Shown: positions 1 to 64,000 of the stretch, one piece after another
Layout of the letters: each line of letters opens with the position of its first letter
Position numbering within the stretch: the first letter of the stretch is position 1
Source: Amphibalanus amphitrite
Lineage: Eukaryota > Arthropoda > Thecostraca > Balanomorpha > Balanidae
NCBI RefSeq assembly: GCF_019059575.1
Contig: NW_024881619.1
Coordinates: 620,001 to 684,000 of the forward strand
Length of the DNA stretch: 64,000 bases
Reading direction: 5' to 3'
Notes under the pieces: model-generated
Told to the model about the DNA's origin: nothing
Seen by the model: the letters and a program-made list of their open reading frames with translations, nothing else
Database searches by the model: none
Program-made: the position numbers and the translations under genes

Positions 1-1746
1 AAACTTACCTGAATTTGGGGATGAGAACTACGAGGATTACAACAAAGAATTTACAATGAGAGAACTTACTGACGCTATTAAACGATCTGGCTCTACATCC
101 ATCGGGCCGGACAAGGTTCACTATGATTTCTTCCGACATATGCATGAAACACAGCTGATTGAACTGCTTCGTTTTTATAATTATGTATGGGTGAATGACG
201 TGTTCCCCGACGCATGGAGACATTCTTACATCATACCCATCCTTAAGCCAGGGAAAGACCGCAACCAAATGCAATCGTACAGGCCTATCCAACTCACCTC
301 TTGTATGTGCAAATTACTAGAGAGGATGATTGGTAAGAGACTGTCATGGTACCTTGAGAAATATGACCTTATATCGAAATATCAATGTGCGTTCCGATCA
401 GGAAAGTCTACTGGGGACCACCTAGTGAGACTTGATTCGCACATACGAGAAGGATTCCTTCACCACTGTTCCACCCTCGGTGTGTTCCTAGACATTAAGT
501 CAGCATATAACATGGTCTCCCCAACGGTTTTGTTGAATAGAATGTATGATATCGGCTTCCGGGGCCATATCATGCATTTCATTCGAGGCTACTTGCAAAA
601 TAGGACATTCCAAGTGAGGTGCGGAGAGGTATCAGATACGTTTGAGCAGGAGTATGGCGTTGTCCAAGGAGGGGTGATCTCTCCATTGCTTTTTAATATT
701 GTGATTGACTCTTTGATTGACGCAATACCAAGAGAGGTCTCTGCTGCTATATACGCAGACGATTGCACTATCTGGGCGCAGGGAAAAGATATCCCACTTA
801 TATTTAAGAAAATCCAAAACGCTTTAACCAGAATAGGACAGTGGTCAGAGCGGAACGGTTTTGTATTTTCCCCCATGAAGACTAACGCCGTTTTGTTTAG
901 AAGAGGTTTAAAACGAGTGAACCAGAACCAACTACCTACTCTCAAACTCAACGGTCACCCTATTTGTATTGTGGACCAGGTCCGTTATCTAGGCGTCTTA
1001 CTTGATTCGAAACTGAGCTTAAATGGGCACATAGAATATGTTAAAGGAAGAGCTCAGAAACGAATGTCGATACTGAAAAGCATTGCCGGAAAAAGCTACG
1101 GTGCCGACAGAACTGTGTTATTACGCATGTATAAATCCCTGATCCGACCAATACTCGACTATTCATCTTTTATTTTGGATGGGCCAGGGACTCGGCTTGT
1201 GGAGTCCCTTGAGACTATTCAGAACACGGCACTCCGCATTGCCACTGGTGCCTTGCGGACTTCCCCTGTAAGAGCATTACAAGTGGACACGAACGTGGAA
1301 CCCCTCAGCATTAGACGCCGAGACTTACTAGCCCGGTACTACCTGAAAGTAAAAAGTGATCACAACCACCCCTGCTACCACATAATGGATTTAGACGCTT
1401 ATGAACTATATGAAGATCTCTCCGACCGCTACTTGCGGAGGATATCGGGTCTCCCAGTATCACTACGACTGCGAAAGCTTTTTACCGAAATAGACTATAA
1501 TCCTCCCGAAATATTGTCTAAGGAAAATGGTATTACAGCACCATGGGTGTTGCACACCGTCCCCACACAGATGCTCATCTCTCAAGACAAAAGACTTATG
1601 ACTGAGACAGATATATTGACTGCTTTTCACGACCTGATGGACAAATACCTGGGCCCTGTTCAAGTGTCTGCGGCCGCCGCGGCTCCCGCGGCCAAAAAGG
1701 CGGAGCTTAGCTGGCGGCCAATCAGGCGAGAGCAGCATTCTGGGTA
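1..1746 (+). mobile_element. Non-LTR retrotransposon, reverse transcriptase part (5' end outside window)
   Basis: The frame is open from base 2, so the endonuclease part lies upstream of the window. The protein has the LINE RT order: a fingers motif around YRPIQLTSCMCKLLERMI, a GVFLDIKSAYNMV block, the GVVQGGVISPLLFNI block, and the catalytic YADD box (AIYADDCTIWAQ, near base 755). The thumb region follows (VRYLGVLLDSKLSLNGH). Together with the RNase H domain downstream this points to an I- or Jockey-like LINE. Coding from about base 1657 on is not LINE sequence: the Ala-rich C-terminus (residues after DKYLGP) is read from an inserted TIR element. Clade assignment is inferred from the RNase H and not tested. 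Confidence 0.9.
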
Positions 1747-2126
1747 ATGCGTAGCTCTTCCTGCGGCTCCCGCGGTCGCTCGGGAGCGACCGCAGGGAAA
1801 CTTCGACATAAACTGCGCGCGTGAGACAAAACATTGCGGATTTCGCTCTTTGTTTCGGTTGATTTTATTATGTTGTTAAGGAATAATTCATTGCTTCATT
1901 GATTTCGGTTGATTCATTGAATTGCTTCAAAAAGGTACTAATTGAAGTAATAAAGCCATTATAAAGCAATTACGCACAAAATTTTGATCAGCATCTCCAT
2001 TCAAAACAACCGTGCCATTCTCGTCGCCGGCCGCAGCGGCCGCAGCCGCGAGGGTGTTCAACCTAACCGAAATTAGGCTCCGCCTCCCGGCCGCGGGAGC
2101 CGCGGCGGCCGCAGAGCACTTGAACA
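1657..2126. mobile_element. TIR element (470 bp) splitting the LINE between RT and RNase H
   Basis: The ends are long inverted repeats: TGTTCAAGTG then GCGGCCGCCGCGGCTCCCGC at 1657-1693, mirrored at 2088-2126 (GCGGGAGCCGCGGCGGCCGC ... CACTTGAACA). Flanks are an identical GGGCCC at 1651-1656 and 2127-2132, a 6-bp target duplication. A shorter inner hairpin (CGGTCGCTCGGGAGCGACCG) lies near 1771. No transposase is present, so this is a non-autonomous element. Removing it rejoins the RT thumb with the RNase H domain. Confidence 0.8.
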
Positions 2127-2971
2127 GGGCCCCGGACCATAGGAAAATGTACACTGACGGATCCAAGCGGAACAACTCAGTAGCATGTGCTTTCACAGTG
2201 AACAGTGCCTATTTCTCCCATAAGCTGCGTGATGGGTTATCTGTGTATACCGCTGAACTGGTAGCTGTAAGAGAAGCGATGAAGTTTGTGCGACGTAACC
2301 AAGTACCCAAAGCGCTCATATGCTGTGACTCCCAAGCGGTTATCAAGGCTCTCACAGTGCAGAGCCGTGATCATCCGGTCTTGGTGGAGATCCTAGAGAT
2401 AAATCATAAAAATGTACGAGATGGCATCGATTGCATCGTTGTCTGGGTTCCAGGACATAGTGGCATAGCTGGTAATGTCAGAGCTGACTACTGGGCGGGA
2501 AAGGCTCATGATAAACCTAATGTGACTGATGTAAAAATAGGACATCGGGAATTTGTGCCACTGGTGAAGAGTCGCGTCCGTGTGTTATTTGAAAATCTGT
2601 GGTTAGATTATCGTCCAACTCTACTGAAGCAGATTAAGACAGATATAGGACATTGGAATTCTAGTGTACGTGCCAGTCGAAAGGAGGAAGTGGTTTTGTG
2701 TAGGATGAGACTCGGACACACTATTTTAACTCACTCGCATGTTATTGACCAACTACCGCCTATTGTCTGTGACCTGTGTCAATGTCGCCAAGATGTTCAA
2801 CACATACTGTTAGAATGCCGAAAGTACACTGTAGCGAGGAGGAGACTCGCAGCGGCGTGTCGAGATGTCGGCGTCCGCATGTCGCTGGGGATTCTCTTGG
2901 GAAACGGTGAACCCACGGTGGTGGATGCAGTGTTCGATTATCTTCGACAGTGCAACTTATACGACAAACTC
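2127..2971 (+). mobile_element. RNase H domain and C-terminus of the same LINE
   Basis: An RNase H type I fold is readable: MYTDGSKRNN (first Asp), YTAELVAVREAM (Glu), ICCDSQAVIKAL (Asp), and VPGHSGIAGNVRADYWA (HSG and last Asp). A C-terminal zinc-knuckle-like segment follows (CDLCQCRQDVQHILLEC), as is common in I/Jockey-type LINEs. The frame is intact to the stop at about 2972. The apparent N-terminal Ala-rich stretch comes from the inserted TIR element. Confidence 0.85.
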
Positions 2972-2974
2972 TGA

Positions 2975-3720
2975 ACAAAGGACGTAGAGGCGTTATGGGT
3001 GCTAAGTGATGATAATGAAATGTATTTTGTTTCCATATGTGCTATGGCTTCAGACAAGCTCGACACAATCCTTCATGTTATGTTGAATCCAAGAACCATG
3101 GATTAGTTATTTCTAGTTAAAAAGAGTGGATTACTACTCGAGCTCATGCACTCATGGTTTAGCAACACTTCATCCATGGTCACGTTGTATGAACACCTGT
3201 CTGAAATGTCTGAAATTGGTTGGGTATGTTATGTGTTTCTATGTCACCCCCATACTGTGAAGTGAAATCCCTAAGTATCGTGTAACCCCCATGTCAAGAC
3301 CCAAGTTTTGTGTCTTTTTTTCTTTTTTCATTCTAGATAGAACCATGCCTTCTCCCAGAGCGCCTTTTGCCCCCTTGAAGAATGAGCTGTATTGCTCTTC
3401 CTGCTTACCGAGCTGTTTGGCTATCCCCAAGTAGCTAAGACTGTAAGTAGCATTGTAGTATTCACAACTAACATTAACTTCTCTGTTCTCTCCTCGCCCA
3501 GGCCATATCCTACCAAGGCTATCTCCTAACCATCGCAATTTTTCCTCTCCCAAGTCATTCCTCATCCCTACCCGGAAACCTGCTTAGTTCCGCTTAGTAC
3601 CACAACCATACGCCAACTGCAACTCTGAAGACTACAAGAGGATATACCAACTTGGAAGTTGGACGCTTGAGCCAAGCTGCTGCGCGCCCTAACTCTTCAA
3701 CAACAACAACAACAACAACT
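2975..3720 (+). other. Presumed LINE 3' UTR ending in (CAA)n
   Basis: No coding sequence is recognised. The stretch ends at a run of CAA triplets (about 3697-3719). Short triplet tails are usual at the 3' end of I-type LINEs, so I infer that the retrotransposon ends here. Confidence 0.45.
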
Positions 3721-3900
3721 CTAGGAAGCTTTATTTCGCCATGTAGGTACATTTGAAGCTATCATAATCATTAAGTCGATATTTTTCAAGTTTAAGTTCA
3801 AGTTTCAAGTTGAGCCGGTATTTTTCAAGTTGAGGTTCTACATCTGCCCTTTGGAGTTCGGCACGTGAGTATCCTACCAAATGCTATACAAGCCATAGAG

Positions 3901-4234
3901 TGAGATGATATTTTTCGTACTCCAGCGTAGATGGGTAGCCATACGGCTTCCACGGTAGACAGTGATGACATCAGTCATCTTTTGCAAGCTCGTTAAAGAA
4001 TTTGGGCTGTACGGGGACAGCCCAGCTGTCCCCGTTTTTTTGAATTTGGGCTGAATTTGGGCTGTACGGGGACAGCCCAGCTGTCCCCGTACAGCCCAAA
4101 TTCTTTAACGAGCTTGCAAAAGATGACTGATGTCATCACTGTCTACCGTGGAAGCCGTATGGCTACCCATCTACGCTGGAGTACGAAAAATATCTCACGC
4201 TCTCAGTCCCAGCGGATAAAAACAACACCTAAGA
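3901..4234. mobile_element. Long near-perfect hairpin element with 13-bp flanking repeats
   Basis: The two halves are reverse complements: the arm from about 3901 (TGAGATGATATTTTTCGTAC...) to about 4045 is mirrored from about 4067 to 4195. The spacer contains a repeated GCTGTACGGGGACAGCCCAG motif. The same 13 bases, ACAAGCCATAGAG, flank it at 3888-3900 and 4235-4247 and look like a target-site duplication. There is no coding capacity. A transcript through it would fold into a stem of well over 100 bp. Confidence 0.65.
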
Positions 4235-4620
4235 ACAAGCCATAGAGATTTGCTTGTATTATAAGCCTATCTCAATCTTGATCCAAGATTCTTACAGATA
4301 TTGAACTACATTTCCAATTTCCATGGCTTTAGGCCTTTGCAATGTAACACATTGCAAAGGCATGGGCCAGATTGGAAAACATCCATACACATTACACTAT
4401 GCCGGATGCAGGTGCAGATGGTTTGTTGATTGTTCGGGGTTTCACCTTTACATCGGCACCCATATGTTTTGGATGCCCGTGAGACCCTCTTGGGCCGAAA
4501 TTCGGTGAAAGCGATTTTGCGCTGAAATTTCTGCATGATTTGCGCCAAACATTAGATGCCTATTTATGCCAAAATTAAACCACTTTTACATAAAACACTT
4601 GTGGATTGTGCACACATAGC

Positions 4621-5374
4621 CAGGGTTTCGGAGTCGTGGTAGTGCACTTCCGACTCAGACTCGGACTCCGGGTCTGATACAAAGGGCTATGGTGGCTGCC
4701 AAAATTCCACGTGATATGACGCACCATGTTAGGTTTACGCGCACCGGGAGATTGCTCCGGTATACCCTGGCTCCGGTTTTGTTCATGCGGTCACCATTTC
4801 TCCCACGTGGACGCAGGCGCAGCTGAATCCTGACCAGCGGCCGGCGGGGCCAGCTCGAAAACCCGCCGAGAAGCATGAGTGTGGCCGTATCTGTAAGAAT
4901 CTTGGCCGTATCCATGACCACGGGCATCGCCATCATGTTGGTCCAAGGCCCTATTGTTGGTCTGTGTTTGTGTTAGGCACTTTTTGGAGCGATAAAAGAA
5001 GAAAGTAAATATACAGTTGTCATTAAGCCTTTGACACTGGATAGAAGAAGTTATAACGCGAATTTAAAATGCTTGCCTACTAAATTTTGACGTAACTTGA
5101 AATTTGTAAGATGCATTGTTAGCTTTTCAGAACAAAAACAAGATGTGTGAAAAAATAACTTATTTGTGATCACCGGAAGCGAATTTTGCCGTGGGGCAAC
5201 TGGTTAGGTAATAACAACTGAAAAGTGATACCACGGATTTTAGACTTCAGTGAACTTTCCGGAGTCGGAGTCGAGGCAGCTGGACCGGCTCCGACTCCGA
5301 CCTCCTGGCTGCTTGCCACGACTCCGGGCGACTCCGACTCCGACTCCGACTCCAACTCCAACTCCGAAACCCTG
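4621..5374. mobile_element. hAT-like non-autonomous element with GGAGTC repeats
   Basis: It begins CAGGGTTTCGGAGT and ends ACTCCGAAACCCTG, a 14-bp inverted repeat of the CAGGG...CCCTG type typical of hAT elements. Flanking 8-mers are CACATAGC and CATCTAGC (6 of 8 match), fitting an old 8-bp target duplication. Subterminal (CGGACT/ACTCCG)n repeats sit near both ends (4640-4675 and 5258-5367). No transposase is seen. Confidence 0.65.
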
Positions 5375-5693
5375 CATCTAGCGATCAAGGCTATATCAAT
5401 CAGACAAGAGCGTTCCAGGGCCTTGGACGCTCTCCGATGTTTGAGCGTCCGAATAAGCTTTTTATTTCCACGGAAACCCAAACCCAATGTCACAATACAC
5501 TTAGCGCACTGTAGTGTCCTGCGGTAAAACAAGACCGGAGCTAGAAGTTCCGGGGCCCGGGGCCACAAAAATCGGCATTCGGCGAAGCCGTGTGTTCGAG
5601 GCTGGGGGGAGTCAGCGAGAGCCGCGAGCAGCGGAGCAGCACGTGCTCCGTCACATCAGCGTCTTCTCAGCCTCTTCTCGTATTTAGGAGTCT

Positions 5694-5907
5694 GGTGGAC
5701 GGCAAAGATTCTACGTGTCGTCGCGTAGAATCTTCGCCGTACATGCGACATCGGGCGGCATTTTAGGCCCCCGTGAACATTATTTGTAAGGTCACAAAGA
5801 TTCTTCGCCGTCACAACTCACAGCCCAAAATGCCGTTTGGCGTCGCACGGGCGACGAAGATTCTACGTGGCGTCACGTAGGATCTATGCCGTCTGCGAGA
5901 CTCCTAA
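5694..5907. mobile_element. Small inverted-repeat element (MITE-like)
   Basis: The ends TTAGGAGTCT...GACGGC and GCCGTCTGCGAGACTCCTAA are inverted copies. Inside, GATTCTACG/CGTAGAATC hairpins occur twice (5709-5741 and 5857-5885). No clear target duplication was identified. The 320 bases before it (5375-5693) hold nothing I recognise. Confidence 0.4.
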
Positions 5908-6083
5908 TCCGGTCTTGGTGTTTGATCTCTTTCATGTTTACAGTAGGTCTCTTCCATTCCTCAGTCTGGTGGCTACCCCTTCCACCTCTCTTTGAGATTT
6001 GAGCGGATGATTTTGACCCATTGGTCTCTACTGAGTACTGGGCTTGTTTGTGGTTAGTGACAACTTGTCTGTCCCTTTTGCAG

Positions 6084-6242
6084 GTGATGACGATGCCGAT
6101 CATGGCAGCTCATGCCAGGAACCGGTGTCGATTGAGCAATCTGACTCTGGCACTTCTGTGCTTCGTTTTCGTAACGCCGACAGCAAACGGTGATTCTCTA
6201 AAGTGGGATGTCAATGATGGAAATTGGAAAACGATAAAACTG
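6084..6242 (+). CDS. SID-1-like exon 1: start codon and signal peptide
   Basis: The exon follows an acceptor (CCCTTTTGCAG) and begins GTG ATG, so a non-coding exon must lie upstream, unlocated. ATG at 6087 starts a 52-residue exon with a basic n-region, a hydrophobic core (LTLALLCFVFV), and a likely cleavage site after TPTANG. The mature protein would start near DSLKWDVNDG. It ends in phase 0 at a GTAAGT donor. Confidence 0.6.
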
Positions 6243-9200
6243 GTAAGTACCTGCCAATTAATATCCACACAGCACCTTGACGAGGTCATGGTGAGGTATT
6301 GCTCATTTTGACCGAAATTGTGTCACCCCTCAAACTACAATCATGATCAATTCAATCAATTGAGGTGTGATTGATTTGTGTTTCTCCTATGGATATATAC
6401 ATATCTCCTCTATTTCTCCTATGGATGGATATCTGCAAAGTTATCCACACTTGGGAGGCTAAGTGCCTTAGTGCGAACTTATATTTACATGAGTTATGAT
6501 TAAGCATTCAGATAACATGAAAGGAAGTGGCATAGCAATCGCCAATGGCGGTACATTTTCTGATATTCAACATTCCCTTTTCACTTTTGACGTGACTGTC
6601 ACTGACATTCTCAACCCCCGCCCGTGGGCCCACTAGAACGTTCTGCACAATGTGCACATCCTTCCGTTTGGGGGATTCATGCAATAGCGCATCTTTCACT
6701 TGACCTGCTGCTCTCACACTGTGACGTAATAGCGGCGTCAGTACCGCCCGCGATAGCGCGGGTCAGCGCATACACTGGCTGGGTGTGCGCTCCAAGTGTA
6801 GTGGGCAGCGCGGATCTGAGTATGTCTGTTGGATGTATTTTGGGATGGGGATGGGGCTGTCTTACTGCTGCAAGACAAGAAGAAAGGTCATGTCAGCTAA
6901 ATAGAAGCTGCCTGCAACATGATCGAACGGCGGAGTTGTTTGCATTTCTAGCTGAGCCGTGGTATGTGCCGGATGAACCAAATGAACTGGAAGGTAATCT
7001 GGAATGTAGCTTGCGTTAGCTGATACATCGACTGGTTGCAGCGAAGGTGTCAAGGGGTAGATTATGATGCCGAGTATAGCCTATGGTGGCACTGAAAAAA
7101 ACATGGAATCTGCTTTGTTCTTCTTACCTATTTTCTTCCCTTCTTCTCTTCTCTTTTTGAAGTCACTTATCGCTTCTCACTAATCCCAGCCTCCTAAATC
7201 AGATCGAATATCATTCTGGCAATCAGCAAAGGTTTTATTAAATTGGCAGATCGTGCCCACCATGGCATTGCATTTACATCTGGTGTCTGTTCTGTCCCGT
7301 GGCTCAGATTGAAGTGTCGGACTCCCTGCGGCTAGAGCCCGGGCTCGAGTCGCTCCGGCGCTCGATATACGAGTCTCCAGAGTTCACGACGAGCAACGCG
7401 GATGGTCTGTGATAGCAGTGGGAGCAGCTCAGCGGCCAGTTGGAGTCAGTCGAGTGGGGCGGACGCCTTGGGGCGGACCATATCCGGCTTTGAATGGCAC
7501 GCCTATCTTCGGTCTCAACTAGTTCGTTGACGATCCTGAATCTCCCAACCGGACAATGGAAGCCAGGGGCGTTTACAGCTTGTGATGCCCTCGAGTTGGA
7601 GCTCGTCAATCTGTCCATTAATCATTATAGAGCATTGGATTGGAAATAATTTACCATAACCAGTTGACACTGAGCTGTGTGTACAACTGCCACTCCTATC
7701 GAGCCTGATAAGCATTAAATACCTAACTATGCTTTATCATCGCGCTTTTAAAATCATGTTGCCAGACTGATGAATGGCCTTGTATTGTATTGCACATTCG
7801 TGAGCGATACACATTATCAGGTTGCATAATGCATAGCGATTACGGCCTTTACTACGATTGGCTTGTCGCTTAAGCACACAAGAGTTCAAAGATTAGGTAC
7901 TTGGCTGCACTCTCGTGTCGTTGATAGCGCGCTCGCAGGCATTCGTCACGATAATGGTATATGTGCTCGAGGGAATTCCATCGATGCCACCCTCTGTTGG
8001 GACCCGGGACCCTTTGGGTCGTTTTATGCAGACGGCGGTTATTGCTGTGCTGTGCCGTTCAGCCCAGTGCCCAGTGTCCACTGCCCAAACCGGCATCGAC
8101 AGCAGATAAACCCGCCTTTCTTAAGTTACCATGCTTCGACTTGGATCTACCACTCTTTTTTTAAGCAAAACGTGCTGGACCGTTTCCAACTACACGACAA
8201 GAAAGGCTGGACAGATTATGCATACTCAAAGCCGGTGCGCCGTTCGAGACCTAAATGAAAGATCAGTTGGTGTCTCACTTTGCACGTTCGTACACTGAGG
8301 GCTCACTATTGCGTTAGCTTGTTTGTCACTCAAAAAGGTGCATACCGGTCATTTCGTACGTGGTGGCCAAACTTTCAGTTTTAACTATCTCTGCTTATCA
8401 GTTGTCATTTGCAATCCCAGTGTGCATTATTATTTTTAAACATCCCATTGAATTCACCATCAGCGGTCACCTGCTCCATGTCGGGCGGCCCGAGGCATGG
8501 CGTCTCCATCTGTCCTCCACCCCCCCCCCCGTCCAGGGCGGAGCGCCGGCCACCGACGGACCAGGGACTCCCCCGGTTCCTCGAACGATGACGAAATCTG
8601 CGCGTCGGCGGCGATAGCACAACTGCAGGTGTGGCACCTCTGCGCAGCGCCGCTCGGCGGGCCGCTCAGGGGGCCCGGGACGAAAGCGCGGTCGATGGGA
8701 GGGGACTGGGGTCCACAGTTGTAAATACCGTGCACTCGTACAGCAGGGGCGGCATTCCAGCTTTCACAGCTCACAGTCACATAGGTTTAGTCACGGTTTA
8801 GTTACACGACTGGCTCAGTGACAGTGCAATGACGGGATATCGAGAAGTGTCAGAAATATTTGGGAGTTCGTAGGTCAAGCATGTGATTCTATGCAATTTA
8901 ACACGAAAAGAAATAACGAATGCCAAGCAATGCCATCCGTTGTTGCCTTTCGTTTTTGTCGCAGAATCAGTTCACACTTCACTGGTCGGGGTGTGTGGCA
9001 CTCTACTCCAGTGCGCCCCTATATACGTCCTTGGGTGCGCCATTGTGTCTGAAGGACTATTTGTAGGTAGGTGGCCGAACCTTATCGCCGCCGGCACACG
9101 TGTCGCAGTGTTCCGGGCACCTCTATCGATGATGTCACTGCGCTAAGTGTGCACTCTGTGCACTGATAGTGGCTGTGTGCACAGTGACCACGTGGTGCAG

Positions 9201-9849
9201 ACAGCTGGCGCCTGGCCGGCGGGGACCGGTGGGCGCAGCGGTGTCGGCTGGCCCGGCCGTCAGCCGGAGTTCGGTTCCATGGCGGTTCGCGGCGCCCGTC
9301 TGCCGGCTCACGGAACGGTGACGGCCGCCCGCCGGAGCCTTTCGTCAGCCGTGGTCGCGCGGCGCGCCTGCGCAGCACCTGCGCCAGCCCTTCCCTCCCT
9401 CCCTCTCCCTCTCCCTCTCCCCCCTCTCGCCGGCGTCACGGCGGAGGGGCCGTGACCGGCGCCGGCCGTGACGTCAGGCCGCGACGTCGGCTGCTCGGCA
9501 CACCCTTCCCCGGCCGGTACAGCGGTGGAAGGCCGCCCGCGGCCGGCCTAGTGGACCACAGCCGGCCCATATGCAGGAATGCACGGCGACGCCTTCTGAC
9601 AAACTACGAAGGAAGCTGCGATCTACATAGAGTGTTCACAACTGCTGGCCGTGATCTGAATGTGGGTAGACTAAAGGATGTAGACTTGAGAGTTAGAGTT
9701 CGAGTCACACATTTTCCTATCATATTTATCTCACAGTCACGATAAAGCCTAGCGGTTTCTCATCACTCCTTCCTCCTCATCTTCTCTCCCTTTTCCTCTC
9801 CTCTACCTCTCTTCCACCCCCCTCTCTCTCTCTCTCCCTCTCCCTCTCC

Positions 9850-9913
<64 letters not shown>

Positions 9914-12900
9914 AATCCCTCTTTCACTCTCTCTCTCCTCCCTTTCCTTCTCCCTCTCCCGATCGTTTCTCACTCCGGAAGCTACCCAGACGCTGCGGCG
10001 CCCGCTTTCTATCCACGTCAGACGGTACATACACATTACACGAGTACACGTGTCAGCTTCCGTTGCACGGAGCTGCAATCAGTGGTATGAATGGATTCAT
10101 TCAAAGATCACGCTCGTAATCAGAACACGGAAAATTAAGCTACAATACTACGCTGTGATTTCGGACACGGTAGTAAGTAATGTGCCTATCATATTCGTGG
10201 GAAAATGAACCTTGATATTGTGTGCAATGTGCATGATGCAGTCCATTGCATGCCGTGCGTTGGCGTGTCGTCTGTTACGTGGTTTTAGATAGGTTCTCGT
10301 CGCCCCCGCCCCTGTTCCCGCCTCCTGGGTTTCCACACCCGACGTCCCTCCGCAGAGACCCCGTGCCTCTGCAGAGCCTCCGTGCCTACGAGGAGCGCGC
10401 AGTGCCGTTGTGTGCCGGCGCGGTGGCTGGTGAGCTGGGGCCTGGGCCACCGCTCCCGCCGAGCGCGCACCGCGCACCCCCTGCCTGGTCAGCTACTGCC
10501 GGCTCAGGGGTGACCTTTATCGGCACGCGGCGGCGGCCGGCCCACGCCGCCATGTGCCGCGGCGCGCGCCGGTACCTATCCTTCAACATGGCAGTGCTCC
10601 GAATTGCGGGTGGTTGCAGCACCGGCGGAAGGCACGGGCGGAGTGCCGTGACCGCGCTGATGTCACTTCACTTACTGATTCTCTCTCAGTGTCTTCGTGA
10701 ATGAGTGGTTGCTAGCTATTCAGTTGCCAAATCTCTCGCCTAAAGTTACTCATACACTCGCCCATACATGCATAAGTGTTCGTCCTCTTTCCCTCTTATC
10801 CCTCTCTCTGCCTCCCTCCCTCCCCCCTCTCCCTCCCCTCCCCTCCCTCCCTCCCTCCCTCTCTCCCTCCCCCCTCCCCATAATTACTTTACTTATACCC
10901 TCCTTTCCCCTCCCTCCCTCCTTCCCATCGCTCTTTCAGACGGGTTACTTGTTTCTGACTGCACAGTTGCACACGTAATCAACAGTTGGGCTCGATACTT
11001 ACGGCTACGGTGTGTCGTGTATGTATACGTATACTAAGGTGACGTGTGTGATTATGAATGGGCCGGTCGGTAATATGAGCTCCCTAGTCCCTAATATATC
11101 GCAATTGATGTGCCATCCTCGACTGATGCTTCCTCCTCGGTCTAATCATATCATTAAATTTTAGCATATTGTAGAAAACTTGTTTACCGTAAAGCCTCTG
11201 AAAAGCTACATTACATACACACTCGTAAGAGTATTTTTCTGGTTTGAGGAGTTAACGAAGCCTATGCCAAGCCAATTAGCTCTCAGAGACAGAGGTAACA
11301 CATTCATATAGCACTGACTTTATTTTGATCTTTTATCGACAGTTGTTTTCTTTCTTGCTTGTATGCGCATTGTGCAATTTGCATTGTGTGTCACAAGATT
11401 CCCGGTCGCGGTCGTGCGTCTAACGTGTGTTTTCTGTCGATTGACCTCAGGAGCCTCCGAAAGGCGATCGTGACCTGACCCTGGACCTGACGGGGCTATC
11501 CACAAGGCTGGTGGACAATGTGCAATTGAAGCTGGACGGTCACACACGCGAGCCTCTGTATCCACCTCCCGCCAGGTGTGTGAGTCGTGTGTGGCTGGTG
11601 TGAGGCGGGGAGGAGAACAGTTGGGCCAGTCAGTGTGGACTGGAGAGCGAAGTTTTATCACTATATTGTTGTTTAAGTTTAAAATATTGGAGCGGTGTTG
11701 TGTTCGTTTGCCCCTTGCGCTCGTTCGGGCCCGCAATGCTCATAGCAACCCACACTATCAGACTTCTCCCATCTCGCATCGCCAGACTTTTGGGCTATCT
11801 TCGTGGGGAAACCTGGCTTCGTCCAGGCCTATAGCTCATAGTGCCCTGAGTTCGGGGATGAATGGCCTCAATTAGGCACTCGGATCATTTCTCAAGCTCT
11901 GATCTGAAGATAACTGCCCTTTGCAGCATTTGACTTAAATTGAGGCACTGTCAGCCCTTTGTACCACTTTTCGGACGCTTTGACCACGTTTTCCAACTGC
12001 TTAACCCGCGCCCTGGTGGGGAGGGGCTATTTTTTGCCCCCCTCCAGACTTTTCGATATATCTCCAGAACCGCTGCGCCGATCGTCACCAAACTTTCAGA
12101 ACCCTCCCGGACATCAATTTTACACATTGTGACCAAAATTTCCAAAGGCTATGATAGGTTGGCCGGAAATGACGTCAGAGTGACGTCATGTTCTGCCGTT
12201 TTCGACCCAAAAAAGGGTTTCGCGGGAAGAGCTGTCAGGCCTATAGCTTTGCAAATACAGAAAAATGATAAAGACATGAAAGCTGTAGAATTGACAGGCC
12301 TACAAAACTGCTATCTCGGATTTTTGAAATTTTTGGATTCTGATCCCTCAAAATCAAAAAAAATAATTCTTTTTTAAATATAATAGCCGAAAAATCATCA
12401 TCCATTCAGAATCAATATCCATTTTATGCAAAACTATCAACTTTAAAATTTGACCTTTTTGACCTGACCTTGACCTGACCTCCACCAGAAAGTGACCTAA
12501 GCCGTACCTGATGGTCTTATATACAACACCATTGAGTTGGAAATGAAAAATTGTCCATAAAACATGCATCGCACAACCTTAGTAAAGTTGGGTTCATGTG
12601 CTGACCCTTGGTGACCTGACCTGTGACCTGACCTGGTATTGTCAGTGACCTCTAATAGCAACATATGTACCAGGAAACTGACGCCCTATCGCTGATTCTC
12701 GACAAAATGCGTTTTCCTCGGTGTTATAGCGCATTCCCTAGAAGACCCGTGAACGGTGAAACATTTCATCTTTGACCTGACCTGTGACGTCATCGGTGAC
12801 CCCGAAGTCAATGAAATTTGGTTTCAATGGACAAATTGGACAGGCCATTCGAACGCCGTTTGAATTTTGCGGATCCGTCCAGTAGTTTCGAAGATATGAG

Positions 12901-15900
12901 GGGGGGGGGGACAAAAAATAGCCCCCCCCTACCAGGTCGCGGTTTCTGGTTCTCTTCTTCTTCTGGCGGGAAGGATGGTTTCTATACTTTCAGTTTTGAC
13001 CCATAAAATTTGTCACCATTTTTGTTCCACCCCTCCCATTTATCCTTTCCTCTACCTCCTAGTTCTTGGCCGCCACACTCGTCGTGATACCTTTCAAGCT
13101 GGGTCTGTCGCTCAATGGTTTTCCTCCTTTCCAGTGCTATGAAGGCTCCGGGTCTGAAGTGGACGATATGTGGCTCTGCTGGTGTGAATACTCTTGAAAT
13201 AAAGATCAACTGGAAATCAGCAGGCGACAGTAATACGGGGACAGCTGTTTCGTTACGAACTGGTTGGACGGACATCCGGTAAGTCGTTGTTCATCAGTCT
13301 CATGTCCTGAGATGATTCTGCCGCCTTTTTTTTTTTTTGTTCAGATTGGTGTTAAAATATCGAACGGATTGATAGGTGGAGAGATCTGTAAATTGTAATG
13401 CGTATATTATGTGTGTTTTTCCTGTGAAAATCATTTTTCTTGTGTGTAACTAGATTACAATCATTGTGCTTGTTCATTTGACTTTTTTAGCGCGAAATAA
13501 TTGAATAACAAGCTAGTAAACTGGATTGTTTTATGCATGTTGAAATCCGAAAAAAGAATGGGGAATATTTGTTTCTGGTCCCTAAAAAGCTGTTTCTGGC
13601 ACATAATTGCTGATCAGCCCCAAAATGCTTATTCGACCCTAATATCTGAATCTGGCACCTAATTGCTTCCACACAGCCTAAAGTTGCCAGATCGTCTAGT
13701 TGAACTCCGTATTTGCTGTTTGCTGATTCAGCACCAAAACCAAAACATCCAGCACCTATTTTATTCCACGTTTGCCTACCTAATTCGCGTAATCTTCCTG
13801 ATTTTATGTATCCTAACAAACATGAACTTTGCATTCGGTGATGTCAAGTGCCATTTTCGCCAGTGGAGATAATGATTAATGCCATTTCTAGCCAAAAGAG
13901 AATCACTAGCCAGCTATGGTGCAGCATAGCAAGACGCTCCTATACCAGCCCGCTATGTAGAGATTATTGCACCCTCAGCCATTTTAACCCTCGCCCTGGC
14001 AGGGCATTTTTCATAACACGGCCTGGCAGGGGGGGGGGGGTCGATGCGACCCCCCCCTCGCGATTGGCTCCTATGGCACCTAGAAACACCAAATTTGGTA
14101 GGTAGGTGGGCCCCCTGGAGTTCTCGCCCCTGTGCAAATTTGGTTGCTCTAGGTCGATATTTAGGGGGGTTTTGGGGGGTATAAATGTAAAAATTTCGCT
14201 AAAAACAGGTCAAAAGTTTTTCGCTTATAACTTTTGATCTAATTGAGATAAAGCAAAAAGAAAAGCACCAGCGAACTCAGCACGTCAAGGCGCGTCGAAT
14301 GATATACTTTTAGCTTGTTTAAGTGTACTTAAAGTTTTTCTTAAATTTTAAGTAAACTTTATTTAATTAGTTAAGTTCAAGTTAACCAAATTGCATCATA
14401 TCGCATATCATTCGATTCGGCTGATCACCAGGAGCACAATGATACCATTTTTTAAGCTCTAGCGTCATTATGTGCCAAGTTATTGGCAAAAACGTCATTT
14501 GACCTCAGTTGACCTCATTTGACCTGACCCATGGATAAGTACACCAAACAAAGAAGCACCAAGTGACCTGCTGTTAAGAACTGTGGTTTCAAAGCACAAA
14601 AGTGATAGAACGAAGCGGATATCTCCAGTATTTTCCGAATTTAGTATTTTCCCATAGGCTTAACATTATGACGTGATGACCTCTAACTGACCTTAGGTCA
14701 GTGACATCCAAAAAACCGGAATATATGTTATACAACTTGGTGAACTTAGCACATCCTGAAAGTTTGAAGGAAATCGCTTCAAAACTGTGAGTTGGACAGG
14801 TGCATAAAGAAAATTGAAATTTGACCATGACCTTGTACCGGTTTTTCTGACCTGGTGACCTGACCCAAGGTCACCCGGACCTGAAATTTTCAGGTCATAT
14901 GTAAAAAGGTTGCCCCATAGGCTGTACCAAATTTGGCGGCGCTGCCCGCCGCCGTTTTTACGCTATCTTCGAAAAACCTTAGGGGGGGGGGGTCGCATCG
15001 ACCCCCCCCCCCTGCCAGGGCGAGGGTTAACGTGAAAAGTTTGGATCCGTCACTTCCAGCCAGGCTCTCAGGTCATAAACTGGAGTAAAAGCAAAATGTC
15101 AACTCTGAACAGACATGCCACGCAACCGGCCCTCTTTTCAATATTATTAGCTTTCTGGCTTTCTACAATCATCGTCTGACTCCATCTCGATCAAACGCAG
15201 CGTCCGGTTTCTACAGGGGCGTTTGACTGACCAGCCACACAATAACCAAAAACAAAATCAAAGCTTCATGCACACATAAGTAAGAAACGGATGAAAAAGG
15301 CACAACCACGGCACAACTCTGCGCGGCAAACAACGGACAATGTCCCACGCAAGATCCCGCGTTTCTTCAGCGGCCTTGAACGGAATGAAAACATTACATT
15401 TCTTTTTTGGAGCTATTTGATGACGTCAAAAAATACAATACCCGTTTTAATGGTCAAAATCGAGACAATTACTCACAAAAATGTTTCCCTTTAAGCATAA
15501 CAAATAAATACTTTTAAATATTTAAATGACATTGTTTTTTCAAACAAATCAATATTATTTGCTTACTTAAACGTCATATACAATGCTGAGATCACTACGG
15601 GGCTGTCTTAGAGTGTAGCTGCACTGGCAACCTTTAGGCTAGACTCCAGGGGTCATTATACCAGAACAACATGATTCTACCAGCCAGTAGTTCATTTTTC
15701 TACTAGATTGGTGCTACGCTCAGCATTTAGGTGCCAGATTCAGAAAAAAGAGTAAGGCGTACCGATGAATAGGTGCCAGAAACAGCTAATTAAGGCCATT
15801 TTCCATGATTGGTGCTGGTATCCACCAAATAGGTGCTGAGGACCAATTTTGGGGCGAGTCAGCTTTTAGGTGCCAGAAATAGCTTTTCTGGGACGCAATT

Positions 15901-18900
15901 AAATGGCGTCCAAAAAGAATTATTGACGGTCAAATACTCTACAAATGCTTGGACTAGCAAATATTATTGTTATTTGTAAATTGTACGGGGATCAATGAGC
16001 GCTTGCAGGGAGGAATCCTTTCAATATATTTCACCCCTAACAGCATTTTTGAATAGCAGGTGGGCTATCCCCAATGTCCTCATATGCCTGCTTGATATGC
16101 TTGACTCACACCTCTTCAGGTATTGGCCACCCATCTTTGCTTTCTCACACTCTACACCCCTCACTTCCCTCATCTCCCCTCCCACTGGCCCTTCCTTCTC
16201 CCTCCGCTCGGTCCTCTGACGCCCCTGTGGGCGCGCAGCTCGAACTCCACCGCGGTGTGGAAGGTGCGCTCTGCCGACTGGCAGTACCGGCGCCTGACGT
16301 GGAGCGGCTCCGGGTCGGCCGCCGCCGTCGGTATCACCAGTCTGGACGTGCTGCCGGCCGTGGCGTGCGTGGCCCACTCGGTAAGCCGACGATGGCGGTG
16401 TGGACGGCCTGGGCCGTGCTGGGAACAGGATAGGTGCAGGGTAGATGATAGACTCTCCTCCACTGTTAGATCGCACTGCTGAAGGTGATGATGTCGTATG
16501 ATGTGAAGGTGACGAAGTCTTAGCAACTTGGGAGTTAAAAGGACCTATGGTTCGTAAATTTCTGCGAAATAGCTGATGCCATTTCGTTATCTTTTTTTTT
16601 GCAGTATCAATTCGATTGTAGATGTCATACCATTACGTTTGTTTTGTTGTGTTTTGTGTGCATTATGAAACGTCTATCGGTGCTGAAGATCGTTCGGCGA
16701 TCGATTTTTTTTTTGTAGATATGAATGGATTTTGGATGGTTAGAATGTGGAATGAAATGAATATTAAATTCTGAAATAGAAATCACACTCTTTCAGTGCC
16801 CCGATGAAGCGACGTTGTCAGCACGCTCTCCAGACTGCAAGACCTTCAATGGCACTGTATCTTTTAAACCCGACGTGAGTATATGTGCCGATGTTGTTTT
16901 CCGCCGTCACCTCTCCATTCTTGCATTTTATTGTGCTCTGTGTAGTAAGTACGTACATAAATGCTGGAGGCATGTTTTTGCACAACATTACATTTGGGAG
17001 CATCGTGTTTTTCTCATCGAGACGCCTGAACGATACGGAACTATATTCAAAACGACCTTGAAACGTCATTTTGAAAACTTGACCTCAGGTCAAGGTCATG
17101 ACCCTACCGGAAAGGGTCATGCTGCATATCAGTCGATCCGTATCGTCGAGCTGAACACATCTGACGTGTTTTCTTCGCCCCATTATGTCTCTATTAAAAG
17201 TTATAGAAAAAAACTGCTGATTACCGTCCATGACCTGAGATGACCTCAGGGGCACACAGAGGGGTCACAGGTGCATTTTTCCGATTCAGTGTGTCATGTT
17301 TAGTGTTTACCCATGAACCGGTGTTTGAGAGGGTTTTGAACATCATTTGTCCAAAAGAGGCGCATTTCAATTTTCTCTCATTGACTTATAATGGAGAGGT
17401 CGCAAAATTGATCGGATCTTAGCCCTCGCCCGTATGGGGGGGGGGGTCGAACGGACCCCCCTCGGTTTTTTTTCGCGAATAACTCGCGTAAAAAGCGGCC
17501 GATCGCGACGAAACTTTCAGTACCCTCGCGTTAATCAATTTTACACCTACCCTGAAATTTTCATGACCCTGACCCTAATGACCTTTAACCTGTGACCTAT
17601 TTTTCGAGACCATGTTTGGCCGGAATCGCGATTCGGCGTATGTCGGCTCGCATTAGCCGCGCGTTTGCAGTCTTTTCGTGGTTTTAAGCGTTCAAACATG
17701 GGATATGATGTTGCTCCCATGCATTAGGGTGGGTGTCAAGGTCACCGGAAGGTCAGGTCAGGTCACTGACCTTTGATGACCTCGGTTCACTTTTTCGAGT
17801 TTTACATGTTTCTAGGCCAGTTTTTGGAGCTGAATTCGAATTAAGCAACCATATGAACATTTACGAAGTAGTTTTGGCACCTTCGTAACATGTTACGAAG
17901 CTGTCAGAGGCGTATGCCACCTACTACGAATACTCTTACTGGTTGACCTGACCTGACCTGACCCGACCCGGCCTAAATGCATGAAGACATCATCTGTGAT
18001 CAAAACTAAGATGATATTCGTGATCAGCACCCCGAAAAACCTCATAGCAGCCACGCTTTACGACTTTCTAACAGTTTCCGATTTTCCCGACTTTTGGGTC
18101 ATTGACCTGACCTGGAAGGTCATTCGATGACCTAGGACCTTAAAATTGGGTATCATCGGCTTCCTCTCGTCACGGACAACACGCTCGTTTTTTCCGCGAA
18201 GCTCTAGCTCGATCAGGGGCGAAACGGCAAGGGGGGGTCCAACGGACCCCCCCCCCCCTTATACGTTCGCGGCTGGAAAAACACTAATACGGGCGAGGGT
18301 TAGGTCACACTTATAAAAAATCTGAGATATACGTTTTATACATATTGTTATTCTCATCAATCGCTGAAAGTTTCAAAGTGATCGTTCAGTCGGTGTAGCT
18401 ATAGCGAGCCTTTGAACTTTTGCTGAGGTATGGTCACTTGACCTGACCTTTAATGACCTGGATCTGAAAATTTTCACAACATGTGTGGAAGCGATTTATG
18501 AACAGGTGTACAAAAACGGTGGCGCTGCGCGCCGCCGCTTTTTTATAGATATTTGCGAAAACCTGGGGGAGGAGGGGGGGGGGGGCGTAAAAACGCCCAA
18601 CGTGGATTGCACTGTTCATTTGGCTTTTGTTTGACACGTGCCTCGTTTGGAGTAGTTGATTAGGGGACAAGTATCGTGACCAACCTTAAATCACAATAAA
18701 TCAAGTGTTCTCAGCCAGACCATCCTTAGTGCTGTTTTTTAACGTTTTGGCAAAAGAAGCGAAAAACCTCTGTCGGCTGTGAGTCTGTGACATGTAATAG
18801 CACTTTAGCGATTTCTAGCATCTAGTGGTATGGGTGTTTTTGCTCCTATGCGGCTAGTCAAACTGAGTCGGATGGTAAAAAAGTGTCAATTTCGATGAAT

Positions 18901-21900
18901 TTGACGCAAATGATGTTCACTCACGCTGCAAAGCCTCAAAATTTTCTACAAACTTGCTTTAAAATTAGACATTCGTTGTTGATCAACCTGCTCGGTATTT
19001 TCTTTGTTAATGCTGATGGAACGTGGGAAGTCTTCACGTGTGACTTAACATGGATTATATTTTGTTGCAGACCGAAAGCCTACCAAAATATCTGTTTGTG
19101 AAGTTAAACAGCAACAATGTGAATGGCAAGCTGATGAAGGTGGAGACGCGGCGCGGGCGGCCGGCGGAGATCGACGGCTGGCTGACGACTCTGGCCGAGA
19201 CGCGTGCACCGGCCGGCGCCTTCGGCCCGGCCAAGGTGGCTCTGCCGTCGTCACCCAGGGTGGGCGCGTCCCGCAGTCGGCCAGGCGTGTCCGGCGCCAG
19301 CGGTACGCCCGTGCGGCAGCGCGGCGCGGCAGTCGGCGCGCAACCCGCACCAGGCGGCGCCAGCAACTCAGTGTCGTCCAGTGCGGACGGCTCGAGCCAG
19401 TCCTTTTCGCTCTCCAACAGCGGTAACCCGAGTGTGAACGTCTACAACTATGTCGGCACCAACGGGGAGACGGGCCAGCCGACGGTGTCGGCACCGCAGC
19501 GGGACGTGGCTGTGACGCCGGACGCCGGCCGGGCGCCGCTCGAGGAGCGGCTGACGGGCGAGGTGTCGGAGCTGGAGCCACAGACACTGCGGTTCCACGC
19601 CGAGCCGGACCGGTTGCAGGTGAGCCGTCCACCGCCCGCCGTCCGAGCGGCCTGCCCTACCGCCGGCTGAACACGGGCGCTCCGACACTGTGTGGCGTCT
19701 CATAGATATTCAGTGTCTGATTTTGGTGTTTTAGGGCGCATTAGTAACGAGGCTATATGGCTTCAGTGTCTGTTTATGCATGCATTCATAAAATGAACTG
19801 TTCGTGATAAGTCGGTTTACCAGTTCATCGGTAGAATTGGATATTTACTAGTTTGACATGTTGCTCCAACTGAGCACCATGAATATTCCAGACATCTTTA
19901 CAGACATTTCTTAGAATGATGAGCTCTTTGGCCTTTAATCGACACAGCTCCTTGTGAAAGTGTCACATTCGCCAATGGCGGTTATATGAGAGGATATAAG
20001 ACGTCTTCTATGGGAAAATTTTCTTACTTTTAGATGGGGTTTGAATCAGTAGCAGGACTGAGCTCCACGGAGTCCGACGGCCCTGTCATTCAGTGGTCCA
20101 AACTGAAGTCTGGCTCCCTGTCAGTCAGCGACTTCAGATCTTAAAGATCGGTGGCTGGATCACTCTTACCTTGTCAGTCCTGAGAACGCTGACCAAATGC
20201 CGTGATCTAATGATCCCCTACCATGCCCATTGCCCAGTGGTCTCAGGAACTCAGTTTCGATATTGTCACGCTATGCGCTGCAGTTAATTTTGTCATTTGT
20301 TTTCCAGCTGATTAGAAAGACAGTGATATGGGTGTCCAGCTGACAGATTTTTCTGCGATGAGTCAATCCAATCTTTGAGCAGGGTTCAGATACCGTTGTT
20401 TTGATTTTCAGAGCGGGCCTCTAACGTTCGAAGTAGCCAGCAACGGAACGGTGTACGCCCTCCTTATGGTGACGCCAGAGGCGAAACTTATTCGCATCAC
20501 ATCTCCCAAGTAAGTAACTCTATTTTCTAGACTTCAGCTGTAATTGGTACTGCTCCTCTTCCTTGTTCTCTTGGCCCCTGCCTACCTACTTCTGCGTGTA
20601 CCTCCCTCCCACTCTTTTTCCTCTCCTGTTTCTGTCCATATATAACTACATGTAACCTATCTCTGTTCTTCTACTTCTCTTTTTCTCCTCTCGTCCATTT
20701 CTCTGTCACTCATTTCTTGTTCACATTTTTTGTGTAATACCGCTTGTTTATGCATGATGCTTCCCTTGTGTTCAATGCTCAAGTTCTGTACCGATCTTCT
20801 GTGAGTACTGTGCTCTGCCTCACATATGTAGACGTATCTGCATCTATCCATTCCGAACCTTGCTTCCTCTGGTTACCACCTCTTCCCCAACATAATTGCT
20901 TAGCAGTCGCAACTACGCTGACAGCAGGGAGACGAAAGAGCCGTCTTGAGCGCGCCGGATGGTTTCAAAACCCACTTGGTTATGTAGGCCCTGAGGGCTC
21001 TCGCGAAGCGCTGCGCGAAATGTGTTTGTCGTGACGGTGGTTATTTGAATGAATAAACATTCTTGGTCTAATAAGTCGATGCCTTATCTCTGCTCGCTCC
21101 TGGTCGTGCCCGGAATTTTTTGAACGCCCCTCGTAGGTGTATTTGTGTGTCGATATCTGAAATGCTGACAACTCCGGTGCTCGCGCCAGCGGTGGCCGCG
21201 AGCACGTGCAGCTGTGCCCCAGCCAGCTGCGCGGGCAGTGGCTGGATGTGACGGTGTCCACCTCCTCTCGGCGGCCTGTGGGTTTCAGCGGCCGGCTGTA
21301 CCAGCCCGACACCGAGCTAAGGTCAGCCGGGTGGGGACGGCGGGGGGATAGGGGAGGCGGGGGGGGCGTGAGGGCTGGGCACACGTGGCGTATAGCGGGG
21401 TACTGACTGTTAAAAGTGAAAGATCAGCGAGCTGAACTAGCGATCCTTTACTCTAATGAGGTCAGTCTAGGGTCTCTGTGTGTGAGATGTCTAGTCTGAG
21501 GTGGGCACAGCGGGGTCACTGGACGATTAGTTGATGGGTAGATGGATGAAGGAAGCGACACGAAATATATCAATAGTCGGGGTCAGTTATATTAAGTTAA
21601 GGTCATATTTTAAACAGTACAGATGCTTACTTTAAGACGTGACATGCTGCGTTGAAGTAATGTATATGCTGCCAGAACAGCCTTTTTGTAGAATGCACTT
21701 TGAGTCCTCGACTCCTCAGTTTGTATTAATTTGTATTAATTGTATTAATTACATGTGTATCAACACGTTTGGTACTCACTGCGGCGTACTGTGTACGCAG
21801 TCTGGACGAGCCCAGGCAGGTAGAGCTGGCCCGGAACCAGTCGAGCGTGCGTGAGCTGACCTTTCCCGACTACGAGACACCGGTGGGGCTGCAGGTCAAT

Positions 21901-24900
21901 GCCCCACCCGACACCTGTATGCGCGCCTCCATCTTCCAGAAGATGGTGAGTGGCCGCTGCACGCGAACTGGGGAGGGTGAGGACGTGCTCATGAGATGCC
22001 CGAGTGTCGGACAGGCGTTTGTATTGCAATTAAATGTAGCATGTTTCTATAAGTAAAGTAGTAAATGAGCTCGCATTGACTATGCCTCAGTTCTTTCTGT
22101 ACGAGTAGTCAACAGCTGTTGGGACGTCTGTATCTGTGAATCTGGCTGGCTATTATGAAACATATCCGACTGTTGGCAGTGTTTTTCACCGACAGTCCTT
22201 ACCTGCTCATGAAAATGCACATTGGTATGCCTTGATGACAATCCGCCATCGGGAATGCTATTGTAACCGCTGCGCTATGAACGGGACTGCGGGCAGCATC
22301 GTTGTGACGGCAGCGACTTGTTGTTGTAAGTTCTGACTGCTACGGGGCTACGTCGTAACTATGTCGACTGTGGACGTTACTATGGACTATGTCGACAGCG
22401 CCATGTTGTAAGTTTTGACTGCTACGGGACTATAACAGTGTGCTAACTGTGGGCAGTGTCAGGCGCTGGCGGGCCGTCTCAAGGACGCCGTCAGCCACAA
22501 GTACCTCAGCAGTGGCGACTACCTGCCAGTAGCGGTGAGTTTGAGGCGTTATGCTACGGTCGGTGAGCTCGGCTGGGCTGGGAGGGCTCACCAGACCTCT
22601 TGCCGTTATTATTGTTAACTAATATACGGTATATACGGTAGAATATACGGTATACACTTCCTAACTCATGTGTGTGGTGACAGTGATTATGCATTATTGC
22701 TGAAAATAGAGTATATATCCCTCTTGGTAGTGTGTGTAGAGCCGGCCAATCGTCCCTCTCGCCATCCCATCGTCTCTCGCTCGCATCATCTCTCATGTGT
22801 CTCTCATATCATCTTTTATATCGCTTCTCGGTCGCGTCGTCTCCCCCCCCCCCCTTCCTCTCACCGTCTCTCACACATTTCCTTCACGCCCTCCTCTGCT
22901 GGTGGCACGCTGGCGTTGCTCCCCCGCCCGGCGCTGCTCCCCCGCCGCTATGTGACCGGCGCCGTCCCCCGTCAGAATGCCTTTCACGCCGGTCGGGCGT
23001 TTCTGCGGACCGAGTGGGCCGCGCCAGAGAACTGCGGCCTGCCCGCCGCCGTCACGTCCGGAGCTGGCGGCCTGCTGCGCGCGATGCTCACCCTGGACGA
23101 GCATGAGGACAGTGATGTCTTGCCGGTGGTGCTGCTGCCTCCAGTGGCACTGGCGATCATCGTGCCGGCCATCGTCTTCTGGCTGGTGCGCTCGGTTGTG
23201 ACCAAGTAAGTTGGGGGGGGGGGGGGGCGTTTTGTAACCCTCCGGTGGTCATATCCTGGGTGGCCCGCAAGGTTGTAGACAGAGACAGGCCGGTTTGGAT
23301 CGTTTCTCATGTGATTGTTCGTGCCTCAAAGTGATGGGAGTAGTTGAAGACTTGGTCCTGTATTTTCCCTAGTTTCTTGAGCTGGTACTGATAATTCGAT
23401 GAAAGAGACGCAAAATAGCAGGTGTGTGTGCTTCATCAAGTGTACTTTATTTCCTTATACCCTGGAAGATGTACCGATTTTTCCAACCCTCAGAGAAAAA
23501 TACTACCGTACTTCTCTCCTGCACACTCCGGCCGTTCCACTGTAATTCTGACGATCCCCTGCGCCGTGTCCAGGAGGTGGCTGAGAGACTGGACCTCGGA
23601 CGGCGGCGGTGCCACCATCAGCGAGCTACCGGAGACGCCGCGCCTGCCGCGCCTCGTGCCGCGTCTGCTCGGCTCCGAGTCCGGCAAGAAGGCTCTGCCC
23701 GCGCCGGCCTCCGGCTCCAGCTCCGGCTCTGCGCCCGGCGCCGGCTCCGGCCCGGCTGCCATGTCGGTCATCTCGGAGGCCCGCTACCCGGACATCAGCT
23801 CGGAGAAGCGCCAGCTGGCGGCCGTGGTGTCGGGCCAGACGCCAAGCGGCGTCAGTGTCGGCTCGTACCCGGACCTGAGCGAGGAGCAGCGCCGCGAGGT
23901 GGCCGCCGTCGAGGCAGAGGACGAGGAGGAGGAGCGGGCAGAGCAGGGAGCCGAGAAGGAGCGACTGGCGGCACAGCTGGGCGTGGGCGGCCGGCCGGCG
24001 CCGCCGTCTGCGCCCGCGGCAGCGGAGGACGCAGAGACCAGGTCGGTGGACGGGGGGCGGCGGTAACGACTCACTGTCGCGTGCAGAATGTGTGTTGGAG
24101 GGAATGGGAAGCAGTTGATTTGTCAGGTCCCGTTTCTGTCCTTCCCTGGTGCAGGCGTGTGATCTATGGTGTAATATGTCCTACGTCCCGTGTCTCCTCT
24201 CCCCCGCTGCAGCCGTGTGATCTGTGATATGATACGGCCCGCTCTCCCCGTTCTGTTGGCGATGTGTCGCTGCTGCTGGAGGTAATGAAGCTGGCCTGTC
24301 CGTCCCGTATCTCCCCTTCCCCGTCTGACTGCTCCTCTCCCTCCCGTTGGCAGTGTGTCGCTGCTGCCGGAGTGATACCTGACCTGTCGGTCCCGTGCCT
24401 CCCCTTCCTCGCTGACTGCCCCTCCCCCGTCCAATTGGCTGCGTGTCGCTGCTGCCGGAGTGATACCTGACCTGTCCAGTGTCCGTCCCGTGCCTCCCCT
24501 TTCTCGCTGACTGCTCCTCCCCCTCCCGTTGGCAGTGTGTCGCTGCTGCTGGAGGTAATGAAGCTGGCCTGTCGGTCCCGTGCCTCCCCTTCCCCGTCTG
24601 ACTTCCCCTCCCCCTCCCGTTGGCAGTGTGTCGCTGCTGCCGGAGTGATACCTGACCTGTCGGTCCCGTGCCTCCCGTTCCTCTCTGACCCTAATCAACA
24701 AACAAACCCTTCCCCGTCTGACTTCCCCTCCCCCTCCCGTTGACAGTGTGTCGCTGCTGCCGGAGTGATACCTGACCTGTCGGTCCCGTGCCTCCCCTTC
24801 CTCGCTGACTGCCCCTCCCCCGTCCAATTGGCTGCGTGTCGCTGCTGCCGGAGTGATACCTGACCTGTCCAGTGTCCGTCCCGTGCCTCCCCTTTCTCGC

Positions 24901-27580
24901 TGACTGCTCCTCCCCCTCCCGTTGGCAGTGTGTCGCTGCTGCTCTGCCGTGCAAAGGCAAAAACTACAATGTGAGGTCAGAGTCTGACCTCACATAGAAG
25001 GTTTTGCCTTTGCACGGCAGTGCTGGAGGTAATGAAGCTGGCCTGTCGGTCCCGTGCCTCCCCTTCCCCGTCTGACTTCCCCTCCCCCTCCCGTTGGCAG
25101 TGTGTCGCTGCTGCCGGAGTGATACCTGACCTGTCGGTCCCGTGCCTCCCGTTCCTCTCTGACCTTAATCAACAAACAAACCCTTCCCCGTCTGACTTCC
25201 CCTCCCCCTCCCGTTGACAGTGTGTCGCTGCTGCCGGAGCCCACTGAGCCGGGTAGCTCGGCCGTGGTCCGCCGCTCTGGATCGGACGCCTCTGGCGCGC
25301 TGCTGGTCAGCCGCTCGCCCGGCGGCCTGGCCGGACCGCTGGCGGTCGCCCGACACGTCTCCGCGCCCACCCTGTTCGGGTTCGCAGTGGCCGTGCTCGC
25401 CACATCGACCTACTTTTCGGCCACATCTCTGAAGGTGCGCTGCCGAGCTGGGCCCGGGGTCCGAGCGGGGCCTGAGAGGAGGGTCTGGAGGGATGGGAGG
25501 ACACGTGAGATGCACGGAACTGCTGGTCTGTAGCCGTTTTTGGGCTTGTGGATAACATGACCATCGGTATTGTGGAGTCATCCATATTCTAAGCCAGTCT
25601 GTCTACATTAAAATATTGATTTATTTTGCAGTGTGGATATCGTCTAGGTAACTGTCAATGGTTTAATTATATTCGTCGGCGCGACTGGTCCGTTTCAACC
25701 GTACGATCCATTCAGTAATTCCCGTTTGTCGTGTGTTCCTCAGGCTTACATGGCTGGTGATGCGGGCGCGTGCCCCACTTCTGCCACCTACACGGTCATG
25801 GCGAGCGGGCTGCCCAGCGTGGGCGGCCTGGTCAGCCTGCTGCCGACCGCCAGCTACGCAGCCTGCATCTGGTTCCTGCGCAACTCGTGGGTCCGCCACG
25901 CCTCCGACACACAGCTGGTCAGTCAGGGGGCGACTTTAGGGGAGGAGAACTGGTGGGTAGACTTCGCCAAACTCTATATTACTACCTATTTACTCACCAC
26001 GACTGCAATACAAATTCGGGATGTTGTAGCATCTTATTCAGCTATGTTGGGGGACCGTGGCCGATATATTTACAGCCATATACTCGATTTATCATTGCCA
26101 ATAGCCCACAGCTCCTTTCTACAATATGTGGTAGCCCATCTCCGATGAGTCACAGCCACATTACCCGAATAGTAGGACTAGGTATGTCTATATTTGTATC
26201 CCCCTTCACCCATACGTCACACACTCCAACCATGCTGTATCACAGCCCCTAACCAGTAACCACCCAGTCTTCTGACAGCTGGTGGGCGGAGGGAATCGTC
26301 TGTCTGGCGCTGTTACACAGCCCTATACCACAACCAATACCCGCTATATCAAACTCCGCACCCCGATACGTCTCACAGTCCCATACCTCGCTGTATTGCA
26401 GTTCTCATTTACCCTCTGCCGTTTCAGCTGGAGCGCGGGATCGTCTGGCCGGCGCCCGGTCTGGAGTGGCTGCTGGTTGTATACGGAGCGCAGTCGGCCG
26501 TGAGCGGACTCTGCCCGGGCAACAACCCGTGCTTCACTGCCAGTGAGTTATACTGTGTGCATGACACCAACCCGTGCTTCACTGCCAGTGAGTTATTCTC
26601 TATAGCACCAGCCCCTGCTTCACCAGTTATTCCTAGCACCAGCCTCTGCTTCGTCACCAGCGAGTTATTCATGACACCAATCAGTGAGTTATCCGTGACA
26701 GTAACCAACATTGCCTCAACACCAGTGGGTTATCTTTGGCACCAGCCTTTGCCGGCCTAAACACCAGTGAGTTATCCACATTTCATAGCACTAACCCCTT
26801 TTCAACATGAGTGCTGCTTCACCAAGATTCTTACAGATATGCTTCACCACCAGTGAGTTTTCTGTAGTTTGACAGCGAGCTGGATGTATCGGCTCCCTGT
26901 CAGTTATTGACCACTCCAGCTGTGTCTGAGTGGCCCTCCTGGCGCTGCGCCGTGCCGCACCCGTCTGTGACGTCCCGCCCCGTCCCCTGCAGACACGTTT
27001 GTGGTGGCGTTTGTCGGTGTGCTGGCCGGCAGTCGGATGCCCACCGTGCGTCCGACGCTACCCCTGACGGCGTCGGTGGCCGGCTCGGCGCTGGTCTCGG
27101 CCGGCGGCTGGCTGCCCGGCCCGACCCTGGACTGTCTGGCCGCCTCAGCGGCCGCCGCCGGCCAGATCCTCGTCACCGGCTATCTGTACTGGCAGCTGCT
27201 GCTGCCCAACAATATTGGTGAGCGTGGGTCAGCCCCTGTACCGTGTACAGTCAGCTGCTCTTACCGACCGATATTGGTGAGCGCTGGTGACCCGACGCTG
27301 GCGGTTAGGAAATTGTGCCCTCAGGCCGGGTCAGTTCACCAATCATATATTCGTTGGTCAGTACGCCAGTCAGGACATGAACGCCTTAGCGACTTGATTT
27401 TGGTAGTTAGGTCTATTCCCGGGCACTCGCGGTGTATGGGTGTCACTGTCTGTCGTCGACTGGTCGTTTGTGCTCTCAGTTATGTCGATGTGCGACGTGT
27501 GTGTGCGCGCGCGACGGTGCGTGTGCGCCTGAAGATGTGTGTTTGGGATGGGCGTGTTTGACGCGTGCTCAGTTGTGCTG

Positions 27581-27624
<44 letters not shown>

Positions 27625-30600
27625 CGTTGACGTGCTATGTTTGTGACTGTTTGTGTGCTATAATGTTTGATGCTGTTTAGGGTGGATACTTTTGCCGAGA
27701 TGGGGTTGCACGGGCGCAGCAGATCCGCCGCTGCCCTAGCGGTGACCTTGACCTCCGCCGTCTGGTGCGGCCCCAAAACTAAGCTGGCGTCGAATTGGGA
27801 AACCTCGTTCTACCCCAACTCGGCACAATTCTCCACCACTGATGCTGTTTGCGTGCCGATGTGTTGCGACGCTGTTTGTGTGCCGTTTATGTGTTTGTGA
27901 CGCTGTTTGCGTGTCATTTATGTACTATGTTTGTGACTCTGTTCGTGTACCGGCCAGGCCGTCTGTCGGCTGTGGAGCGGGCCCGTCTGCTGGTGCCCCG
28001 CGAGGTGGCCGTGCTGGTCGGCTCGCAGCTCGCGACGGCCGCGCTCGGAGCGTTCGTGCTCTCGCCGGGCGGCTATCTGGCACTGACTGGACTCGCTACA
28101 CTCTCCACCACAGTGTGGATCACCAAAGCCCGCAAGGTCGGTACCGAAACCCTTCCGCGCCCACCCAGCCGGCGGTCATCGTACTGGCGACTACATACAT
28201 TACGATTAGAGTTGCAAAGTTTTCCCAAAAGGCTGCTACCGGCACCGCCCCGCCCCACAAAAATTTTCTGGGATACCGGCATGCTACCACGCCCCAAGCA
28301 AAAAAAACGCCAAATTACCGGCATACTAAAAAAACCTGCATTCTTGATTCTAGCTTACCCCTGCAAGAGATGCCACATTTTGGCAGTTTCAGTACCCCTC
28401 CCACCCAACAGCCATCCATTGTCCAACCACAAATACCAGCAGGCTGATTTTGGCTGAGTTGGCCCCACAAATACCCACAATTTTGAAACTCAATTCCAGT
28501 CTATAACTGTTAAAATATCACCTGTAATCAAAGAAGTATTGCCTACAAAAAAAAACTATTACATTCATCAAAAAGGTGAGGACAAAAAGGACTTGAATTA
28601 CTGAAATGTGTTTTTGAAGACTGGACAGTGAGCAGTAATCACATTTACTTACATTTCAAAGTTGTTCTACTTTTCCATATTCTCCTAAAATGTTGCAGGC
28701 ACCAGCCAAATGTTTAAAATATAGATGGTCAAAACATAGATTAACAAGTACAGATTAGGCCATCTTCCTAACTGAGGAAGCGAGATCAACATCTACTTTT
28801 TCCTATCCACTATGGCTTGCTGGTTCGTGAATAAGATACGAATCATGTAAAAAATGTGTTAATAACTCACTGGTCCTGAGAATAGTCACCAAATAATATG
28901 TATAGACGCCTTGCGTATGGGCCGACTGTGACGTCATCAGCCTGAGGGCTCTTTCGCAGTCAGCTGTTGGATGGCAAAAATCATCGGCCACCCAACGGCG
29001 AAGCGTGGTTCCGTTGCGTGGTTCTGTGTTAGTGCGTCTGAGTTTCGTGTGTTTTTTCGTACGTGTACCTGAGGAAGACTTTTGCGAAATATTTTGCTCT
29101 TGCTGTGGTCGATATGGATCAGTTAGATATCCAAAGGTACCAGAAGAAGTTAATATGTGACGGGGTTCGTCTTCCGGATCCCCTTAGCGTGCCTGATGGC
29201 GACTGGAAAGCCGACCTTTGTCTGCTTCCCAAAGTCACGTTTCCAGACATATATGTCTATCTCATTAACTCAGAGGGCAGCTTTACATCAGAGAACCTGA
29301 AGGCATACAAGTCTCTAGCTTCCTGGGACTTGTTCAAGTCTGGGCACGTGGGGAAGTTGGAGGTGTTCAGACCTGGGCCCAATCTGAAGTTTATCAGATG
29401 CGAAGTGCGGGCTAGCCAGAAGGCCAGTGTGAAGTATCTGACTTGGGTGCTCTGCAGCGATGATGGGACTGTGAAGGCTGCACATTGCTTGTGCAAAGCT
29501 GGCCTTGGTGAAGTGTGCAGTCATGTCGCTGGCACTTTGTTCAAGATGCAAACTGCAGTGATGATGGGCCTAACGGAAAAGAGCTGCACCAGCAAGGCCT
29601 GTGAATGGAACTGCCAATTCAAGAAGAAGGTTGAACCGAGCACAATGGCCTCAGTCAGCAATGAAGCTGGGCTCAACATGCCTCCAGCAGTGCAAAGGAA
29701 TCCGCAAGCTGACACGATCGTTCAGCAAGAGCTCATGAAATTGCTGGAGTTTCATGACTGTGCTCTGGCGTCATCTTTTCAAAGTGATGCTCTCCCAAAA
29801 AAGCAAGACGGAGAGCTGCCATATCCTCTCCACAAGGCCATGGTCACACTGAAAAGGCAAATGGAGCAGGGTAAAACTCTTTCACCAGAGTATTGCCTGC
29901 AGTTCCTGTCGAAGCTGCCGAAGATGTACCCAGATCACCTGCTAAGGAACCTAGAGGCTGCAACAGTGGCTCAGAGTCAGTCAGCAGTATGGAAAGGCCA
30001 CAGACATGGTCGGCTGACTGCCTCAGTGTTTGGTGAGGTGGTGCACCATGTGAGAGGTGGTCGCAAAAGCAGTTCGCTTGTCGACAAGGTGATCTGCCCT
30101 CCAAAACTGTTGCGCACAGAGGCTGTGCAGTGGGGCATCAGACATGAAGATGCAGCAGTGGAAGCAGCCCTCGAGACCATCAAACTCGTGCACACAGGTC
30201 TGAAGGTGAGAAGGTCAGGGCTGTGGGTATGTAGTAAAGCACCATACCTGGCAGCTTCCCCAGATGGCATCTTGTCATGCGACTGCTGTGGGGAGACTCT
30301 GTTGGAGGTGAAGTGCCCCTTCAGTGTGAGAAACGGTGTTCCCCAAGAAGCGTCCTTCTTGGACGAAAACCTCATGCTGAAGGATGACCACAAGTATATG
30401 TATCAGCTACAGGGGCAGATGATGGTGACTGGAATGCAGTGTGTGTTCTTCTGTGTGTACGTCCCAGGTCAGGAGCCACATATACTGTGCATCCAGCGGG
30501 ATGAGAGTCAGATTTATGATATGTGCCAGAAGCTGGAAAAGTTTTATGTCACAGAAGTCATGCCACATCTGGTGTCGTAGGACACTGGACAGGACCATGT

Positions 30601-33600
30601 ACTGACTAGTGAGCTTTACCTACCTCAATTTGAAAGCTCCAGTTGTCCAGTGGAATGTCATAGCAATGCTGCAATGTTTGTCAGAGGCCTAGAGACTGGC
30701 TAAGTTGGCAGCTGATTTGTTGCAAAAATGTACAATGTTAACAGTCAAGCTAGTAAGCTAGTGCATTGTAGTTTGGGTTGAACATTGTGGTACAGCTTTT
30801 CTGTTAATAAAATGTACTGTGGTCTGTGGAAACTTTTTGTCTTTGCCGTTTCACTGTGGAGGTGGAGGGAGCAACACTACTCATCACTCATGTAACCCGA
30901 CTGGCCTGGTGCATCAGTGAACACACAAGTTCATGACTTGTCTTGTATTGAAAGACGTGCAACATCTGACATTCATGACAACAAATATGCTTGAATATAC
31001 GCAATGTAGCAAGGCACCATAAGCAGGCAACAAATGACTTCCAGCACATAGATGACAACAAATATGACTTGAGTTGATGGTACAAAAAGTAGCAAGGCAC
31101 CATGAGCGAGCAAAACTAATGACAGCACATATTGTTGGGCTTACTGGCAAGCAGTCATGAAGCTAGAGTTGGTACCCGTCCCACATGAACACTAGTAGTA
31201 GGTACCTGTAACCAGATTAGCTTCATGTAACAATGTTCTTGTGTAAGTTGGTAACAGCAGCACAGACAGCAACAATGTTATCTACCTGAGGGAACATGAT
31301 CACAGGCAGAGACATCTTCAAGATCCTGAAGTTTCCACGCATGCGACCTATCACTCTCTCTACATCTCTACATGAATCCTTGCTCTAGAAAGGAGGCGTG
31401 AGGTCTCGACATCAGAGCTACTCATCTGCGGTCTACCTTTTACAAAGGCAGGGGTGATCACACGCACGCCATACACAGCCATCTCCTCTTTGATTGTGAA
31501 CCCACGATCAGCTAGAATGGTATCACCCTGTTCCATCAAGTCCAGCAACTCAGAACATAAGCTGATATGCTTGTCAGAGGCCCTGCCACCCCAAGACTCT
31601 GATATGAAGGTGATAGCACCTGCAGGAGAAATCCCCAACAACACCTTATATGTGTTGTGGTGTTTGTAGTTGCTGTAGGTCTTGGCTCTACATGACAGGT
31701 TTTTGGGGCGATCAGTAAACACCTCAAAACAATCCAAAACCACTCTCACATTCCTCAGTTTTGGGTGTCTGAAGCACAGCGGCAAATTGCTCATGACCGT
31801 TTCCTTGTCTGGCCAAACAATCATTTTCCTACACACAAAGCCCATGCTCCCTAAGCAATGGTTCACAGTTCTAGACACCCGAGCCAAGGACAACCCAAAG
31901 CAGTATGCGATGTCCTGGTGCGTCAATGCGAGCTTCAGCTTCATCATTGTCATCAGGACCATGTCATGGGCACCTACAGGCCCGCTGCACAGAGATGGAC
32001 AACATGTGGTCAGTAGGTTGAGGAACCACAAGAAAACCCTCACTGATGGAAATGCAGTGTAATATTTAAACATTGGCTCATTATCTTTGATGTGGTTGTA
32101 TGAAAAACCTGTAGTTCCACGCAACTTATCATTTTCAGCTCGAAGCTTTGCATTTTCAGCCTCCAAATCCTCAATACGCTGAATGAGGCTTGAAATGACC
32201 AGCTGTCGCTGGATCTCTGATGGTAGTTCTGCTGTAGATGTTGCTGCATCCCTCGTTGGCTCGGAAGTTGTATCAGTCTCTGTTGACCTTACCTTACCTT
32301 ACCTTACACTATCGGGAATTTTGAAAGGCAACTCGCCTGTAGGTCCCGCTCTCGTCGAGCTCGTGACTGGTGGTCATCTCTAGTCGTGAGTAGGAGTCAG
32401 GTACATCAGATTGGCCCAATGCTTGTCAAGTCTGGATTTGAAGGCATTGAGGGATGGGGCCTGGACAACTGTTGCAGGGAGGGAGTTCCAGTCGTTGAGC
32501 GCTCGAATAGTGAATAGTTGTCTTCTGGCTCGTGACTTGGCATGTGGTTTGTACAGCTTCCAGGGATGGCCACGGTTGGACCTCGTGGACGCAGGCTTGA
32601 CAAACTTGTCCGAGTCGATATCGATCTCGTTATGCAGCAGCTGGTACATTCCAATCATGTCACCACGGCGTCTTCGGTGGAGCAGTGAAGGAAGCTTCAG
32701 GCATTTCAGTCTCTCAGTATATGGTTTGCTCCTGATGCCGGACACTAATCGAGTAGCGCGCCGCTGGACTCGCTCCACAAGCTTGATGTCTGCACGATTG
32801 AACGGGCCCCATATGAGGTTGCCGTATTCAAGGTGGGGCCTGACAAATGCCTTGAACAAAATCGGCAGGGTGATCTCGTCCAGATTCGAGAATGACCTCC
32901 GGATCAGAGACAGAATCTGTGAAGCCTTTGATACAGCCGAGGAAGCCTGCCTCCTGAACTTCAGCTCGGGATCGATGATGACACCCAGATCTCTCTCAGC
33001 TGAGGTGGAGGCGAGGCAGACACCGTTCATAGAGTAGGAGTGACCAGAGTTCTTGGCCCCGACGTTCAAGGACGCACACTTGCTCTGGTTGAACGCAAGC
33101 TGCCACTTCTTGGACCAGGTGGTGAGAGCATCAATGTCGAGCTGGAGCAGGGATGCATCACTGGGAGTATCAATGCTGCGGTACAACTTCGTGTCATCAG
33201 CAAAAATCTTGATGCAGGACCTCACCGCGTCGGGGATGTCGTTGATATATACAAGGAACAGAAGGGGCCCTAGTACAGAACCCTGTGGCACCCCGCTGGT
33301 GACAGGAGACCAGGTGGATTGACAACCTTGCACGACGACTCGTTGTTGCCGATTGGATAGAAATGACCTTATCCACTCAAGGAGGTGTCCAGTCACACCG
33401 TATGCTCTCAGTTTGACGAGTAGGCGTTCGTGAGGGACGGAATCGAAAGCTTTTCTGAAGTCCAGATATATGACGTCGACCGGGCTCCCGTCTTCAATCG
33501 CACGGCTCCAGTCATCCAAGACTTCCAGTAGCTGAGTCGTGCAGGATCGGTGTGGGCGAAAACCATGCTGGTGACGCGACAACAGTCCATTCGAGGTGAG

Positions 33601-36600
33601 GTATGCCATCAATTGGTCCCTTATCAGCGACTCCATGACCTTGCACGTCACTGCAGTTAGGCTAATTGGACGATAGTTCTCTGGTCGTCTTCTGTCTCCT
33701 TTTTTGAAGATGGGCACAACTGTGGCAAGTGTCCAGTCGTGGGGAACACATCCTTCATCTAATGACTTGCGGTAGATGGAAGCGAGAGGAGCACTGATGG
33801 AGTTGGCCGACTCAGATAGAACTCTTGGGTGGATGTCGTCGGGGCCAGGAGAGCTCGTGGTCTTCAGGGATGCCAGCTTCTGTCGGACCATTTCTGGAGA
33901 GATGGACACATCGCTGATGTTGAGTGAGGTTTGCTGCCGGGCGAGATCGGGAACTTCCTGTTCCTCAGTAGTGAAGACACTGGAGAAGTAGTCATTCAAG
34001 ATGTCGGCTTTTGCTGAGTCGTCACTGACTGACCTGCCTTCGGGGTCAAGAATATCTCCGATGCCCGTCCTCACTTTCAGGCGTGAATTCGTGTACTGCC
34101 AGAAGGCCTTTGGATTGGTTTTGATCTTGGCCGCCAGTTGGAGCTCAAAGTTTCTTCGCAAGCTTCTGGTGAGGCTCCTGAGCTCGTTTCGGCAGCGTGC
34201 AAATCTGGCATGATCAATGGGGTCTTTGGTTACCGTGTACTGGCGCCACAGGGTTACTTTCTTCTTTTTGAGCTGGTTGGCCTTCCCGTTGATGTATAGA
34301 TTCTTCTTCCTCTGTCCTGCCCTAGCAGTGGGAACAGAGGCCTTGACAGCCCCAGCAACCAGACTTGTGCCAAGGTCCCAAAAAGGTCCGAGATCCAGGG
34401 TTCGCAGAGTCCAAGGTCTGGGACCTTGATGGATCCTGGACCTTGCACTGTCATTTTTGTCGTGAGACCTTGGAAACCCAGGACCTTAAAACATCCATAT
34501 GCCGCGAGACCTTGGAATCCCAGGTCCTCAACATTTGCATATGTCGCGAGACCTTGGAATCCCAGGACCTCAACATTTGCATATGTCGCGAGACCTTGGA
34601 ATCCCAGGACCTCAACATTTGCATATGCCGCGAGACCTTGGAATCCCAGGACATCAACATTTCATGTGACATGAGACCTTAGAAATCCAGGACCTCAACA
34701 TTTCATATGCTGTGAAACCATGGAAACCCAGGGGACAGGAGTAGGACCTCAAAATTTTGGTATGCTGCAAGACCCTGCAGAATGCAGATCTTCAGTCCCA
34801 GTTTTATTATTTGTCATGGGATCTTAGGAGAAGAGCCGGGACTTACACCATCATTTTGTTGAGGGACTTACACCATCATTTTGTTGAGGGATCTCAAGAA
34901 TCCTGGAAGCTGAACCATGAGGTTTATGTTGCACATGGGCCACTTAGGACCCTGCACTAGGTTTTGTCTGTAGACACTTCAATAAATATCATGGTTGAGC
35001 CACCAGCTGCAAGGGGCTAAGATAGATACATGAAGAGAAAACGAACCAGACTGTGTAGAGTAGTGTAGACATATATAGAGCCAAAACGTTGTCATGGCTG
35101 TGAGGCAGAACTGGGACAAGAGACCTGGTAGCTTTTTACATTATCAATGTTGTGGATTATGAAACTGTCAAACAGTGGACAGTGGTGGTATGGAAAACTC
35201 TTTTCTAATCTCACCTCACATATTTTCTGGGCTGTGATATGCCGGGCTTGAAGCTACTTGGAAGCTACCCACTTGACCAGTAAGTGTCAAACTTATTTGA
35301 TTTGCAAGTCATCAAATCACCATTGAGCAATGACCATCCAATATAAGCAATGAATCCATGACAGTTCAGCTTTTTCGTTTAGCAGGTTTTCGTCGGACCA
35401 TTTTTCGTCTGCAGATTTTCGTCCCAGACTTTCGTCCGCAGACTTTCGTCTATGCATTTTTTCGTCTGTGCATTTTTAACTCCGCACATTTTTTCGTAAG
35501 GACATTTTCCGCCTCGTCCAGATGAAAAATGCCGGACAGAAAAATACTCAGACGAAAAATGTACCAAATCAATTCGTACCTACAGACGAAAAAATGCAAG
35601 ACGAAAAAGTCAGACGAAAATCTGCCGACGAAGAACCGTCGGACGAAAAAAATGTCAGATGGAATTTTGTTCAAAGCCTTCAAGTTATTGTGAATGAACA
35701 GTAAGAAAGTTTTGCGCTCGCTGCTACTCTAATTCTGTTGGCTTAGTCGATCAGTTTTTCTGTTAGCGCTCGCGCAAACAAGACTTAGAACATATTTGAG
35801 TTTTATCCAAGGTATTATGTAATGTGCAGAAAATCGAAAGCATATACCTATCCAATTCAGTTTTTCCATTTTTATGAAGCCTGTAGGTTTTATTTCTGGT
35901 TTTTTATATTGCCTGAAATAATGCTTTGATGTCTCTGTCTTCAATAACTGTAAGGTGCTATCCTACATTCCTAATGATTAGGTAAGATTGATTTGAAAGG
36001 GACATGACAATACAAAATGCAAGGTACCTATTACCTACCTATATTTTTATGAATTTGTCAAGCTAAAGAAGGAGAGATTGATATTATGATTCATCTTTAA
36101 CTTGTGTTGAAGCTCCCCCTACCTATGTTGGTAAATGATAAAACCACCACAGGTTTGCATAGGTTCTGTCCCTTTCAATGTTGCTGGGCATCCGTTGGCA
36201 GAATATTTAGAAGTAAGTCTGCTCATCAGAATGTTAGTTTAAGTTCTTGTGTGGGACCCTGAATACTTTGGATCCTGAGATGTAGGTATTCTTGCCGTGG
36301 GACCTTGAGGACTGTGGACCCTGAACTCTGAAGTGTATACTTGTTATGGGACCTTGGGGACTGTGGATCCTGAAATTTACACTTGTCGTGGGACTCTAGG
36401 GACTGTGGATCCTACAATGCATTCTTGTCATGGGACCTTGGGGACTGTGGATCCTGCAATGTATACTTGCCGTGGGACCTTGGAAACCTTGGATTCTAGA
36501 AATTGAAATTGCCGTGGGACCTTGGAAACCTTGATTCTAGAAATTGAATTTGCCGTGGGACCTTGGAAACCTTGGATTCTAGAAATTGAATTTGCCGTGG

Positions 36601-39600
36601 GACCTTGGAAACCTTGGATTCTAGAAATTGAATTTGCTATGGGACCTTGGAAACCTTGGATTCTAGAAATTGAATTTGCCGAGGGACCTTGAGGATCCTG
36701 GACCTTGATTTTTGGTCACGGCACAAGTCTGCCAGCAACTGAGTGTTTGAAGAAGTTGTAGCTTTGGTCCACATTCAACTGGGCCAACACACCCCAGTTA
36801 ACATCGCTCAGCAGTGCATTCAGGGTGGGAAAGTTGGCACGCCTGAAATCTAGCTTCGGGATGTCAGATTTCCCTGGGCCAGCATAACAATTCAGGTCAA
36901 ACTTCAGCAGAACGTGATCGCTGTTTCCTAGACCAGGCATGTAGTTTAAATTGGAGACCAGTCCTGCTTCATTGGTGAGAATCAAGTCCAGCACGTTACA
37001 GGCTTCACCTTGTCTATATCTGGTTGGTTTGGAGACATGCTGCTCGAGGAGGCAGTCGTTGAAAGTTTGCACCAGTAAGTGAGAGTAATGGTTGTCAGGA
37101 GCGGTTGAGAAGCCACTATCCCAGTCGACATCAGGCACATTAAAGTCCCCAGCAATAAGCAGATGGGATGGATTCAGTGAACACACCTGTTCAAGAAGGT
37201 CTGCAAGCTCATGCATGCTTTGGAGATTGTTTCCTGAAGGACTTCGGTAGATGCACCCAACAAGCAAGATGTCAGAGTTCATCAGTTCAAACCTCACCCA
37301 CAATTGCTCCTCGAAGTTGTGGCCACTAAATTCAACTTGAACAGCCTGTACATTGTTTCTCACATAGATACAAACACCCCTTTTTCCACTAGAGCCGAGA
37401 TTGGGTTGGTCAGGCTCAAAGTTACAATGTAGAGTGAAGCCAGGGATAGACAAGATGGCTGGAGAAATAGGATGAACTTGTGCTTTCGGGATGACCTCGG
37501 TGAGCAAGATTACATCAGGTTCGTTACCAGCGATGAGCATGCAAAGTCGTCCTTCTTGTTAGGGAACTGGTCAGTGTTCGTATAAATTACTTTCAGTCCC
37601 GTTTTGCCATGTTCCTTGAGGTGGGAGGCTAGTCATTTTTGACCGCCTCTCTGGTGAGTGCTGGTTGGTCTAGCACTTGGAGTTGGATTGAGAGCATCGG
37701 CTGAGACTGAAGCAGACTCCTGGTTGGCTCCAGATTCCTGTACAGGGAGAGTTCCTTCCTGGCCAACAACAGTGCGTGGCCCTGGAGCAGGAGCTTGGGG
37801 TGGCACTGAGTTGAGATTTGGTTGCGGAGCAGATGAACGAGCTGTTCCCTCGGGAGCAGATGCGCGAGCTGCTCCATCATCTCTCTGGATAATTCTGCCT
37901 CTTCTGATAGTGAGGTTTGTTTCGCCAGCTCTTCTACGGGCAGCAAGTTCATCTCTTAGCTTCTTTCCCAGTTCCCGTTCTTTCTGGGTCATGTCTGGGT
38001 TGATAAAGATGTCGCTGAACATCTCTGTGCCAGGAGTTGCGTCCTCTGTGTGTGCAGCTGCATGCTGTGAAAGACATAGCCACACATTTTAGAGAAATCA
38101 ACATGCAACAGCAGTCATTAGGTTATAATTTGTCCCTGTTTTTCATTGGCCACACTGCAACGTCAATCAGAGCCCAGAGGCCCAGAGGAGTTATCAATGT
38201 CACTTATTCAACAAGGAAGCAATTATGTTGCCATATGCTACTCACATCTTGTCTCACAACGCTATCTTCAGCAGCAGCAGCTCCATCATTCTCTTTCAAA
38301 GGCAGCCTCCGCCTGGCTGCGGCACGGTCAGCCCTCTTGACCTGACCCGAATCCGCAGATTTGGCTCCCTGGGACTTCGGAAAGTTGAAGAGACTTGGGA
38401 TGTAATCTGGATGACACTTGTCCATGCTTGGTTTTCCTGAGAAAATATAATAATAGTCCAATGTAATGCCATTCAAAACAAAACAATGTGTCATTACAAT
38501 TCATGCCACGCCATTGGTAAAGATATCAAAAGCTGTCCTAAATTTATGGGCAAGGCAAATTAATCAGGAAACTCACCTGTCACAAAGTGTTTTGAACACA
38601 GCCTTGAGCCCACGTATGGGACAAATCCCTTTCTTCTGGTGGCTTGGACCCAGGCAAGCCGACGGTCTGCGTCCTTCGGGAACCGAAAAAAGGACACCAC
38701 ATCTTTGCCTGCCCGGGACGTGCATCCATATGCAGCACATGACGATGGCATTGCTCCTAGCCTCAGAGGTTTTCCTTGTCTTCGTTTCCTTAACACAATT
38801 ACCAAAAATGGCAGGAAAATCGCAATTAAAACCGCCACGTACGTGACCACCACTCCCGCCCAACGCGATCCGCCATTAGCCATGCGGTTTGTTTACGTTT
38901 TTTTGCCATCCAGGCGCTGTTGCCATTTTTGTAAAATATTTTGATGACGTCACTTGAATATTGTCTATAAAAACGATATCTTCCATCCTCTCCAACCTCA
39001 AGCGGGAACAAACACAAGGTTATCGATTTCGAAACAGATGCGCCATAATAGAGGCTTTTAACCAGCTGATTAAAACGCTGCAAAAAAAATGTTTAACGAC
39101 TGCAAGCCACTGCTTCGTGAATGATTATATTGATAAAAATTACCCAACACAATATTAAATTATAATGAAATCAACATTGTAGTGTAATTCACTGCAAAGA
39201 AATTCATCTCTCTTCAGTTATTCAACCAAAAGGGTATATGAATAAATATTACGTCATCAGATTACATCCATTCATTAGGGGAGACAGAAATCAGAATCTT
39301 AAAAGTAAATCCTTGGTTGTCTAATTATTTGCGCCACTTTTTGTCAATTTTGCCTGCATGATGTGTTTTCTTGTAAAGATAAGACAAAATGCCAGTTTAA
39401 ATCCATTTTCATTTAATAATGGGACCAAAGTCAGACTCAGGGCTACCTAACACCTGCCTTTTCAGCTGGATTTTCAGTGTCAAATTCTTTGTAGAGTTTC
39501 TCAGACCACATCTCATGATCTCAGGACTCAAGGCCAGTTTCCAAACATTGTGTTTTTTGGTGTTTTGATTCTGCCTTTTCCCCTAGGGAATGTTGTCATG

Positions 39601-42600
39601 AACATTGATTTATTTTATTGTGCTATACGTATTTCCTACCATTAGACTTACTAGTTTATCGTGCTTTTGCAACATGAATGAGTATTCTTCCTTTTATAGA
39701 CCACAGTAGATTCTTGACAATTCTAATTATAACCAAGCCCGTGAATTGTATGAAATGCTGAGGTCCATGTGTTACCCCTACACTTAGCAATGGAACTTCT
39801 ACCACAAAATGTATCTTGCAGTGGCTAATATTGCTGGGGCATTCCAGGACGATTCAACAGCTCATGGGTGCAAATTAACACCCGACCCCCTCAGATTTTC
39901 TTCAAAATTGCGGTATAGGGTTATTCTGTGCCCAGAAGCCGAATCTGAGATTTTTAGACCTGTAGGAGCAACGGTTTTTGAGTTATAACATTGGGAAATT
40001 TTGGAAAGTTAAAAAACATCATTGTATTTTAGTAGCTATATCTAATCGAAAACTTTTTTTAAAATATAAAAATTATACATATTTGAACTCGCCACATCAC
40101 AAGCTTTCAGATGGTATGCAAAAATTTTCAAAATTTTGAATTTTGAATTTTCAAAAAATTGTTCAAAAATTTCTTTCAAAGTTTTCAAAGTGTGGCCAGT
40201 TAAATAAAATTTATTTTTTTAGCTTTTATTAATGCTTAGGGTATTGAGAAACTATATTGTGAAAATTGGAGATAGGTATTTTTTATAAATATTTTATTTT
40301 ATTTTTTTACTTTCTCCATGCCAATATACCATTTTGCTTTGATATGGTGCCGACGGTGCTATCTCGGGAACGGATGATCGTAGCGCGCCGGACGAGGCGG
40401 CAATGGAAAGATCTCAACAAGATGGATCTAGACATTGTCCGAATGTTGTTCTTAAAGGTCACGGGTCAGGTCAAGGTCAGGTCACGAAAGGTCATGATGA
40501 ATAAAAAGGGATTATGTGCATGCGACACATGTTTTATGGGTTATTTTCCAATTCAAAGTCAATGGTGATGGGCATTTGACGATTCGGGACAAAATCAGGT
40601 CAGTTCAGGTCAGGTCACGGTCAGGTCAACCAATCCCTTGTTCAACGAAGGAAATACAACACACATTTTGGTGACCAGCTCGTTGAAATGTATTGGGCAC
40701 ACATATCACCAACAATACAGTGCACAGACAGCCACCATACAGACACACGGCAGGGGTGCTAGCAAGTCTACGCGGGCTCACTTTCGTCTTTTCGGTGCCC
40801 TACTGCGGTGCACTTTCACCAGTCGGCCTGGTCCCCCTGACAACTTTGAGACTCGCAGTGTCTCGTGGTTGACCGGAATAAAGCTGTGCAGACTATGCGT
40901 GCCTTTCACTGCCACCGCTTTGCTGAAACGCTCCTTGAGGTGTTCTGCAGCTTTTTCGACTTCGACCCTCGACACGAATACAAATTTCACTGTGTCTCGA
41001 ATTTGTCACTTAAAAACTCAAACATTTTGGTCGCGTTTGTGATTTGCTCCCTTGTGGGCCTGCGTAGACTCTCGAGAGCGGTCGCTCTCTTCACGGTGCC
41101 TTCCACGCCGTTACATGCGCCTTTCCCGTGCGAGGAGGCAAAAAATTGCCAGTCGCAGTCTAGCCCAAAGTCACTTTTGTGAGCGCAGATATTTGAAAAG
41201 TTGAAGCGGTTTTTGTACTGTGCTGCTGAGCCGTCTGAAAAGTATCTGATTTTAGTTAAAGACGGAATTTTTTTCCTTCAGTCGTGGAATCAGAGTAGGC
41301 ATCCTGGCAGTAATTTCTTGCTGCACGTGGTGACATTTCCAAGCACGAACGGTTCACACGCACTGTCGCATGCGGTGACTTTCGGAAGACTGGAATCCCC
41401 ATCCCGCAACTGGCCCGCGCAGCCGTGACCAGCGACCAACGTCACCCTATGCGTTTATGGCACCCGATGATTTTATTGTGCTGTTTTGACCGCATGGACC
41501 GGCGCGTCGTCTGTCACCGCGCCAAGGCTCATTCGAGCGAGCCGAGCTCGCAGTGACTGGTCTGTCACAGGCGCAGATGATATAGCGATAGGTTTCGGGA
41601 TGGGCCAAATGGAAATTTGGAAACGGAGACAAATGTAAAAATTATTCATTTCATTTCACTCATAACTCTAGTATAGCCATATATCATACAATTTTATTAG
41701 GTAGGTATTTTAATGCCGACATAGAAACAGCAACTTTACACATTGACCTTGGCATTGACCTAATCTGACCTGATTTGGTCCCGAATGGTCAAATGCCCAT
41801 CACCATTGACTTGGAATCGGAAAATAACCCATAAAACATGTGTCGCATGTCCCTAATCCCTGTTTATTCATCATGACCTTTCGTGACATGATTTTGACCT
41901 TGACCTCACCTTGTGTTTGCATATTAACTGATTCACCGCCTTTATAAATATGTTGGACGCATGCTGTGCGATTTTCACATCGCTTCATCATTATGAAAGT
42001 GCCTCAGGAGCAGCCGGGGAATGAGAACCTGGAATTTTGGTCTTTGACCTGACCTTGACCTGACCCGTGACCTTTAAGAACAACATTCGGACAATGTCTA
42101 GATCCATCTCGTTGAGTTCTTTCCATTGCCGCCTCGTCCGGCGCGCTACGATCATCCGTTCCCGAGATAGCACCGTCGGCACCATATCAAAGCAAAATGG
42201 TATATTTACATGGAGAAAGTAAAAAAATAAAATAAAATATATATAAAAAATACCTATCTCTAATTTTCACAATTTAGTTTCCCAATACCCTAAGCATTAA
42301 TTAAAGCTAAAAAAATAAATTTTATTTAACTGGCCACACTTTGAAAAATTTAAAAGAAATTTTTGAACAATTTTTTGAAAATTCAAAATTCAAAATTTTG
42401 AAAAAATTTACATATCGTCTGAAAGCTTGTGATGTGGCGAGTTCAAATATGTATAATTTTATATTTTAAAAAAGTTTTCGATTAGATATAGCTACTAAAA
42501 TACAATGATGTTTTTTAACTTTCCAAAATTTCCCAATGTTATAACTCAAAAAAACCGTTGCTCCTACAGGTCTAAATATCTCAGATTCGGCTTCTGGGCA

Positions 42601-44613
42601 CAGAATAACCCTATACAGCAATTTTGAAGAAAATCTGAGGGGGTCGGGTGTTATGCACCTGTTGAATCGTCCTGGAATGCCCCTGCTGTTACTACAATTT
42701 GAGAGCCTCTTAGTGTCCAAAGTTTGAATCATTTGCTGATATTTTTTTTTTGCACAAAATCAAAAATACCGGCATGCTACCGGCAAGACATGCCAGTTAC
42801 CACGAATAAACCTGCGGTAGTGAAAAATTACCGGCATGCCGGTAGTGCGGTAGTGAAATTTTGCAACTCTAATTACGATCTACCGATCTCAGAACTCCCA
42901 CAGAACTCAACATTCCGTGACATAGTCTCAGTAATCAGTAGCCTCCATCGCCGAGCCCACCGTGTTGTTTGGCCGTCATTTGCGCAACTGTCGTCTTCTG
43001 TCGTTCGGTATTACTGATACTGTGTCGTCTCTGTATCGATACTGACGCTGTGTGCCCGTCTCTGTATCGATACTAATGTGCAACCGTCATCTCTGTATCG
43101 ATATTGACACTGTGTTCCCGTCTCTGTATCGATACTGACACTTTTATCCTCTATGTATCGATACTAATGTGCGCCCGTCATCTCTGTATCGATATTGACA
43201 CTGTGTGTCGTCTCTGTATCAACACCGACGCTGTCTATCGTCTCTGTATCGATATTTACACTGTGTATCCGTCTCTGTATCGACATTTACGCTGCTTATC
43301 ATCTCTGATTCGATACTGACCCTGTTTACCCTCCCTGTATCGATATTAATGTGCGCCCGTCATCTCTGTGTCGATACCGACGCTGTGCGTCCGTTGTCTC
43401 CGTGTTCACTGTCGCCGTGCACCCGTCGTCTCTGTGTTGACAGGGCACCAGGTCTGTGGCCACCCTGCTCTCGGCCTACGGCTGGCTGGCGCAGATGGTC
43501 GGCTTCAGCTCGTTCTTCTCTGCCTTTATCATCGGAGAGGCGGCGGTAAGTAGTCGTCAGCCACCGACCAGTGGGACGGTGTGGGAGGGTTGTAATGATC
43601 GGTGCGGCGTTGTTTTGAATGTGTTTCGATTTCAAGTTTCGTGTCCAGCGGCTGGGGAGTCTTGGTGTCCAGGGCTGGCGGGGAGGATCTCGGGCTGATG
43701 GGAACTGGGCAGGGTGTCGGTGGTGCAGAAGGTGACCTGACGGGACGGAGGCCGGATCACCTGTGCGATAGTGACCTCATATGGGCGATGGGGGAGCGTG
43801 CGGACGCCGCACGCCCTGGTGGAATCCCCCGACCGCCGGACGGCGCCGGCCAATCCCGGCGCCATGGGGAGCGTCTGGTGCCGATCTGCTCCGACTCCCC
43901 GCTGAGAGGCCCGGTCTGAGAGGCCCGGTGCCGCTCCGTCTGACGGTCCCCGTCTGTGTCGACAGTACGCCGGGAAGCTGGGCCCGCTGGAGGCCTCTAG
44001 TATCGGACAGCAGCTCTACCTGGTGTCCTGCCTCTCCCTGGCACTGGTGAGCCCCCCACGGCCGGTGGTCTGACGGGCAACGCGTGTTTCCATTTGAATG
44101 TTTCCATTTGACATTGTTAGGCAAGATCAGACTCAGGCAATCATAATGCAGAATCCTCACTGATGCGCTTCCTAGGCTTTGTTAGCTTATTTACTTATTG
44201 GGTTAGGTTAGAGCAGTTGACAGCAAGTAGACGATGAATAAGCATGCGAATTTTATTTTGTCTGAGTTACATAATACCCGAAATATAAGTCTCTTAGAAA
44301 CAGTATTCTCTTAAAATAGCGCCGTAAAAAATGAAGGTGAAAACCGTTATCATGCGCCGATATGTTCTAATAAGTAAGGTACATATAACTTGCATGTAAC
44401 ATGTAAAATGCGTAGTTGATTTTTCTTACTTGATTTTTTTTTTTCATGTGCCGTAACACTCATGCTTGTCGCATAGATCCTTTACTTTTCCCGTACGTCG
44501 TCACCGATCCTTTTCTGCGGACACTGTGCTGTGAGCTGCTGTACTATGACGTGTTGACCTGTTGAATGTTTCGTTTCCAGGGTGTCTCTCCTCGCCCGCT
44601 GCAAGTGCAGTAG
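6087..44613 (+). CDS. SID-1/SIDT-family transmembrane protein, divergent, duplicated ectodomain (22 exons)
   Basis: I assembled coding exons 6087-6242, 7308-7404, 10940-10974, 11451-11575, 13135-13278, 16239-16380, 16797-16874, 19071-19619, 20412-20509, 21190-21321, 21801-21945, 22457-22534, 22976-23205, 23574-24041, 25221-25434, 25744-25917, 26428-26542, 26993-27217, 27958-28136, 43444-43545, 43966-44046 and 44581-44613. All junctions are GT-AG, phases match throughout, and the total is 3600 bases (1199 aa plus stop). The order signal peptide, beta-rich ectodomain, span 1, long acidic cytosolic loop, then ten more spans is the SID-1 layout. Several blocks line up with SIDT proteins, notably LERGI...SGL..CP..N..F..NTF and LCPS...DVTVST. 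Family members move dsRNA and/or sterols across membranes. At 1199 aa it is longer than the usual roughly 780-850 aa because of an extra ectodomain. Exons 2 and 3 are the least certain. Function of this copy is unknown. Confidence 0.65.
7405..10939 (+). other. SID-1-like intron 2: CpG-rich patches and pyrimidine microsatellites
   Basis: No genes are recognised. Three GC/CpG-rich patches (about 8460-8740, 9180-9560 and 10290-10650) stand out; the second carries a CRE-like TGACGTCA at 9469-9476. Pyrimidine simple repeats occur at 9371-9425, 9780-9960 ((CT)n) and 10790-10920 ((CCCT)n). The CpG patches could be internal promoters or enhancers, which is inference only. Intron 1 (6243-7307) holds nothing recognisable. 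Confidence 0.4.
9850..9907. repeat. (CT)n microsatellite
   Basis: A nearly pure CT dinucleotide run inside a longer pyrimidine-rich tract (9780-9960). On the opposite strand it reads as an Arg/Glu low-complexity frame, which is not a gene. Confidence 0.95.
11451..16874 (+). CDS. SID-1-like exons 4-7: first ectodomain copy
   Basis: Four exons (125, 144, 142 and 78 bp; residues about 97-259) with phases 0-2, 2-2, 2-0 and 0-0. They code for beta-strand-rich sequence such as DLTLDLTGLS, LEIKINWKSAG, and the block YRRLTWSGSGSAAAVGITSL followed by CP. The last block resembles the second half of a SIDT ectodomain (Y/F-FP-V-V-S-C-CP pattern). Exons 9-12 (98, 132, 145 and 78 bp) have the same phase series and similar lengths, so I interpret exons 4-7 as a duplicated ectodomain. 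The introns contain two piggyBac-like elements and a foldback element. Confidence 0.6.
12005..12942. mobile_element. piggyBac-like non-autonomous element A (938 bp)
   Basis: The left end after TTAA (12001-12004) is CCCGCGCCCTGGTGGGGAGG followed by GGCTATTTTTTGCCCCCC. The right end, GGGGGGACAAAAAATAGCCC through CCAGGTCGCGG, is its inverted copy. The right flank is TTTC rather than TTAA, probably mutated. The interior is non-coding and rich in TGACCTGACC words. Related elements are at 13988 and 17423. Confidence 0.6.
13573..15915. mobile_element. Older inverted-arm element interrupted by piggyBac-like element B
   Basis: The sequence at about 13573-13800 (with words CTGTTTCTGGCAC and CAGCCCCAAAA) reappears as diverged reverse complement at about 15655-15915 (TTTTGGGGCGAGTC, GTGCCAGAAATAG). 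Element B (13988-15026) lies between the arms. The exact ends are unclear. Sequence from 15031 to 15655 is AT-rich with no recognisable gene. Confidence 0.4.
13988..15026. mobile_element. piggyBac-like non-autonomous element B (1039 bp, TTAA duplicated)
   Basis: TTAA occurs at 13984-13987 and 15027-15030, immediately outside perfectly inverted ends CCCTCGCCCTGGCAGGG / CCCTGCCAGGGCGAGGG. Then come long G/C runs flanking TCGATGCGACC, also inverted. TTAA duplication and CCC... ends are piggyBac hallmarks. No transposase is present. TGACCTGACC words are frequent, and a GGCGGCGCTGCCCGCCGCC hairpin lies near the right end. Confidence 0.75.
17423..18299. mobile_element. piggyBac-like non-autonomous element C (877 bp, TTAG duplicated)
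   Basis: The ends CCCTCGCCCGTAT / ATACGGGCGAGGG are inverted and flanked by TTAG at 17419-17422 and 18300-18303. It lies inside an older related element. Sequence 18303-18600 resembles the right end of element B (GGTCA-rich, GGCGGC/GCCGCC hairpin, then a long G run), and 17040-17418 looks like the older element's left part. This makes a nested pair of the same family inside intron 7. Confidence 0.7.
18303..19070 (+). other. Rest of SID-1-like intron 7
   Basis: 18303-18600 is the right part of the older TGACCTGACC-type element around element C, ending in a G run and GGGCGTAAAAACGCCC. 18600-19070 is AT-rich unique-looking sequence leading to the TTTGTTGCAG acceptor of exon 8. No gene was seen. 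Confidence 0.4.
19071..19619 (+). CDS. SID-1-like exon 8: junction of the two ectodomain copies
   Basis: This 549-bp exon (183 codons, phase 0-0) starts with strand-like TESLPKYLFVKLNSNNVNGK, which corresponds in position to the start of exon 13 (the end of an ectodomain). A Pro/Ala/Gly/Ser-rich linker follows. It ends with VSELEPQTLRFHAEPDRLQ, which looks like the first strand of the next ectodomain. It therefore appears to be the fused end of copy A and beginning of copy B. GC content is much higher than in the flanking introns. Confidence 0.65.
20412..23205 (+). CDS. SID-1-like exons 9-13: second ectodomain and membrane span 1
   Basis: Exons of 98, 132, 145, 78 and 230 bp. The order GPLTFEVASNGTVYALL, then LCPSQLRGQWLDVTVSTS, then RELTFPDYETPVGLQVNAPP with a following Cys, matches the order of conserved blocks in SIDT ectodomains. 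Exon 13 continues with an Asn/Cys-Gly segment and then a hydrophobic span (VVLLPPVALAIIVPAIVFWLV, residues about 641-662), the first membrane segment. Its start at 22976 is set by the CCCGTCAG acceptor that keeps phase 0. N-glycosylation sequons (NGT, NQS) fit a lumenal or extracellular location. Confidence 0.7.
23574..24041 (+). CDS. SID-1-like exon 14: cytosolic loop after span 1
   Basis: A 156-codon exon beginning KRWLRDW right after span 1. It is Ser/Pro/Gly rich, then highly acidic (VEAEDEEEERAEQGAEKE). It contains an internal near-repeat: SEARYPDISSEKRQLAAV and VGSYPDLSEEQRREVAAV, which could be a duplicated short linear motif. SIDT proteins carry a comparable Ser/acidic loop at this place. 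It ends in phase 2 before the minisatellite intron. Confidence 0.7.
24240..25220 (+). repeat. Minisatellite of repeated splice-acceptor units in SID-1-like intron 14
   Basis: About ten units of roughly 90-110 bp, each with a pyrimidine tract (CCTCCCCCTCCCGTTG), an AG, and then TGTGTCGCTGCTGC. The same words form the acceptor and first bases of exon 15 (CCCGTTGACAG at 25210-25220, then TGTGTCGCTGCTGCCGGAG). Copies with an AG-ending acceptor lie near 24351, 24535, 24627, 24745, 24929 and 25099. After the copied exon start, units run into TGATACC (an in-frame stop) or into GGAGGTAATG (donor-like). I take the last unit, at 25221, as the real exon because only it continues open for 71 codons into span 2. 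Confidence 0.75.
24944..25020. mobile_element. 77-bp MITE inside the acceptor minisatellite
   Basis: CTGCCGTGCAAAGGCAAAA at the left is the reverse complement of TTTTGCCTTTGCACGGCAG at the right, with a second inner palindrome GTGAGGTCAGA/TCTGACCTCAC. The unit is flanked by TGCT on both sides. Taking it out restores the minisatellite word GCTGCTGCTGGAGG, so TGCT is a 4-bp target duplication. Confidence 0.75.
25221..28136 (+). CDS. SID-1-like exons 15-19: membrane spans 2-9
   Basis: Exons of 214, 174, 115, 225 and 179 bp. Readable spans are LFGFAVAVLATSTYF, GGLVSLLPTASYAACIWFL, WLLVVYGAQSAVSGL, FVVAFVGVLAGS, PLTASVAGSALVSAGGWL, LAASAAAAGQILVTGYLYW, EVAVLVGSQLATAALGAFV and YLALTGLATLSTTVWI. 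The segment LERGIVWPAPGLEWLL...SGLCPGNNPCF lines up with SIDT 'LECGI...G...CYHVCPN..NF.FDT'. The conserved His of that block is absent, and its Asp reads as Asn (TANTFVV, codon split across exons 17/18). Confidence 0.7.
26526..26870 (+). repeat. Repeated splice-donor units after SID-1-like exon 17
   Basis: Exon 17 ends CTTCACTGCCA followed by GTGAGTTAT. The same junction (AACCCGTGCTTCACTGCCAG then TGAGTTATT) repeats at once about 45 bases later. More diverged copies with CCAGTGAGTTA-like cores follow near 26660, 26686, 26725, 26765 and 26855. The first donor (26543) is used in my model because the next acceptor (26993) keeps phase with it. Confidence 0.7.
27575..27622. repeat. (TG)n microsatellite
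   Basis: About two dozen TG dinucleotides within SID-1-like intron 18. Confidence 0.9.
27840..27957 (+). repeat. Short repeats abutting the exon 19 acceptor
   Basis: Units like GACGCTGTTTGCGTGYC and TTTATGT repeat three to four times and run into CTGTTCGTGTACCGGCCAG, the acceptor of exon 19. Confidence 0.5.
29114..30580 (+). CDS. YqaJ-like nuclease with SWIM zinc finger (ISL2EU accessory protein)
   Basis: I start at ATG 29114 (MDQLDIQRYQ) because the open frame upstream has no ATG; this gives 488 aa. A SWIM finger CLCKAGLGEVCSHVAGTLF lies at about residues 127-145. The YqaJ/lambda-exonuclease-like fold follows: a LTASVFGEV block, GIRHEDAAVEAAL (Glu), YLAASPDGIL (Asp), LEVKCPF (Glu-x-Lys) and YMYQLQGQMMVTG (Gln). 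All expected catalytic residues are present and the frame has no break, so it may still be coding. AATAAA occurs at 30806-30811. It is presumed to assist transposition as a nuclease; the role in these elements is not well established. Confidence 0.8.
   Translation: MDQLDIQRYQKKLICDGVRLPDPLSVPDGDWKADLCLLPKVTFPDIYVYLINSEGSFTSENLKAYKSLASWDLFKSGHVGKLEVFRPGPNLKFIRCEVRASQKASVKYLTWVLCSDDGTVKAAHCLCKAGLGEVCSHVAGTLFKMQTAVMMGLTEKSCTSKACEWNCQFKKKVEPSTMASVSNEAGLNMPPAVQRNPQADTIVQQELMKLLEFHDCALASSFQSDALPKKQDGELPYPLHKAMVTLKRQMEQGKTLSPEYCLQFLSKLPKMYPDHLLRNLEAATVAQSQSAVWKGHRHGRLTASVFGEVVHHVRGGRKSSSLVDKVICPPKLLRTEAVQWGIRHEDAAVEAALETIKLVHTGLKVRRSGLWVCSKAPYLAASPDGILSCDCCGETLLEVKCPFSVRNGVPQEASFLDENLMLKDDHKYMYQLQGQMMVTGMQCVFFCVYVPGQEPHILCIQRDESQIYDMCQKLEKFYVTEVMPHLVS
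30806..30811 (+). terminator. Polyadenylation signal of the YqaJ gene
   Basis: AATAAA about 225 bases after the YqaJ stop codon, followed by a GT-rich stretch (TGTACTGTGGTCTGTGG). Confidence 0.55.
32380..34351 (-). CDS. CR1-like reverse transcriptase (C-terminal part of ORF2)
   Basis: The open frame runs from the edge of the inserted element at about 34351 (AVKASVPTARAGQRKKN) to the stop at 32380. Blocks are [68 protein letters not shown], and FADDTKLYR with the catalytic FADD. The C-terminal RRATRLV and ALNDWNSLP segments are typical of CR1/L2 LINEs. The frame is intact over about 650 codons, so the insertion is fairly young. Confidence 0.9.
34456..34740 (+). repeat. 42-bp satellite array, left side of the hAT-like element
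   Basis: About six to seven copies of a 42-bp unit beginning CGCGAGACCTTGGAATCCCA. Because 42 is a multiple of 3, it makes a spurious repeated 14-residue reading frame. The units are directly adjacent with no spacers. Confidence 0.85.
35370..35670. repeat. Inverted simple-repeat hairpin (TTTTCGTC / GACGAAAA)
   Basis: The left half is a run of variants of TTTTCGTCTGNN, the right half a run of CAGACGAAAAAN, mirrored about a centre near 35520. Confidence 0.75.
36240..36710 (+). repeat. 42-bp satellite array, right side of the hAT-like element
   Basis: Tandem units such as GCCGTGGGACCTTGGAAACC with TTGGATTCTAGAAATTGAAT, about 42 bp each, best preserved from 36470 to 36680 and more diverged before that. 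The unit length and the GACCTTGGAA core match the left array. Confidence 0.8.
36740..37640 (-). pseudogene. CR1-like LINE endonuclease (N-terminal part of ORF2), frameshifted
   Basis: An APE-type endonuclease is readable: EPDVILLTEV (catalytic Glu), GVCIYVRNN, VGCIYRSPSG, LLIAGDFNVPDVDW (GDFN), VLDLILTN and GNSDHVLLKF (SDH). ORF2 appears to begin at the ATG overlapping the ORF1 stop (ATGA at 37633-37636). One base is missing near 37538 (KKDDF then a shift to CMLIAGNEP), which splits the N-terminus. The C-terminal side runs into the hAT-like insertion after KHSVAG. Confidence 0.8.
37633..38055 (-). CDS. CR1-like LINE ORF1, C-terminal part
   Basis: Contains the typical C-terminus of LINE ORF1 proteins, FINPDMTQKERELGKKLRDE followed by LAARRRAGE and LTIRRGRII, then a Pro/Ser/Ala-rich tail. 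The stop TGA overlaps the ATG of ORF2. The part upstream of the window's LINE start is missing (5' truncation). Confidence 0.6.
   Translation of the reverse strand, partial: AHTEDATPGTEMFSDIFINPDMTQKERELGKKLRDELAARRRAGETNLTIRRGRIIQRDDGAARASAPEGTARSSAPQPNLNSVPPQAPAPGPRTVVGQEGTLPVQESGANQESASVSADALNPTPSARPTSTHQRGGQK
39836..42683. mobile_element. Foldback element (2.85 kb) with arms of 750-900 bp
   Basis: The left arm (39836-about 40592) starts GGGGCATTCCAGGACGATTC. The right arm (about 41777-42683) ends GAATCGTCCTGGAATGCCCC and is the reverse complement over most of its length. The right arm has an extra piece of about 150 bases (about 41905-42055). Flanking TGCT on both sides is a possible 4-bp target duplication. 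Inside the arms are TGACCTGACC words. The central 1.2 kb (40593-41776) is more GC-rich, with no recognised gene. A transcript would form a very long double-stranded stem. Confidence 0.8.
42880..43443 (+). repeat. Minisatellite upstream of SID-1-like exon 20
   Basis: From 43020 the unit TCTCTGTATCGATACTGACR with GCTGTGTNYCCG repeats about ten times with variation. The last unit, GTCTCTGTGTTGACAG, is itself the acceptor of exon 20 (AG at 43442-43443). Confidence 0.75.
43444..44613 (+). CDS. SID-1-like exons 20-22: last spans and C-terminus
   Basis: Exons of 102, 81 and 33 bp (phase 0 throughout). Spans are LLSAYGWLAQMVGFSSFFSAFI and QQLYLVSCLSLALG. The protein then ends GVSPRPLQVQ with TAG at 44611-44613. 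SIDT proteins have an HDxxH motif just before the last span; here the matching place reads SSIGQQ, so both His are absent. The exons sit downstream of a 15.3-kb intron filled with transposons. The 3' UTR follows 44613; no clear polyadenylation signal was assigned. Confidence 0.6.
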
Positions 44614-46551
44614 GAGGAACTCGCGTCGCGCCAACCTAGGCAACTTTCGAAGCCGTAGAACATTACGTCCTTGGCTTTATCATGGTGAAGAACATCTTTC
44701 TTTTTTAGATTTTCCTTGTAGACCATTGTACTTTCTTAGGAGGGGTAGTAAGTTTCCGCCTCGTAAAAATTATATTTTTCATCGTTCTTTTCCCAATGTT
44801 TTCCCAATGTTCAGGTGGTGGTAAGGTTCGTTTAAGATCGCTTGTGGACTCGGGTTGGATGCACTCCAGCTGATTGCACCAATGTCTCGAGACACCGGTT
44901 TTAGCAAAGATACATTTAAATAGCTTCTTAGCTCGCAGACGCAATGTTGCTAGGATTGTCTAGAAAGCGGACGGGAAAGGACGCTCTAACTTACTGACTA
45001 ATTGGTGTGGTGTTTCTGTGTAGCAGTTTCTATTCATTTTCATCTCGTCCAGAGCTTATATTTAATTTTTTGCGATGTTATCTAGTCACGCGTCGTTACG
45101 CTCCTCAGTGAATCCGTTGATTACTCTGATCGCGCCTGTGATCACTGTAATATGTGCTGTAGAATCGGAGCTCATTGTCCGATCTCATGTATATCTTATC
45201 CCATGGGTGGCGTAGATTTCTCAAAGTCAATGAGCTGTGAATTCGGTGATTTGTTGATCGGCCCGGGGTGGCACTCAGTGTGGTCCTCGGCATATGTGAT
45301 AATTGTACTATTGAGGCCGTCCGGTGGACCCCGTTTGCTTTGCGCCAGTCTGGCTCGTCCGTCGGTCACAGTTAGGTCGGTCTGGGTTTGCGGTCGGTCG
45401 AGCCGTTCAGTGCCCCGTCCGGCGGTCAGCCCGTCGCCTGCCGGCATCCCCCCTCCCCTCTCTGCACTTCAGCTGAGATGCAAGTTTGGTGGACAAACGG
45501 CGTTCAGATGACCAGCTCGTGCTGAGTTTTCAGCACCGCCTCTCACACCGTGTGGTGCGCGGCCGGGGCGGCAGTCGGTCACCGAATTTGGGAAAATCTT
45601 AGCACACAGCCGGCCAGTGGTCTTGTCGACCGGATCACTGGTCGATGCTGGTAGTCGCGCTGCATTCGGTGGTGGCTGGCCGCCCGCTCCGCACCATGCG
45701 TCGTGTCCCCAGCGTGGAGATGGTGCCGCCATCTCACCTGGGAGCCCGTGACACCTCCCCCCCTTCCCCCCCCCCCTCCCCCGGAACCGGGGCGACTGGG
45801 TGACCGCCGTCGGAGGGGCTGAATTAGCGGACCCGCAGCCGCCGCGGTCCGGCCGTTAGCGCCGCGCGGCCCGCCGCCATCCCATGCTCCCGCAGAGATG
45901 GGTGGTCTGCACGGACTCGGGACCACGGTCCAACGGAGCAGGGACCACGGTCCAATGGTCAGGATAGGTGGCTTTGCTGCCTCATCGGATTGTTTACAAC
46001 GTACCGTTTCACGGACGATTTTTTCTATTAACTCTTGAAACTGTCATTTTGTGTTCGAGTCACTGTGTGTGGTAATCGACCCACACCAAACTTACATCTC
46101 CGCTGAAACACGTGACCACCTTGTCCTGTGGGACCGAGGCGGCGGGCTGGGGCCGGTCGGGGTAAGGTGCGGTTCACATCGTGTCCCGCTGACCAGCCCG
46201 CACCTGGCGGAGGTCTGTTCAGGTCGCGCCGACATGGGGTGAGCGTTTAGCTCGCGTCGGTTGCCCAGCTCCCGTGCTGATGGGAGTATGGTATCCTGGC
46301 GGGAAAGAACGGTACGCACCGGTCGGTGGAGCGAACAGACGCGAGCCATGAGGAGCGGGCGGGCGGCGGATGGCACTGGGTGAGAGCGACCAGCGCGTGG
46401 TGGGGTCCGATGTCGACTGCTGCTGGCGGGCGTAGACGATGACCGGCTATCTGCCAGTCACAGTGAACGTCGGCCCTGGGCCGCGCTCAACATCCCTCGG
46501 AACTTTGCGTCGGCTCGACCTACCGCAAACCGCCAACCGCCCGTGATCGTA

Positions 46552-46582
46552 TGACGTCACCGTTTGGTGATCAGTGACGTCA
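46552..46582. promoter_or_regulatory. Pair of CRE/ATF-like palindromes
   Basis: TGACGTCA occurs at 46552-46559 and again at 46575-46582, within the CpG-rich stretch upstream of CDIPT. Two full sites 23 bases apart (start to start) suggest CREB/ATF binding, by inference only. Confidence 0.35.
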
Positions 46583-47799
46583 CTCTGCGGCCACCGGACG
46601 GCCCTCGCGAATGGTTTGTTGTGAATGACTGGCATGTGGACGGTGTAACGCGTTTGGGCCACAGGCCGCAACCCTGTGAGGGATTCACAAATGAGGAGCT
46701 GTACCGTGACGAGAATATTCATACGGAAATTGTTCTCGCTAGGATTGCGCTGTTCTGTTTCCATGTCTTCTCGCAGAATAAAACGCTTTCGTGCAAGTCT
46801 GTTTAATAAGACCGGGAACGGGGGCTGACCGGGAACTGGGCGGGGCACTGGAGTAGGTATCTTTTCGGTGTAAAGAGAGGTCCGCTGGCTGATATCAGCG
46901 GCCATAGATCAGTAGGCCATCTGTCAACCCGGCCGTGGTCGACCCTGCCATATGCTGGATACGGGATCCACCGGGTACCCAACTGTGGGTCAAATTAGCT
47001 CAATTCACCAGGCTGATGTATGTTGGTAAGCAGGCGCTCAGAACTACGATGCAATTAGAGGAGATTGCATCACTCTCGAAGTCGGGTTGCAGTCTAGCTT
47101 GCGGGGTTCCACAATTCAGAGGCCACACCAACTTCACTGACTTTTTCATCTCAGGTCACTCGACAATCTCCGAGGTCATTATGACGTCGGCCCTGTCCCG
47201 CGCTCATGACCGTCATAGGTGTCCCTTGTCAGGAAGAAAGGACCCTCCTTAAACCAGCTGATTGGCTGTGTCCACTTCACTCTACTTAAAATGCGTGTAC
47301 ATTTTTAATATGTATCGTCGTGCTAAGCAAGTCGTGCTACGAATTGATGGGACGAAATGCCTGTTGATTTTCTACTTCATTTATTTATATACCTATTTAT
47401 TTATGTTTTTAGTTATGCCTTCAATAATAAAATATAGTAGCATATCTGCTGTCCAAGACATGCGCAGACGAGACATTTAGCTATGATCTTTGTGCTTTTT
47501 CGCATTTTGATACTGCTAGCGTTAACATTTATCAAGGGCATGCTTTTCAAAACTGATCTTGATTATCATCTGATTGCTACTTGCATGGATTAATTATCCA
47601 ACATCGATCGTCGAGGATTGACTTTGCAATGAAATTAGGGATCAACTTTTTGAAAGATGATGGGATATATCTATATACTTATATACGGCCTTGGGCTCAC
47701 AATCGATCACAGCAAATGCAGCATAAATAGAACATTTGGAGACTGTCGACTTGTGTACGCTTATTACGCTGCAGCGTGATTCACTAGAAGCCAAGGCTC

Positions 47800-47985
47800 G
47801 AAGCCATAGAAAAGGACGACGGTGAAAACAGGGCGCCTGGGGCGATTTGATCAAGGTTCGTGAAATTTACACGTGACGTTTGGCATATAGAAGGCCCTTG
47901 GAGCGGGAGCAGTTCCAAATGTCACGTGACTAATATGCCCTCCGGCGCCCTGTTTTCACCGGCGTCCATAGAAAACATAGAAAAC
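47800..47985. mobile_element. Short inverted-repeat element (MITE candidate)
   Basis: CGGTGAAAACAGGGCGCC (about 47819) is mirrored by GGCGCCCTGTTTTCACCG (about 47943). The outer bases CCATAGAAAA and TTTTCTATGG-like also match, and both halves contain CACGTGAC. No target duplication was assigned. Confidence 0.45.
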
Positions 47986-48555
47986 GCGTTGCAGTCTTGG
48001 TACTTGGTAGTCGTCGTTGAATCGGTTGATTTCCACGTTTTGGGGCGGTGGCGTGGCCTGCGACGTTGCGAGGTACATGGAAGGTGATAGGTATTGTCAC
48101 AGTGTATATAAATAGGTATCAGTATTGTAAGATGGTCTTAGTGAAATGTGATAGTTTTGTTTGATGGGGAACATCAGATGACCATCCCACCTTAACATTA
48201 GTTTTGAGTTGAGATAGCCAAATTGGTGGCCATGGCCTGCAAATACCGGTTTGGGCACTCACAACATCGAAAAATGCTAAACTTGCAGGTTTCGGATTAT
48301 AAGGGGCTAATGCATTGGAATGCCCCCTTAGAATTTGTGTTCAGCGGAGATCTAACAATTTTTAAACCTTATACTAACATCTTTGTGAAGCAGTGGTGGT
48401 ATATGCTGTTTGCGTGCAACGCAACATCTGCCGCAAATGCTGCACTTTCAAAATGAAGTTGCTAGGAACAGCGGAGATCCCAAAAATATATATCCTTCAT
48501 TGTGCCCATCGTTTACCCTTCCAAGCTGCATTGTCACTGGATGACCTCTATTTCA

Positions 48556-48597
48556 GCTGTTTGACTCCATCCAGCAGTCGACCCGCGCCCGGCCACC
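48556..48597 (+). promoter_or_regulatory. CDIPT 5' leader with acceptor and Kozak context
   Basis: CTCTATTTCAG at 48546-48556 looks like a splice acceptor, so the 5' UTR is probably spliced. The start codon sits in GCCACCATGG, an ideal Kozak context, which supports the chosen start. Confidence 0.5.
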
Positions 48598-49239
48598 ATG
48601 GATAACGTGTATCTGTTCGTGCCAAACCTGATCGGGTACGCGCGCGTGGTGCTGGCGCTGCTCTCGCTATGGTTCATGGCGGAGCGGCACGCGGCGGCGG
48701 CGGCGTGTTACGTCATCAGCGGCCTGCTGGACGCCCTGGACGGACACGCGGCGCGCCTGCTGAACCAGAGCAGCCAGTTCGGCGCCATGCTGGACCAGCT
48801 GACGGACCGGTGCGCCACCATGTGCCTGCTGGCCTGTCTGTGCGCCTTCTACCCGCAGCACATGTTCTGGTTCCAGCTGAGCATGGCTATCGACATCTCG
48901 TGCCACTGGATCCACCTGCACGTGACCACGCTGCGCGGCCGCACCAGCCACAAGACCATCGGCGGCGAGGGCTCGGCACTGCTGCGCCTCTACTACTCCT
49001 CGCGGCCGGTGCTGTTCTTCATGTGCGCCGGCAACGAGCTCTTCTACTCGATGTTGTACCTGCTGCACTTCACCGAGGGCCCGACGCTGCTCGGACTGGG
49101 CCTGGTGCGCGCGCTGGTCGTTCTCTCCGCGCCTGTGGCCGTTGTTAAGTCGGGCATCGCTCTCGTCCAGGGCTACGGCGCCTGGGTCGAGCTCGGCCGC
49201 AAAGACATGGAGGACCGGGCGGCCGCCAAGGCGCACTAG
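48598..49239 (+). CDS. CDIPT: Phosphatidylinositol synthase (CDP-diacylglycerol-inositol 3-phosphatidyltransferase)
   Basis: 213 aa. It joins CDP-diacylglycerol and myo-inositol to make phosphatidylinositol in the ER membrane. The CDP-alcohol phosphotransferase signature is complete: D45-x2-D48-G49-x2-A52-R53-x8-G62-x3-D66-x3-D70, within LLDALDGHAARLL...FGAMLDQLTDR. Family-typical segments follow (SMAIDISCHWIHLH, LRLYYSSRPVLFFMCAGNE), with several hydrophobic spans and a charged C-terminus. Length equals that of animal orthologues (about 213). The coding sequence is one uninterrupted exon, unlike its neighbours. It could be the last exon after a 5' UTR intron or a retained retrocopy; an intact frame and leader favour a working gene. 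Confidence 0.93.
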   Translation: MDNVYLFVPNLIGYARVVLALLSLWFMAERHAAAAACYVISGLLDALDGHAARLLNQSSQFGAMLDQLTDRCATMCLLACLCAFYPQHMFWFQLSMAIDISCHWIHLHVTTLRGRTSHKTIGGEGSALLRLYYSSRPVLFFMCAGNELFYSMLYLLHFTEGPTLLGLGLVRALVVLSAPVAVVKSGIALVQGYGAWVELGRKDMEDRAAAKAH

Positions 49240-52200
49240 ACGCCCGCGCGGGCGGGCAGCAGCGGCCCGGTCTGCTGTGAGATCAAACGGGCGCGCCGAC
49301 TGGGCGAGGGTGTCCGCGCGCCGCCGCCGCCACGGCCTCTCCCGGCCCTAGCAGGGTGCTGTTCAGTGTTGTGTTGTGATCCTCCGGCCAATGTATCGTA
49401 GTGGCGCCGCGGAGCCAGGAGAGCTCGTTAGATGAGGAACTGTTAACTGTTAACGTAGGTCTGTCGCCGAACTGTGCTGTGGTTTAGCCTGGCGTTTACT
49501 GTAGAACTAATGTCGTTTATCTACGGGAAAGTGTTATGCTCCGTTTTGCTGCCATTGAAAGACGAAAGTGAGCGAAATATTTTGTGTTGCTTCTGGGTTA
49601 AACAACCTCATATTCTATTACTTCGAAATGCATTTGATCGTTCATTCCTGCAAACTCTACCCCTACAAACTCTTGGAATCCATTTTACGATTTATCAAGT
49701 GACTCGTTTGACTTTTTCACAGATGCTCTCTTCCATGCGTTAAAGGTGTGTCCGCTGTTTGTCCGGATTAGGTCGTAATTACCATAACTTTTTCGCTCTC
49801 TGATCTCATTGTTTCCCGCCATAAATTTGTTCTTAAAAGCCTCGCGTTCACTAGAAATGTGTAGATCGGTGTTGAATGGCTGAACTCAGCAATGAACTTA
49901 GCAATGGGCATTTGTTAGTCCCGTCGAGTGTCGTTTTCGCGTCATGGACATTCGTCTATGTTCTAGAACAAAGATGGTCTACCGACCACTTATCCATATT
50001 ATGAACACTTAAACGAAGACATCTACATGTGTGTCATACATAGTCGGGTATTTCTGCTTTATTTTCCGCACTCATAGTGCATGCATTAATACTGGATGTT
50101 CCGCGCCCACCTGCTCGCGGCTATTGGACATTAAATTCATACGACACCGCTAGCGATATTTAAAGTATCTCTGAATTGCATGACTATTTACACTACTGTT
50201 GTTCATCAGTATGCCTACAGTATTTAATGCGTATATAGGTTCATACTTAAGTCACGGCTGTCTGTTCTTGACATTTGATGAGTGTTCGCGTATCCCAACT
50301 CTTGGACGCCTGTAGGCATGTTTCGTTGTGATGGCATTGCTTTGTCTCAGACCGACCTTGCTGCAATTAGCGATGGATGTGATAAATACAGAACGACGAA
50401 AGAGCGATGGCTCTTAGTGAATATGTATCCGGTATCGTGTGATCTTCTCACGCCACATACCTGAACTGCTAAGTTATAGAACGCATTTGAAATGCAGTGA
50501 TAACGCGCGAGTTATGACGTTGGGTCCCGAATGCATAACGCATATTGTTGCGGATTGCGGAGTATTTCGACATTAGTGCACACAGTGGTTGCTGATAAAT
50601 GGCAATCTGAAATTCTAATGAGTTACTGGGTCGGGCGCCAGTCGGACCACAGTAAAGGGGGAGGACTTTGAAGGTTATTTCGGCCGTCTTTTTGCGAACC
50701 CCGCAGAATCTCGCCTGTTTTCCCCACATTGAGCGCTATCAAACTAAATGGAAATTAGTGAAAACCTGGCTCCGGCACCCCGATCCGCTCGTCAGTACTC
50801 GTCGGTCGGCTTGGAGCGCCGTGTATTGGACACCGCGGCGAGTCATCAGAAAACAGTCACAGTCTGCGGACCGAGCGGTCGGCGGTCGGCGGCCCGCCCG
50901 CTGCGTGCATAGCACCGCCACGCGTTATTGCGAGCAGTATTGTCAACAGGTGGCTCACAGTCCATCACCGGTCTCCTGGTCCGGCGGCGGACCACAGTGA
51001 CCGGAGACTAATCGGTCCGGTGAGGGACCAACACGGCCCGCGCCGGAAACAGCCCGGCAGCGGCACAGCACTGTAAGATAAAACAACGCGCCGGCCGCAC
51101 ACAGCCTGCGCGGGCGCCACGTCTGCAAAACAATAAGAGATCCAGGCGACGGCTCATGCTAAAAACGTCCCGAGATCCCGGTAGCGTGCCGCCAAGGAGC
51201 AGCTGTCACCACCGGCCACTACTGCGCTCACTCACGCCCCTTGCTGTACTGTACCGTCCCTGACGCTGCGTCTGCCTGCCTCCGCTGCCGAGCCAACTCA
51301 GCCGGCCACGCACGGTCTCAGCAGACAGGCGAGGGGCTTCACTTCTCATTGCCGCTAAAAGGGATTTTAGGACAAGCCAATGATTGTCGAGAAAGGGTGC
51401 TCAGATCATCGACCATTGTCTCTTTGGAAGCCACGAAACAAAAGCGTGGCGCAATGCAAATGAGCGATTCCAAAAATCAGCACAGTTATTCAAAGTGTGC
51501 CTACTAAATACATCAGGATGACCAACATATTGGTCGGTTCAATGCCCACATTCCTTCTTTAAAAACATTTATGTAGAAATCCCTCTGGAGCAATGAGACG
51601 AGAAGACCCTAATACCATTCACAACTCTCGTTTACAATGGCGGTACAATCACTCGACATCACCGTGGACTATTCACCCCCGACTCGACGCTCCGTCCCAG
51701 TCATCCTGCTCTCAGCCCTCCCTCATTGGGTCACAGCTCGTAGCTGCTACAGCCAGGGGTCAGGTCACCCAGCGGGCTTCGATAGCTCAGTGACCGGACA
51801 CGAGCCGCGCGGTCGACGCCGCCCCTGTGTATACCGCTGATAAAGCCGATTCATCGGCAACTTCCTGTGGCGAATGAGTCCTTTTGTCAACTGATCACAC
51901 GGTCGGCACGGACGACTGACAGTGCCGACGACGATCAACAGACTGATAACGTAATGTCGGAGCGGTCACAATCCATGGAGCGCTGGCGACAGATGAATTG
52001 TCACCTCCATAAGTGTGATGGGTTGTTGTTGGATTAGGGCGCATAGCCTCTTGGGCCCGAAGCATCCAACAGTTTGCCTTCAAGCGCGTTCCTTCCATGA
52101 AGGTGCGATAGGCTTGACGTTTATCTGCGCCGAGCTTTCTGCGCACGCCTGCACAAACCTTCTGTAGTTGAACACTTTGTCAACTAAGTCATTGTCTGCA

Positions 52201-52449
52201 GCACCGGGCCCGGCGTCTCCCGCGCGGCTCGTGCCCGACCTCCGCCCCTCAAACCTCATCACTCATCGCGGCACGCACCGTCGACGCATCCCTCCCCACG
52301 GCCCGTCGGTCTCTCAGACACACACACAGAGCCAGCACACAGCTCATCCCGCTCCCTGGCCACCCGGCGACACTCGCAGCGCGGCGCTTTGTACTTCTCC
52401 TTCCGTACAGCCAGATGAGCACCAAAGAGCGTCCGGCGGAGGCGCCGCT
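49240..52449. other. Region between the convergent CDIPT and MEPCE genes
   Basis: This should contain both 3' UTRs. GC-rich from 49240 to 49450, then AT-rich to 50600, then a CpG-rich stretch at about 50750-51300. Only short shadow frames are seen. I see no convincing gene, RNA gene or element. The CpG-rich stretch between two 3' ends is unexpected and unassigned. Confidence 0.4.
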
Positions 52450-52776
52450 TCACCGAGACTCGGCCGCAGTCTGAGCTCCCGCCGCGCTCTCAGTCCGCCC
52501 CTGCGCCGCCGGAGCGGGGCAGCTCTGCGGTCCGTCCCCCGCCGCCGGAGCGGGGTGGTCAGACGCACTGGAAGGGCCGCTCGGACCGGACACCACTTCT
52601 GCAGCGCCACTCTCCGCGGACGGCGGCACTGACGCCGTGTCCGTGTCCATGGCAACCAAGGCTGGCGTCTTCTCCGCCGGCGTCACCGTGGTATCCATGG
52701 CAACAGTCGCTGCCGGAGGCGCAGCTTCCGTTGTCTCCATCGAGGTGACTGTCGAGGTGGCCGGCGGCTCCTTCGC
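52450..52776 (-). CDS. MEPCE: MEPCE last exon: C-terminal extension
   Basis: The Bin3 fold ends with exon 9 (RQLQLFTK), where vertebrate MEPCE ends within about ten residues. This exon adds 108 residues with no recognisable fold, rich in Ala, Pro, Thr and Ser. It contains repeated [20 protein letters not shown] and [11 protein letters not shown] words (M-[DE]-T repeats). The acceptor CTTTCGTTCCAG is good and the phase fits. The tail is probably disordered. Confidence 0.75.
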   Translation of the reverse strand, partial: AKEPPATSTVTSMETTEAAPPAATVAMDTTVTPAEKTPALVAMDTDTASVPPSAESGAAEVVSGPSGPSSASDHPAPAAGDGPQSCPAPAAQGRTESAAGAQTAAESR

Positions 52777-55700
52777 CTGGAACGAAAGAATGCCGTTAAA
52801 CTGACAGAGGTAGAACCCGATTAAAGAATTGACCAAACAAAGACATGTCCTATACAGACACTGACAATACAGACGCATAATGTCATATACATATAATGAC
52901 AATATATACAGACAATACAGTAAAATAAGAACACACTCAAGTTCATAAGCACTTAACCAAATCTGCACGGGTCCAAGCATTCCAGCGACCCAGCAAAATA
53001 CCTGCACCACACTGTGCAGTACACGTCTTCACCCCTCCCACCGCCGCCCCGCCCGGCCCGTAGAGCGCGCCGCGTACCTTCGTGAAGAGCTGCAGCTGTC
53101 GGCTGAAGCCGTGAGAGCTGTGGTGCGGCCGGCCGACCGTCTGGTAGCGCTCGAACCCGATCTCGTTGATCAGCAGGTCGGGGAAGTTCTCCGGCCGAAG
53201 ACGGATCTGATGGTAGTTCTCCCAGATCCGCTTCTGAAAGCATTAAGACAAACAAACACTTCAATTTTATGCAATAAACTAACCATATAAAAGTAACATA
53301 TCTCCTGGGAACCTTACAGTAAACCGAGGTTACTGCTAAATAGGACCATCGTAAAATAACAGCCCTAGACTCGAGTTCCACTTGATACTCTTCCACCAGC
53401 ATTATATTCAGCACTTACGAAGCACATCATTATGCGCTATCTCACATAGTGTCATACATAGTGTCATCGACATCAGCCAACATAAGCTTCCATACAATGA
53501 CCCTTCACGCTATCCCCGCCCGGCACTCACGGTGAGTTTCTTCTTTTTGACGTAGCTGGGCCAGGGCTGCGGCTCCAGCAGCAGCCGGCCGCCGGGCCTC
53601 AGGCTCAGGAAGGCGCGCCGGAAGAAGCGGCGGATGCCGGCGTCCCCGAAGTTGAGGTGGATCCACTTGGTAATGCTCAGACAGAGGACCGTGTCAAACT
53701 CTGGCTTCACCGTGTCCAGGAGAGCGTCAGACTCCAGTACAAAATTAGCCTGGAGGGAGAGGTGGAAGGCAGGTCAGAAAGAGCGGTACTCGGACCAAGA
53801 CGGGTGATCACTTCGTAACATTGCCGAAGTTGTACAGAGTAACAGTGCAAGACCCAAGGGCTAATGAAGGATTGAACGCACGAACAAAAAAATTAAGGCC
53901 ATTAATATCTATCTCTAAGCGTCATGCAACCCAAACCATACCTCGTTAGCATGACCATTTATCATGACATTTAAACGCCACAGACAACCGTTCTGTGTCC
54001 GAGGGGACCAGCAGCTGACAGCGGGCGTCACCCCTCCCCTCCTACTCACGTGCTGGAAGGAGACGTTGCGCGGGAACTGTGTGCCTGGCGCCTTGTGCGC
54101 CGGCCTCAGGTCCCCGTACAGCGACTGCATGCTGGCCGGAAAGCCATCCGCTCGCTGGTAGTGCTTCACGTTCCGGCGAGCCGCCTGGCGGGCACACGGC
54201 GAAACTCAGTCATATCCACACACCGCCACACAACGCTCAGCGCCACGGAGGCACAGACAGCCGAAACTAAATCACCAACTGACCAGCTAATCATACAGCC
54301 AGGCTCATCTGCACGTCACAGATGGACCGATCAAAACAATGAAAAACAGAGTACTTAGGTGATCTTACGACACATTCCTAATGTTACACCCTGGACTAAC
54401 ACGACACAAGTATCACATACAAACACACTCATCTAATAATTTAAGTCAGACGAAACACACACACACAAACACAAGAATCCAGCGCGCCCGTGCCTACCTT
54501 GATGAGGCTGCTGTCGATGTCGACGCCCACGCAGCGGCGCGGCTGGTAGTCCCTGGCCACGGTCAGGGTGACGTGGCCGACGTTACAGCCCACGTCCAGC
54601 ACGTCCAGACCACTGAACCACTCGCGCTTCAGCCAGCTGAGACGAGAGTCCGCCTGGAGAGCGAGGAGAGGGTCAGTGGGGCGGAGCGAGGGTACAAAGC
54701 GGGGAGAAACGGTCACCAATCTGGGCACAGGGAGGAGGAAATGAAATGGCTTTAGCGTCAGATGTGCAGGAAATTTGTGTCGATAATTCTCTAAATAGCA
54801 TATCAAGAATAACACCAACAACTTCTCACAAGTAATTATGACTGCCGTTTCAAAGCGTAGCATTCGTCTGCAGACCTGGTGCTGAATTAAAACAAACGAC
54901 AATTAAAACGAACGCGTGGCCGCCACCTTCTCCACTCACCAGGCCGGGCTCCGGGTTACGGTAGCCGTAGTACCGATTATAGTTCCCGTACTGGAAGGCC
55001 TCGTCACGCGGCCGGAATACGGGCATCTCTGGCGGCGCGGGGCCGGCGCGGGCGAACGGGGCCGGCCGGCCGCCGGGCTGCGGCAGCGCCGGGGACACCA
55101 CCTCGTCCGAGGAGCGGCGGCTGGTGGTGGGCCGCGCCGGCCGTGCCACCGGGCTGGCCACGGCGGCGGTGCTGCTGGGGATCGGCGCCGGCTCCACCGA
55201 GACACACAGGCTGCTGCGGAGGGAGAGCGGGAGGAGTTAGAGGGGGAACAGAGTGTAGAGAGTGAAGACAGAGGTTAGGTGGGGGGGGGGTCTGTGGGGT
55301 TAGTGGGAGGGCCAATGAGGCCAGTGTCTGGGGACTGTTAATGCGGGTCGGTGGGAGCAGGTCAGCTGAACGTTTGTTTATTAATATGTTAGTCAGCCAA
55401 TCAAGTATTTTAATTAAAACCGTCATTTACATCGTCACCAAGCACTCAGCAACAAGAGCTTGTGAACGGAAACTTTACTGAGGCAATGACGTCACAGTTG
55501 ACGGAGCCCGCCACACCCAGCCTGCCAAATTAATTCACAGTCACACGCCACTCACTTGTACCACACCTTCCGACACTAGCCATGGCAGCCGACTCTCAGC
55601 CCTAGCCCCACGTCCTCCGCTCGTCCCCGCTGCAGTCAGCTTACCTCGGTCTGACAGCGGCGTCCACCGCATCAGTGGGGACAGCATCGGGAGCGCCGGC

Positions 55701-58700
55701 GGCGGCAGAGGCCACGGGCGCCGTCTCCACAGTCTCGGCGGCCGGGGCGGAGGCCGGGGCCGGCGCCGGCGCGGCGGAGCACGCCGAGAAGTTGAGCTCT
55801 CCGGTGGTCACGGGCGCGGACACGGGGGTCAGCAGGGCGGTCGTGTCGCCGTCAGAGGACGAGCGCGCCGCAGACGACTCCGAGAGAGAGCGCCCGGCCG
55901 GCTCGGAGGCGCCGTGACCCGACAGCTGCTTCCTCCGCCTCTGCACGGAGGAAGAGGAACGGGGTCAGACGAGCGGCAGCAAAAGCAACAGCAGTGTGGC
56001 GAGGTGCATCATCACAGCAATGGACTTTTCTACCATTAAATGGTCTTGGCAAAACAGCCTTCCCTAAAAAATGATACCACTCATAGACCGTGAAATGTAA
56101 AAACTCAAATTATATTGGCCAGTTCTGCTCCAAATAACCTAACAGAAAGATGCAATGGCTTTCCTAGCTCATTCATTCATTCATTTGTGCACCCATTTCT
56201 TCATTCATTCATTCATTCATTCATTCATTCATTCATTCATTCATTCATTCATTCATTCACCCACCCACCCACCCATTCATTCATTCATTCATTCATTCAT
56301 TCATTCATTCATTCATTCATTCATTCATTCATTCGTTCGTTCATTCATTTGTTCGTTCGTTCACTTACCTTGCACCTCTTGCGCCGCTGAGCGGCCGGCG
56401 AGAGCAGCGAGTCCGGCCCGTTGAGGCCGAGCGGGTCGCTAATGTCCGGAGGGATGATGACCTCGATCGGCTCCTTGCGATACTTGGGCGTCGGCATGGG
56501 CGACGACACGGGCGTGTTGGCGTTGGCGATCCTGGGGGAGGCGAGGGTGGACGGCGTCAGAGCAGCGGAAGGTGGAGAGATCGGATGACCAGGAGGAGCG
56601 GGGGACGATCGATGTTTGCGGTAAAATCGCTTGGCATAGTGAGAGAAGAAAGCTTTGAGTGAAACTCGCAAATTTGACCGCTAAAAATATCAAATAATGA
56701 GGTTTGTGAAGGACGTCATGCTTCGTGACCATCTATGCTTCCGGCAACATCACTAGAGCATGACAAAGTAATCACGACTATGATACAAGAATGGCCTTAC
56801 CTGTTGGCCTCCTCGTCGTTCAGACTGCCCAGGTTGAGTGGGTCGCAGATGTTGCCGCCCAACAGGAACTTGGTGGGCGGCACGATGCCCTTCCTGCGCC
56901 GCTTCAGGCCGCGCCAGTCGCCGTGCATGCTCCAGCTGCGTTTGCGCATCAGCCGCTGGTTGGAGGCGGTTCTCTCGGAGTGGCCCCCATGGCCACTGTT
57001 CCGTCTGTCGGGGAGGAAGGGAGGACTCCGTCAGACTAACAGGGCCTCTGTTCCGTCTGTCGGTGGGGAGAGCGAGGGATTGAAGTGTCTGTTGGAGGTG
57101 AGGCATTAGTCAGAGGTTAGGGAGAGGCATCTGTTGGGGGATGGGGTATTAATCAGAGGCCAGGCAGGGATATCTGATGGGGAGGGCTGGCATTGTTAAA
57201 ATAGGGATGGGTGTCTGTTCTGTTGGGGAGGGAGGCATTAGTCAAAGGTTAGGCAGGGATGTCTGTTGGGGGAGGCATTAATCAGAGGTTAGGGAGGGGT
57301 GTGTGTTGGGGAGCCGAGTGTTGGTCAGAGGTTAGGACCATTAATCCATTGAAAAAATGGGCCAATCAGGAAATGATTTGGAGAATCTATAGAAAAGACC
57401 TAGCTTTCATGCTAAAAAAAAAATCCATGGGTCAGTTATGATGCATGGACAAAGACAAGTCGATATGCATTGTCCAGGAGGGTGGTTGCCCTCTACTATG
57501 CTGAGCAGTCAATTTCAAAGAAATTATTTGAATGTAAAAAAGATGTTTTTGTAGATTCAATTCTATATTGTAGGTAGAGTAATTTTAGAATGGCAAAGCT
57601 TGTAGGTACCAGACACTGCAAACAATCATAAAATAACTGATAGGAAAAGTTCACTAGTGCATTTGGCTTAGAGATAATACCAGTATAACGCCTTTTGGGG
57701 CGACTAACGGAGCGAGCGAGAGGGTGGGCCTTGCACGTGCGAAATTGCGAGGGGGTACCTCCAACTGACTTGTGCACGGCACCCTACTAACTGGTCTCTA
57801 GCGATGTGCCAAATTTGGGCACAATCGGCCCAGCCGTTCTCGAGATCTGGAAGCGGCACCCTGCACGTGCGCACGTGCAAAATGGGTCCCAACTGACTTG
57901 TGCACGGCACCCTACTAACCGGTCCCTATCCGTGTACCAAATTTGAGCGCAATCGGTCCAGCCGTTCTCGAGATCTGGAAACGACCCCTGCACGTGCGCA
58001 CGTGCAGCAGCACCCCAACTCTGGCACATGGATATGCATTGCCTAGTGGGTGCCTACCTACATGCCAACTTTCAGCGCAATCGGCCCAGTAGTTACCGAG
58101 ATATTGCAACAATTACAAAAGTGACACCTCTTCGTTTTGCACGTGGCACGTGCATAAGGGGTCACCCACATGCATCGGGAATAGTGCAATACTTGGTAGA
58201 AGGAATGAAGCTACCCTACAAAAATTACCGCATGTAAATCGGTCAAGTGGTTGCTGAGATATAAGCCTCGCAAAAGCGTGACCACGGCCGGCCGGCCGGC
58301 CGGCCGGCCGGCCGCTCATACTCAGAAATTTCCGTTAATCTAAGGAAAGACTACGCTCGCTTCGCTCGCTCCGTAATCAGAAAGTTGTAGCCCCTCTCAG
58401 CTTAGCATCTAGACAGGCATGTTAAAATCAAGTGAAATGCATTTGAGGAACACTGGAAAAATATTCTATTTTATGGTGAACATTGCATGTAAATAGAGGA
58501 TGGCAAAAGCAGGAAACTTCGAAGTGCACCAGAAAGAATGGAGCAGTCATGGATATTTAATTTGTAATTTATGAAATGGAAGAGCACTGAATAAATAAAT
58601 AATTTTTTCTTCAAAGCCTTGAGACAGATCCAAATACAGGTTGAGTTTGACAGACACCTGAAAAATACCAGATTGACATTGACATTGACAGAATGAGATT

Positions 58701-58845
58701 GACAAATAACAGGTTGAACTCACCTGGCAAAAGCCTCAAAACGACGTCCACCATCATGACCATTGAAAGCTTGCTTGCTTGTCGCCACTGGTGAAGTCAC
58801 ATGATTGTGATCTTGAGGAGGGATACTGATTCCCACAGATGCCAT
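52450..58845 (-). CDS. MEPCE: 7SK-type snRNA methylphosphate capping enzyme (Bin3/MEPCE), 10 coding exons
   Basis: Minus-strand exons 58845-58724, 57004-56801, 56531-56369, 55940-55645, 55210-54940, 54653-54498, 54184-54050, 53749-53531, 53233-53078 and 52776-52450. All are GT-AG and phase-consistent; total 2049 bases, 682 aa. The enzyme puts a methyl group on the 5' gamma-phosphate of 7SK-like RNA, stabilising the P-TEFb-regulating RNP in the nucleus. Conserved blocks are [39 protein letters not shown], and [15 protein letters not shown]. Then come the SAM site [13 protein letters not shown] (residues 370-382), [43 protein letters not shown], and a closing [12 protein letters not shown]. Exon 4 is Ala/Ser/Pro-rich linker. 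Exon 5 could start 3 bases earlier (55213). All methyltransferase motifs are intact. Confidence 0.92.
56165..56365. repeat. (ATTC)n microsatellite next to MEPCE exon 3
   Basis: About 200 bases of ATTC repeats, with one CCCA block in the middle, ending only a few bases before the exon 3 donor (GTAAGTGAACG on the minus strand). It reads as an artificial His/Ser/Phe/Ile frame, which is not a gene. Confidence 0.95.
57690..58376. mobile_element. TIR element in MEPCE intron 1 with internal tandem units
   Basis: The left end GGGGCGACTAACGGAGCGAG and the right end CTCGCTTCGCTCGCTCCGTA are inverted. Inside, a unit of about 100-130 bp repeats roughly three times. It has the words CACCCTACTAAC, ACCAAATTTG, GCAATCGGCCCAGCCGTTCT and CTGCACGTGCGCACGTGC. 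A (GGCC)n run lies at 58287-58315. No transposase was seen. Confidence 0.55.
58287..58315. repeat. (GGCC)n palindromic run
   Basis: Six to seven tandem GGCC tetramers, self-complementary throughout, near the right end of the TIR element. Confidence 0.9.
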
Positions 58846-59620
58846 TTTTACGGGCTTTGGTCAGCTCATCAAATATTTTCAGTTCCTACCAATCACGAAC
58901 TCCCGGCACACGAGCACCCGCCGGCAGCCCACAGCACAACTTGAACTCGCGATCCCACGCGGCTCTGTTTACGTTGGTTTTTACTTCTCTGTCTGGGAAG
59001 TTGCATTCGACGACTTCGCACGCGCGCATGCGCGTTACCACCAGATGGCAACGCCCTGTGCCGAGTTAGAAGCCCGAAAAACCAATTTCTTCTTTTACAG
59101 CAGCTGCTAGATGATCAGATCTTACACAACAGACTGCAGGGAATCCGGAAGGTCCGAAATCTAAACGATTTCTGTCCTGGCTTTCTGAAGCACAAACAAT
59201 GTCTCCGAGCACCCTCAACCGACCGATGCGCGAAGTCGACTGCCGCCGATCAGCTTTGTTGCCGTTTGGTTGCGTTTGGTCTAAAAGTGTACCTGGTGTA
59301 AAAGTGTACCATGATGGAGCGGGCGCCACTGCACCCGTGATGCGGCCTGATGCGGCCGACCCTCGGCGTGCCACAGCATGTTTGGGGCGCCGATGGACCC
59401 ATTCAGAACCGGAAAAATGCTGGTGATTAGAGGTGGCAAAATGTTGACCCGAGGACCCGGTCCAAAGAAATGAGAACCCAAGGCCCTATACAGCCCTATA
59501 GAGAACCAGTCTGAACTCTGAACCCATATGGGTCCAGACCGGTTCCTGTAAATACTAAATTTTCTGACGGGTCCAACCGGATCCAACCATAACCCGTACA
59601 TATTGCACACTACAAATGCT
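58846..59620 (-). promoter_or_regulatory. MEPCE: Presumed MEPCE 5' UTR and promoter region
   Basis: Immediately upstream of the MEPCE start codon (ATG at 58845 on the minus strand). Locally CpG-rich with GCGCGCATGCGCG at about 59019-59033, which contains an NRF1-like GCGCATGCGC core. No TATA box was recognised. An NRF1-type site fits a housekeeping promoter, by inference. Beyond about 59400 nothing is recognised. Confidence 0.4.
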
Positions 59621-59750
59621 TGCAAAATATGAAGTGAATGAAAACGAAAACATTTGCTCATGTATGTTTCTCTGCACACCAGTGGCGCAGCCAGGGGGGT
59701 CAGAGGGTCAGCTGACCCCCCCCCCCCCGAAATTTCTGTCAGGGGCCCGC

Positions 59751-59751
59751 T

Positions 59752-59842
<91 letters not shown>
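59751..59842. repeat. (GA)n microsatellite
   Basis: About 45 GA dinucleotides, preceded by a C run and CTCGA. Confidence 0.95.
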
Positions 59843-59849
<7 letters not shown>

Positions 59850-59925
59850 GGAGGAGAGAGGTCCTAATCTAATCGGACGAGCCCGCTTCGAGAAATGCCT
59901 AATGGGACACACGGGTGAGTGGTCG

Positions 59926-60040
59926 ACCTGGGGCCCCAGGTGGACGCCGGACGGGGCCCCCGGGACCCTGGAAGAACGGGCCCGGGCCCCCCGTGGATGG
60001 GTCCAGGCCCCCGGGAGAACGGGCCCCGGTCTCCCGGGAG
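59926..60040. repeat. GGGCCC-rich tandem repeat, left block
   Basis: Units around GGGAGAACGGGCCC and GTGGACGGGGCCC. The same kind of units reappear at 62839-63080, on the far side of the degenerate LINE. The LINE may therefore have inserted into one array. Confidence 0.6.
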
Positions 60041-60254
60041 AACTGAAAGCCTCTTTCAGAGGCTTTCAGAGAGAGGTGTTCCTTATGTGTACCTAAGATT
60101 GCTTGCGTTCTGGTACCAAGAGCAAGAAATGGTCATTAAATGGGGATCCACTTTTTCAGAAAAGTTTAAAGTGTCCAATGGTGTCCGGCAGGGAGGTATC
60201 TTGTCACCTCCCCTTTTCAACGTGTTTATAGATGAGTTGTCTAGCAGATTAATT

Positions 60255-60756
60255 GGAAAAGGGCCACCTTCGTGAAAAATGAAGATATCGTTGTTTTTTA
60301 TTTTGACATTATTATTTTTCATTTTCTTTTTAAAACTGGTGCCAGAAGTGCACAATTCGCTAAAAAGTATTTAAAACTATTTAACATATTGGTACTATGT
60401 TGATACTCTCTACGGCACCTACAGTATGATGGCATAGCGATGACGTCACACTCAAGCCAATCAGCGTTCAGAAGACAGACTCGTCGGATTGTGTCAGATA
60501 AGCTGATTGGTTAAAGCTGAGCTGGTTGGAGCTGATTGGTAAAAAACCAAAGCCTCGCCGCGGGTGGCTGTATTGTCGGATAAGAACGCATTCCTGGGAT
60601 AAGGACGCATTCCTGGCGTATTTTCTTTTAAAATTGCCGATAACTACGAATGGAGGCCGAAATCGGCCGTAAGGATGTAGACAGATAGGTTTTCGGACAC
60701 GGGCTACAAGATGGCTATCTCAGTTTCAATCTCCATGTTAAAGGTGGCCCTTTTCC
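60255..60756. mobile_element. TIR element (about 500 bp) inside the degenerate LINE
   Basis: The ends GGAAAAGGGCCACCTT / AAGGTGGCCCTTTTCC are a perfect 16-bp inverted repeat. It separates the LINE blocks NGVRQGG and YADD. The interior is non-coding. No clear target duplication was found. Confidence 0.65.
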
Positions 60757-61140
60757 TTTAAATGAAAAGGGCATAGGTTGTCTTATAGGTCGGAAATTGG
60801 TCAATCACTTGATGTATGCTGATGATGTGGTGCTTATCTCTCCATCAAGTGCAGGGATGCAAAAACTGTTGAATGTTTGCCATGAATTTGGTATGGCAAA
60901 TGATGTTGTGTATAATAGTTCAAAGAGTGTTGCAATATCATGTAGGTCGAAGGGGATGAGGAATGTCAAAATACCTGATAGTTTATGTTAGGGCCCATGC
61001 CGTTAGTATGTGTTGATAAAGTTAAATATCTTGGGCATATCATAGAGGAAGACATGACTGATGATCTAGATATTGCCAATCAGAACAAAGGTTTATTTGT
61101 CAGAGGGAATATGATCATAAGGATGTTTCACATGTATATT

Positions 61141-62327
61141 CCCAGTAAACATGCCGACGTCGGCCCGACGTCGGGCCGAGGCTCGGCCCGACGTCGGCCC
61201 AACGTCGGTTCAACCTCGGCCCGACATCGGCGGGACATCGGATATGCCCGCATGTTCCGACGTCCAGCCGAAGTCCAGCCGACGTCGAGCCGACGTCGGG
61301 CCGAGGTCGTTTGCCGAGGTTGACGAGATCGTTTGTCGTTGGACCGACGGGGCCGACGTCGGCATGTTTATTGGGACAACGCGCCAAAAATATCAACCGA
61401 CGGCGGGATTCGAGCCCCCCAGTCGCCGACGTCGGCATGTTTACTGGGACAACACGCCAAAAGCATCATCCGGCGATGGGATTCGAACCCCGTGTCATTT
61501 GAACGCGATGTTAGTGCGCTAACCACTACACCACGCAGCCAGATAGCGGATTTAGTTTGTTTTGTTGGGTTATGCCCTTTCGGTCTGACAAGACCATTTC
61601 AGAGCCGGAAGGATGATAGGATGGAGACATTGGTCTTCTTGGCGAGCACCCTGGGTCCAGTTCATATAGAGTCCCTGGTCCCATTGCTGTTACGTGACAC
61701 TAATTGGAAAGGGCGACCCCACAATGGATTCATATAGCCACTCTTACACACCTGCACCAACGTTTCCCAAAGTGTCCCTTTGATAAGTGGCACTTTGGCA
61801 AAGTGACACTTGCCGATTGGCCTTTCTATATGAACTGGGCCCGGCCCTGGTGCGTTGCCGGGGCTGAGCCTGACCAAATGATAGGCCGAGCAGCCCCCAA
61901 GCACTCACCGCACCCGGCTACGGGCGAGCTCGGCTTACGGGCAATCCCAAATGGGATAAAGTTTCCCGTCCAGTCCGGGTCAGGGGGTTGCGGCGTGGAG
62001 GAAGATTTGAGTTTCCTGAGGATATTTTGAATACATAAGCTCTTTATGAAACATGAAACATGTATTTTATATTATTTTAACGGTCAAAACAACGGCCGAT
62101 GTCGGTCCGACGTCGCCCCGACGTTGGCCCGACGTCGGCTGGACCTCAGCAATTGATCTCGGTCCGACGTCGGCCCGACGTCGGCTGGACCTCGGCTGGA
62201 CATCGGTACATGCGGGCATATCCGACATCCAGCCGACGTCGTACCGAGGTTGGACCGACGTCGGGCCGACGTCGGCATGCTGATGCCGAGTTGCCGACGT
62301 CGGGCCGACGTCGGCATGTTTACTGGG
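61141..62327. mobile_element. TIR element (1.19 kb) with GACGTCGG subterminal repeats
   Basis: It begins CCCAGTAAACATGCCGACGT and ends with the exact inverse ACGTCGGCATGTTTACTGGG. Both ends carry many copies of the palindromic word CCGACGTCGG. The end motif also occurs internally near 61350 and 61430, suggesting nested or partly duplicated copies. A hairpin (GGTCCAGTTCATATA / TATATGAACTGGGCC, about 61650-61845) and a tRNA-like piece lie inside. Confidence 0.75.
61455..61545 (-). ncRNA. tRNA-derived SINE-like segment
   Basis: The minus strand reads TGGTGTAGTGGTTAGCGC (A-box-like), then GGGGTTCGAATCCC (B box), spaced as in a tRNA. The outer arms do not pair as an acceptor stem, so it is not a functional tRNA. 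A second B-box-like word (GGGGGCTCGAATCCC) lies near 61415. A tRNA-derived SINE head caught in the TIR element is the likeliest reading. Confidence 0.5.
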
Positions 62328-62802
62328 TTGTAGATGTCAAACTGAAACTATTTGAGACTTACTGTTCATCGATGTACTGTGCACACCTGTGGTGGAACTA
62401 TAGGAAGGCAACTATGAATCGACTCATTGTGAGCTATCACAACCTTCTTAAACGACTTGTCGGGTTATCTAAATTTGAGAGTACGAGTATGACATGTGCA
62501 ATGTGCATATTTTAGAGTGCTGAATTGTGAAAGCGTGTTCAGGAAACTTATTTATAAGTTTCTGAGAAGACTTGAAGAGAGCCCCAATAGCATCATTGAA
62601 GCAATCAATTCAGGGGATCTCCGTTTCAGATCAAAACTGAAACGTTTTTGGCTCAGTAAGCTCTATTGTCATGCTGTGCTACAGTGAATGTGCATCGACT
62701 GGGAGTGTGCCTTAAAGTCGATGTTTGTTGTTGTTCATCCATCATCCATAGTGGTACATCCATCATCAACTCATAGCAATGGACTGTTAGTCTGGAATAC
62801 AA

Positions 62803-62805
<3 letters not shown>

Positions 62806-62838
<33 letters not shown>
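62806..62838 (+). repeat. (ATCT)n microsatellite, LINE tail
   Basis: Eight ATCT units directly after the degenerate LINE's 3' region. Confidence 0.85.
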
Positions 62839-62839
<1 letters not shown>

Positions 62840-63080
62840 ACTGGCCCGGGCTACTGGGAGAACGGGCCCGGGCCCCCGGGAGAACGGGCCCCGGGTGGAC
62901 GGGGCCCGGACCCCCGGGTGGATGGGGCCCGGACCCCCGGATGGATGGGGCCCTGGCCCCGGGTGGACGGCGCTCGGAGCCCCAGGTGGACGTGGCCCGG
63001 GTCCCCGTGTGGATAGGGCCCGGCCCGGCCCCCGTGAGGATAGGGCCCGGGCCCCGGTTGAGTGGGGCCCGCTAGGGTGA
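62839..63080. repeat. GGGCCC-rich tandem repeat, right block
   Basis: Repeated units of about 25 bp around GTGGATGGGGCCCGGACCCC. It matches the left block at 59926-60040. Confidence 0.65.
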
Positions 63081-64000
63081 CCCGCTTGCTCCGCAACGCG
63101 AATAAGGGGTATTTTCGATCGGTGAGCGTTTGCTTGGTCTTGTGTCCGTGGGTTATGTATTCATTTCGGTCGATTGCTTTTTGACGCGTTGCCCGTTGGC
63201 TAAGCATTTTGGTTTGGGAAAAAATATCCATCGCATCGAGGTGCTCGTGTCTGATAATCATGCGTTCTGCTATAGAACATGTCATGTGTAGTTTATAACA
63301 AAGGTTGACGTAGATTATTAAAAAATGAAAGCCATCGATGAATTACTATGTGGAGGTTTGAAACATTTATTGCTCGTCCTGCAAAAGCGATGATTGGATT
63401 TTGGACAAAATTGAATGCTCTTTTCAACTATGCCATTTTCAACTGTCAAACGTACCAGGTTATGCAGAAAATCCCGTGTAATTAAGTAAGTCATTAACAA
63501 ATACCATTTTCTCCAGCGAATTGTTCCACCTTGTTTTTGATCAATTAGCTTTTCACAATTTTTCCATGAGGTACATTTCTTTGCCAACAGGCGTTGTTTG
63601 AACCCACTCCGTCAGTCACCCGAACAAGGGCGCGCCGCACACAAAGGGGCGCACACGGGCCCGTGCCCCCCCCCCCATTCGAGTTGGGGGCCCAACTCGA
63701 AGGATTAGGGCCTAATCCTTAGACCACCGTCAAACCGATGACGTCACAGGTCAGGTCAAAGGTCCAATTTTCACCGTTTACAGGCATTTCAAGAAATGCG
63801 TTGTAAAATCGAGTTAAATGCATTTCATAGAAAATCATCGATGGGGAAATGCTCTTCAAACACATATTTTGCTATTTGAGGTCACTGATACCAGGTCAGG
63901 TCACAGAGGTCAGGTCACTGGGGAGTGGGGGGTCACAATATGAAAGTGTCGTGTGGTACATGTTTTATGGTCCATTTTACATGACAAATGCGATTATGTG
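63081..64000. other. Unassigned end of window
   Basis: No gene recognised. From about 63640 there are C and G runs and then GGTCAGGTCA-type words (63740-63930), like the TGACCTGACC-rich elements in the SID-1-like introns. This is probably the left part of another such element that continues past the window. Confidence 0.4.

Follow-up and report, generated by a model that had tools for sequence, protein, structure and literature searches.

The locus LOC122381639 (NCBI) of the barnacle Amphibalanus amphitrite is very likely a diverged SID-1/SIDT-type gene in which the block encoding the two-jelly-roll ectodomain has been duplicated in tandem, as judged from gene structure and sequence comparison. 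The predicted protein, P0001, comprises 1155 amino acids and carries two heads, head A (residues 34 to 243) and head B (residues 371 to 577); this predicted anatomy, including an exon 8 in which the two heads are fused, is given high confidence. The SID-1/SIDT (ChUP) family comprises animal proteins linked to RNA uptake and lipids. Excerpts of structure papers describe its ectodomain as two tandem jelly rolls, with one ectodomain per chain, and each barnacle half is the counterpart of a complete ectodomain with both domains rather than of a single jelly roll. A doubled SID-1 ectodomain was not reported among the literature matches listed, which were open-licence papers, and the two-headed architecture was not seen in the other SID-1 relatives whose sequences were compared here.

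Gene model and exons

The NCBI model splices exon 1 straight to exon 4 and is without exons 2 and 3 of an earlier model of 1199 amino acids, which account for the extra length of the latter. The borders of exons 4 to 7 and 9 to 12 are AG/GT throughout, and the last ten residues of P0001 (GVSPRPLQVQ) fall outside exon 21. Coordinates are positions within the window, the whole 64,000-nucleotide stretch of DNA that was analyzed, on the + strand; the lettered canonical exons are those of C906, an intron-bearing SIDT gene of the same genome.

6087..6242, +, exon 1: start resembling a signal peptide, with the opening residues of head A (P0001 residues 1-52)
11451..11575, +, exon 4: head A, jelly roll 1; 125 bp, phase 0-2 (cf. 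canonical exon b, 131 bp, 0-2)
13135..13278, +, exon 5: head A, final part of jelly roll 1, Cys106; 144 bp, phase 2-2 (cf. exon c, 168 bp, 2-2)
16239..16380, +, exon 6: head A, jelly roll 2, Cys185; 142 bp, phase 2-0 (cf. exon d, 145 bp, 2-0)
16797..16874, +, exon 7: head A, Cys190 at start; 78 bp, phase 0-0 (cf. exon e, 84 bp, 0-0, also Cys-first)
19071..19619, +, exon 8: segment with the last strand of head A, then the linker and the opening strands of head B; 549 bp
20412..20509, +, exon 9: head B, jelly roll 1; 98 bp, phase 0-2
21190..21321, +, exon 10: head B, final part of jelly roll 1, Cys440; 132 bp, phase 2-2
21801..21945, +, exon 11: head B, jelly roll 2, Cys514; 145 bp, phase 2-0; gapless to canonical exon d in the hhalign-profile alignment
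22457..22534, +, exon 12: head B, Cys524 at start; 78 bp (form in the NCBI protein), phase 0-0
22976..23205, +, exon 13: last part of head B (Cys569), followed by TM1
23574..24041, +, exon 14: acidic, low-complexity cytosolic linker, C-terminal to TM1
25221..25434, +, exon 15: remainder of the cytosolic linker, plus TM2
25744..25917, +, exon 16: Cys863-containing loop and TM3; phase 0-0 (cf. exon h, 198 bp, 0-0)
26428..26542, +, exon 17: TM4 with Cys940; phase 0-1 (cf. exon i, 118 bp, 0-1)
26993..27217, +, exon 18: TM5-7; phase 1-1 (cf. exon j, 240 bp, 1-1)
27958..28136, +, exon 19: TM8-9; phase 1-0 (cf. exon k, 239 bp, 1-0)
43444..43545, +, exon 20: TM10; phase 0-0 (cf. exon l, 111 bp, 0-0)
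43966..44046, +, exon 21: TM11, without the family histidines

Introns shared with a single-headed SIDT gene

Intron sharing between the predicted gene and C906 provides the decisive evidence for a doubled ectodomain. All five ectodomain introns of C906 are matched in order, phase, and place in head A, and all five are matched again in head B. The introns around exons 16 to 20 likewise agree in order and phase (6/6), so that the 11 introns compared comprise 5 in the ectodomain and 6 in the membrane part, with intron places offset by approximately 0 to 4 residues. C906 differs in having one head within the 53 kb examined and in containing the motifs SACYHVCP and DDHDIWH.

The first-pass annotation had proposed a SID-1-like protein with a tandemly duplicated ectodomain, partly because exons 4 to 7 and 9 to 12 share a series of phases. 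The series (0-2, 2-2, 2-0, 0-0) is indeed the same in both runs, and the lengths are similar (125/144/142/78 versus 98/132/145/78 bp). When the lengths of exons 1 and 4 to 19 were put in random order 20,000 times, two nonoverlapping four-exon runs with identical phases and lengths no less close arose in 2 of the orders. The phase argument by itself is weak, because a repeat of phases alone arose in 2,629 of the 20,000 orders and the series appears a third time in exons 13 to 16. As an architecture, the proposal is supported by the five C906 introns found in each head, by the profile significance of head B, and by the fusion in exon 8.

Similar exon lengths in the halves, together with the two tandem jelly rolls described in excerpts of the structure papers, would also suit a reading in which the halves are JR1 and JR2 of one ordinary SID-1 ectodomain split by an insert. 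This is highly improbable, since each half aligns to JR1 and JR2 together, has five introns that in C906 span both jelly rolls, and has cysteines at the JR1-JR2 pair positions.

The fused exon 8

A single open frame in exon 8 encodes the end of copy A, a linker, and the start of copy B, bearing out the earlier reading of this exon. The linker spans 127 residues rich in Ala, Ser, Gly, and Pro and is probably disordered, and a structure model places strands at the start of head B, in the part encoded by exon 8. At its acceptor exon 8 corresponds to C906 exon f, and at its donor to C906 exon a. In a second copy of the gene in the genome (C433), exon 8 is in frame and keeps both borders, with in-frame length changes and a linker of different length. 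The proposed origin is a tandem duplication, in a SID-1/SIDT-type gene, of the exon block for a complete ectodomain (canonical exons a to f), in which the terminal exon of copy A would have merged with the initial exon of copy B to give exon 8, with the linker in its middle.

Two adjacent genes, or a fragment and a gene, could instead have been misjoined by gene prediction; the model is a prediction, and exons 2 and 3 of the earlier model are absent from that of NCBI. We consider such an error quite improbable, given that one open frame runs from the last part of head A into the first part of head B and that the acceptor and donor resembling those of exons f and a are both kept in C433 through in-frame length changes. 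Within the limits of gene prediction, the upstream ectodomain is tied to the rest of the gene by the same open frame, by the exon 8 fusion, and by the introns in common with C906.

Selection on the two copies

In both copies, borders are intact and the frame is open in all 19 of the exons checked, and exon 1 is 100% identical in C433. The dN/dS ratio between the copies is 0.38 for head A, 0.24 for head B, 0.18 for the membrane part, and 0.30 overall. One intron of the LOC122381639 copy contains approximately 14.7 kb that is missing from the C433 copy. This extra intron content and the absence of every zinc-site histidine could be taken as signs of a decaying pseudogene, in which relaxed constraint would account for the histidine loss, the insertions, and the poor similarity to the family. 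The 19 intact exons and a dN/dS ratio below 0.4 in each head, although the signal in head A alone is modest (p 0.04), make decay improbable.

Relationship of the heads to SIDT ectodomains

Neither P0001 nor any of its three pieces matched PF13965 (Pfam, SID-1 transmembrane family) above its cut-off, for which a SIDT2 control scored 934.7 bits. An hhalign profile of vertebrate and C. elegans rows gave no match for any piece; once barnacle rows were added, head B became significant and head A did not. This profile included 3 of the best 120 SIDT2 proteins listed, from a protein search whose best 120 of 716 matches were all SIDT2-like and amniote by the names shown. Head B matched with a P value of 7.5e-5 and a probability of 62%, its residues 1 to 207 corresponding to family columns 30 to 270 with the four family cysteines in register. 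Head A matched more weakly, aligning to both the JR1 and JR2 parts with three of the four ectodomain cysteines, mostly in register. The view that each half belongs to the SID-1 family was upheld by profile comparison for head B and fell short of significance for head A.

Local alignments to SIDT2 gave z scores of 1.8 to 3.9 for head A and -0.2 to 0.6 for head B; against a vertebrate SIDT profile, the scores were 2.57 for head A, 3.31 for head B, and 3.59 for the C. elegans SID-1 ectodomain, which is about as near to the profile as the two heads are. In exon-by-exon matrices against SIDT2, the diagonal ranked 6th of 720 permutations for head A and 8th of 720 for head B. When a 52-residue SIDT segment was compared without gaps along P0001, head A (exon 6) came first of 1104 windows, a score reached by 10 of 300 shuffles, and the head B site ranked fourth of the distinct sites, behind two noncorresponding ones. 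When cysteines were masked before alignment, 14 of 32 were placed within 4 residues of a family cysteine, the others lying further off or in gaps.

Between the heads themselves, pairwise alignment was not significant, direct MAFFT alignment of A and B gave a different register, and the diagonal of the exon-by-exon matrix ranked 268th of 720 permutations. The putative copies of the exon block no longer align significantly to each other yet keep all five introns, and comparison of gene structure with a single-copy relative can therefore expose domain duplications that sequence searches miss.

In structure models, the first domain of head B has eight strands, and human SIDT1 filled its top five VIA rows. 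SIDT was present in the VIA listings for both head models and absent for both from the 50 best Foldseek matches listed. The AF2 alignments for both heads contained 3 of the best 120 SIDT2 proteins listed, chosen as lizard and bird, so the SIDT resemblance of the models is partly built in. The models support the first domain of head B only.

Membrane part and zinc site

A hydropathy cut found nine membrane helices from TM1 onward in P0001, plus one stretch within head A, compared with 10 helices in SIDT2 and 11 in C. elegans SID-1; the two helices missed in P0001 were placed by alignment. Similarity of the membrane part to SIDT2 reached a z score of 2.3 with full shuffles and 1.1 to 1.4 with block shuffles, and there was no signal against C. 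elegans SID-1. In MAFFT runs, the first membrane-part disulfide partner was matched by Cys863 every time (4 of 4) and the second by Cys940 once (1 of 4); the third had no aligned cysteine, and none was found in the loop of the fourth.

P0001 has no histidine C-terminal to residue 905, so TM4 and TM11 cannot supply the histidines of the S-H-D-H-H zinc site, and the metal-binding enzyme site of the family seems to have been lost. Because this site (TM4, TM5, and TM11) is absent, the predicted protein is not assignable to the CREST metal hydrolases. According to excerpts of published work, human SIDT1 and SIDT2 possess the site and have reported lipid hydrolase activity. The barnacle protein resembles these PF13965 proteins in the order of signal peptide, two-jelly-roll ectodomain, TM1, long cytosolic linker, and further membrane helices, in the four ectodomain cysteines (head B), and, in some alignments, in the first membrane-part disulfide cysteines; it differs in having two ectodomains and in lacking the zinc-site histidines and the second membrane-part cysteine pair. 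C. elegans SID-1 has a single ectodomain and the zinc site and binds dsRNA, between the two domains of its ectodomain according to the excerpt available.

Possible roles of the two heads

Canonical SID-1 family ectodomains form much of the dimer interface, according to excerpts of the structure papers. Adjoining TM1, head B would sit on the membrane domain as canonical ectodomains do and would probably retain the dimer contact. Head A, on its flexible linker, may be a second, basic head that captures ligand or multimerizes, and a dimer of the two-headed protein would display four heads. Because the membrane part is without the histidine metal site, the protein is expected to be a receptor, carrier, or partner subunit rather than a lipid hydrolase.

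A ligand-capturing role for head A is tentative. It is equally possible, and no more than that, that head A is a spacer or multimerizing domain without its own ligand, the doubling altering only receptor spacing or assembly; the contribution of canonical ectodomains to the dimer interface fits this, as does the different linker length in the two copies, which implies that exact geometry is unconstrained, whereas the unlike charges of the heads (pI 9.2 for head A and 5.6 for head B) suggest specialization. A fuller version of the capture reading, a catalytically dead surface receptor derived in a barnacle lineage from a SID-1-type lipid hydrolase/RNA protein, whose basic distal head A would bind nucleic acid or some other polyanion outside the cell on a flexible arm and deliver it to either head B or a partner SIDT protein, is speculative and rather unlikely; were it true, one dimer would present four binding heads. 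A two-headed SID-1-type protein offers a testable case of functional change in the SID-1 family, and one that naturally lacks the zinc-site histidines separates the role of the head from hydrolase activity.

Other SIDT genes in the barnacle genome

A colinear twin of the C906 gene is borne by C394. In the C906 stretch, a candidate match to a second JR2 end was read as noncoding and dismissed. Intronless barnacle SIDT paralogs (C1631, C1087/C457, and C1981/C1526) are likewise SID-1 type, with an ectodomain of the same family; they differ from the two-headed gene in having no introns, a single ectodomain as read, and strong matches to PF13965.

Gene model and repeated exon pattern

The window spans C122:620001-684000 in the genome of the barnacle Amphibalanus amphitrite. 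The first-pass gene model has its counterpart in LOC122381639, for which NCBI predicts an uncharacterized protein of 1155 aa (P0001). Hand-rebuilt exons 1 and 4 to 19, joined and translated, matched P0001 exactly over residues 1-1084, and the previously described exons 2 and 3 are missing from the NCBI model. The lengths, phase series, and AG/GT borders claimed for exons 4 to 7 and 9 to 12 were all recovered, with exons of 125, 144, 142, and 78 bp in head A (completed by the start of exon 8) and of 98, 132, 145, and 78 bp in head B (which begins at the end of exon 8 and runs to TM1); the phases are identical. As evidence of duplication, this repeat is suggestive when lengths and phases are taken together, two four-exon runs with matching phases and equally close lengths appearing in 2 of 20,000 shuffles of exon order. 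Phases alone are not suggestive, because they matched in 2,629 of 20,000 shuffles and the series 0-2, 2-2, 2-0, 0-0 occurs again at exons 13 to 16. Short repeats of the GACCTGACC type abound in the introns at window positions 12450-18600, as do G or C runs. Upstream of the exon 15 in use, positions 24250-25220 hold tandem-like repeats of its acceptor stretch, with many decoy splice sites.

Intron positions shared with a canonical SIDT gene

Ten whole exons were mapped in the canonical barnacle SIDT gene on contig C906. Those bearing on the ectodomain are as follows.

C906 exon a: ends in phase 0
C906 exon b: 131 bp, 0-2
C906 exon c: 168 bp, 2-2
C906 exon d: 145 bp, 2-0
C906 exon e: 84 bp, 0-0; its first residue is the Cys of CP
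C906 exon f: begins in phase 0

The 78-bp exon of each head opens with the same Cys as exon e, and the remaining borders of both heads lie at most about two residues from the canonical ones. In the membrane part, C906 exons h to l (198, 118, 240, 239, and 111 bp; phases 0-0, 0-1, 1-1, 1-0, and 0-0) are matched by exons 16 to 20 of the two-headed gene (174, 115, 225, 179, and 102 bp), with borders at most about four residues apart. Because the introns agree with those of C906 in phase and place, we take it as settled, judging from gene structure, that the two-headed gene descends from a SIDT gene and as shown that both heads derive from one ectodomain exon block. The tandemly duplicated SID-1-like ectodomain proposed in the first-pass annotation is thereby supported as architecture, each half displaying the C906 ectodomain exon order, phases, and near-equal borders. 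The C906 ectodomain exons are present once in the 53 kb examined, giving the canonical gene one ectodomain there, whereas LOC122381639 is predicted to have two.

Family resemblance of the protein

Searches of P0001 with the PF13965 profile and against PDB sequences gave no match, and a homolog search returned nothing beyond P0001 itself. By eye and alignment, the order of parts is that of SIDT2: signal peptide, beta-rich ectodomain, TM1, long cytosolic linker, and further helices. A simple hydropathy cut was passed by 9 of the 11 helices and by one stretch within head A. The disulfides of SIDT2 are C117-C207, which links the two domains, and C197-C256, inside the second domain (PMC10272179). 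Head B retains the four-cysteine pattern of SIDT2 in full, with exactly four cysteines spaced 74/10/45 (80/10/49 in SIDT2), whereas head A retains only the first three (spacing 79 and 5) and has its fourth elsewhere.

The protein signal was stronger with barnacle SIDT sequence as bait. Against the canonical C906 ectodomain, head B scored z 4.72 (reached by 0 of 400 shuffles), head A 3.27 (1 of 400), and a cytosolic control -1.11. With L001, L004, and L009, three intronless paralogs, as targets, both heads gave mixed scores (2.3, 1.03, and 3.26 for head A; 3.78, 0.96, and 1.23 for head B). The profile comparison of each half with the SID-1 family (hhalign, eight-row profile) favored head B (P 7.5e-5, probability 62%) and not head A (0.23). 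Against a vertebrate profile, heads A and B reached z 2.57 and 3.31, compared with 3.59 for the ectodomain of C. elegans SID-1 and 1.97 for reversed head B; this known family member is hardly nearer to the profile than the heads are. Direct comparison of head A with head B gave no detectable similarity, and therefore the duplication would be old or else the heads fast-evolving.

Exon 8 and a second genomic copy

Exon 8 (19071-19619), one exon open throughout its length, reads, as first described, from the end of head A through a linker to the start of head B. C906 exon f corresponds to its 5' part, which encodes the final strand segment of head A, and C906 exon a to its 3' part, which encodes the opening strands of head B; in between lies a linker of 127 residues rich in Ala, Ser, Gly, and Pro. 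On this reading, exon 8 joins both heads into one gene rather than two, and its simplest origin would be a tandem duplication with break points within exons a and f. A further copy of the two-headed gene was located.

C433:410751-441894, minus strand: second copy of the two-headed gene

Among the 19 exons aligned, AG/GT borders are intact in exons 4 to 21, as are the start and donor of exon 1, and frame and length are unchanged save in exon 8, where in-frame indels set the two linkers apart. This second copy probably represents the other haplotype, because four of the five kinds of SIDT loci found are paired in this assembly. Over 1139 of 1145 codons, dN/dS between the two copies was 0.30 overall; the values by part were 0.38 (head A), 0.31 (linker), 0.24 (head B), and 0.18 (membrane part). 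About 14.7 kb of intron 19 (window 28207-42871) is absent from the C433 copy; this stretch contains a single-exon frame near 29.1-30.6 kb and minus-strand frames near 31.3-34.4 kb, which we take to resemble transposon proteins. Alignment to C433 also suggests fewer units there of the exon-15 acceptor repeats.

Zinc site and proposed function

The SIDT family zinc site comprises three histidines, one aspartate, and one serine in TM4, TM5, and TM11. The canonical C906 gene retains the motifs SACYHVCP and DDHDIWH, whereas P0001 has no histidine past residue 905, N-terminal to TM4. Judging from its sequence, P0001 is a descendant of the SID-1 family with the enzyme site lost; it is not classed as a CREST hydrolase because its last histidine precedes TM4.

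Structural papers describe SIDT ectodomains as supplying much of the dimer interface, with the second jelly roll seating them on the membrane core, and C. elegans SID-1 as holding double-stranded RNA between its two domains. Head B would occupy the canonical seat on the membrane core, and head A, basic and on a flexible linker, might be a second head for reaching out or clustering, a role we regard as rather doubtful. Because the metal site is absent, P0001 may work as a receptor, carrier, or partner. No report of a doubled SID-1 ectodomain was found among the open-licence papers listed by the literature searches. As predicted gene anatomy, the two-headed architecture is well supported; as function, it is putative and unsupported.

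SIDT genes elsewhere in the genome

The A. amphitrite genome contains several SIDT genes, comprising three intronless kinds and one intron-bearing canonical gene.

C1631: intronless kind 1
C1087 and C457: intronless kind 2, near-identical as read
C1981 and C1526: intronless kind 3, paired on score only
C906: canonical intron-bearing gene, with a colinear relative on C394

The intronless genes, of at least three kinds (L001, L004, and L009 on contigs C1631, C1981, and C1087, respectively), have long open frames and are retrogene-like. In L004 (open frame 1498-3756, minus strand), HDLWH is retained in the last helix; part of the zinc site may be lost here as well, because SALQSTCP replaces the family motif SACYHVCP at its position. 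L009 (open frame 1511-4651) encodes 1047 residues with a single ectodomain as read and, following TM1, a cytosolic linker that is very long. In the canonical gene, an intron of about 28 kb (C906:212297-240133) separates the exons encoding one jelly roll from those encoding the other.

The window also holds a neighboring frame.

48565-49236, plus strand: open frame, presumably a CDP-alcohol phosphatidyltransferase
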